Part shown: piece by piece, positions 1 to 64,000 of the stretch
Layout: each line of letters begins with the position of its first letter
Numbering within the stretch: the first letter of the stretch is position 1
From: Clytia hemisphaerica
Taxonomy: Eukaryota; Cnidaria; Hydrozoa; Leptothecata; Clytiidae
Length of the DNA stretch: 64,000 nt
Direction: 5' to 3'
NCBI GenBank assembly: GCA_902728285.1
Contig: CACVBU010000726.1
Coordinates: forward strand, 806,001 to 870,000
Program-made: the position numbers and the translations under genes
The notes under the pieces: model-generated
The model's input: only the letters and a program-made list of their open reading frames with translations
Database searches by the model: none
What the model was told of the DNA's origin: nothing

Positions 1-1719
1 TCTCTCTACAAAATAGAGTATTTATGTTTTGTTTTCGTCTCTGGGCATATAATAAAACATATTCATTAGGATTTCGTTTGCTATTGGATTTATTAGCCTT
101 CGGTGATGTATATTCATCTATATATTAATAGCCGTAGTCTGTATGTGTGTTTCTTTGTTGGTTTGTTTTTTGTGTGTCACTTTCGTTTTCGAAAGCAATG
201 TTTTGTTCTTTTAAAAGATGACTTTTATTTTGTTCTTGCTCCACAAATTTGTTTAACGATATTCGCGCCGTTTTATAAAGACTTTGTTTTGATTGATAGA
301 TTAGACTTTTTCTTTTTTTTCTTTCTTTTCTTTTGTTTTATGTTTTCGAATGTAATTAACGACCTTATTTGATTTGAGAAATTCGAATTCTTTTCAAAAC
401 AAAAGAAATTTTTTAAACAGAATCTGTTAAAGAAAAGAACAAATATAAAATAAAACACAAGAATCACATAACAAGTTTGTTAGAACAACAGCAACATTAA
501 AAATGCGGTAGGCGGTAAAAGGCGGTAAAAAGGCGGCAAAAACTAGAATTCTTTCTTCGTAAAAACGGACCTTTAAACATGTATGTCGATAATCATTTTG
601 CTGTAAATCTAAGTCATTGTTGAATTTGAAAGATTATTGAAGTTATGACGAAGTTATTTTATAAAAAAACAATATAAAATTGCGCTATCTATCACGCTTT
701 TTTGTCTGCGTGTCCTAGCTGCCTTCCGGGGGACTATGGTTGCGAGCTGACTTTTGGCCCTGCCCCTCGGACCCTTAGCAGAATAAAGAGGAGAAGAAAC
801 AAGGGAAATTGTGTGAATTTTAATTCACTTTTTGGAACTAATTTGACCAAATTTCTATCTTTCTGGGGGCAAAAAAGATTCAGTGGGACTGAAGTTTTAT
901 TTTCCGATTTTTCAAACTGCCATGTTTCAAAAAGGCACACTTAAGGCCGGCACATACCTATACCCTTCTCTTGCCTAAGTATCCCCTCCCCCGGGCTGCC
1001 TCTTTTCGAAGAATAGGGTGTCATGTCTATTATTTCACTCCGCTTATCTTGACATCAAAGTTTTCCTAAACATCAAGAACTACGGCAAATATAACGCGAG
1101 CGAAGCGAGAAAAAAAATCTAATTGCAGAGCCGTCTCGGACGTCGCTGGTCGCCGGTATGGTGTAATTTGGGAATGACGCCCTTTCTGTTTTCTGATTAT
1201 TTTCGCCACAAAAATCTTTTTCAAATATGGTTAAAAGATGCGTCACCCGGGAGGGATAGAGTCAAACTTTGAAGAGAATTCTTCCCTTTAATTTTGATTT
1301 CATCGTGTTTAAGCCATCTTCCCAACATCTCAAAGGACTTTAAATGCGTTCAGCAAACAGCTAAACCGGCGTGCGACGCCGGGTACCGGCTAGTATATTT
1401 ATATTTTACCTTTTGAATATTTAGATGTTTTATGATAATGCGATAATTAATATGTGATAATGTTAGTTTGTATAATATTGTCCTCTAGGTTTTCCTTACC
1501 ATCATTTTACCTTCTCTATTAAATTTAGTCGTCTAGCTTGCGAAACTATACATCTATCGATCCTAAACTAGCGATTTTAAGGGAAAATTATCTTTGTTTT
1601 TAAGAAGTGGGAATATTTATGTGAAATATTTATGGCATCCCCTCCTAACTTCGTTGGGTTAGATATTTTCGGTTCGACTTCGGCAAACCTTTACCACTAT
1701 GAACGAAATTTGAAATAGC
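1..1719. other. Left flank without recognisable coding sequence
   Basis: A+T-rich DNA with long T runs around 305-345. It contains one copy of an interspersed repeat at about 715-1005 (listed separately) and a more G+C-rich patch at about 1075-1395. I looked on the minus strand for the missing C-terminal part of the fibrinogen domain and on the plus strand for Gly-X-Y exons, and found neither. Confidence 0.6.
715..1005. repeat. Interspersed repeat, CCCGGG-ended family, copy a
   Basis: The right end reads, in reverse complement, cccgggggaggggatacttagg and then gtatgtgccggcc. The same end is seen at 52076 and, less well kept, at 6930, 7220 and 62070. The interior has the family's typical 'aagggtc' and 'cccttag' words. 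No ORF in it is credible. Confidence 0.6.
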
Positions 1720-1723
1720 TTAC

Positions 1724-2478
1724 GTTGTAGTGAAGCCAACATTATTATGGTAGTTCCAATCATTTTTCAAACCACTATGTCCTGAAACGAATGTCCCAGT
1801 TCGAACTCTGTACCAATTCGCTTCATCAGCAACATAAAAATTCTCCTGGATGATTTCAGCTCTGTCTCCATCAGGCGCCAAGACTTTAATACGAACCAAA
1901 ACATTTTGGTAGTGGTCAGTGATATGATGAAGATGGTCGTTACCTAACCAATAATTCCCTGAAGCTTCTCCAAATCCAACTTTATAGTCTTGCCACAATC
2001 TTTCGAAATTGACCGAACCATCAATGCGACGTTGTATGGTCGTCCATCCACCATCATTCTGAGTCATGTCACACCAAACCTTGATCGGGCTCCCACCTAA
2101 CTTTATAGCATAGACACCGTCTGTATCATGTGTAGGTCCCTGTAGGTCTTGACATAGATGAGTCGAGCAAGCAGCATATGATTCATAGATGGTTGCTAGC
2201 CCAGGCGCTGTTTCAACACTCACAAATTTTCCGACGTAGAAACGACATTGGTATTCTTTGTCAGGCACTGTTTCAGTAACTTCCACAATGAAACAAACAC
2301 TATATGGTCTCATAAGGCAATGAAGCTTATGGTTGACCGTGTCTGTATGAAACTCTGTTTTGTTGACGACTGTAGCGTTTGTAATTTCTTCTCTATAAAC
2401 CGCCCCATTTTGCTCTAATGCTAAAGTTAAAGTTACAATGAGATGTAAAAATACACAAGCTATTTTAAGTTTCTCCAT
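1724..2478 (-). CDS. Secreted fibrinogen-related (FReD) protein, first exon; gene continues left of window
   Basis: Minus-strand exon from ATG at 2478 (A at -3, G at +4). It begins with a hydrophobic signal peptide (residues 1-20). A cysteine-containing segment of about 85 residues follows, with no family I can name. From about residue 103 comes a fibrinogen C-terminal globular domain: C-x-D-L, the DGVYAIKLGG and VWCDM motifs, DGGWTTIQRRIDGSVNF, then YWLGND. The frame meets a TAA at 1720-1722, but ACAAC|gtaagc at 1724/1723 is a good splice donor. The domain stops just before its usual calcium-binding and GAWWY part, so I read this as exon 1 ending in phase 2. The next exon is not visible in the 1.7 kb to the left. 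Such proteins are secreted lectins or matrix and immune factors; ligand unknown. The gene is antisense to the collagen gene and may lie inside one of its upstream introns. Confidence 0.85.
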
Positions 2479-3224
2479 GATGACGTTGTGGCTGTTGCTA
2501 TTTTTGGTTATTCCATTTCGTCAAAACTCTCAAGCTTTTCTTTTTCCATCTTCTAATGTAAAAGTTTTGCCAACAGCAAGTGGAAAACAAAATGTAGAAT
2601 ATTCAAATTTGTTGTACATTATTTTTGTTGGGTAAAAATTTTGTAATATCGTATCATAATGGGGAATTCAGAAATCTTTCTAAATAAATATTCAAAATGT
2701 CAATTTTGATATTCATTTTTAAAAAGTACTTGAATCCATTTGTCATTTTGAAGGGAAAAAATTACCCAGAATGAATTTTAATCCTGAATTGGTTTTATAT
2801 GATTAATTATTGATTTCAATAACATTCCCTGTAACTATAGATTTAGTTTCTAGGGATCTACTCAATAGATAAATTAGCTGTTTTTTAATCGTAAAAAAAG
2901 AATTTCGGGGTATGGTGACGAATGGTGACGAGTTTTCGCGCCAAAACGAGATTAAAATCTTTTGTTAGGCTTGTAACTTCAGAAATAGTCCGATTTGGCT
3001 TAACGTTTTGTATAATTGATCCTTGTGACTCTCTAGGGGTTTTATTTTTTTGATTTTTTTGATTTTTTCGAATTTTCGGGGCAGCGAGTGAACCTTCAAT
3101 GCCCAAACCTGGGTTGGCTCTCTGGCTCAAATTAGACTTTAAATTGATTTTACAATTGGTCTTAGGATACTAAATTTGAGCTTGCTCAGTTTTTTTTTTC
3201 ATGATACGTACTTTTCGTTTGTAG
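2479..3224. other. Flank and intron with a relic of the 15.3-kb tandem-repeat unit
   Basis: A+T-rich. At about 2905-3120 lies a single diverged copy of the unit tandemly repeated at 15333-15896: a 'gacgagttttcgcgccaaaacgag' type word, then cttgtaacttcagaaatagtc, then a T-rich stretch. A 3' splice site precedes the first collagen exon at 3225. Confidence 0.5.
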
Positions 3225-3278
3225 GGAGCTACAGGTCGTGACGGTTCACCAGGCGATACTGGCAAGAAAGGAATTACG
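3225..3278 (+). CDS. Collagen exon 1 of window, helical
   Basis: 54 bp: [18 protein letters not shown]. Flanked by gtag and gtaact. Confidence 0.92.
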
Positions 3279-6200
3279 GTAACTAGATTGACTTGGACTG
3301 ATTTAGCAAGAGTGGTAATGGCATGAAATACGTGATTGCTTTAACTGATCCTAAATCATTTCAAAAAATTGAAGTTGATATGCTTACAAAGTATATACCT
3401 TAAAGCAAATTTTCTCTTAACACTTACCTTCTTTACACATAAAAATACCAAAAAATGCAACTGTGTTCATCAAAACTCGTTACGGAATTGAAGAATATGG
3501 TAAAACAATCTATTCCCATGTGGGATAACATTTTTGGAAAACAATTTTCGCAATCTCCAAGAGAGGTTTTGATGTTATGTGTGTGTACTATGTGAGAAAT
3601 TTTATGAAAAAATAGATCATTATTCCTCGACTAGTTTCCCCGGGGGGCACTGGGTTTGCGGACTGACGTACGTACATACGTGCGGGCCAAAAATTGGCTT
3701 TTAAAATTGCACCCTTACAAGTTACAGTGCAGCAAAAATCAGTGAAAATCATACCCTTAGAGTGCATTTTCCCCCAAATTTCTCTAGCATTTTGGTCAAA
3801 ATATCTAGATTTTTCAAGAATTTTCTAAAATTTTTACCCTTACAGTGCATCTCTAGTTTTTCCGACCCTTACAGTGCATGTTTAACATATTGGAAAAGGT
3901 ACCCTTAGGACCCGCACATACCCGTCGGTCCTTTTGCCCAGCTCGCAATATCTCGACAAAGTTGTCTAATTTTTTTGGTGCACCCGGTATTTTGCTTATA
4001 ATATCAGGGGGAGCTATTTTTTTTTAATCTGTTTGAAATAGATGTTTTACGTAATGCTTTTATTTTCTCGCATAGGGATCGATCGGAGGTCGTGGTGGAA
4101 TCGGTGATAAAGGACCTCAAGGACCAAGGGTATGTACTATGGATCGTAGACGCCGTTCTAACGGCCATTGATGGTTTCTAAAACCATACAATTATTTTAT
4201 TTTAGTGTGATTATTGAAATTTAACTCATTCAAAATTGTCTGTTCATATCAAGTTAAGACAACACATCAAAACACTAACTAGAGCTAACATCTTCTCTTC
4301 TAGCTGGGCAAATCGGGCCATAATATACCCAGGCTAGTTTGACTGACAGTAGCAACTTTCAAACTTTAATAGTCATAAAATATAAAAAAAACAAGAGCGA
4401 AAGAAATTATGATGGGTTTTTAAGAGCAAAAAATATTAAAATCTCCTAATCATGACCTTTAACAAAAGATGAGTCAATGAGTTTTACTTTTTGTTGCCAG
4501 CAAACGTGTTGAATTTAAATTCACAGGTCTATAAAATGCCGTAAACTTCTCGTAATTTTCGTAAAATTCTCTTCCCATTGTCTCCATAAGCATGTACTTA
4601 ATGCAAACCAAATATGTTTGATTTTGTATTACAGGGTCCAAAAGGCTTAACTGGTGAAAAAGGCATCACTGGTTTTCATGGTTACAAGGTAGGATTTGAT
4701 TCTAAATCATCTTACACGAGTTTCTTTGCAAAGAAGAAGAGAAATTAAATTGACCCCGGTGATTTAGAAACTCTTACTTAGATCCGATAGTTCGTTCATC
4801 ATTCAAGGTATTTGTTTTTCTTGGTAATAGGGATTTTGTCGTTTTTTTTTTCTCAGGGGATACCAGGATCAAATGGACGACACGGATTTTCGGGGAAAGC
4901 TGGAAAACCGGTAAGTTCTTGCGATTTTATTTTCTCAATTAAAAATCGTTTCAATATTAAAGAGGTTTTATCCAGTCGTTCTTCAATTTACACATCTTAT
5001 TAGGCATATCAAGATTCCTAAAATTTACTTTTCGACCCGAATAAATTTCGGCCCGAGTCAATGTTTTTCTTTTTTCATTTCAAGGGTGAATCTGGAACAA
5101 TGGGTTCAAAAGGCAAACCTGGTGTCAAAGGAGATAAAGTAAGAAGAAAGGTTTTTTCATATGATTAGTGGATGGGAGACAAGAAAATGACACGAATCGA
5201 GTCATTTGACTCTGAAGGAATATATTCTTTATTATGTAAGCGAGGTAAACTATGTATAGTTCTGGTGGATGTATTTGGGTCACTCCTACTATAGAATCTA
5301 AGTGGCGTAGTATATCCGTAAACCAGAGGGCGTACATCAGAGGGCGTACATCGGAAGGTGTATAGCCTCGAGTCAGAGCTTGAAAATCAGAGGATCTAGG
5401 TGTGAAAGTCATGTGATCAACCGCTAAAGAAAAGCGATCAAACTTTCACGCCTCTATCCAGAAACTGCGAATTTTTTCTCATTAAATAATTTTCCTTAGA
5501 CTGAAAATATCGGTCACCTTTAGATTGCATGATGTTAAGATTGTTTATATGGTCTCTTCATTGTTTTAGGGTTCTATCGGTGAATCAGGAAAAGAAGGAA
5601 ACCAAGGTCCTCAGGTATAGTTATCTGCCTCATCAAAAATTTCATTCTGAATCTGAAATTTATAATTTTGATGACGTTATGCAATACGTTATACTTCACT
5701 GCAATACCATTGTTTCTTCTTCATCAAGAACCATTGAAGTCTTATGTATTATGTTATAAAGTTGAATATTTCATTATGGTACTGTGAGCTATTTGAAAAG
5801 GAATTCATGTCTTCAACGTTTCAGGGCCCACGTGGTTTGCCGGGAACCAACGGCAATGACGGACAAAATGGCCACAAGGTATACTTCAGTATAATAACTA
5901 AATTCATTAACAATTTACATCAGAATCCCTCATGGAACTAGACCGACCCACCTACTCTAGAAGGATCTTTATGCCTTTTCGTAAGTGTTTACGTTTAGGC
6001 TTCTGGATTTTAAACAGCTTGAAATATAAAAGCTATGGTTAAAGCACCTCGTAAAAAGATTCATGATATGAATCATTGCAATGTCTTCTGATATGTGACC
6101 CCCCAAGCGATTTGGAGTACATTAAAAATGAGACCGGTATTGGTGCGGTCATGCTTCTGCCGCTTTTGGACTGGTTAATTGTGCGACTAAAAGCTGAAAA

Positions 6201-9200
6201 AAGCGGCCAGAAGACCGCACAGTATCGTATGGTCCGTGCGGACAAAGTGCCGACGAAAGCGGACGATGGTGCGGTCCCCGCCGTTTGTTTATATTTTTTT
6301 CGATTGCCGTAAGAATTTCAGCCTCAAGTTCAAACAAGCAAAACAATAAAAACAAAATGTCCGCACCGTGACCGCACTGAATACCGCACTCATTCTAATG
6401 GTGCTCTTTAGTGACCGATCAAGTGCGTTTGAATGGAATTTCTAGGAAAGATTTTTGGATAATTTCTGGTAGATACAAAGGTATCATTTTACCGCACGGT
6501 AATCTTTTCGCCGCTCTTTTGCCGCACATTTTATCGATCTGTCCGCACCAAGACCGGTCTCATTTTTAATGTACTCCAAATCGCTTGGGGGGTCACATAT
6601 TACATCACAATGCCCAGCAGCTAATCGGTTTTAAGGGACACGCGAAATCAGTCGATATTTTACTTACAACTAAGCTGGTGTGTCCTTGATTTAATGTCAG
6701 AAAAGACGTTGAAATTATGCATATTGCGAATATAATAGTTATTTAAGGTGGATTAATTTCAACTAGTCAAAAGAACCCGTCAACTTAATACATTGGAGCC
6801 TCCATTATTCGAAGACGCACGAGGAGAATGCAATTGGTTCAAGTTATGGAAAATGGTTAATAAGGTTGTTAACTGAAGGGACAATCAAGCTTGTTCGATT
6901 TGAGAAGACATGCGAGCTATGGTGACTCCACTCCCGGGGGGGGGGGTAATTAGAGAAATGGAGGGTGCGGGTATGTGCTGCCCTTAAGGGTACCTTTTTT
7001 TAGATTTCCAAAGTTCCGCTAAGGGTCGGAAAAATCAGAAAATAAAATTTCAGTCCCACTAAGGGTCGGAGAAATAGGAAAATGTCAACTTTTTACCCCA
7101 GGAAAGATCGAAATTTGGTCGAAATTGGTCAGATTTTTCCCAAAATTTTCCTTTGTTTCCTCCTTTTTAGTCCCGGTAAGGGTTCGAGGGTCGGCACCCC
7201 CCGTCAGCTCGCAACCCTAGTACCCCCTCCCCCGGGACCCCACTGTCCCAACGTCTATTTGTTTTGGTGTTATACGTCTTTCTTTATAGGGAATACAAGG
7301 TGAAAATGGGGATATTGGTCCTATCGGTGAAATGGTATGAAAGTTTAATCCTTTTTAATTCATAGGATCTTAATTTCCTTTGTATTGTTAGAATCGTTGA
7401 AATCACTGTGCGTGAATATTATTAATTAGTCTTACACGGTCTTCTCGAGGTGGGATACGGGATATAAACAGGGTTGGTAAAAACCGTGTCGGTGGCGAGG
7501 CTTGCAGTCTACACAGTCTACAGTTCATGTTTTTTCACTTGCTTTATCTTTCTTTTCAAAACAAAACATTCGAAAGCGAACTCGTCAATATATAATGTCT
7601 TCTTTTCTTACTCAGTCGAATATGAGGAGGACAGATACGGTATAATCAGGCCCACCTGATGTCTTTTGACCAATGAGATCGCTAGAATCTTAGAATATTA
7701 CCATTATCTCGTTTGTTTTCTTTTTGTTTACAGGGGAAAAGAGGAAGCATTGGTCTTCCTGGCCTACCTGGTGAAAAAGGAAGAAAGGTAACATACCCTC
7801 GTTTTTTTTGTTTGGGGTCCGAGGCTCAAGTGATAGTCAAGGAAATCCCTCGATTTCTGTAGTAATTTTTTACTGCAATTGCGGTATAAACGTCACTTTT
7901 ACATTTTTCATATCCCGCAATTGCAACAGAAACAGAATTCAAGATTCAAGGAGAATTTTTGTTCATAATTGATCATATCTTTTTAACCCACAGACAAAGT
8001 ATTCTTTCCGTAGATCAGATTCTTTAAATAAAGAAAAGCTTTCTTCTCGTACGATTTTTTACTGTCAATTTTTGTTTATCCTTGTCGACCAGCACTATAT
8101 GTAACCGTTTAAGCCTTTGTAGGCTAACCACGAATGAAAACTACTGCAATTGCAGTATACCGCAATTTGAGTAATGACCGTTATTAATCTGGAAAAATCT
8201 TTGATCGAGATTTTTTCGAAAAGTGGTACCCTAATGGTACCACTACTCGGGTACGACTACTCAATGTGTCAATGTGTCAATGTCTTCAATGATATAACAG
8301 AAAATGAATTCAAAGTACCCACGACCTCCACTACCCCCCCCCCACTCCTTCAAAAAAGCCATTACTACTCTTTTTTGAGCTGTTGAGTATTGCCTTATTT
8401 CCTCAACTGAACAGCGTGAATCATGACTTTTTACATTCTCTAGCTTTTAGGAGATGTGGTTCTCTTTAATTCATTTTGTGCACCATTGCAACAGTGCCGT
8501 AGGAAGCATTTTCATATTGGGGGGGGGGCTGAAGTTTAGTGACACCGCGAGGGCCAACCATGGTTTGGCCCGAGGGGAAAAATTTTGAAAATTTGAGCTC
8601 TAGATTGCTTAAAAATACACTCAAAACATGCACATAAAAACAATTATGACAAATTAGAAAAGAAAAACTTTACATTTTGCAAAATAACCATTTTGGAAAT
8701 AATTATTGGGGGGGCATAGCCCCCCCTTGCCCCCCCCAGTTGCTACGGCACTGTTGCAATGTCTTCAACGGACCCAACATCTGATTGGTTGTAATTTGTT
8801 GTATTGACTGATCTTACGTCACTTACAACCAATCAGCTGTTGGATCCGTGATGTAATATCAGCAGACATTGCAATGGTGCATATCATAAATAGAAGGTGA
8901 TGCTTGTCCGTCATACTAAGATTGTGTTTTATAATCTGTTAATGTGATCTCTGGTTTTCTTTAGGGTGGTCGCGGAGTGCGCGGTTCCGTCGGGGCAAAC
9001 GGTATTAAAGGTGAACAGGTAAGGTTAAGATAACTTATCTCTAGCCATATACTTGACTAGATTGCAATTTAACAAAAAAAACATATGACTAGCTTTAACT
9101 TTTAAAAAGTTTTTTTTATAAGAACTTCTTTTTGAATTTTACGCCTAAAATTGTTCTTAACATGTTTATATTTTCACAATTTTGTGGGTATTTTTGTCCA

Positions 9201-12200
9201 TTTTCCTAAGAAATCGGGTGTTTTAGAGTCCACAAGGCCTTAAAATTTTCCTGTCGAAAGTTGAACTGCTTCACTAAAATTGAACCTAATTTGATATAGG
9301 TTAAGATGGTCAAATTCTGATGTTTCATTTCATTATTTTTGTGTTTTTTGCTTTCAGGGCTACCCTGGAAACCCTGGAGAACCCGGAGATCCTGGCCACC
9401 CGGGACAAGTGGTAAGTTTGTATTGAAAAAAAAAATGTGGAAACTTTTCAGTTTATTGACGCAAAAGAGCAGTTTGCAAAACTGATAGAACATTGATTTC
9501 CTCTCTGAAATAATAATTGAACTTAAGAAATTTTTTTTAATGAGTTTTTTTAATCGTGAAAAATTTTGAAAAAGTTTCAAAAAACGTTACAAAATCACTA
9601 ATTTTAAATTTGTTATAAATTTTTGTCTGGATACCAATAACCCATGATACTAAAAGGATTTTAAGCTTTTTTTAGGTATAAGAAATGGTTGTACAACTAT
9701 GTCAATAACGTCATGATGTCGGAGATTTTATTAAGTCCGATCTCCACTTGCCCGCGCTTCGATCGCACTTTTTCAATAAATGCTTCCACGCTATTGGTCA
9801 AAAGAAAAATGAAGCAATTCCATTGGCGCAATCTGACATAACGGTTGAAAACAGTTTAAATGTATTCAACTTTTTTTTCGAACGCGCGCTACATTTTTAT
9901 GACGTAATTTTTTTTTCCAAGCAAAAAGGATTGAAGCCAAAAGGTGCGATCGCAGCGCGCGCAAGTGGAGACCGGCCTTTACTTAATCAAAAAAGTGATG
10001 TATCTTATTACGCGAATATTTCTACTCATTTTATTAACACGAATTGTAAAATTTCATGTTAATTAAAACCCCCTTAATTAAAACCAGAAAAATTCGTGTT
10101 AATTTCAGATCGTCCAAAAATTCAAGGCCGTTGAATACTTGCCCAGTAACATTCGTGTAATAAGGTAACATTTTTTTTACAATCAACTCAATTCAACAAC
10201 AACAACAACAAATTGTTTTCAGGGCATCAAAGGACCAACTGGTGAACAAGGAAATGAAGGCCCAAGAGGATTCGAGGTTTGATTTCTTTATTATTGTTCG
10301 CGTTCTGATTTTGGGCTTCCTTCATTTCCGAGTGATTGATCGATTGATTGATTAGTTCATTATTTAGTTTCTTAATACATTCCTTTCATATGGAAATTTA
10401 CCGTGGATTGAGATTTACGTTTGGTCATGTTTCGAGGATTCTTTCCAGATATTGGGCTTTCCTCACATGAATTTTTAAAATACATGTATTGGTATTCACC
10501 AAGTACTGTACCAGAAAGTCAGTACTTTTTGTGTTATTGTATTCGGTCTAGTAAGACTGCGAGTAAAGGCTACCAGACCATATCATTACCAGCAGTTAAG
10601 GACTACTGGACTACACACAATATATTGGAAATTGTTCACAATATATTGAAAATTGTTCACAATATATTGGAAATTGTTCACAATATATTGGAAATTGTTC
10701 ACAATATATTGGAAATTGTTCACAATATATTGGAAATTGTTCACAATATATTGAAAATTGTTTACAATATATCAAAAGGTGTCTGTAATATATTGCAAGC
10801 TCGTTTTGCAGTGATTTAACAATATAGGGGGGATGTTTACAGAATGAAAATTCCTTATTATATAATAGAGCACCTGTTGTTTCCGTTTGGTCCGCAAACT
10901 TTATTTGTGAAATTTTCACTCACCAATATACTTTGTAGTTCAAAGTAGCCCTTTAGGTAATTTCAAAGTATATAGAAAAATTCAATAAATCATATCATTA
11001 CTTCCAGGTATTGTCTTCATTTGCATATCACCCGTAAATCTACCGTTACCTTTCTCTTGATAATATCTTTCCAACAAGATATTCAAGTTTTTGATACTCT
11101 TTTCGATTTCTTTCTCGGTGACTTGCCCTTCATTGGTTCTGTTGCTCTTTCGTCTGCGCATGCACAGAACGAAAATGGTGGCTAGAATACCAATGACTAT
11201 AACACCAGTAGTTGTACTAAACAGAACAGCATAAAGAGGATCTGACCAAGCCTCGCTTCCAATCAAATCTCCATAATCTAGAGTCTCCATGAAAACGTTC
11301 CTATTATGCAAATCCAAAACGTCAGATATGACTTGATCTTTGAACGTCCCGAACATACATTTCAAAACCTCATCGGTATCTTTACCGAACGGTGCACTAC
11401 CAATAAACATGTAGAACTTGACTTGGGCAGGAAGCGTGTAGACCATTTGTAGCCTAGGATGTTTGGACTGGTTCCGTATCTCATCTTGCATCCAACCAGC
11501 TATTTCGTATGGAATAACTGCAGCATAAGCGTCCTCGCTGCGAACAGCATCAATTACTTCTTGGTAAGATTCACGGAGTATAGGATGAGCTGAATAATCG
11601 CTTTGAAGAATTTTATGTTCGTGTGACCGGTTCAAAACTGCGATGTTTTTTCCTTCAATCTCCAAACCATGAATTCCGACCACATTATCCGATATTGTCG
11701 CTGTTAATACTGATGCTATAACAACAGCTATAAACATCCATACAACGGACAAAAGACGTCCAAAATACGTCACAGGTGTGACGTCACCATATCCAACGGT
11801 TGTCATAGTGACAAAGGACCAATAGACTCCAGTCCCAATTCCAATGCGTCCTTCAAAGACTGGGTTCCAGCGATATTCCAACAACCAAAACAATGAACCA
11901 AACGCAACAGCTAGGAGTGAGGATAGGAAAAACACTTTACCACTATTTACAATACCTCTGGTAATCTTTTGATGGATGTTAATAAGAGAATGTGGCATAA
12001 TCACCACCATTTTTTCACTTGTTAATATTGTTCTTTGAAGAACTTGGCGGTATTGTATGAAATATGGTTTATCTTCCAAGTCGTAGTGTACATTTGCGGG
12101 ACCCCATACCACTGTATCTGAATTATTAATTTTTGTCAGCGGACCTTCGCCGTACTTTATTGAACTTTTTAGGATTTGCCAGAATGCCTCTCTTGATTTT

Positions 12201-15200
12201 AAATCAGCACTATACTCAACTCCAACTAAACTGGCAGGTGTTATACAAAAAAGACCAGTTGATCTGAAGATGAGATCGATAATACCTAAAGCTGATGCAT
12301 GTCCACGTGTTTCTGCACTCCCCTCCACAAAAGGCATTAACGGGTAGTAAATCAATTGAATTTTGTGTTTTAGGTTGATATGATAGTTTATCGGTTGATT
12401 TGTTCCATTGTTAGTGTTGTTTGAGGTTTGATTTGTATTAGATGTTTGGTTGACAGTGATGGATGCTAATAATTCCAATGTAGATAGAATTGTTACCAGT
12501 ACAACTAGTCTCGCCATGATTTTACAACTCAATCTTTTAGATTAAAATTGTTTCGTTCAAGATTCAAGTTAGCGTTCTAAAAATCAAAATAATTCTTCAT
12601 TTCAATACATTATATACAATATCTTAGTAGTACCAAATCTGTGATTTTTCTTTAAAAACTTTATTAATTTCCCCTCGAATTTTTACTAACATGTGAAAAA
12701 TACTGATTTCATATCAAGAAAAATTAAATTATCAGATCGATATTTGCGATGTGGTAAATTTTGTGAATCGATATTTCAATTATTTATGTAAATAAATGAT
12801 AGATCAGAGAAACCACGATTCCTATTTTGCTTTGATGTAAACCTATTTTTATTGAAGTTTCAAGGCCCTCGTACACTTGTCAATATCAAATCAATATTAA
12901 AAAACTGTTACTATAAATAGAGCATAAATATTATTGAGCTAATATTGCTAAATGTAAAGATAAAAAATTGAATCCAAATGATGTTCAAATTTATGAAAGT
13001 GCTCCATTGTTTGATCATTGAGCGAGAGATGATTTAAATTGAAATTTTTCAATCTAATTCCGCTTCCATTCGCTGCCGATTATGAGTATACTCGTTGAGG
13101 AATGCGGAAATATCGGTCGTGGTCGAAGTCACCATGATTTTTAAGTTATATTTTTTCTTGTTTTTTGACCTCTCGGAGGCCTCTTTTGTTACGATCTTAA
13201 TCGAATATGATTTTTAATTTAATTTCTTTTGCCTAAATATATCCCACAAAATATTCATAAAGGAATAGAAAAATAAATTTATCGATTCATTGAATAAATT
13301 CTTTTTTTCGAAAGGGTGATAATAAATTGTAAACGAGATGAAAAACCACATCTAACTTTAGCGATAATATTGATCACAATAAAAGGGAAAAGAATAGAAC
13401 CAGAAACAACAATTCTTGAATTTTAAACTGGTATTGCTAATTTTGAACCTGGGCACGCCATCTGCTGAAGTTACCAAGTCGAAGGAAAGCCAAGGAAAAT
13501 TGTATTATTGTAGATTTTGGACATCTAATTTTTAAGAAAAAAAAATCAGTTCATAACTTGAGAAGGAAGTATTTTTCGAATACCGACAACTCAAACGTAC
13601 TAGCAAAAATGGATCTTGTTTTATTATCAATTATCATCTATACAAGCTTGCTAAAGGACATTGTAACAGCAAATCAGACAGTCAGTCCACCACAACTAAA
13701 TAGACTTCAACTCATCTATTACCCACAAATGCCTTTCACCACCAACAAGGATAACTACGATGCTTCTCAACCAAGAACACTCTTCTCAACTGGAATCGTT
13801 GAACTCATTTTCAAAACTACTGGATTATATTGTATAGAACCTCCTCAGAGTGACGTCATTGAACATGTAGTCAACCTTCAAACTCGAGAACAATTTTACG
13901 CTACTGTGAAAAACACAACTTTAAATTATGGTCAAGGAATACTAGAAAATGTGACCAAACCTGAAAAAGTCATTTGGGGTCCAATGAATCGGCACTTAGA
14001 TTATGAGACGCCGTACTTCATCCGTGATCGACGCTTGATTTCGAGAACCATTCTAACAAGCGACAAAATTATTGTTATAGTGCCTCGTTATCGGATCAGC
14101 TTTCATTACAAGTTATATTATGGGTTAGCGAACAGTCATCGAATCTTAACAATATCTATTATTCTGGCGCTTCTTACAGGTACTTTATTCTGGCTTTGTG
14201 AGCGATCTAAGAACCCAGTTTTCGACGGCCTTGTTGGTATGGGGACTGGAATATACTGGTCGTTTGTTACCATGACAACTGTCGGATACGGTGACGTCAC
14301 ACCTGTTACCTTCATCGGGCGCTTTGTGTCCATAGTTTGGATGTTATTCGCCCTTATAATCGCTTCCGCCTTAACCGCCACTTTTTCTGATAGTTTTACC
14401 GGAATTTCCGGATTAGAAGTTGAAGGACGAGAAATAGCTGCATTGCAGTATTCATACGAAATGAGAGTCTTGGAAACAGATTATTCAGTCTCGAAGGTGA
14501 TTGGTCGCCCATCCTACCATGATGTCATTGAAGCTGTCAGGAATAACGAAGCCTTTGGTGCAGTTATCCCGTATGAAATTGCTGCTTGGATGCAGGATGA
14601 GATACTGAATTCAGAAAAAGAACCTTTATCTATGGTATATACATTACCAGCCAAAATCAAATTCAATATCCTTATTGCCAGACACTCTTTTGGAGACAGA
14701 GAACAAAGTAATGAAATCTTTCATTGTATGTTTGCAACATATCGGCATTTGGTAATCGAAGATGTCTTAGACGTGCATCAACGTAATGTGTTTTTAGAGA
14801 CTATCTACTATGCTGGTTCTTTTAATGCGGCAAATTTTAAAAACGTGATCTACGCTGTCATCGTCATACCGATTTTCGCTGTTGTTGGTCTTGGACTTTT
14901 GTTTTCTTTTTATGAATTTTTCAAGAAACGGAAAACTATAAAAACAAAATCATTGGGAGACTGCTCAGAGGGGTCTAGTGAACAGAAAATTGAGAAAATT
15001 GTGAGCCAAATAAGCGTTCTACTGGATGATCTTAAAAGTATTAAGGATGCTGAAAAGAATCAAATTGGCGATAAAACTAGTTTAAATCATAATGCTTAAC
15101 CATTCAACGGTATTCAAATATCAAATATATTTTAAAAAAATAATAATGTGCATTCTTTTAGAAAATGATACTTTAAATTTTACTCAATTTAAATTTAAGT

Positions 15201-18200
15201 AATTTTTATCATTATTAAGCACGTTAGCATTAAATATCGGTTATTCTCAACTTCAGTTGAGCTATAATCTGAGAATGTCTGTATGTATGTATGTATGTCT
15301 GTATGTCCGTCCGAAAACTTTAGGGCAGGCTTGACACTTCAAAAAAGGTCGGATTTGGCTGAAATTTGGCACACTTGTTCCTTGGGTGAATATCTGGGGG
15401 TATTTTTTTCATTTTTTGAAAATTTTGATTTTTGGGGCCTGGGGACGAGTTTTTCGCCAAAACGAGGCTAAAACTTTGGGGCAGCCTGGACACTTCAAAA
15501 AAGGTCGGATTTGACTGAAATTTGGCACACTTGTTCCTTGGGTGAATATCTGGGGGTGTTTTTTTCATTTTTTGAAAATTTTGATTTTTGGGGCCTGGGG
15601 ACGAGTTTTTCACCAAAACGAGGCTGGCAGCCTGGACACTTCAAAAAAGGTCGGATTTGGCTGAAATTTGGCACACTTGTTCCTTGGGTGAATATCTGGG
15701 GGTTTTTTATTTCATTTTTTTGAAAATTTTGATTTTTGGGGCCTGGGGACGAGTTTTTCACCAAAACGAGGCTGGCAGCCTGGACACTTCAAAAAAGGTC
15801 GGATTTGGCTGAAATTTGGCACACTTGTTCCTTGGGTGAATATCTGGGGGTATTTTTTTCATTTTTTGAAAATTTTGATTTTTGGGGCCTGGGGCCTTCT
15901 AATAACGGGAAAATCTGAAGTTGAGCCCAGTGCGGTGCGCACGTTCGACTATATCAGATAGCCGTTCATAGTATCCACTAAATACTGTACATAGAATTGG
16001 CTTAATCACACTGACCTTTATATATCCCTGGACCAAGTTTCTCAATGAAATTGGTACCCTAATGGCGGCACTACTCAATAGTGGTGAAAATACGTCGAGA
16101 GCGCTAGATCTACTTTCCCCGAATACTTTTGATGATCTAGCGCCGTTAGACGTTAACTTTTAACATTGCAATGGCTTCTTCTCGGGTACCACCAAAAGAA
16201 TCCGATCAAAGATGGCGGATATTGCTTGGTCCAGGGTTATATAAAGGTCAGTGCTTAATCCGCATTATCACCCAAAAGAATGATGGATGGTCAGGTCCTT
16301 AATTTGTTCTGTTTCTAAGTATTCGTTATGGGCAACGCACGCATCCCCTCTGATATGTTTTGATATAGGGTTGCGTATCTTGTTTAAAATTCTTGTCCGA
16401 GCGTTACTCCCGTCTTTGTGTTTTTGAGTTTTAACTTGATAAGCTGGGATAGTGAGTTTTATATAAGAGATCTTTGATTTTCATTAAATTTAATTAAAAA
16501 TTTGAATGGCTAGGTTAGTACAATCATTGGATTTCTAATGCTTTTTAAGAAAGTTGAAGCAGGTTAACCCAAAATTTCGGACGGAAATTTTATAACGATA
16601 CGCACCCCCTATATCAAAATCAGTTCTAGGAATGCGCGCAGCCTATATTCGTTATAAATGTTGCTTTCCTTTATCTTCACTAATATGTAATGCTAGTGGA
16701 AGATTTGTGTGCCAACCAGCACTAGCTGGGATCTGGTATCGAGTTAGTAAACAAATCCATTGTTCGGGATGTCTAAGGGTTCCTTTCTGGTAATAGGGTT
16801 AAAACCGTTACCATTCTTAATTTGATTTAACTTATCAATCATATTTGATAGTTCTTTTATCGACTTGTCAATTTTCCCATCAAGCTCTCTTGCCTCGCTG
16901 CCTTTGTCGATTTTAGACTTCTGATGGCGAAAGTTCCAGTATGCCCAAATAGCACCAATAATGGCCAAAATCCCAATAACAGCGATCATTTTAAGCGTAT
17001 GAGGTGATTTAAATATCTCACCTATTGTGTGTCCACCATAATAATTTGTCTGTAAATTAATGGGTTGTCGAAAATAATCTTGAGCAGTTTCCAATACACT
17101 TTGTCTGAGCGTCCCAAACATACAGTCCAGCATATCCTTGGCAAATGGAAATGCATCCTTACTTAAAAGCATATTGAAGATGGTAACTCCAGGTAAAGTG
17201 TAAACCATACTTAATACATTACTTTCTGTCTCATCCAAGATCTGATCTTTCATCCATGCCGCTATTTCAATTGGCAATAAAGCAGCGAAGACTTTCTCTT
17301 GTCTGACTGCTTCCACGACTTCTTCATAGGTTTCATAGGAGATATAATCTTTGACACCAAAATGAACTTGAGCTTGGTATTCTTGATGTGATCGAGATAA
17401 AACGGAGACTGTTTTACCGCTTATTTCGAGACCATTAATCCCAGACACTGTATCAGATATGGTTGCAGTTAGTATGGAAGATATCGCTAGCCCAAGAAGC
17501 ATCCACATAACGGCCAAAGAACGTCCGAGAAACGTTATTGGTGTGACGTCACCGTAACCGACAGTTGTCATGGTAACAAACGCCCAGTAGATCCCAGACC
17601 CGGCACCTGTTTTCGGTTTACAGTTTGAGTTAAACGGTAATTCGAATATCCAAAATAATAATCCGGAAATGAAACTAAGTAGAGAGACAGCAAAAACGAT
17701 GATATTACTATTAATGATGCCTCTAAGAAGTTTGTTTGGTAGCCAGATTTCACTGCGTGACATTATTACAACTACTTCCTGACTTTTTAAAATGTCAAAT
17801 GTCTCTAAACCTCGTTCATGAAACATACTAACATTTACAGCTGCCAAATAATAATCAAATGGTCCCCACATCACTTTCTGTGGTGTTGTCAAATTCTTTA
17901 GAATTCCTTCACCATGACGTATACTTGTATTTCTCATAACGTCAAAACTTTTTAACCGTGATTCCAAGACAATTTTAGTGTGTAATAGAATGTGGGTGGC
18001 GTTCGGTGTACATTTCACGCGGCCGAGCTCAAATAGAACAGGTATGATACCAGCTGGGTTCCCATAATCATCCAATTGATAAAAAGGTGGTTGTTTGTAC
18101 AATACTCCTTGGTATGTGTCCGATGTGTTCCATTGTAGTCCTGGTGATGCCGTAATCTTTGGGAGGAAGCTCAAAAATGACGATAGTAAGATAAGCAGCA

Positions 18201-21200
18201 TCGTTTCAGATTGTCAACTGAAAATTCACGAACTCAACAAGAATATTTGTTTTTTCTTCCGCTGACTTTCTAATACTTGAAATAACCAGGATATATTGTG
18301 TTATCTCTTTTCTATTAAGAAATCATTTTTTGAATATTATTATATCAAATGTTTGGTTTGTTTTTACCCTTAGACACCCTCAATAACCGTTTCATATTCA
18401 TGGTTTTTCTCACTAAAAATAAAAATTTGTTGGATTAACGAAAAATGAGCTGAATACAACTTTTATGAATTATTTATCAGCAATTTACCTTGGAAGAGAT
18501 ATATAGATTTTAGTAATGTTTAGGTTAAATGTTTTATTTTTACATAAGTGCTGTTTCCGTTTCATGTCAGACACATATTTCATATCAGGACAGTGTCTAC
18601 CTATTTTTATATTGTGCTGATATAAGCAAAAAATGTTTTTCTTTTCCTCTTTCTGACCAATTTGCTCCACATCCGTGTCTATTCAATACGAAAAAGCTTG
18701 TGAATTGAAATTGATGGGTAAGCAAACGATATCACTCTCATTCAAAAACAAAACCTTTAAGTTTTTTTACTAAAATGTATTGTATTTAGTTTTGACTTTA
18801 TATCAAAATGAGGTATTAGCTGGAACACTCCACACTACCAAATTTACCAAAACTTTACTCCAAGTAACTTCCAAAGTTTACTTTCATAGGATCCCTTGAT
18901 TGAAATCAAGGTCACGGAGTATAGATAAGTTGCTCTTCAAACTCTGCCCCTGGACTGCCTACAGGACCCGATGGAAAACAGTATATTTATATAACTGAGG
19001 TGTATATCCTGTATAAATATTCGTAATAATAATAATAACTAGGTCACAGTGTGGATCTAAACCACACTGAAACGACCGCCTTCCTTCACGCATCACGCAC
19101 GGCGAGCGCGCGCACATTGTTAACGCCTACATGTCATCTCCAGTACATTTTAGATTATTCATTGGAAACAGATTACAATATAGTCATTTTTCACGTCTCG
19201 ATTATTCAATTACGAATAAAAGACATTCAGGAAAAAAAAAGAGAAACACCTGGGTAATCTAGTTAAAAAAACCGAAAGTAAATGGTAGACAAAGTAATGA
19301 GCCAAGGCAAAACGAGATTAGCGTACCACTATGAAAGAAACCGCCTCCGGCGGTCGATAATAATGGACCTGATGGTTTCCCTGCCATCCTGCTCAAAAAA
19401 GCCAGACAACAACAACTTGCAACTCCTCTTTGTCTTATCTGGAGAAACAAGTTCACAGAGTATAGATAAGTTGCTTCCCAAGAGAGCCGACTAATACAGG
19501 TCGGAATTGAGAAACTTCCTCCAGGGTTTACATAAAGCTCACTGATTCATTCTCATACTCCATGTTACACTTAAGGTGAACTTACTATAACCTGCTGCTA
19601 TCTTTAGTGTATATATTTTCCAAGGTACTAAATGCTTGTAAATCGTGTTTCGCGAGTACTGAACTTCGCGATTTCGACTTTCTGGACTGTTTTGCGTGTA
19701 TTAAATTTTGCATATCACTGAATTGGATATTTTTAAAGAAGAGGATTAAAACAAGGAAAAGACTTGCTTGAAACACAACGTAATAGGTGCAAAAATAGTT
19801 TCAAAATTGGAATAAAATGGTGACAAAAATGGTAAGACATTGTAAGAAAATGTTTGCCTATTTTGAAAGTTTTCGCGTGTATTCGATTTCGGGGATTTTG
19901 TGTTTTTGAAAGATTTAAACAGTACTAAATTTCGTGAAATTTTGCCTAAATAAGTCGCGAAATTAAGTACACACAAAAACTTAGGATACACTTAAGGTGA
20001 GTTATAGGATGACATGGAAAAAATTTTTGATATTCATGACGTAATATTTTATACGGAAACACACGAAAAACACCGGGCGTTTGCCACCAGTCTCATTGTT
20101 TAAATTCAAAATTGGCCGGTGTTTTTCGTGTATTTCTGTATAGAAGATTACGTCATGAATATCAAAAATTCTAAACAAACATCCAAATTCAAATCCCTCG
20201 ATGTCACTATACCGATTTATAGCTCGTGTAAGCTTTATGAGTTTAAGAAAATGTTAGTACATGATGTTTTTATATGAACAAACTACATAAGAATATAAGG
20301 CTCCGATAGAAAAAATACTGAGAACAAGAAAATGAACATGTTTGACTTTGCGGACTCTGAAACACTGAATTTCTCAAAAATGATAAAAATTAGAACATTT
20401 TAAGAACATTTTTAGACTTAAGCTCAAAAAGTTAATAATATTCGAAAGCTTCAAAACTTTTGGACGCTCTTACAAATGTGTAATCATCTTTATTCATCTT
20501 AGATGATCTTCCGAGCCTAAATGAACTTCAATACTATTTAAGCAGAAAATGAGCTAACTAGCTATCAATGAAATTTGTGTGGGAATCTTTTCCAGAAAAG
20601 TAACTTATAACCTCAAGAGAACTTATTTTCGCAGGAGCTAATTTTCGCTTTTTTGCGGTTTTTCGGCATACCGCGAAAATTAGAACCCACGAATTACGAA
20701 TTTGGCACTTTTTTCATCAAAGCATCAAAGTCTACAGGAAAATGAAAGAAATATGTCTAAAATAGGGGAAAACCACGAAGATGAATTCCCGCGAAAAGCA
20801 ATTTTTTCGAATTTGTTTTTTGACCGCTAAAATTGATTCCCTGAAGGTACACATCAAAGCACATATCAAACTACTTTTTGCTAACTTACGTAAATCTTTG
20901 ATTAATTTCAAAATAAAAATTCTCAATGCTTTTAATTAGCACATTGTATTCAAAAATAGTTTTTTTTTCCTGAAAATGATTGAAAAAATTTTTTAATCGA
21001 ATTTGACTAATCAAAACAGTGTGTAACATCGTTTCACAAAGTATTGAGAATTCATGTCCAATAGATTTGTTAGCTATCAGAAAAATTTTTCTATTGATTA
21101 ATAGTTGATAACATCCCCTCTTTTTAACGCTAATCAAAGCGAAATATCACGATATTCCTGAGTTTTCAATATTTCGCTGTTTTTAACACTGATTAAAGTA

Positions 21201-24200
21201 AAAAGTGAGATTCTAAAGCAAAAGTTTTCTCAAAAGATTATATCTTGACTACATCAACAATATGAAGGTTCTTAAATCAAGCGTATCAGCTTAAACAAAT
21301 ACATTTGTATAAAGGTTTTAAGTCATCGTTTCAAATAGCAATGGTGCTGATAATTTTCGTTTTCACATTTGCTGTAAGCTTCCAGTCAATATCTTGTTTC
21401 TATGTTCTACCAAATGCTGATGGTAGCGTTGAATTGCAAGCTGTTTATACTGAAGTCAAACCGTTCATTTATTTTGATCCAGAAAGTGACAGGATGGAAG
21501 GTAAGGTTCATAATAATACACAGGTTGCAAAATTATATCAATGCAGTCAAAACATGTGATTACTCGAAAAAATTCTCGTAATTTTATTCCCATGTTACTC
21601 GCTTTACAACTTAAAACTGAATCAAAAATACATGTCATGTAACAAGCACATAAAAAGTTCGAGTAAAAGCGTGATTTGTCTTCTGACTTTAATTTTACAA
21701 CCTGTGTATTTTATATACAATTAAATTGAATCTCTATTATTAGAGCCTCTATAACTCGAATAACTCCATAACTCGAACATGGTTATAAACAAAACCTTAT
21801 AAACACTTCTCTATAGCTCGAATTTTCTATAACTCGAATAAACTCTAATTCCCCGTTCGCGTTCGACTTGTAGAGACTCCACTCTATTTTTATTTTACCG
21901 AATCATCTCGTGCATTTTTGAGAGTCGAAATATTCATTAAATGTAAACTCTCGTATTTATTTAAGAGTGACCATCGTAGTACAGTAGTAGGGTATCCGGC
22001 TATGGTGCGCGAGGTTGTGGGTTCAACCCCCAGCCGGGTCATACCAAAGATTTCCAAAATGGTACTTGATACCTCTCTGCTTGATACTCAGCAATTAAGA
22101 GAAGGATCAATGGTAAGTGGAGCAATCCAGGGAGGTAGAGTGGCGCCTTCCCCTACCTTCGGGTAGATAGCTATCGAAAGAGGAGCCTTCGGGTCGCCTC
22201 GGTCGTAGACTACTTACTTACAGACTACTTATATCTATTTATCTTTCACAGGTATATACCCGTTGATCTTTTACAAAAGTGCTGCATACTGTACCGATTC
22301 ACCACGAGTTCACTTAGTCAATTACACTGTTCAAATGGAAACAAGTGGCCAAATGGACGAATTGATGAAATCTGATACAAACATCGGAGAAGGGGGACTT
22401 GGTAATATCACCAAGGAGACCATTATGTGGTTACCCTTTGATACTCATGTTGATAAAATTGGTCCACGCTCATTCTTGAAACGGAATTTAACCAAATTAA
22501 ATCTTCTTTCTAGTAACGGACTTGCTGTTTTTATGCCCCGCAAAATGATCGCTTTGCCGAATAAACTTTTACGTGGGACACGATTTTGTGACTTAATTGT
22601 GATCATTACCATTCTTGTTGGCTTCTTGTTCGGGCTTTTGGTTTGGATTGTTGAACGGCCCTATAATCCTGCTTTTCAGGATCGAATCGGGCCGTTGTCA
22701 GGTATTTACTGGTCTTTTGTTACTATGACAACCGTTGGTTATGGCGACATTGTGCCGGTATCGATCATCGGGAAAACGATCTCAGTTGTTTGGATGTTTA
22801 TGGGGTTGATGGTTGCAGCTGTAATGACCGCAACGCTAACCAATGTCGTCACTGGAGTTGAGGGGCTCGGGATCGAAGGGAAAAGGGTTGCAGTAATGCG
22901 AGATTCGTACGAAGAGCTTTACGTTGAAAGGGATTACCGTGCCGTCGCCGTTACGTTTGATACGTATGAAGAAGTTATACAGGCATCAAGAGATGAAGTT
23001 GTTTACGCTTCCGTGCTCCCGTATGACGTCGCAGCTTGGATGCAGGACGAGATACGACACCCGCCTGATGACGTAATCCCGTTAAGTGCTGTATATATCC
23101 TTCAAGGGAAAGTGCCGTTCGATATTTTGGTCTATTTGAATAAAACTATGGAACATTTATTCTATTGTATGTTAGAAGTATTCCCTGAAGAGATAGTCAG
23201 GAGTAGTGAAGAGCTTTATAAGCGACCTATTATCCTGGAAACAACATTTTACGGAAATGTCTTTGAAACATTCCTCTATAACGTTCCGGTACAGATAATC
23301 GCCGGAATTACGTTACTAGTTATACTTGTTTCAGTTGTTGTGTATATTTTTGCTCGTCAATCGAAAGTCAACGTTAAAGAACAAAAGAAGATAACAATTG
23401 AACGTTCGATAAACCAACTGGCATTTCTATTGGATGATTATAAACAGATTTTGAAGACAGAAGAGTTATCGATGAAACCTTTCAGTTGAGTTTTTGTGTT
23501 ACAGATGCGTTATGTAAAGTATTGGGCTGTTCCATAAAATTTCCATACAGGGGGGGAATGGCAAAATTAGCAAAAGAACCCTTGGAAAAATTATTTTCAT
23601 GTCTTAAAGTGAGGGTGGACGAACTATAAAATCAGTTGTTCACCCCCTGGAAGTTCAAGGATAACTTTTTACTCCCTGGAAAAATGAAAAAAAAATTCTT
23701 TAGATCCCTGGAAATTCTTATCGGATTACCCCCTGGAAATGTTCGTCCACCCCCCTCCCTATATGGTCATAAAATGGAATGGCCCATTTTGCGCTTCTGC
23801 TCCTAATATTGGTTTCTTGACATTGTTGGCTTTATCTGGCTAATGATCAATGACTAGTTTTGAATTTTGAATCAAAGAACTCTGAAAACTGAATGAAACC
23901 TTGTATATAATGAAGACATATTGTAGCTCTCTGTATATTGATAGAACTACGATATTATGTCAGTTGTTGTAGCATTGATTAAAGGGTGAACCAGACGTTT
24001 TAAGGACGCACACGTTCATTCACTAACAGGGTTACCAATTTTATTGTTAAATAACTTCATGGTAACCCCTTTTTTATTTTAAAGTTATAAAATCAATTTG
24101 ATAAACTTGATGACCGAATGGCCAAACATATGACCTGACAACGAGTGAATGCGATGAATGAATGAATGAATGAATGAATGAATGAATGAATGAATGAATG

Positions 24201-24761
24201 AATGAATGAATGAATGAATGAATGAATGAATGAATGAATGAATGAATGAATGAATGAATGAATGAATGAATGAATGATATTGTCATTCTTCATAACGTGT
24301 ATATCCAGAGTCTTTCAAATTATTTGACAAAACAAACAAAAATGGAAATCCAAAATGGAAATCGTTTTTAAGGAATTTATGGCTATAACAACAATTCCTT
24401 TAATATCTGCCCTGTTTTATTGGTGCCGGGTATGTGCGAGCCATAAGGGTCCCTTTTTCACATACACGAAAGTCAAAAAGCCAATAAAAAGGAAGTGAGT
24501 CTCTATACGGGTTCCAAAATTACGAAAATAAAAAATCGACTCCGATTTCTTGAAATTTGGACTAAAATTTGAAAGTTTTGGCCGAAATTTTGGGGAAATA
24601 GTCTCTCTAAGGGTGACAAAAACGCCAAATATTTTGTCTCTCTCAGGGTCGGTTTTCGAACTTTGGCTCGGACATACCCGTCACCTTGCAAAGCTAGTAC
24701 TCTTAGGTTCCAAATAAACGGGGGGGGGGGTTCGAATAAACGGGGGGGTTGGAAAATTTTA

Positions 24762-24820
<59 letters not shown>

Positions 24821-27800
24821 AAAAAAAAAAAAAAAAACCTAATAAACGGGGGGGGGACCTAATTGCTGGGGGGGGTTGAAAATTGTACTTCTGAAACCCA
24901 AAAATAAGGTAAAAATAGGCTAAAATCAGGCTATTTAGAGCAAAATAAGGGGCCTTCTCTTTGACAGCTGAAAATATTTTTAGAGATTAATAAACGGGGG
25001 GGTCCTAATAAGGTCCGGGGGGAGGTTGGCAAATTTTCGAAAAAATTAACAAGCGGGGGGCCGTTTATTTGGAACCTAAGAGTACCTGCGCCGGGTCAAT
25101 GAGATAAAACCAAACACTATAAGCAACTCTTAAGCTTTTCCTAGGAAAGCGAAAGTGGCTTCTGAAGATCTGCTCCGTATTTACCACGGATTGATCCCAG
25201 CGCTTCCTTTATTTTGGAGATATTTTTTCAAAATCAAGCGTTTAACACTTACAATCTAGTGTTTGTGTTGAAAACCACGTGGACTGCACTATTTAACTTA
25301 CAGTCTTTTGGATATATTTCATTGTTGATGGCTCAAACTTATACAACTCAGTATGGATATATTTGTATCCGTCGTTTGTCTTTTCAAAAGTGGCTTTACC
25401 AACCTACCTGTTAAAATCATTAATAATTTAATGGAAAAAACCGAAAGGGAACTCCTACTTTTCCCCAAAGATATTCCTTTTGTTATTGTTATTTGGGTGT
25501 TTAGTTTCCGATGAATGTTGATTTGTTCTTAAATTGAAAAGAAAAAGATTCATGTGGAGCTATTGTCTTTATTGAAACACCCATTAACAACCTCTAAATT
25601 AAACTGAATTAAAGTCTCTAATTAAGTCGCATACCCAGGGCTTTTGCTTTGTTTTTTGGAGACTGGCGAATGAAAAATTAACTCTGGCGGTTTTCAGATT
25701 CCTGGCCGGCGAATTCTTAGCAAGCGCAGTGTATTGATTAGCGTAAATATGTACTTGAGGCGGCGAACCGAACTTTTAGAATTGCAAATTGTAATTTTGT
25801 TTTTCGTGCCTTGGACCGGAAAAAATCGCCGTTTGCCGGGCCTAAATTAAACCCCTGTATTACCGTGTCTTACCAATGTGTTCTACTAATGTAAAACGTT
25901 GATATAGAACTTAACCTTCTTGCTACGTACAAAGGTTTAAAGTACACGCTTTTTTTTTATAAGAATGGTGTAAATCCATTTCATCGTGGATATTCTTAAC
26001 TTTTATGGGAAAATCATCCTAAAATATTCTTACAGCATTCTTAGGTTATGATCCTAATTGACAATCTATAATTTAAAATGGTCTAAAAATGGCATTCTTA
26101 GCTTGAGTAGCAAAATTCTATGATGGTGATATTCTTAGTATATTCTTAATTTTTTGGCCATTTTCATCATGGACATTCTTATAAAGTGTATTCTTATAAA
26201 AAAAAGCGTGTAATTTGAACTACTCAATAATTGGTTGGATATCTTCTTATAACCCTAAGATTCAAGAGACTTTGAAGGTTTTAAAAGATAAAAAAAAGAT
26301 TACGTTTTTACCTAAGTCTACTGCTTCTAACAAAAAGCATGATATAGTTTAATGAATGTTACATTGCTTCCTTGTACTATATTGATTATCGTCTTAGGAT
26401 TTCCAATTTTTAAATAATTAAAAAATATCATATTCAGTAATTGATAAACTAAATGTTTAAAATTAACATTCTAAATTTGTTATCATTTTTCAAGTAATCG
26501 AAACATGGTGATATTTAAGAGGATTTATCAGCCAAAAATTTCGGATGTTCTTGAGTTTTAAACCAAACATGTTCTTAAAATGTTATTGTTTCACAATTCT
26601 TTTGAGTAGTTTTTGGGCAATTTCTTAAGAAATTGGGTGTTTTTGAGATTGCAAAGCCTTAAAATGTTCTTAACTTGTTCTTAATATTTTGGCCATCGAA
26701 GCCTTATGTTCTTGTATAGTTTGTTCTTATAAAAAAGTGTATTGGTATAGGATTTCATTCATCTAAAAGACAATCCAAGTATTTAGTATTGATTGGATGA
26801 TATACTGTAAATGGTTCATGATTTTAAATTTAGATTTTTATTGAAAAGTAGTCAAAAGAACTGAGATTTATTATTTTTTCATGACTTTGATTTTTGATAA
26901 AGATCAGAACTGGAACTTCACATCTGACGATTGCTAGGAGAGCATGAAACTCGGAGTTATGTACAACTTTTAACTTGTCAAGGAAATATATTATGGAAGC
27001 TCTATCTTTGATTTTCTCTGGTATTGAGCACTTTACGCATTAAATTGTTCACCAAACAATTAATTGAGATAAAGATCAGAACTGGCTAAAGTTATGACAT
27101 TTTGAGGAAAAGCCATAGCTTAGTATTTTGTCTTTGTTTTTCAGTTGAGATATATTTAATAGATAAAAATGACCAAATTATTAGATTACAATTAGCAGAA
27201 TAAGCCGGCGGGGAGATTTTTTAGAAATATGTGTTCTTTATCTTCTAGGAGACCACATGTTATGACCTTCCAATTTATTATACATATGATGTGTTCTGAT
27301 TTCTAGGAAACCTTTATCGCACTATTTGTCTCCCTAAACTTATCACGGCCTATCACTACTTTATGATTTGATGTGTTTTAAAATGTAGGAAAAACAGTTT
27401 GCCAACATAAATTGTAAGATATTTTGTTTTTCTCCACGTAAGATGTGTTCCTGAAAAAGATTAAATGTAAAGATTGATGTAAAAGATTACATCAATTTTC
27501 TCTTGATTATACCCCTGTCTCCTTAAAAGATGTGTTCTGGAGCTTTTTAGGGTTACCTAGACAACAAGAACACGTTAGATGACCTTCATTATACCCATGT
27601 CTCGTCAGAACACATCGGAAAAAAGGTCGCCTCGCCGGCTGCTTTAGTATAGTTTTATCATCTTTGTGCCGATTCCTTTTTGAGTCTTCATCCCTTCAAG
27701 AGATGAAGTTCTTTTTCATGGACAGAAAACAGAGTTTAGCTACAACTTGATTTTTTCAGGCCCAGTCTGGCCCAGAAGGAATACCATCTTGAGTGTTATT

Positions 27801-30800
27801 TCTGAGACATTTTGCTTTGATAAAGAAAAATTTGATTGCATTGAAAGAGTTATAACAGATAACTTTTTGCACCTTTTTCTAAAAGAATATTTCAAAATTG
27901 TTCCCGTTCAAAATGCAATAATTTTTTATTTTGGAATCAATAAATTCGCTGAAAAAAGAGAAACTCGAGAAAATTGATAAAGATAAAAGTCAAGGATGGT
28001 TATTTCAATGGTCGGCTCGAAGAAAAAGAATTGTCGAGAGAATTAAATTTCTATCAGCATGATGACCAATTTTTGTTAATTTTTGATTTTTCAAGCTAAA
28101 ATATGAAAAGATGAAAAAGTACAAATAATAATTCTAAAAGCACCGGTAAAATGGGATTTGTCAGCATCTTTTATTTGCTCTTCAAAACCATTACTTCGAT
28201 ACAATGCTCAGCAACAAACTACACTAACAACAGTAGCCAGCAGTATAACTCCAACGAATTCAAACCTATCAAATTGATTTACTGGCAAGTCAAACCGTTC
28301 TTTTACTTCAACGATGAAACTAATAAAATGGATGGTATATATCATATCATCTTTGAAAAAGGAGTTGAATATTGTTCAGATGGCAAAAACCCAATCTTAG
28401 AATATACCCTAGATGTTGGATCCAGAAGCAGTTTAGACGATTTGATCCGCTCAAACGTAACTTACGGTGAAGGGATACTGAAAGATATCGACCCAACAGA
28501 CTCGGTTATGTGGGGTCCTTATGATATGGAGATTGGGAAGATCGGAGCTCAACATTACTTAGATCGTAATCTAAGTCATTTGAATCTAGCTATTGATGAT
28601 GGTATTGTTGTGATTCTACCACGATGGAGAATTGCTCTCACCAACAAAGTTATGAATGCTGTGTTACAAATTGGACAGATTCTACTTCTATGTCTTGTAT
28701 TCTCGGCTTTTTTTGGCGCACTTTTCACCATTGTTGAACTTCTTACCGGTGAAAATGGACAAGAGGTCTCTCTCTTAGAGCCGTTTAATGGTATTTATTG
28801 GGGCTTTGTTACTATGACAACTGTTGGTTATGGAGATGTCGTTCCCAGGACACCTTTAGGTAAACTGGTCACCATTGTATGGATGATAGGTGCGCTTATT
28901 ACGTCATCAGTTCTAACGGCTACTTTTACTGATGTTGTGAACGGAACAAATTTGTTGAATATTCAAAATCAGAGGGTAGCTGTTATCAAACATTCTCACG
29001 AAGAGTTTTACGTGAAACGTGACTACACCGCTGAGCCGGTTTTATTTGAAACGTATATTGACGCCGTCGAGGCAGTACGGAATGAGTCTGTTTACGCTGC
29101 TGTTTTGCCGTATGACGTAGCTGCGTGGATGACGGATGAAATATATGGTAAAAGTGACTCAGATGAACTTTTAGTAGATGATCATTTAAGTATTGTGGAA
29201 AAACTTCATGGTAAAGTGCCATTTTCTATGATGGCTAATAGGAAGAATGATGATTTATATGACTGCATGTTCCGAAAATATCGGTACGATATTGTTGATC
29301 TTACCATCAGCGTATTACACCGTACGGTTGATCTACAAAATACGTATTACGGGGACATACACGTCGTGTTTACGCGTGCTCCGCTTGTTATAGCTATATC
29401 GGGCGTTACTGCTGGCCTATTGGGCGCCGCCATCGCTGTTACCATAGTTAAATGGAGGATGCAACGCAGAACAAAGGCTAGTTTAGGCTCTAGTTTACCT
29501 CAAAATAGCCTGGAGAATCAGAGAGAAGAAATCGATGAGCAATTTGAGAAATTATTTCTTTTGGTTAAGAGATATGAGTATTCTGTGAAGGAATATAAGA
29601 CGGTGACAATGTATGGTAGCAATGGTATTAACAATCCTTTAAATAACAGTACAAACAATGGTTTCGTGATCGATGAAACAAAATTCACTAACAATCCACT
29701 CTATTAGAGGTTACTGATCACAGATATTTTATATGAAACACTAGATAAAGCTACTTTATATTTCCCAAGCGAGGGCAGTTGAACAAAATAATCCGCCATC
29801 TTTACTGAAAAAAGACTGCAGTTCGGTACTTTTATTTTGTTCAATCAAAGCAAACAACTGATATGGTGTTATCCAAGTGAGGACGTAAAAGATAAAATTA
29901 CTAGTACCGAACTGTGGTCTACATTTTAAACAACTGTGCATTTTTCGCCTCCGCTAGGGAGTCCGCTATCAAGTCTAGGATAGAGGATCGATGAAAAAAA
30001 TTTGTGTCGAGGATCCTCTTAATATGAGATATCTATACTTATCTATTTTAAAAGAATACATACAGAATTTGAATATTTGTATATAATGTTTTACACGAAA
30101 ACAAACTTACATAAACTACCATTTATCCTACACTACCGAAAATATGTTTTGATCAGCGTATCAGACACAATCACAATGGTACAATGTGACAACATCTGAA
30201 AAACAGAACCAGGTGTAGATGAAATAGAGTCGTTCTCCATTTTGGTCTCGAATTTCTTTTTGATTCCTTGATATTATTCATTCGGGTGAAAAAAAGCCGA
30301 TGCAAGAGCTCACCACGCTATCACAAATAGCTATATACTTCTGGACCTTAATTCAGCACCGTAAAAAGGGCCGATAATGTACTTTTTCCAACGTCTCGTT
30401 CTAGCCCAATTTACAACTTATTGGTCATATCGCATAAGTAAGGTTTTAATCCATCCAAGTCCCCTCCGATTTCTTCTTTAGCAATTTCATTATACTCATT
30501 GATCAACGATGAAATTTTCCACAAACAATCTTCAATGTTCTCTTTCCTTTGTTTCTCCCTATCCAATAAGCCGTGTTTCTTATTATGACGTAGTAAAAAT
30601 ATAACAACACCAATTAACAATCCAGTCACGGCTGATACACATTGCACTATCGAGTTATGAAGAAAAACCTCATATAGATATCCATAATAAGTCGTTTCGA
30701 TCTTGATATGGCGTTTGTAAACTTGTTCACTCGTAGTCACGACTTCATATTTATAGGTTAACAGCATACACTCCAATAGCGCTTGACTCCCTGGAAAGGG

Positions 30801-33800
30801 GTCCTTCCCTATAAATATGGGGAACGGTACGTTGCCGCCTATGGTCTCGACAATCGATAAGGGTAACTCATCATGCCTACCTCGTATATCTTCTTGCATC
30901 CAAGCCGCCACATCATAAGGCATCACTGCAGCATAAACATCTTCATCCCGCACAGCTTGTACTACTTTCTCAAACGAATCGTAAAGCACTGGATAAGCAA
31001 AATAGTCGCGTTCAACAAAATATTCCTCGTGTGAATCTCTCACAACGGCCACTTTATGTCCTTCGATTCCAAGCCCCTCGACTCCAGTGACAACATTGGT
31101 TAATGTTGCGGTCATTACAGCTGCAACCATCAACCCCATAAACATCCAAACAACTGAGATGATTTTTCCAATCCGTGAGACAGGTGTTACGTCACCGTAG
31201 CCAACTGTTGTCATGGTGACAAAAGACCAATAGAGACCAGTCCAGGGCCCCACAATGGATTTGAAATGTGGGTTCACGTTTCGTTCGCAGATCCACATTA
31301 ACATACCAAAGAGTAAGCACAAGATGAACGAAATAACAATTATCAAGTTACAATATGTAATCCCACGTAAAATTTTATTAGGTAAAGAAATACGATATCG
31401 CGGTTGAATCACCACTAATTTGTCACTTGTTGCTAAGTTTAGCATAGTTAAGTTACGTCGTAAGAAATGGTCGGGTCGAATCTTCCCGATATTCTGATCA
31501 TAAGGTCCCCAAAGTACCGCTTTCTCCGATGTTATTTCCCGCATTTGTCCGGTGCCGTAAGAAAGGTTCGACCGCATGACCCGATCTAATTTATCTCTTG
31601 ATCCGAAATCTAGTTTATAGTCAATCAATGGATTTTTAAATGAAGGTGTACAATATTCGGCACCTTTGCGGAAAATTAACGGATAAATTCCTTCCATTCG
31701 GTGTGCTTTCTCGTCCCAGAAAATATACGGTTTGATTTGCCAGTAAATAGCTTGTAATTGTTTCCCATGATGTTTATTATGATGTGTTGATATTACGGAG
31801 GTAAGAGTGTAGAATGGCATTAAGGAGATAATAATAAATGGTATTCCAATGTGTAATTTCATTTTGGATATTCCAATTTTAGATATTGTATAAAATTGAT
31901 GATGTTTTTCTCGTGTTGAATGATCTTTGTACCGTGATACAGCTTTTGACTCTTACAAAAAGTCAAAAAATCTAAAGATCTTTCACCTCAACCAATCAAC
32001 TAAACCATTCATGATATCCTTGTGTTCATCCGTATGGTTTCGGTGTTGGTCTCCCCAATTTTACATGTTTTTTTTTTAGTCTCAAATGGAATAACTTTCC
32101 TCCGAATGGTCTAAAAATAAAATAAAAGTAATCAAAATATTTATAAATTAATCCTTTGTTTTTAAACGATCTTACTGCTTTGTTATTCAATCAATAATTT
32201 AATTTACCAAAATTTTTAATGAATTCCCCTTGAGTTTTCAATATTTTTATTTTGATTTCAAGGGGCCTTCGAATGGCTTCTGTCGCCAGATCTTGAATTT
32301 TAATTGCAATGGCATTTTTATGTAAGCTCTTGAGGATATGTGATGTTTAAACGCCGATATTTTCGCTTTGCGACGTACCGGAAAATGAAAACCGAAAAAG
32401 CTGAAGCAACAAATTCTCAGCTATTTTCGGATATTTCCAATAGATCTCATCGGAGTTTTTGATTTTTCTAAAAAAGGGATGCATTGTGGGATTGTTTCGG
32501 GAGTATTACAATAGAAATCTCTTAGGAATTCCTTGATGGAATTATATTGTAATAATCCCGAAACAATCCCACAATGCATCGTTTTTTTAGAAAAATCAGA
32601 AACTCCGATAAGATCTATTGAAATTAGCTGTCAAAGTTCTTGCGCTTATAAATCTCAATTTTTCAATCAAAGCGAAATAACTCAAAGAGCCCAAAAGATG
32701 AAAAATATCCAGTAGATCTAAGCCACGACCCCCTTTCATTAAATATCCCAGCATCCCCCAAATAAATTAAAGTTTGGAAAATTTCAAAACAAAAATTTTC
32801 ACTTTATAAAAGTTATAAAATAACGTACCAAATTTGATTTCTTTGGACTTTCCAAATTTGCTAAAAACTTGATTTTATTGAGGTTTGAAAGCGATTATCC
32901 AGGCTTTCTTGATAGATACGAAATAAAAACTCTCGAAATCAAGTATATTAAAGTTTTATGACGTAGCCCAGCTTGAGTATCCTTTGAAGAAGGAAAAAGA
33001 AACTTTTACAGGTCTTCATTAGAGATCTGGGTCAAGAATAAGTAAATAGATCTTTTTAAATTTTTTTGACGGTTCTATTTCAACTCTGTTTCTAATGAAT
33101 CCCTTTTAAAACTGAAATATATTTCGATAAAGATTTTTGATTTTTAATGTGTAGTTTTTCATGAATTATTTCACGTTTTTTTTTAAATAATTTTGAAATT
33201 TCCAATTTTTCACTACCGCAGTTGCCCATTAGGAAATTAAGTCAAAAGAGAGATTTCCCTTTATTTGAGTAGTATCTCTCTTGCGGGATTGACAGAGATA
33301 TGCTTTGGGATTAATAACCCTGAGGTTCATTGAAGACATTTCAGAATAGCCCGAGCGTAGTGAGGCTTAATGGACTACTGTTTCCATCGACCGCGTTGTC
33401 TTTTACGCTCGGTCAAATTTCCTAAAACCATCCACAAAATACGAGGTCTCTTGTGCGATTTTAAGTTCTGTTTTTGAAAAATTCCCTCAAGTCTACATCT
33501 TCGTTGATGGAAATGGACCGTCAACCATATCTGACATTTCCTGACCCCAAAAATTTGACGAAATTTCAAAGTCAATAAAACCCGAAACCAGTTAAACCAA
33601 TTGAAAGCTCTCGAAAAACGAGTTAGAGGACTTTTAAGTGAATAAAGTCTATTTCCAAACGTAACTCGAGAAAATTAACTTAAAAATTGCAATTTTACGG
33701 GTCAGATGTCACGGGTTCTAAGGAGAGTTCCTACTAAGAGAGAAAAATATTTCGGTTAGACCCACAAATACGCGAAAACGAGTGCTCAGGTTCAGGTCTC

Positions 33801-36730
33801 TCGCTGCAAAGTCCATGACGCAGTCTAGTGGAATTATGTAACCCAAAGCTTCTAGATAACGAAGAAGACCTTCAGAGCGTTAGCAAAGAATTTCTACAGC
33901 GAGTACCAGATAACCGTTAATTACGCGGAGTGTGCTACCAAATCTAACTTAAGAATTTTTGTTCGCGTCCTCCTGACCGCACGGCCGATGGAATCAACCT
34001 CGTGTTAAAAGAAAAGCAGTTAGCTCTCTTTTATAGTTTTCAAAATGTTTTAGAAATGAACATTAAATTTTGGTATTTTTACGGCTACATATCGAATGTC
34101 AGTCTACCATTTTACCTAAAAGAAGATTAAGAGTTAATTTTCTGTAAGTTGAGTAAAAAATCTCCTGAAGACGGTAACACTATACACTTTTTTTCTCTCA
34201 TAAAAACAATTCTTTAAGAACAATGAGCCTCAAAATTGCCAAAAAATAAGAACAATTTAAGAACAATACTGAGCCTGGAATTACTCAATTTCAAGCAATT
34301 TTAGGGGTCAAATTAGTAATAATTGAGTATAGTCCTAAAATACTTGAATTACACCCTATAAATAAGAAAATGATAAAAACAATTTGAGGCTCAAAAGTGC
34401 CAAAAAAATAAGAAGAAGCCGAGCTTCATCAAAGATGCTGGTTCTTATAAAAAAGAGAGTGTATGCCAGTTATACTCGTCTTCAGAACTCTTGATTCATT
34501 CAGATTTCTTTTAGCTCCATAACAAAACTCTACCTTATTGAAACTAATTTTTGCGGGAATTAATTTTAGCATTTTTCGCGGTATTTTGGCAAAACCGTGA
34601 AAATTTGAACCTGCCAAATACAGTTTTTTTCCATTTTTATCGAAAAATTTGAAAAATCCATAGGAAAATTAAAGAAATTTGTCCAAGAAAGGGCAAAACC
34701 GCATAAATTAAAACCCGCGAAATGCAATTTTTATTTTCGACCGCAAATATTAGTTACCGCAAAAATTAGTTCAAATAAGGTAGCCGCTCATTCTGACAAG
34801 AGAACATTTGCACCACTCCTGAATTACTTTTACACTGAACAGATAGTAAAATCTTCTGACTAGATAGCAAAAATATTTTTAGCGATATTGTTTTTAAAAC
34901 CCAGTGGGTTGATTCAAAACAATTCTGGAAAGTTTATTTGAGTTATGTAATAGGGCCACCAAAGGCACTTTGCTAATCAACGTTACATAATTAAGTTGCT
35001 ATTTTGAAAACTAACTGCAGATGACATTCTATTTGCCCGTCCCTTTAAGGATATTACAACTAGCATATGCTCTAGGTCAAATTTCCTGTTGTTTTTCTTC
35101 CTCCATCGTTATAAAATATAATTTTAAATTTTTTATGAAAATCCAGAAATTTTATTTTCTTTGTAAAAAATTATTCGCCATATCTGGGAAAAATGTTTGA
35201 AAGCCCGTTTTAGTTTCTTTTGAACTTTTCATCCTATTACTCTAGAAATATGATGTTTGTCTTTTCTAGTCTTATTTTTACCCCCCCCCCCCCCAATATT
35301 GAGAAATCTAATTTTAGAAGTTCAAACCCTCTTGGGTCGGAATTTCTAGGTAAGCCCTTGGATTTTCGCCTACCTTTAAGAGACCTTTCGTAGATTTTTT
35401 ACGAAATTTAACAGGGTTCCTTAGATTTTCCAGTTTTTGTTTCATGGTACCAACCATCGATTTGAAAGCTCGAAGGGCTAGAGTAGAGTCTCTAACCTTT
35501 GTCAGGCAAGAAAAAGTGAAGCCACTTATTTTCCATCCAGAACACGGGGCAATCATGACGACGGATTGTATCTAGCGGTTCCTTTGTTTTTAAGGACTGC
35601 ATTTTTTGAAATCTAGCGATAGATTTTACTTTCAATACGGCGTTTGTGTAAAAATCACGCGCGGGCGTTCTGGATGGGAAATTAAGTATTTTCATTTCCC
35701 ACCCAAAAGTGTCTACTCTAGCCCTTTTGGGGCTTTAAACTCAATGGTACTAACCCCGCCCCCAGGGTGGAAAATTGCTGCAAATGAAAATAAGATTTTA
35801 AGTATTCAGAAAACACTCCCTTCTAATCATTCCATCCCAGATTACAAAACCGTTAAATTTATCGTCTAACTTTATATACATACTATAACTTCGTTACAAA
35901 GAAAACATTTATTGAATTCAAAGTCGTGCTGCTCGTTAAAACTGAATTTAAATGAAAAGCTCATCTTGGGAGATTTTCCTGGTTTATAACGTGTTTCAGA
36001 TGCCACCTGCTATTGGTTGTATTAAAATTCCCAAGTGGCTTGCTATCAATAATGATGAAATACAAACTTCCTTCTTTAAAACAGAATTTAGAGATTTTCC
36101 CTATTTATGACGTTAGAACTTTATGCCTCCTATTGATTGTTCCATGATATTCCTTCGCTTGATGAAAAAAACTTTAATATATAAAAACAAGCAATAAACT
36201 GATTAATCCAATATCACACAAGATTTTAACTATAAATATTATTTGCTCATAGATTTCTACTCTACTGTTTCATATCCATCTTTCATATTTTCAGTTCAAC
36301 TTTTTCGTCTTTCTTGCCTGGCTATTGAATTTGACAATAACATAATACAAGTTTTTAAGATAATACAAATAGACAATAAGTTTATGCAAATTTTTTCCCC
36401 TAATTCTTCCCTTGCCTTGCATGTCAAATATTCCCACAGTATTTGGCTTGCGATGACTAGTCACTTTATAAAGATTCTATAAAATTATTCGCAATAAATA
36501 AAGGACTCACTATGACAACTTTACGTCATATTTCTCCTTGTGAAAACTATAGGGAGAAATTTTACCTGAATGATTTTTATTGTAGCCCTAACGAACCCTA
36601 TCTGAAACTCCTGGAGCCTCTGTCTAGACTGTATTCGTCACAAATAATATGATATAGAATTGAAGAAAAAAACAGCTAACTCGTTACTTGTCAAGGAAAA
36701 CAAGGAAGAAAATCCTATATAACAAATAGT

Positions 36731-36824
<94 letters not shown>

Positions 36825-36834
36825 GTTTTTAATT

Positions 36835-36869
<35 letters not shown>

Positions 36870-39800
36870 GAACTGACCATACTTAAGCAAATGACGCTTC
36901 TATCTTCTAACTTTAATATTTTCTTTATTGTAGGGATTAATAGGAGAATTGGGATCCAAAGGAAAACCTGGCCATGTTGGTGCAAAGGTATAGAAAATTC
37001 TCTTCTTACTTGCTCATGGAAGTATTCGAAGACATAAATAAATGATCCTAGAATCAGCGCCGAAATATATTGACAATTTTGGGAGTTTTAACGCTTTTCA
37101 GAATTTAAAGCTCTGGCGAGAATCGAAGTTTCAATACTTCCACTTTGCTTTATTGGATTTTTCAATTGTGAGGGGTTAAGTGGCGTCCAGGCTATATCCT
37201 CAGCCTTATTGGAACATTTTTGAGCTTTTAGATCCTGAATCTTTAAGTCTAATGTTAAAACTCAGAGTTAAAACTTTACTTTCCAACCGTACTTTAAAGC
37301 ACTTGAAAATCATTGCGGTTTTAAAGTTTTGAGGGGATTCCCCTTTTGTCTTTTGTGCCAAATATTTCGGTGCCGATTGTAGAAATAGGATCCTCAAAAC
37401 TATATGAACAACGGAGGCTGAACAATAATTTACTGATTGTTATAAAAAAGCATATATTTAATATTTTACTAAGGTTCCTTAAGGTTTCTAGAAGATCAGG
37501 CTTGGAAATAACCAGAAACGAGAACTTTTCGAATTTTCTTTTATCAGTTTATCTCCTATCAACTCCTTTGACTACTTATCTCGTCATGTTATTTTGTTTG
37601 TCTTTTCAGGGAAATCCAGGAAAATCTGGTGATAATGGTTTGTCTGGAACCAAGGTTTGAAAATACTTTCTTTAGTTTTATAAAAAAAAGATTTATCCTC
37701 CAGAAACGTTCATAAAGCATTAGTTATTAGTTTTTCTTTTATACAGTTGACGCTCTCTAATTCGACGTTCTACTATTCGATAGGCTCCCTTATTCGATGA
37801 AATTTTAAGTCCCCGTCAACAAGAAACTCTCATAAACGACGCTCCCTTATTCGATAAGCTCTCTTATTCGATAAAAATTCAATTCCCCTTGAAGATCGAA
37901 TTAGAGAGCATCAACTACTTATCAACTTACAAGTTATGCTTTAAAGGTTTTATTTATACATAAGTGTTGCTGTTTTGTATCAGACACATATTTCATATCA
38001 GGACGGTATCATTGTTGTGTCAGGATAAAAACCTTAAACTAAATTCTATTTCTCACAGGGTTTGAAAGGCGAACCTGGTATAAAAGGTCTCTCAGGAGAT
38101 ATGGTAAGCATATCAGAACGTTTTTAAATCCATCTCTTTTAGATACGGGCCATTAATTCAAAACCTAGGAAAAACTTTATCTATGGTTAAAATCTGTTTA
38201 GAAAGTAGATAAAATGATCAGCTTTTACAGCTGTGAAAAAAACTCTTCTTATCCGAAAGACCCTCAATTTCATTTTCTCGATATGCAATCTAAATTCATT
38301 ATATTTGAAATGGCATGCATCCATCTTTCCTTCTCCTAATTCTGAAATCATCTATATTTACTTTAGGGTATCAAAGGGCCAGCAGGTGCCACCGGAGATG
38401 CTGGACAGCAAGGCGCTCGAGTAAGTATGTTCAGGCACGACGCAACGGGTACGGCAGGTACGGCGGCCACCGTACCAGATTTTCACAAAAAAACCCGAAA
38501 TTGTTTTCTTTGTCGGAAAAATTGTTATAAAATCGCTTAAATTTCCTCATTCTCCGTACCAGATATAAAAAGCTTCCGTTGTGTCTGATGTTCTACTGCT
38601 TCAGAATCCTGCAGAAGGGTATTGATTCAATTTGTTTTCAAAAATCCTGACAAAAAGAGCCCCTTGACTGCAATGTATGTGTAATGCTGAGATATTTGCT
38701 CTAAGGTCACGAATAGTGGGGAGTGTCCAGATAAATGGGGGGTCCAAATATATGGGGGTCCAAATATATGGGGGGTCCGAAATCTTTTCAAAATATAATA
38801 AAGGGGGAGGGGGGCTGAATAAGTTGATATTTTGCTTTCATCTGCTTTTGAGCTTTAAAGCGTTAAAACCTATTAATTAAAACCCTTGAAATGTCGCTAA
38901 AGAAACATGAGAGTGTTCTTAAGAAGTTGCACAAAATACTCACGAAACGGTAAAGAATAAAAAACAGAAAACTGATAAAAATTGATAAACGAGGAATCCG
39001 AAAAGTTTTGGGAAAATTTCCGAAAATTAATTACCGGGTGAGGACGTTTATTCGGGACCTTAGAGTAGATTTTAAAAAATGTCAATATCATAGATGCATG
39101 ACAGTTATATATTTTAAGCTTTTTTCAATTGTGTATTTTACTTTCAGGGACCTGACGGAAAAACTGGTGTAGATGGAATTCAAGGCCCAGATGGAAAAAC
39201 TGTAAGTCTAACATTTAATAAACTTTATCCTGAAAATTTGAAGATGTTTTGAGTTTCTATATATGATCACCAATCTAACGCAATTATATTATATCTCATA
39301 AATCTGAACTTAAAGGTTTTGTTTTTACATAAGTGTTCCCGTTTCATATCAGACACATATTTCATATCAGGGCAGTGTCTACCTATTGTTATATTATACT
39401 TATGTTTTTTTTTTCCTCTTTCTGACCAATCTTGCTTCACATCTGTATCGATCCAATGTGAAAAAGCTTGTAAATTTAGATTGATGAGTGAGCAAACATT
39501 ATCACTCTTATTTAAAAACAAAACCTTTAAAAGACTTCCATTGCATTCTAATGAATTTGGAACATATAATGTATTGACACTTTTGAGGTAGTGTGTAGAT
39601 TTTAGCTTCCTTGTGAATTTCCAAACTAAATAACCTACCTCTATGATTACGATAAATAGCATAAACCAGGCTAGGATAACAGATGTTCATGATTTTATTA
39701 CGCGCACGGTAAACCTCTGAAGGCGCTTGAAAATTAAACATCTGAGGAAAATAGTCCTTCCGCGGAAAATTCTACAACAAGAATCTTGATTGCATATTCG

Positions 39801-42800
39801 TCAGATTGTTATGTTTTCACCCATCCCTTTAGAGTTTCAGTATGGTGGGCAGAAAACAATCACAATCTGATCTCAGGTTACATAAACTAGGATAAAATAG
39901 TACGGGATACACTTAAACAATTTAGATTCGTTTTCATTGAAATTTGATGTCTTGTTTTTGTTTCTCAGGGCGATATGGGTGCTATTGGTGAAATTGGATT
40001 GAGTGGTGTAAAAGGCAAAAAGGTAATAGTCCAAGGAATTATAAGGTATAAAAGCGAAATAATGGTTCCATATTAGGTTTCATTTATATTTTGAAAATCT
40101 TAATTCTATATGATGAATTAGGTGATATTTACGAGTAAATCTTTGATGTTCTCAAAATGTGATATTTTTAACGTTACAAACAAATGCAACCCGATTAATC
40201 AGCAATGAACACATTGTTTCTTCAGGGGGATGCTGGATTGCCAGGAAAACCAGGACGAAATGGCCTGACCGGAATGCAGGTACTATATTATTTTGAATCT
40301 TTTTCTATGAGAAACAAACCATTGCATAGCCGACATAAAAATTGTGCATAGGGTGGTGATTTGTGTCCATGGGTATTGAATTTGCAATAGCTGATTGCAA
40401 AAAAACGTATCAGGGGTGTGAAATCGAAGTGCATGGATAGGGGTTTATCATTGAATGTATCCTTCAACTACGTCCCATAAACGTAGATTTTCCGGAAGAG
40501 CCTACTATTTTTTCTTTGATGTATATATTGTTCAAATTTCTCTCTGTTTAATATTGGAAGGAATGGGTACGTAAAACTTTTCAGGAGGTAAAAGACTTAG
40601 AAATGTCATAAGCATAAAGATTACGTGATGATCTGAATCATATAAGCTTTCTCATTCTTGTGCTTTCTATCAGGGTCAACAAGGAAACAGAGGTCCAAAA
40701 GGAAAAGATGGCTTCACAGGACAAAAGGTAACTACAGTTGACGCTCTCATATTCGACATTCCATTATTCGATCCGCTCCATTATTCGATAATATTTAAAG
40801 TCGTCGTCAACAAGAAACACTCATAAACGATGCTCTACTGTTCGATACACTCCCTTCTTTGATGGAAACTCAATTCCCCTTGAAAATCGAATTAGAGAGC
40901 GTCAACTGTACTTTATTGGCCAAAACTTAGCCGGCCCTGATTTTAGTCGGCCTTAATTATTAGTCGGCCCTAATTTTAGTCACCTCGTCAAAATTTAGTC
41001 AGTAAGGGCCGGCTAATAATTAAGTTTTGGCCATTTCTAAATTTTTAGTCGGCGCAAATTTTAGTCGGCCCAAATTTTTTTAGTCGGCCCTAATTTTAGT
41101 CGCAAAGCAAAAATTTAGTTACTTTGGCCGATAAGGTATCAGGCTGATAGACGAAATTGATTTCTAAAAAGGCTAATCAGTGAAACTAAATCCAGAAAAT
41201 ATACCGCGATTTTCTTAATTTGTGGAATTAAGTAGTTTTCCTTGAATTTGATCATTGAACATTCTGCTTTTTGGTATCCCGTCTGATATACAAATAATGA
41301 GTCATTAGAATGACGTGGTTTTCGGACCTAAAAATTTAATATTTTTTCGTAATACTATTAGTTTAAAATTCGCACCATGTTCATCTAAAATTTTGCGAGT
41401 GAAAAATTTATCCAAGATAGATATTCAAAAATCATAATCTTGGAAACCCCTTGCACTTTTCTCTTCATGATTTTAGGGCTTGCGTGGTGATCAAGGGAAA
41501 CGAGGAGCTGATGGAGAACGCGGTGGAATGGTAAGTAGCACACGACGTTGTTTCAACGTTCATCCGAAGTCATCGTGTGGATGTTATTGATGTTTTAACG
41601 ACGTCTTTGAGTCTACTGTGTTACGTCCTTATTAAAGGAATGCTCTACAGACATGTAGCGATTTTGTCGGCTGATTTTGGCAATTTCCTTGAAAATTTGC
41701 TTGTAAATATACCTGTTTTTTTTTCATTTCGTCTCTACTGCTTTTGTGCCTCGATGTAGTGAGAATTCACATTATTCTATCAAACTATCAACCGCCAATT
41801 TACCATACTTTACTTGATTTTTAGGGCAGACGTGGAACTCCAGGAGGAAACGGACCTCAAGGAGCAATGGGTGAAAGGGTAACCAATAGACCTTATTGGA
41901 GTTTTTGATTTTTCTAAAAAAGCGATGCATGGTGGGATTGTTTCGGGAGTATTACAATAGAATTCCATCGATGAATTCTTAGAGATTTCTAATTCTAATT
42001 TCTAATCCCACAATGCATCGTTTTTTTAGTAAAATCAAAAACTCCGATAGGATCTATTTTCTCAATATATTTTGATTCTAAATTTGTAATGTCTGCCTTT
42101 TCAACAGCCTGTAAAACATTATCTTTCGTTACCAGTGTATTAAATAAAAGGTCAACTAATTTTTCTCTCTCTTTACAAAATACATTTTTTATCAGAAATC
42201 TCGAAAAATCACTATAAATTATTTGCTAAAAAAAAGAGCACAACCGCGAAAATCAGTTCCATTATTTGTTGGTAATTTCTTTGCGCACTACTATTGTTAA
42301 ATTAATGTTTCATTGTTCTACAGGGTCCGAAAGGTGGTATCGGAAAGAAAGGTTTCAGAGGCGTTCCTGGAGAAATGGTAATAGAACGTTAAACCTTCTT
42401 AGACTTAGTTTTGTTCACAGATACAGTGTAAAAAATGATTTTTAAACCTTAAAAAGTCTAGGCTATGACAAATTTGCATTACTAATGGTTTAACCCCCCC
42501 CCCGCCCATTTTAGAATGTTGTTTCTATTTCATAACAAAGCATTTTTGAAATATTTTTTCTTTCCAGGGTCCTATTGGTTTTCAAGGACAAGCTGGCTTG
42601 CTTGGAAATGAGGGAGTACAAGTAAGTATCACGATAATGACAATGTTCAGTTTCATTTGGTATACCGGTTTGTATTTCATGCAGCCCCTTTTTCCCTAGT
42701 TATATGCTGACATTTCAACTTATTAGCTACGCGACATACCAAATAGCCTGATTCCAACAGTCAGGTACCGTTAGGTTTGATCTAAAGAGGGCCCGAATGG

Positions 42801-45800
42801 TGAAGCTTTTCTTGGTTGTGTCCGTGTGTACACCCAATATCTTGACTTTTTGTCACCTTGAAAACACTCCACAACAACAACACAATGGTCTCGGTTCTGC
42901 AGGGTTAAATAACGCCGACTGTCTTGATCTGTGGACGTGGGTGTAACGACTCAAAGTAGACGTCGTTACTGCATGATATTATTGGCCCAGCAGCGCAGCG
43001 TAGTGGGCCTTTCATCTGCACAGTGCCCGTTTGTTAGTTACGCAAAGCAATTAGGCGGTGTTCCGCGAGAGTACATATATTTTCCAGGCTAAACTCAGCG
43101 CTATAATGTAGCGGGATCGACAGGGATCGTCTGTCGGCTAGCATACAATATCTATCCTCTAGCAAAGCCGAGCAAAGCCATATGTTGATATATGGCTGAA
43201 GACCGTATCTTGTTATTGTCTGTATTTCGTATAGTCTACCACCTACATATGACATAGACTATCTTCAACTCAACGTGGAGTGTACAACGTGATCTCTTTT
43301 TCTCTCAAAGACTGAGAAGTAAAGAGTTCAAGAAGTAAAGAGGATAAATCAAGATTTTACTGTCACTGACTGCTGCTGCCATTCATAAAGGTAAATCTCT
43401 ATTGTGTGTGCTCCAGTAGTATCATAAGAATGTTGGCCTTTAGCAACAAGACACTAGCTTTCGGTCGGTCGGTCGGTCGAAATACAAAAAATCTGCAAGG
43501 TTAATTCTCAAATTAAGGGCTAGGTAGGAGGGGTAAGAATCAGGCAATTCCACTTACAAAAAATGCAGCGCAGGTCACTATCGCGGGTTGTTTGGCGTCT
43601 GCTTTGATTTTGAAAACAGCTATTCTATCTATCTCTATCAGTCGGGTCGGTCGGTCGATACTCGAAACCAGACGATCTCAATCGAACAAAACCGATGATC
43701 GGTTCAAAAAACTGCTGAGCCAAGTTGCCATTATTTTGCTATTTTGGCGTTTCATCAAGATTTTGAAAGATCAAAACAAACGGTCCGGCAAATATCCGTT
43801 TAAAAACGAACCCGTACGGCCCTACCATCTCTTTAAAAGTGCGCTTCTTTGATTTTTATAATTATGGAGATAATTATTTTGCTCGCATAATGAATAATGA
43901 AAACTTGGCCGCATCGAATTCTGAAGATCGCCATTACGATAAACATATCATTAAATTCCATCAGCCTTACCCCAATTTTCGGATTAGTTTGTTGTTCGAT
44001 TGCGTTCGATTGGGTTACGATTGCATTCGATTCAATCACTCAAACGAAAATCTCAATCAAACGAATCAAATATTACCTAGAATTCGGTTGTTGGATTGAG
44101 ATTTGATTGCGTTCGACAATTTAATTTCAATTCCGTTCGATTAAGATCGTCTGGTCGAAATGGAGAAAAAAATTTTACTTGAGGTAAACTTGAATTCACC
44201 AATTTCAGTTCTAACCAAAATTGATTCTTGCCGTCAATCATTAAAAAAAGTTAATATAGTAGAAAGGAAAGATTTGCCTGGCCATTCACCAAAATTTGTG
44301 CTCACGAAGATAAAAATTTTTGCTGACTTTAGTTGTTTGCCAAAATAAGTTCTCGCCAAAAAATGTTCCCTTAAAGGTATTACTCCAGGTCATGCCTAAT
44401 GATTGTACTTTTTGTTAATAAGAATCATATTTGTTTTTCTTTTTGTACAGTTTTGGACCATCTATCATCCATATACATCAAGACTGTTATCGTACATCAT
44501 ATCCAGACTGATTGGTTCCACTGATTGATTGATGCCCAATCTTAAGGTGAGTTTGAATTTGATTTTCTTCAGGATTTAAAAGGCTTGGTAACCTAATGAC
44601 TTAAGTGAAAAATCAAGTTGTGTATTACTATTTACTGCAAAATCTTTGTGAGGTTGGGGGAAGCGTGGTAAAGAGAAGCTCATTGTTGGTTATAGTCTAG
44701 AGAAGGATTTTTTTTTTTGATTCGTAATTTTTTGTCCTTTTTGTTTAAAACTTTTAAAGGGATGACCAGATAAAATATGAAAATTGGCTAAAAGATTCTT
44801 TCCACGGTCCTTAGTAAGCCCTCCAAATATTTTTGAGAAATGATATTCCAGATTCGAGATATGACAATTAGAAATCTCAGTTTTTCGTACTTCACACGTA
44901 CCTCATGTTGAAATTCTATTGTTTTCCAGCAGAAATTAAAAATTACAAACCTAAATATTTCGACTTTGAAAAACAAGTAGCCTGTAAAATTTGGAGGTTT
45001 TGCTAAGGACTATGGAAGGAATCTTTGGGCTGAATTTTATTTTGTATCTGGTTATCCCTTTAAGGTAGCTGCCCTGGAAATGAGATTTTCACTTGTATTT
45101 GTAAAACATCATGATCAGATTTCATCTCGGGTTCTTTATGTTGTGTGAAAAAATTGTGACCTATAAATGCCTGCACGCCTCAATTTTCAACAAAAAGCAA
45201 GTATCTTCCTAACGGGTGGACATAATTATGAAAGTCTTCCAAAACTTGGAACAAGCTTACGCTGCACTTGAGCTTTACGATTTATGAACATGGTAGTATA
45301 CTCCAGTTGAACGCGACTGTTTGGGTAATTTCGTTTTTGTTTTTATTTTTCAGGGTTCATCAAAGTCCACATCATTCAGTGTATAGCTACTCTGGTCAAT
45401 CTGGATTTATATATACAAAGCTAACTTGGATTTACACAGTTAACTCTGATTTAAAGGATTCCCCTCGATTCACTTGGCTCACCAGAATACACTTGGAATA
45501 CTTTGTTATACTCAGTTTATTTGGTTTTACACGGCTCAATTGATACTACTCGGCTCACTTGATATTACTCGGCTCACTTGATATTACTCGGCTAACTTGA
45601 TAATACTCGGCTCACTTGATACTACTCGGCTAGCTTGATATTACTCGGCTAGCTTGATATTACTCAGCTAACTTGACACTACTCAGCTAACTTGATATTA
45701 CTCGGCTAACTTGATAGTACTCGACTCACTTGATTTAATTAACTTGTGTTTCATTTGGGTAACTCAGATTTCCGAGGCTAACCCGGAATTTATGATTTTT

Positions 45801-48800
45801 TTTTACATTTCATTGCCACTTACTTGCTCAGCTTTTTTAATTTGTTAAAAAACAATAGGCTATTAAAATAAATATACATTATATTTGAGACTGACGTATT
45901 TATCATTTTTTTTACATTCCCCTTTTCAAAACATGATACCAATCGAAGCATCCCGTAGTTCAATCGGCAACTTTAACGGGACAAGGCAATATGATCTCCG
46001 CTCAATTTATTGTCATTTAGTAGTCAACTCTTCTATTTCAAGCAAAACTTCAAAACTTTCTTTGTCTGTGGTCATGGTAGAACTCTCCATATCAGACTAC
46101 TTGTGAAATAGTGACGGGAGATTTTTTTACTATCTTTACAAAGTGATAATCAATTTTGCAAACGAAGGGTACAATTTTCCCTGCAAAAAAAGGGGGGTGG
46201 GGTGAAATAGTGAAGGAACATTTTTTTAGTAACATTAAAAAGTGACAATGTCTATATATATTTCATGTTAAAAACTGCTATTGATATTTACATATTCAGG
46301 AACTCTTACTCCTTACACAGCCCCTTGGGAATGCAAATTGGGTCGTCCAGTTGTTTGATCATCGATCCCTACAATGTGAAAAAAAAAACAGTAGACTCCC
46401 GGTTATTCGAAGCCCCAAGGGGGATAAGAATTTACTTCGAATAACTGAAAAATTCGTTTTAAGATTAATCAATCAATTCGTTTTAATCAATCTACTGTAA
46501 GTCATAAGATAAAACAAAAGCGGAAATTATAGAAAAATCATAATTTTGCGCAAGTATCCTTGTATTTTGTCTCTATTACAGATTTTTTTTAGCTGGGCCT
46601 TCACGCCCTTGGGCGCCTTGTTCTATATAACTTTACTTGTCTCTAAGGTTGACTGATAAACGATATTTTTGTTTTATTTGTTTCAGGGTCCACCAGGAAT
46701 CTATGGAGCCATGGGATCCAGGGGAATACCAGGAACAAATGTAAGAAAACATGTTTTCCAAGGCTCATAGTCTTCTAATCAACTGCTAAAAAGAGTGGTT
46801 GCATACCGTATTTCTCTATGATCTTTTTAAAAGTGTTTTTTGATTAAACTCAGAGGCCTTTTGACATAGATGTTCTAAAATTTATAATGTGTGCTTCCCT
46901 CTAAAGAGAACCGTTATTCTCTGTTTCATGGATCGGGGTAGTTATTTGCTATTTACACTCATATTTTTTTGTCAATTCAGTTATATAATGGAATTTGACA
47001 TTCGAGATTCTAAGCAAGCTATATTTATTTCAATGTCATCTTTTTCCAGGGTGAGAAAGGATTCCCAGGACTTGCAGGATTACCAGGTTCTCGAGGTGAA
47101 CCAGGGCCGCGTGGTAATCCTGGATTACCTGGTCTGATAGGTGTCAAAGGGTATAAGGTATGACTTTTCTAACTATTCTTTATAGCTTTTTTAATCTCTT
47201 CAAATTTTATTACGATACTTTTAAGTATTTTAAATCTCTAGTGCTTTTGCATTTAAATATCGAATTGACATCAAGGCATCACAAATCATCGCAAATCATC
47301 GCGTCTAATCCAAAAAGCCTCCAATTCCCGGCTGATTTGTCTGTCAGTTCATTTCCTTCATTGTTGTGTTTTTCTTCTTTTCTCCAGGGAGATCCAGGAG
47401 ATCGAGGGCCACGTGGAAGAAAAGGAGAGGCAGGAATAAGAGTGAGTTTACGCTTGCTGGATTTAAGACGCAAGTATAATCACAAAAAAAATTTCAAGAT
47501 TTTCTATATTTAAAAGAACCGAAAATACACTTGAACATAAAAAAGATAGTGGTGTTTAATGCATGACTTGCTAGTGGAAATACTGATAATTTTTCGTTCA
47601 TTTAGGGTGAAGATGGACAAGCAGGAGAATGGGGAGATAATGGTGATACTGGTAAACAGGTACATAGACCATAAAAATATTATCCATAAAAATTCCATAA
47701 TATCAATTTGCCTTGTTAATTCGAACGAGTTTATTAAAATTTTTGGTTTTTAGGAGGGGTGTCTATTCGAAAGATTTCAGTATTCTTGTTGTCAGTGAGC
47801 TCTCAAAGTTGAAAAAAATTTTCTCCTGGTGAATTTCTACTTACCGTGTTAAATTTGTCCCGTATGTGTGTTATATCGAATTTCAAAGGTTTTCAAGCGA
47901 CTCTGGTACAGTTTTCTTAGTAATTTAGATACTTTTAGAGAAATTTTCAGTTACTTTATTTGGTTTAACTGTTAGATGCAATTGCTGTGAGTCTCTTTCT
48001 TATTGGTAGGGTGAAAGAGGTCCTACTGGTGAAATGGGTATCATTGGAGATATTGGTGTCATGGTAACAATTTAAAAATTACAATTTTATCTTTTTTATC
48101 AACTTTAGTAGGAAAGCATTTCCAAATTAACTTTTCTGTTTTTAATATCATCTAGGGACAAATTACCTTGAGTGTATTATTTTCAAACTAAAATTACTTG
48201 ATATTTTGATCATGTCAATTTTAACGAGTATTTTATTTATAAACGCTAGGCCTAGAGACTTTGCTTTCTGATAATTTGAATTATTTGGAGTTAAAAATAT
48301 CATTTTAGGGTCAAACTGGTGATGATGGAAGACCAGGTCCCCGTGGACCCCGTGGTGAAGAAGGGGAAGCAGGGACCCCTGGTACTGGCGCTGAAGATGG
48401 TGTCACTGGGCCCATGGTCAGTATTTTTCTAATTTTAATGTCTTTTCAGTGGCAATCAAAGGACTCTATGCTTCCAAAGGTTAAAATAATTCATAACCTT
48501 GCGAGACTGACATTTTCAAGGTGGGAGCAGGGGTTTATTAAAGAAGAACCCCTTCCCCACTATACTGAAATATAATTCTCTATAGGTCGCCTTCATGATA
48601 ATAATTTGTAAACGATACTTCAGAAAAAGAAAGAATATCGAAAATGTATGTAAAAAATTCTTTTTAGTGCTTTAGTTCAACTGTTAATCCAAACGTTTGT
48701 TTACCTTTTTAGGGACCACCTGGAAAAGATGGAAACGATGGACCATTTGGACCGATTGGAATACATGTAAGTTACACCTCGTCCGTGCCACAAACCGGGT

Positions 48801-51800
48801 GAGACTCCCTAACCATCAAAAAGGGTCCTAAAATTGTAAAAATCCCCCCCGGAGAGAAGTTGTTTTTTTTAATTTTACTAACTGCTCATTTCGTAGACTC
48901 CCAAATCAACTCTTTGATTTCATTTAATAATTGATTCATTCATTTATTCACTAGGGTGAAAAAGGAATAGCAGGAACAGACGGAGGTCCGGGCCCTAATG
49001 GACGACAAGGAGATTCCGGACGCAGGGGTACATCCGGAAAACCTGGAACTCCTGGCATGATGGTGAGGGCTTATTATTAATTTGAAACATTATTTCGATC
49101 TGTTCAAGAATGAGTTGTGCACATTTTAATGAATTATTTTTCTGATTCGATTTCTAGATTCTAATTAATCACATAATAAACAGTACCAACACGTGCTTAT
49201 TAGCTTACTAGTGAGAATGACTTAATAAGTATATCTCAGTTTTGGTCAAAATGCAAGAATAGGCACGAACTTTTGGAGATCACTAAAATTGTTGATTCGG
49301 TTTAAGTGTACACTCTTTTTGTTATCATGTAGAAACTACACTCTCAAGTGAATAAGTCTTATTTGATGACATGGCTTTCACATGATAGAAAAAAGTGCAC
49401 ACATAAAGTGAGCGAATTCTAAAGCCCTTTACAGAGCAAATTCATGATATTCATGACGTAATTTTTTCTACGGAAAGACCCCGGTTTTTGCCAGTAGTGG
49501 CAAATTTTATACAAGTTTTGTCTAGTTTAAATTTGCCACTGCTGGCTAAAACTGGGGTATTTCCGTAGAAAACATTACGTCATGAATATCATGAATTAAA
49601 GAATATTGAAATAACTACAAATATATGTATATATGGGTGACTTGGCTCAGCATGATATGTTAATGATATTCATTTTTAACAAGTTTTCTTCATTTTCTCA
49701 GGGAATGAAAGGAGCTAAAGGAAGCCCTGGTGTACAAGGTGATCGAGGTGCAGAGGTATGGATATTCTTCAATACACGTTTTTTTATTGAATAAGAACAA
49801 ACTATATGAGGCTTCCATGGCCAGAATATTAAGAATAAGTTAAGAACAATTTAAGGCTTTACAGGATCGAACACACCCGATTTCTTAGATAATTGCACAA
49901 AAATACTCTTACAAACGGTGAAATAAGAACATTTTCAGAACATTTTTTAGGCATAAAACTCAAAAAGTTAAAAACATATAAATAATTTTTGACGTTCTTA
50001 TAAAAAGAATGTACACCCATAAAGTGTCACTGACGACTGTATCTAACATCATAGTGAGATCTCTGGTGCCTTTTCCTACTTAATCTGTCAGAATTTTCAG
50101 AGTTTCTGTGCGAAATTTCAAAGCAATTTCAAGTACCGTTGGTCCCTTTTAATCTTTTTAAACATGATCACATTAAAGAGGCAACCGTGGTAGAGCTTGT
50201 TTATCAGTTTTGCCTGTAACGTCTATCTTGAGCCATAAAAAATTAAGACCTAATTTGCGCACCCATTCCTTCTTCCTTCGAACTAAACGTGCGGGTTGTG
50301 CCACGCAAAAGATGCCACGTAACCTAAGTGCTGGCCTCCTTCTAAAACAAATAAATGTGTTACCCGCTGATCTGATTTTTTGCTTCAGGGTGATACTGGG
50401 CCACCAGGCCAAGGTCGCGGTGGATATGGTTCACCAGGTCCACAGGTGATGAATACATTTCTATTCTAAAGGTTATTCTTCTGTTCCTCTGGAACGCTCT
50501 GGAAATGTTTCTCCCTATGTTGGATAAGCTCCACGCATCCCCCTGATATGTTTTGATATAGGTAACGAGCATCGTGTATAAAATTCTCGTTCGAGAGTTA
50601 CCCCCCATCTTTGTGCTTTTGAGTTTTAGAAAATCGATTAGCTTGATTAGACAACTAATGTTTAATATGAGAGATCTTTAAATTTCATTTCATTTGAATT
50701 AAAACTTTCAATCGCTAGGAGTTAATACAATCATTTCTGAACCTTTTTGAGAAAGTTGAAACTGGTTGAATAAAACTTTCAATGGCTAGGAGTTAATACA
50801 ATCATTTCTGAACCTTTTTGAGAAAGTTGAAACAAGCTACCCCAAATTTGGGGTAACTCTAGGACGGGAATTTTATGCACGATTATCATCCCTTATATGA
50901 AAACATATTAGAAGGGGTGCGTGCAGCCTGTATGTTTGATGGATCTCCAGAATTCTTGGAAAAAGGCATTATCTTATGTGAAATCGATATAAAAGTTTCT
51001 ACGTTTTCAAAATTGAGAATTCTTTTCTTTTCAGGGTGAAACAGGAGACTTTGGACCCGAAGGAACCAAAGGAATGCCAGGTGAAAAGGTAATAAAGTCT
51101 TACTATGATTTTCTCGTTCAGAATTTAAGATAAAGAATTGTATTTGTATTTGTATTTTGTAAGATTATTTTGCGAATTTACGGGAATAGATCTGGATTTC
51201 TCTATAGGGTATGTTTTTTTTTATTTCTTGATTTTCTTGAATGATTGTAAATTGAAATTCAATTAGAATTTTTTTACTATACTTGTGATCATGGTGTAAA
51301 GAAGACACCGAGACGTCAAGAAATTAAATTAAGATTAAATTTTCAATTTTCACTTTCATCATAAAATCTTTAGGGTGTAATTGGCTTCAAAGGTGATGTT
51401 GGCGCTAAAGGTGTCCCAGGCCCAAATGTAAGTAAAATTGTTGATCGTTCGCCACAAAAAGGTTAGGGGGTAGGACCTTATGAGTTGGAAGGATATCCCG
51501 GGGGTACAAGGTTAAAAGCATAGATATCCTCAACCCTCCTATATCCACTGTTTCAGATCGGATATCCAGAGGCCATCTAGGGGGCTGTGAAACTCGAAAA
51601 ATGCATATCTTAAACATGGGGTACTGAAAATTCCTGGAAGAGCCCATTTAGATTATCAGATTGTGGTTAGAGTGTTATTTGATTAGGTTGGACAACACTG
51701 AAAAAAAAAACTTCTAACTCCTCAACATTATTCAAATTATCGAAAGCACTATTCTAAGAACTGTATAAGCAACACCTGTTGCCCTAATGTCGCAAATGCA

Positions 51801-54800
51801 CGGTTAATTTGTCACCTACCGTCGTTTGCATAAGATTCCCATTTCCGCATTAAGATTCATTTGTCACTTTTCCAGCGGAAAAAGACCAGAACTTCGGGTA
51901 GTTGAAAAATAAACTCCGGAGAGTTAGACAGTTTCGTGAGTAAACGCAACTTTTCCGTACCGAAACAAACCCTTTCCAATCTCATGCCGGTTATCCCGGG
52001 AAAAAATTTGGATGAGTTTCGGTAAAGTAAGAAGAACCTTAGTGTGTGAATGGGAAGCTTATGCAAAACGACGGTATCCCGGGGGAGGGGTACTTAGGCA
52101 AAAATGGTGGTTGCTGGGTATGTGCGGACGGTAAGGGTCGGTTTCTTCACCTTCAAAGAGCCTTTCAAAGTTTCTCTAAGGGTCGAAAAAAACAGAAAAA
52201 TTTAAATCAGTCTCTCTAAGGGTCGAAAAATTCATGATTTTTTGGAAATTTATTTTGAAAAAGTCTCTCTAAGGTTCACCTTTTCAGCACAAATCAGTCT
52301 CTCTAAGGATCGGTTTTTGGAGGTTCAACCGGCACATACCCCTCATCCACCAACACTACTAACCCCCCAGGGACGGTATCTTTACCATTCTAAGCAGAAT
52401 TATTTTCTCTTTGTTTCGTCTTAGGGTGATTATGGGGCGTCAGGAATGCCCGGACCACGTGGTTTCCTTGGACGGACTGTAAGTACGAATTTATTTTTAA
52501 AAGCTGGAAAAGAATAAGGGAAGGAGTAAAAACCAAATTCTCTCCCTCGACTGAAAAAAGGACAAGTATAAAAGTCTGTTTCAAGTTTTACACTTTTACA
52601 TATTTTTCTCTTATTTTTATGGATCCTTTAAAATTAAAACAGGATTAAAATGTCAATTTATCATGGATGAAAAAAATACCGCGTGCTTTTGGCTTCATTT
52701 CTTACTTTTGCAAAAGTTCCTACCTTGAAACTAACTGAAAACTTATCTCGTACGAAAACCTTTATCGCTGGTTGATTACCATCAAAGTCGTAATATTTAA
52801 GAAAAAAAGGGAAGTTTCCACTAAATCTTTTAGCCACATACGATTTGGAAACGCTCTAACCATGCTCTAACTTAGGTTTGAGGTGTAGAGTTTTAAAACT
52901 ATGGGTTTTAACGCTAGACTTAAAATTTTAGAGCCTTAGGATCTGAGGATCTAGAAGTTTAAAAATGGTATAATAAGGCTCAAAATATAGCCTGAAAGTT
53001 TGTGGAGTCGATTTGAAATATTCGACCAGATCGTCCAAATTTCGAAAAATGAGAAAATAACCAAAATTCGCCATTGTTGCGTTAGGTGCACAGGAGTTGT
53101 TTTTGTTAACTTATGATTGTTTGATGTTTTCAGGGAGTCAAAGGTTACCATGGTGATGATGGTTTACCTGGGGAAGAGGGAGAAAAGGTGACTATTTTAT
53201 TATTCACGAGTGCCCCCCCCCCAACAGTCAAAAAAATTCATTTATTTTGTTCTAATAGTCGGTTTTTAGTATATAGTTGTATTATTTTAGGATTTAGAGG
53301 TACAATTACCAACCCCCTCGCGAAAACCTTTGAGAATCGGATCTTTAAAGTTAGGGGGAGTATTATCAAGGTAGGTAAGATCATTATCGGGGTGACACCC
53401 CTTCACAAATGCAGAGGTAAACGTCACCTGTCCAATATAATGTTTTGGAGTAAGATATAGACCGACCAAGTGAAATTACTACCTATGAACTTTGTCCGGG
53501 GGAGAGGGTGCTACTGTCTTAAATTTAACGTTGCCCAAAGGACGAGTGCCTTAATGTGTCTAGGCTGCGCGTATCACCAGAATTGATTTTGATACAGAAG
53601 ATGCGTATCGTGTATGAAATTCCCGTCCGAGAGTTACCCCAATTTTGGGGTAACCTGTTTCAATTTTCTTAAAAAACTTCAGAAATCCAATGATTGTATT
53701 AACTTCTAGCCATTCAAAGTTTTAATTAAAATTTATGAAATCTCTCTCATACAAAACTTACTAATTAAGCTAATCAAGTTTCTAAAACTCAAAAACACAA
53801 AGACGGGGTAACTACTCTCGGACGGAATGGGGATGATACGCATCCCTTAGATCAAAACATATCAGAGGGGATAGGTGCAGCCTATGCAGTCGGCAGCGAT
53901 TGTACCATCCATGGCTTGTTACTAAAATGAATTTTCTTGTCTTTTCAGGGATTCAAAGGAATTGCAGTATGTAGATTTTGTTTATATAAAAAGCTTTTTA
54001 AAGTTCTAAATTTTGAATTTTGTAGATTAGAATCTCGAGTGTGAATGACTGATTTATATCAAAATAATTGTTTAAGATAGTCTTACTGGTCATCGTAAAA
54101 TAAAGTTACTATTAAATATTTTTTTATAATTTTGTTGCAATGAATTTAACTTTCTTTTTCTATCAATTTCAGGGAATTCGAGGCGAAGAGGTAAATTAAT
54201 GATTATATTAGTTGAATGCCAAAACTCTTAATACAAAAAATATTTAGAAATCATATTAGCATTAAGCTTGATCTCAAATTTATAATCACTTTGTTTTCTT
54301 TTTCGTTATAGGGGATATGTATGAGATTTTATTGAAGATATTCTATTCCTCTTTCATTATTTCATATTCTTTTTTAACCTCTTTAGGGCCAACCAGGCTT
54401 CCAAGGACAGAGAGGAAACCGAGGGCAACCTGGGCCACCAGGTCCTCGAGGTGCCCCGCCAATTGAAAGTTTGATTGTAAGCACTGTTCTCTAACTATTT
54501 GACTGGATCGGGCTACCCGTTCATCGAGGAAGGGTGTCTAGATTTAAGAGCTGACTAGTCCGCCATCTTGTTTTCAATTCTGGTCGTCAACAGCACAACT
54601 TGAATGTTTTGAAATTCAAACGTTCGAAAATCTAAAGTAAATTGGAAAACAACATGTTGGACTAGTCGACTTCAAAACTGTATACACTTCCACGGGAAAT
54701 CTGTGAGCAGTTAGTGTAGCTAGTGAAAACACCCAAGATTTTTCGGGGTGGTACAGGCTAGTTAAAATTTTAGACGAACAATAGCGAGTTTATTTATCTA

Positions 54801-57800
54801 ACTCTAGCAACTGAAACAATTGACAATAACCTGCAAGATAGGGGAAGTCTAAAGAGCTTGCTCGCCGTTTTACTCAGTCAGGATCCAAAACATTGATGAT
54901 AATCAAGATACATAAAATCTCCATAAGGCTATTTTAGCATGCTAGACAACAAGTTGTAGTTTATACAAACTCATACTATCCCATTACAATGCTCTTATTA
55001 TCGTATAACACCCGTATTACTGTATTAGACATAAATGACTCCGTTTACCATAACGTTTAAAAAGGGGTCAAGCTGGAGTTTTTACAAGTTCTTTGATGAC
55101 TCTGTTGGTCGTTAAATGTTGAGACAAACGATTTTATTACTTTTTATAAAGAACGCGTCATCCCTTTTGTTTAAAAATAACCAATCAATTAAGCTTCTTG
55201 TAAAAACTCCAAGCCATCTCTTAAAAAGGTGTACTCTAAAAATCAAAGAAGTTTATTTCCACGTGTCTGTGAAAAGCCTTACAATTAAGAATACCCTTTG
55301 CTAGTTTGTAAGTAAGTTTGCGACCGCAGTCGAGGGTGACCCAAAGGCTTTTTCTCTAGCTGTTTACCCGAAGGTAGGGGAGGGCGCCACTCCTTTTCCT
55401 GGATTTCTATTTTTACCCTTGATCCGCCTCTTAAGTTGCTAAGCATAGATGTGACCCGGCTGGGGATCGAACCCACAACCTTGCGCTCCGTAGCAGGATG
55501 CTCTAGCTTCATGCTACGGCCGCTTTGCTAGCTTGACTAATGTTCACGTTTGAATGTTTTAGCCAAGCAGCTCATGGAGAGATTATTACAAGGAGAATCC
55601 TAACCAGTTCTACGTAAGTTTTTTATTTACCCCATAATGATTTTATGGCTGACTTCCACTTGGCTTGCAGATGTAGAAAACATTCTATTACATCTAATCT
55701 AATACAATACAACTTGCATAACTGTCTTAGACAAGCCCCGGGTCCCTTCTAGGAGTGATCCCAATATGTTCTACCACACTTGTATATAGCATTCCTGAAA
55801 TATACTTTAGAATACATATAATAAGGTGGAAGGCTCACTCTGTGTCAATTTCTTGTCTCCCGCCCACTAGCGTTTATCATCAGTCCTAAATCTTTTGATT
55901 TTAGCGAGCAGTTGCAGGGGACTATTTATCTTACCTCAGAGAAGAAGTCGATGATTTGCAATATCCACGTGGTACACGCGATAATTCTGCATTGAATTGT
56001 CAAGAACTATTGGATAATCGAAATGATATTCAAAATGGTGAGAAGTTATGCCTAGTTTTATAACTACCAAGGGAAAAAATTTGGCGGGAAGAAACTTTTG
56101 CGGATTCACTTGAAATCTGCCAAATTTATTCATTACATCCATGCACGATTCATGCAACTGCCAAATCAAATTCCCTTTGTTTGTGACTCCTTTTTGAGGA
56201 AAAATGGCCTCATTTTTTGGGAATTTGGCTTTTACATTGAGTCCTGATGTCTAATCTCTCCCTTGAAATAAAATTAAAGCTTTTTCTAATGGCTTTTTCC
56301 AGGTTTCTCCCTATTTCCTTCAGATATATACAGTAGACTCTCGCTTATTCGAACTACTATTATTCGAATCTTTCTATAATTCGAACTTATTCTCGGTCCA
56401 GGTCAAGGATAAACCGTTTTAATATACTTTCGATCTCTCGCTAATTCGAACAAATAATATTCCCTTTTCGAGTTCGAATTAGCAAGAGTCAACTGTGAAG
56501 GATGTCCTCGATGACAGTAGAATAGGGATTACGTTATTGTTACTCTTCTCGTTTTAGGTCATTATTGGATCGATCCAAATCGAGGTTGTGCTTGGGATGC
56601 TTTTGAAACGAAATGTCTTTTCAAAGGAGATGCTGGCTACACTTGTATAAAGCCTCAACCCAAAACGGTATATATATTTTTAACTATCTTTTCTATCGAA
56701 TCTAATTTCTTGGTCGGTTTTTGGTTTTTGGTATCCTCGAGGCTCGACACAGATTGTCTAAAATTCCTCGAACTTTTATTTTGTAGACACTTCACTCTAC
56801 ATCCCTTCTCCTTCCATAGTATACCGATATAACCGAAAGAATCTATTTTCATTGTTTTCTTCATTTTTTAATTGATTTGTTTGACATTTGCAAACCAAAG
56901 AAAGAATGTCACTTGTCCGACTTGTCTGACTTGTCAAAGAGCGTCTAGAATCGATTATGAGACGGCGCATTTTAGAATAGCATTTTATTTGCTTAATTCA
57001 TTACTTCAGTGGCTATCAAAATTCTTTATTAGGAAATCTTTGACACCCATCATTCAATCATCCAATTAATCATCTTAAAATTATTCGGTTAATTTCAATC
57101 AAACATTTTTTTTGATTTGTTTTTCTTGACATTGTTTTATAGGTGCATCTCCGGAAATTTGGCATAACCAGACACCAGGAAATGGTCTTGTCCAAATTTG
57201 TGAAGGTAAAGTGATAAACGCCCTTTTGTCGTGAATTACATGTCTTTTTCTTGTAAGCAAGTCTTTGCTCCTGGTTGTCCTGGGCTCGGCATATGCTTAC
57301 AATTCCCTTATAGTCTGGCAGAAATAAAAGTTGACCTGGAAAAAAATTCCGCGTAAACTTTCTTGGTATCGTTGGAAGCGGAATTTTACGAGGTTTAACA
57401 TACTCAGAGCCTCACGTTGAGGCCTTTGGGGAAAAAAATTGGTGAAATAAAACACTTAGGACCCATTTTCGATATAAAATGCCTTGAAAAGTGCTACCCT
57501 TGCAATGGTAGGTGTCTTTCAAAACACTCAAATATGTATACCCCTGTCTCAAAAATCTGGGGGGGGGGATTTCCCAACCACAAGCAATTAAACAGTGTTA
57601 TCCATGATATGAAATGGGTCAAGTGCAAGGCGAAAGCCCTTGGGCAAAACCAAAAGTTTTCCCCAAGGGCCTCATCATGAGGCTCTGAGTATGATAATCT
57701 ACATAAAATTTCGCTTCCAACGGTACCAAGAAAGTCTACGCGGAATTTTTTTCTACGTTCACCCCTATTTTGTTGTATTTCGGCCAGACTATTATCAGTC

Positions 57801-60800
57801 CTTTAATTCTTCAAACACATTTATCAGTATCTATATATGCTTTTAAAAGAAAAGAACATTTACCTTTAAAGCCATGGCTAGGCATAGACTTCTGGGTAAT
57901 ATCTAGGATATCCGGGAAAGTAATTTTGCCTTACGTAATTGTCTGGAAGCCTTCACTCAAAAACGACTCTTGTCCATATTTCTGATGAACATTATCCTTA
58001 GATTCTCGCTCTTTGTCCTGATTTCATAAATTAAATTGATTTTGTGTACATTTTTCTATGAAAGTGTTCTGGGGTCAAATAAATTTCAAATTCTTCTATC
58101 TTCTATTGAGAGATATGCGTTGATTGGCCAAACTACTTGGTATAGATGTTTAGCTTTCAAATATACCCCTGTGTCACACGAGAACCCCGCCAAACTGGAA
58201 AATCTGGCCAAAATTTCGTACCCAGTAGGGAAATACCCTTCAGCTCCACTTGGAAATTAACTTTCATTCCATCCCCATGTAAAAAATTCAATACAAAAAA
58301 TTGCAGTCCGAAACCATCCCCTGTGGATTTTTTAGCTTGGAACGATAGAATTTCTATCCCCATTGGGATTTTTATCCCAACTGCGGGAAAAGGTTCCACC
58401 GGAGCTGTGATACAGGGGAGTTTGAGTGGGTTTTAGCGTTTTTTTACGATGGAGTTATTCGTAATAACCTCATTTTCATTGTAACTTCCCGAAGGGGCAA
58501 TCAAGTTACAAACCTGTTGCTTCAACAATGAAATTTCTTGTCGCTGATGTTCAATTCTATACTACAAATATCATTTAAGTTTATCTGGAAAGAGACCCGG
58601 CAATTATTATTATCGTCCTTGTATGATCCTTTTTAGATTCCTTGGTTTTCTATCCTCATTATTTTCTTCTCTGCTTTGCTATAAAAGCCATTTTACAGGT
58701 AGTTTGTTGCACGAACGAACGCTCTCGCTTAACTCGACATTTGTTTTGATGCGATTTTAATGACTATTGTGGTTAGACCGTGGAGCCATATTAATATAAT
58801 TTTTTTAATGTGATACGTTATAAATATGTTGCGTAATTCAAATTGTCAATTTCACATGATATTTCTTCAAGTCAAATGATTCATTACGCTAGGTTGCCAA
58901 GTTGATGATTTAAAATAGCTTCACATCTTTTCCGCTTACGCTTAAACCAGTTATTACCAAGGAACCTGGAGACTAGGTATGGAGAATATCGGCTATGTGC
59001 AGGCCGGTTTAAATTGTACCAAAAAAGCAACTTAGAGCTTGAAGTGATTGAAGAAAGAATGTTAATATTCCAATAGTTTTCCACCTTAAGAGAGAGTTTT
59101 AATTGCTGTCCGTGGTTTTCATACTCCTTAGAGAGCACCCTAGTGAGTGAGAATTCTGACCTTCGTAGACTATTTATACTTTTCTTGTTACTAAGCCCTT
59201 CGAGGGACTGGGGAAGGAATAAACCCAGCACCTGTTTTTGCCAGGGATTTTTCCGGACAAGGTTTCATAGAAATGCAATAAAATTCAGGCGTGGTTTTAA
59301 AATAGAGAATAAATTCAGCTCAAGCCATTGTGTAATTCTAAAATATTCATATCATTATAATCAACATCTTATCAATATCAAATGATGCATTCTTTCGTCT
59401 GGGCCCACGAAAGTAGGTGGAGCTTCGTGTGGGAAGGTTAAATTCTAAACTATTAACTGGAAATTATTCTAAATTATTTTAGAGACCACATAAGTCTCTT
59501 TTCTTACCGCTGTTAATACAGGATAGTACTCTTCTTATTTTGTTTTGCTAATATTATGGAAACCTTTTTTGGACCTACCTGGAGGTCCTATAGATTAACC
59601 ATTGTCCGTTCGTTCGTTAGTTCGTTCGTCCGTTCGTCTGTTACAAGCTTTTCTCAAGATTGGCTTAGAAAGATGCAAAATGGAGATACCGATGATGTGA
59701 TAGCATAGGATTGAAACCAAAAAGTGCGATTGCAGCGCGCTTATTTCTTATCGACTTAAGAGTGGCTTAAAATCATCATTTTCTTTACCGTTTTAGAAAT
59801 CTGAGGCTTAGAGTGTTCTCAATTTGTTCTTAGATTATGGTCTCGCGTTTTTATAGAATTATTCTTATAAAAATCTATGACTTTTTTGTTTTCAGGTCAA
59901 AGCATCAGTACGCCGTCCGCAATTAAATTTCGTCCGATTGTTAGCATCAGACGGTTATCAAGATGTGACGTTAAGATGTTTCAGACCACTCTACAATATC
60001 AAGAACTTCTCGTTTGTTGGTCACAATAAGATCGAGATAAATGGACGTGATAGAACACAAGTCAAGATTATCGCAAATTCCTGCAGGAGGGTAAGAGTTT
60101 TCTTCTCACATATTAAATCTAGACTATACTCTATCTGATATAAGACAGTTAATATCCAATTAAAAACAATCATTTTTGTTAACTCCGACTTTTGAAAAAT
60201 CGCTGTAATCATTTTTAAGGGTAGGGTGTTTGTTTCTTCCGCTATTTTTGTTATCGTTCTAGACTACTTTCGAACGTGTCGCATGCGGTTGCGTCCACTG
60301 ACCTTATATATATCTCTGGACAAAACTATATCCGCCATCTTTGATCGAAGTTTTTTTCAATTGGTACCCGTAAAGAAGCCATTGCAGTGTTAAAAAATTA
60401 ACGTTTAACGGCGCTACATCAGCAAAAGTTTTCGAGGGAAAGTAGATCTAGCGCTCTCGATGCATTTACACCGCTATTGAGAAGTGCAACCATTAGGCCA
60501 CCACTTTTCAAAGAACTCCGATCAAAGATTTTGCTTGGCCGAGATTGAGAAGCTTGGTCCAGGGTATATAAAGGCCAGCGGTTGCGTCCCGCGAAATATG
60601 TTACGGATCCAAAGTGTTGGCTCCCTACTATTAGTCAACAAGAAACTAAAACTCTCAAATCTTCCTTTTTCCCCATAGGCAAACAAGAGACGACTAGGGA
60701 GAATCACTTTCCGTATATTCACTGACGGTAATTTGAATTTGTTCCCTATAAAAGATGTTCGGATCCGATACGAGGCTATTGACGCTATACAATTTGGCGA

Positions 60801-60816: not shown

Positions 60817-62069
60817 TGTAACAGATGTAACAGAATTCTGATAAAAATTTTGAAAATACTTTAAGATGATTTTTTGAGTTTTAGAATAATTTTTAGTCGT
60901 TTTTCTGACTCGTAACGAATGTTGCTTTAAAGTTCAAGTAAACGTTTTCAAATTATTTCAATGACTTATAACACTTCAAAAATCTTTAATTGATTGATCA
61001 GGGCTTACAATAATCATTTTTAAAAAATATTTGATAATATTAGTAGCTTGGTAGAAATAATGGAGCAATGAACCGCCTATCTAGTGTTGCCTAAAATGTG
61101 CGGCGGCGAAGATTTGAGCTATCCAGCGAGCTTTAAACCAATAATATAGTTCCTTCTAGTTGCACAGATTCCTTTATACGGTTTAATTTTTGGACCAGCT
61201 TAATTCCTTCTCAAAGTTATTATATATATGACTATAATTACATTTTATTTTATATTTTTGATAGATTTTTTTAAAATATATTTTCGAGACTTTTTTATAC
61301 GCTTTTACAATATAGATTATTTTTATACAGTATAATTTTCTATCAAAAAACTATATTTATTAGAGATCGTTCCGGAAATATTAACGTGTTTTTTTTTTCA
61401 ATTGACTCCGTAAACGGTTCTGTCAAAGAGACGTGTATGGGAATTAGCCGTATTACTACAGTGGAGCCGCTAAGTGCCCATACACAACGTTGTTTCGATG
61501 TTCATCTAACGTTTTATTGGCGTTGTGGACATTGTATAAACGTTGAAAAAACGTTGTGTACCAGCTGGGTGACGGACATTATTAGTGGAACGGATTCCTA
61601 GTTTTACCCTTGATGTCTATAAATTAGATTGGCAAAATAGGATTTAGACTACTCCGTGCAAAAAAATGTTTAGACCGCTAAATGGAGGTGTTTGCTACTT
61701 CAGTGCCCGCCTTTTGGCTTTTGAGACTTTTTTTAAGGATTTGACTAGTAAAGAGCCAAAAAAAATATTTTGTCTACTAATCAGAGGTAATTTTAGATTA
61801 TACTGTACCACAAGTAACACATGGTTCGGTTTGCAATGCCTTTTGTTTGGCCCTCCATTGCGTTGAAAGTTTTGACATTGAGACTTTTATTTTTATCTTT
61901 TCAGTAATAACTAAACATTAATAAGTATATTGCTGACAACTTCATTCTTGGCAAGGTTGAGCTAAACACACAAGCAGGTATCATTTTGTTTTTTTTCCAT
62001 GTGTGTCATCTTTAGATCCTTACATCCTAGATCCATCTTCGTATCTACCTAAAATTAAAATTGGAATGA

Positions 62070-62280
62070 ATACCCGGGGGTGGGGTACTAGATTTAGGGG
62101 ATGACAGAGCCAAAGTTCGAAAATCGACCCTCTAAGAGACTGAATTTCAACGTTTTTGTGACCCTTCGAGAGACTATTTTTCCTATTTTTAGCTCAAAAT
62201 TACTAGATTTTCTGACCCTCCGAGGAAGTTGCTTTTTTATATTTTTAATTTTGAGACCCTTTCAGAGAGTTAATTGCTAG
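62070..62280. repeat. CCCGGG-ended family, copy f
   Basis: Starts cccgggggtggggtactaga. Internal 'gaccctctaagagactg' and 'gacccttcgagagact' words. The right end is lost. Confidence 0.5.
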
Positions 62281-63319
62281 TTAATATTGGTGATTATAGG
62301 TTAGGTGAAATCATCAACAAGTTCCTTAGTTGCGACTACCATTTTTGAGTCACAAGTTGACTATCTTTTTAACGAAAATTGCTATGGAGATGTCCTCCAT
62401 TCCAGTTATTTAGAGTTCAGTAGATTTATCTCTAGCTCCTTACAAATTCTTCCTCTAGATTGGTATAGCTGGTGAAAATAAATACTGAAACTTGATATTA
62501 AAGAAACTTCAGACCAAAGTTCTGGTAAGTGAATTTTTAGTACTTTATAACTTTTATTTCAGCATGGGGTTTCAGCTCATTTTTTAAGTAATTCTTTTCT
62601 AAATTAGATTTTAATATCCTATTGGTTTCGTTGGAAAGATATTCTTAGGATGTTTCTTTTTTGGTTTCATATAAAAGGGGACAAATATTTGATACTGGTT
62701 CAGTTATATTGGTATATTAAATTGTTTAAAATTGTGCTTAAATGCCATTTCTATATTTTTCTGACAAAAAATGAAAATTTTTTTTCTTCTTTCATTCATT
62801 CCTTTTGAGGATAAATCATGTCTTTATATGTGATGAAAACTGAGTTCTCTTACAAACGATAAACTTTCCTCACGCCTCTTTACCTTCTCGTAAAAACATG
62901 GTCTATCAAAATGAACTGATATACCTCAAATGCCACAACTATTTTTTTACGTTAAAAAAATTATGATATGCCCTACCTACTTATTATCCGATGGCCCACA
63001 GAAATCAAAATTGTTTAAGTTCTTTTGTCCAATTCTTCAATGGATTTCTCACACTTTTCCACGATAAATTAGACTGACTCCCAGCCCACTTTTTTGCAAT
63101 TTGCAAAGTAAAAATTTTTGGTTCCGCCTCCTTAGACTCTATATTCATTGCCCCCCCCCCCCACTTTCAATTTCATGGTGTGGGCCCTGTCTCCGGAGTT
63201 TTGTTTTTTTATCCCCGGAAAGGGTCTCTTCTGTTTGAGACCCAGAGATCATCAATTAAAAAAGACAAGTTCTGAAGTCACTATATTATTGAAAACTCAT
63301 GGAATGCTTATAAAATCAG

Positions 63320-63503
63320 TATAGTGGAGTCTCTTTAAGTCGAACCTCTATAACTCGAATGTCTCCTTAACTTGAACAAGTTGTATGGTCCCTTTAGTTA
63401 AAAATGTATTATATTAACCTTGCTCCATAACTGAAAGTATCCTTGATTCGAACAAATCTGTGTTGTCCCCCGTGCGTGCTCGAGTTATGGAGACTCCACA
63501 GTG
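63320..63503. mobile_element. MITE with TAACTCGAA words, second copy
   Basis: Left agtggagtctctttaagtcg then cctctataactcgaatg. Right gctcgagttatggagactcc then acagtg. Inverted arms. Confidence 0.7.
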
Positions 63504-63627
63504 AAAGGGTGTTATTATTTTTTATGATCGAGAAAAGAAATGCGCCTCTTATGCTGATTTAGTGACAAAGCGAGATTAATCGTCTGCATTTGATCGCGAG
63601 CTTTAGGACCATTAGTTTATTAGGACT

Positions 63628-63880
63628 AGGTCACAGTGTGGAAATCACACTGAAACGACCGCCGGCAAAAAAATGATCGTAGCAACGCTACCATTTTAAT
63701 AAAAAATTGATTGTAGCAACACTATTGTTTTAAATAGATAAGACCCGATTATTACTAAATTGACCGAGTCAAGCGAAATCAAAGAATAATGTCCGTCAAA
63801 GTAGTTAGCCCAACCAAAACGAAATTAGAAGACCAATGCGAAAAAACCCGCCTCCGGTGAGGTGATTCAGAAGGAAGAAA
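63628..63880. repeat. ACTAGGTCACAGTGTGG repeat, copy 2
   Basis: Starts actaggtcacagtgtggaaa, then cacactgaaacgaccgccgg. Ends with aaacccgcctccgg. Same order as 19040-19490. Confidence 0.6.
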
Positions 63881-64000
63881 GTGAAGAAGGACAGAATGAG
63901 GTTCAGCTTTTTGAAAGTCTTTTCTGTTTAATTTTCAGAGATATTTGATAATATTACAGACACTAATACAAATGAGTTCTCTTCAATAATTAAGGTTTTA

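What the first reader, a model, noticed from the sequence alone, without database searches (positions are those of the whole stretch)
10982..31862. Cluster of six animal K+-filter glutamate-receptor-like channels without amino-terminal domain
Seen: six paralogous ORFs, each with signal peptide, about 140-residue S1, M1, TMTTVGYGD pore loop, M2, about 130-residue S2, M3 and short tail. Known: this order with a K+ filter is that of cyanobacterial GluR0 and, with an added N-terminal domain, of the rotifer channel AvGluR1; typical animal ionotropic glutamate receptors lack TVGYGD and conduct cations non-selectively. Inference: these are ligand-gated K+ (inhibitory) channels of an animal, either a retained ancestral form or a bacterial acquisition that expanded locally. 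This is my best candidate for an undescribed system.
Basis: partly seen in the sequence, partly recalled or inferred. Interest (0 to 1): 0.92.

Follow-up and report, generated by a model that had tools for sequence, protein, structure and literature searches.

The report
Jellyfish receptor-like potassium channel gene cluster
A small jellyfish carries six neighbouring genes for channels that look like brain glutamate receptors but have the pore of a potassium channel, so they may silence cells where ordinary glutamate receptors excite them.

Summary

Two corrections. The order is not exactly that of GluR0: 39 of 39 family members have a helix after S2 (the iGluR M4), against 0 of 79 GluR0-type ORFs. 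And this is not a recent local expansion: the paralogues are 30-50% identical and group with different unnamed relatives. The cluster lies between exons of a fibrillar collagen gene.

A brachiopod protein (Lingula LOC106154502) is predicted to have the same architecture. Whether the residues that hold amino acids in known iGluRs are kept is ambiguous, so the ligand is unknown. The deep origin is unresolved. Ligand gating and K+ selectivity are inferred, not shown. Nine literature searches found no description of such channels in cnidarians. Known relatives are GluR0 and the rotifer AvGluR1.

The parts
10982..12517 (-). Gene 1: signal peptide, S1, M1, TVGYGD pore, M2, S2, third TM helix, tail (511 aa from ATG)
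   Evidence: (Ion_trans_2 48.6 bits)
13609..15099 (+). Gene 2: same layout (496 aa from ATG); sister of gene 1, 43% identical
   Evidence: (47.7 bits)
16744..18201 (-). Gene 3: same layout (485 aa)
   Evidence: (55.6 bits)
21341..21500 (+).
   Evidence: matches the first 54 residues of NCBI Clytia protein P0004
21501..22251 (+). Gene 4 intron, GT..AG; holds a tRNA-like (SINE-like) stretch
22252..23489 (+). Gene 4 exon 2: rest of S1, pore, S2, third TM helix (465 aa in all)
   Evidence: (48.5 bits)
28151..29707 (+). Gene 5: same layout (518 aa)
   Evidence: (54.6 bits)
30411..31862 (-). Gene 6: same layout (483 aa); the member modelled: S1 36-154, M1 160-193, pore helix 205-217, M2 230-259, S2 270-402, third helix 404-465
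   Evidence: (56.1 bits)
10277..36933 (+). Apparent intron of a fibrillar collagen gene in which the six channel genes are nested
   Evidence: inference: 36 Gly-X-Y exons on + at 3225-10276 and 36934-53187, none on -, none inside this span; COLFI at 56521-56829

Best explanation
The six genes encode subunits of tetrameric, ligand-gated, K+-selective channels of the iGluR fold. An extracellular clamshell (S1 + S2) binds a small ligand and closes. Through the linkers to M1, M2 and the third helix (the M4 equivalent) it opens an inverted pore with the K+ filter TVGYGD. K+ leaves the cell and the cell hyperpolarises, so the receptors would be inhibitory or would set the resting potential. They work like GluR0 but carry the extra C-terminal helix of eukaryotic iGluRs and no amino-terminal domain. 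Shown here by sequence: gene structure, filter, third hydrophobic helix, absence of an amino-terminal domain. Shown by prediction only: clamshell fold. Inferred: presence in other species, tetramer, ligand gating, K+ selectivity, inhibitory role. The ligand is unknown; a chemosensory role (many old paralogues, short N-terminus as in insect IRs) is as likely as a synaptic one.
Against: No functional data. In two alignments the column of the ligand-carboxylate Arg holds L134 and that of the amino-group acid holds P315; a third puts D317 at the acid's column and has no usable S1. Lig_chan (PF00060) stays below Pfam's cut-off in all six, and no substrate-binding or glutamate-binding Pfam domain is found at E up to 1, nor in S1 or S2 of gene 6 alone at E up to 5. 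The iGluR M3 motif is absent (SYTANL in 0 of 39). The S1 score of 22.7 is not far above the unrelated pair family S2 with bacterial S1, 19.8. Whole-chain TM-scores are low, 0.29-0.43.
Confidence: 0.72

Rival explanations
1. Structural receptors or leak subunits: the clamshell no longer binds a small ligand and serves assembly or protein-protein contact (as argued for some GluD functions, recalled), and the channels are leak K+ channels or modulatory partners of Clytia's ordinary iGluRs.
For: Canonical ligand residues are not at the aligned columns in two of three alignments. A Cys pair (C71 in S1, C365 in S2) is invariant in 39 of 39 and might stiffen one lobe.
Against: R136, S277 and D/E317 are conserved well above most neighbours, which suggests a kept site; the predicted clamshell is complete.
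Confidence: 0.15
2. Origin rival A: a bacterial GluR0 gene entered the hydrozoan (or early animal) line and later gained the third helix.
For: Closest non-family relatives by sequence are GluR0-type proteins, bacterial where named; grouping with Bacteroidota rows is not rejected (AU p 0.34).
Against: Hydrozoan rows form a 100/99 clade with a long stem (1.58 changes per column) and are not nested in the sampled bacteria in the best tree; third helix in 39/39 against 0/79; one gene has an intron; a Lingula protein has the same layout.
Confidence: 0.2
3. Origin rival B: an ordinary animal iGluR lost its amino-terminal domain and regained a K+ filter, as may have happened separately in the rotifer line.
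For: Third helix as in eukaryotic iGluRs; Foldseek's best full-length matches are AMPA/NMDA receptors.
Against: The family pore profile scores GluR0-type pores at a median of 80 bits (86 rows) but GluA2 at 24 and GluN1 at 17; the SYTANL motif is in 0 of 39. The GluR0-type rows were chosen for similarity, which flatters them, and only two iGluRs were compared.
Confidence: 0.2
4. Origin rival C: a K+-channel pore captured a clamshell domain independently of GluR0.
For: A hydrozoan + K+-channel clade is not rejected on pore + S2 columns: the tree that holds them together scores 2.3 log units higher than the free tree found, AU p 0.61. S1 similarity to GluR0 is weak.
Against: The S2 match to GluR0 S2 is strong and in register; the pore is inserted in the clamshell between S1 and S2 as in GluR0; in the free tree K+ channels are apart at 100/97.
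Confidence: 0.1

Closest known systems
GluR0 (Synechocystis Slr1257; Nostoc homologue) and bacterial Group 1 receptors (PMC2950845)
   Different: GluR0-type ORFs lack the third helix (0 of 79, all closed by a stop codon); ligand residues align ambiguously here; animal, clustered, one gene with an intron
AvGluR1 (rotifer Adineta vaga; Janovjak 2011, recalled and cited in PMC12332018)
Lingula anatina LOC106154502 (P0086, uncharacterised)
   Different: 15-20% identical over the alignment to 21 family members, shorter S1, Lig_chan above Pfam's cut-off; position in the tree unsettled
Animal iGluRs (AMPA, kainate, NMDA, delta, epsilon)
   Same: Clamshell, inverted pore, third (M4) helix; best full-length Foldseek matches are AMPA and NMDA receptors
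   Different: K+ filter instead of a Q/R/N-site pore, no amino-terminal domain, no SYTANL motif, low pore similarity to the two compared
Insect ionotropic receptors (IRs; PMC2924276)
   Same: Most lack the amino-terminal domain and belong to large families; chemosensory
   Different: IR pores are not K+ filters (recalled); IRs were not found in Cnidaria (passage in PMC2924276)

Membership tests
K+-selective channel pore | T(V)GYG(D) signature filter in a P-loop | tested here: met
   VGYGD 39 of 39; all six Clytia genes TMTTVGYGD; Ion_trans_2 above cut-off in six of six
K+-selective channel pore | Measured K+ selectivity | not testable with these tools
   needs electrophysiology
GluR0 (bacterial K+-filter glutamate receptors) | S1-M1-P-M2-S2 with clamshell fold | tested here: met
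GluR0 (bacterial K+-filter glutamate receptors) | Only two transmembrane helices, none after S2 | tested here: not met
   Third helix in 39 of 39 family members, 0 of 79 GluR0-type ORFs, 77 from prokaryotic and 2 from IMG/VR contigs
GluR0 (bacterial K+-filter glutamate receptors) | Groups with bacterial GluR0 in a tree apart from K+ channels | tested here: inconclusive
   Free tree yes (K+ channels 100/97), but the tree with hydrozoans + K+ channels held together scores slightly higher, AU p 0.61
Animal iGluR | Third helix (M4) after S2 and iGluR fold over the full length | tested here: met
   fold by prediction, whole-chain TM-scores low (0.29-0.43), which I put down to the hinge
Animal iGluR | Amino-terminal domain | tested here: not met
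   Hydrophobic N-terminus shortly before S1 in all six; median 213 residues before the filter in the family. Most IRs lack it too
Animal iGluR | M3 motif SYTANLAAF | tested here: not met
   SYTANL in 0 of 39; family has ..LTATLT.. there; the motif is seen in GluA2/GluN1
Animal iGluR | Pfam Lig_chan (PF00060) at gathering score | tested here: not met
   13.7-30.1 bits against 30.8 in six proteins (where gene 4 was given as most of exon 2 only)
Amino-acid-binding iGluR/GluR0 site | Arg for the ligand carboxylate and Asp/Glu for its amino group at the canonical columns | tested here: inconclusive
   L134 and P315 stand there in two alignments; a third puts the conserved D317 at the acid's column. 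R136 37/39 and D/E317 37/39 are close by
AvGluR1-type animal K+-filter iGluR | K+ filter combined with an amino-terminal domain | tested here: not met
   Filter present, amino-terminal domain absent

The most novel reading that the evidence does not exclude
Animals have kept a separate class of ligand-gated K+ channels with the filter of bacterial GluR0, the third helix of eukaryotic iGluRs and no amino-terminal domain. It predates the split of cnidarians and bilaterians (Clytia and Lingula) and gives fast K+-based inhibition or chemosensation through a ligand not yet known. It would be a living intermediate in iGluR evolution: third helix gained before the K+ filter was lost and before the amino-terminal domain was added.
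Probability: 0.3. Interest if true: 0.92.

Novelty: new variant of a known kind. Interest (0 to 1): 0.74.

Why it matters
How the non-selective excitatory iGluR of animals arose from a K+-filter ancestor is an old question. The one animal K+-filter iGluR known to me is AvGluR1, in the full eukaryotic frame. A multi-gene family in a jellyfish that can be grown and edited (recalled), with filter and third helix but no amino-terminal domain, makes the order of these steps directly testable. If functional, it would be an ionotropic receptor class that inhibits by K+ and not by Cl-, in a phylum where fast inhibition is at present being studied through pentameric Cl- channels (PMC13335744, passages).

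Tried and rejected
Kv or two-pore channel: rejected as the main reading because of the hydrophobic N-terminus, clamshell halves either side of the pore and third helix after S2; the deep tree alone does not reject it.

Chance or artefact ORFs: rejected. Bacterial contamination: rejected, because the genes sit on a contig whose length (2,453,376) equals that of an NCBI Clytia protein's contig, between collagen exons, and one has an intron.

Recent local expansion: rejected. Paralogues are 30-50% identical and group with different unnamed sequences. Four of those (P0006, P0022, P0032, P0035) list the same longest-contig length, 70,864, so I infer one contig with a like cluster; I could not fetch it, and that it is another species is inferred.

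Amino-acid ligand by residue match: tried, ambiguous.

Pfam on S1 and S2 of gene 6 alone: nothing.

Placing Lingula: unresolved; with hydrozoans 77/6 in the free tree, with bacteria 2.4 log units higher when held, AU p 0.63. The Lingula model is of middling confidence (pLDDT 74.7).

Viral origin: of 11 IMG/VR loci, 2 (L081, L082) have S1 and S2 and 9 do not; the two fall among GluR0-type rows, away from the hydrozoan clade.

Not done: tree with AvGluR1 and many animal iGluRs, since no source gave full sequences; a count in the whole Clytia genome; named distribution in other cnidarians; COLFI scan inside the collagen intron.
Full report
WHAT IS THERE. The window holds six long ORFs between 10982 and 31862 on both strands. 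P0016, which the protein search marks as encoded by the window and which is identical to gene 5 (518 residues), sits on a contig of 2,453,376 bases. P0004, named by NCBI as an uncharacterised protein of Clytia hemisphaerica, lists a contig of the same length and is identical to gene 4 of the window (54 and 412 residues in two pieces). So the source is Clytia. P0014 is a further paralogue, named by UniRef as Clytia and not found in the window. The other five read through from an ATG and a hydrophobic N-terminus without an intron. All six share M1, [10 protein letters not shown]2 and a C-terminal hydrophobic segment. The N-terminal segment of gene 5 shows only with a 12-residue window. Pairwise identity is 30-50%. 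Twenty shuffles of the window give no stop-free run above 169 codons.

GENOMIC SETTING. The + strand carries 36 splice-bounded Gly-X-Y exons of 45, 54 or 108 bases at 3225-10276 and 36934-53187, and none on the - strand (a further Gly-X-Y run at 54387-54458). A fibrillar-collagen C-terminal domain follows at 56521-56829 (38 bits, cut-off 26.2), with a weaker piece at 59881-60135 (19.8 bits, below cut-off). No Gly-X-Y exon lies between 10276 and 36934; COLFI was not sought there by Pfam scan. The simplest reading is one fibrillar collagen gene with the six channel genes nested in a 26.7-kb intron; two neighbouring collagen genes are not excluded.

FAMILY. The protein search gave 171 hits, of which 120 were listed. 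P0001-P0039 are family members with E from 1e-166 to 2e-44. Only P0004 and P0014 of these carry names, both Clytia. After leaving out P0018, P0029, P0031 and P0039 (short, truncated or with odd ends) and P0016 (gene 5 itself), alignment A2 holds 39 sequences. VGYGD is invariant, as are C71 and C365 (gene 6 numbering). The next tier of hits (P0040-P0085, E 2e-18 to 7e-10) are proteins with substrate-binding and Lig_chan domains. A profile of 22 from that tier and just below it (A3) finds GluR0 (1iit, 1ii5, 2pyy) among its five best PDB matches and animal iGluRs further down, so they are GluR0-type.

HOMOLOGY OF THE EXTRACELLULAR HALVES. Pfam finds no domain in S1 or S2 of gene 6. Profile-profile comparison with A3 does: whole-length probability 99.9. 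S2 alone scores 44.2 against at most 16.2 in 40 column shuffles; S1 alone scores 22.7 against at most 16.5, in register at its start. The cross-pairs score 10.2-19.8; the highest of these, family S2 with bacterial S1 at 19.8, shows that the S1 score alone is not strong. With a wider bacterial profile of 101 sequences S2 scores 40.4 and S1 again 22.7.

THE THIRD HELIX. In 39 of 39 members of A2 a hydrophobic segment of at least 2.05 on the Kyte-Doolittle scale follows S2 (38; the last, P0012). None of 79 GluR0-type ORFs (77 from prokaryotic genome contigs, 2 from IMG/VR) has one at 1.6 or above, and all 79 are closed by a stop codon inside the locus. So the family combines GluR0's filter and lack of an amino-terminal domain with the M4 helix of eukaryotic iGluRs.

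LIGAND SITE. In iGluRs (recalled) an Arg after the TIT motif of S1 holds the ligand carboxylate, and an Asp or Glu at the end of an S2 strand holds the amino group. In two alignments with bacterial GluR0 these columns hold L134 and P315 of gene 6. A third, with a wider profile, opens a two-residue gap and puts D317 at the acid's column; its S1 part is not usable. R136 (37 of 39), S277 (39 of 39) and D/E317 (37 of 39) are strongly conserved. Either the site is kept with small loop insertions or the ligand is not an ordinary amino acid. I cannot decide without coordinates.

PROKARYOTIC AND VIRAL RELATIVES. Of these 80, 77 have both S1 and S2 by HMM at E under 1e-3; L006, L057 and L063 do not. 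Of 11 IMG/VR loci, two (L081, L082) are GluR0-type and nine are not. The family pore profile scores a median of 80 bits on 86 GluR0-type rows, 57 on 24 K+ channels, 81 on Lingula, and 24 and 17 on GluA2 and GluN1. The GluR0-type rows had been picked for similarity, which biases this in their favour.

TREES. On pore + S2 columns (22 of the 39 family rows, 26 GluR0-type rows, Lingula, 5 K+ channels, all hand-picked) the hydrozoan rows form a clade at 100/99, K+ channels at 100/97 and GluR0-type rows at 87/74. A larger quick tree of 96 rows agrees in outline, but support for the hydrozoan branch is only 37 and one of ten K+ channels falls on the wrong side. Clade tests leave the deep order open: Lingula with hydrozoans stands in the free tree at 77/6; Lingula with bacteria, held together, scores 2.4 log units higher (AU p 0.63); hydrozoans with K+ channels 2.3 higher (p 0.61); hydrozoans with Bacteroidota rows 6.9 lower (p 0.34). 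None is rejected. Within the family genes 1 and 2 are sisters, with P0032 beside them (99/92); gene 3 groups with P0035 and P0034 (97/65, weak); gene 4 with P0006 (93/4, weak); gene 5 with P0022 and P0020 (99/87). P0032, P0035, P0006 and P0022 all list a longest contig of 70,864 bases, which I read as a conserved cluster in another species.

LITERATURE. Searches of the held open-access library listed no paper that by title or abstract describes K+-filter iGluR-like channels in cnidarians or brachiopods; no search named brachiopods, and 'Clytia hemisphaerica' with 'iGluR' found none. Most subscription papers are not held, so this is not proof. Passages seen: PMC2950845 (2010) states that the combination of glutamate-binding site and K+ filter was, as far as then determined, only in bacteria. 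PMC12332018 names GluR0 and AvGluR1 as the K+-filter precedents. PMC12226733 and PMC6307864, broad iGluR phylogenies, have no hit for Clytia or hydrozoa in the main text. PMC2924276 reports no IRs in Cnidaria. PMC13335744 treats cnidarian fast inhibition through Cl- channels. PMC12464821 mentions iGluR signalling terms in one Hydractinia neuron cluster. Of PMC13099474 I saw the abstract, start of the introduction and section list; it reports a role of GluR0 in cyanobacterial volume control.

VERDICT. A real and unusual animal gene family, best read as inhibitory or chemosensory ligand-gated K+ channels of a GluR0-plus-M4 plan. Gating, ligand and selectivity remain to be measured.

Noticed in passing
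window 3225-60135, + strand: A fibrillar collagen gene: 36 Gly-X-Y exons of 45/54/108 bases and a COLFI domain, with the channel cluster apparently nested in one 26.7-kb intron.
   Followed up: partly
window 1720-2520, - strand: Fibrinogen_C domain ORF, 111 bits, upstream of the first collagen exon seen.
   Followed up: no
window 22013-22030 (+) and 55463-55480 (-): tRNA B-box-like stretches (0.07 expected by chance), one inside the gene-4 intron: probably SINE remnants; ARAGORN finds no tRNA.
   Followed up: no
L081 and L082: Two IMG/VR contigs (264 kb and 40 kb) encode GluR0-type ORFs with S1, K+ filter and S2; viral or carried-over host DNA not decided.
   Followed up: no
window 15324-15894: Tandem array of a 148-base unit, 3.8 copies, 94% alike, between genes 2 and 3.
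   Followed up: no
gene 6 residues C71 and C365 (family-wide): An invariant Cys pair, one in S1 and one in S2, in 39 of 39 members; Lingula has Cys at the first place and a few columns from the second. Possible family-specific disulfide.
   Followed up: partly
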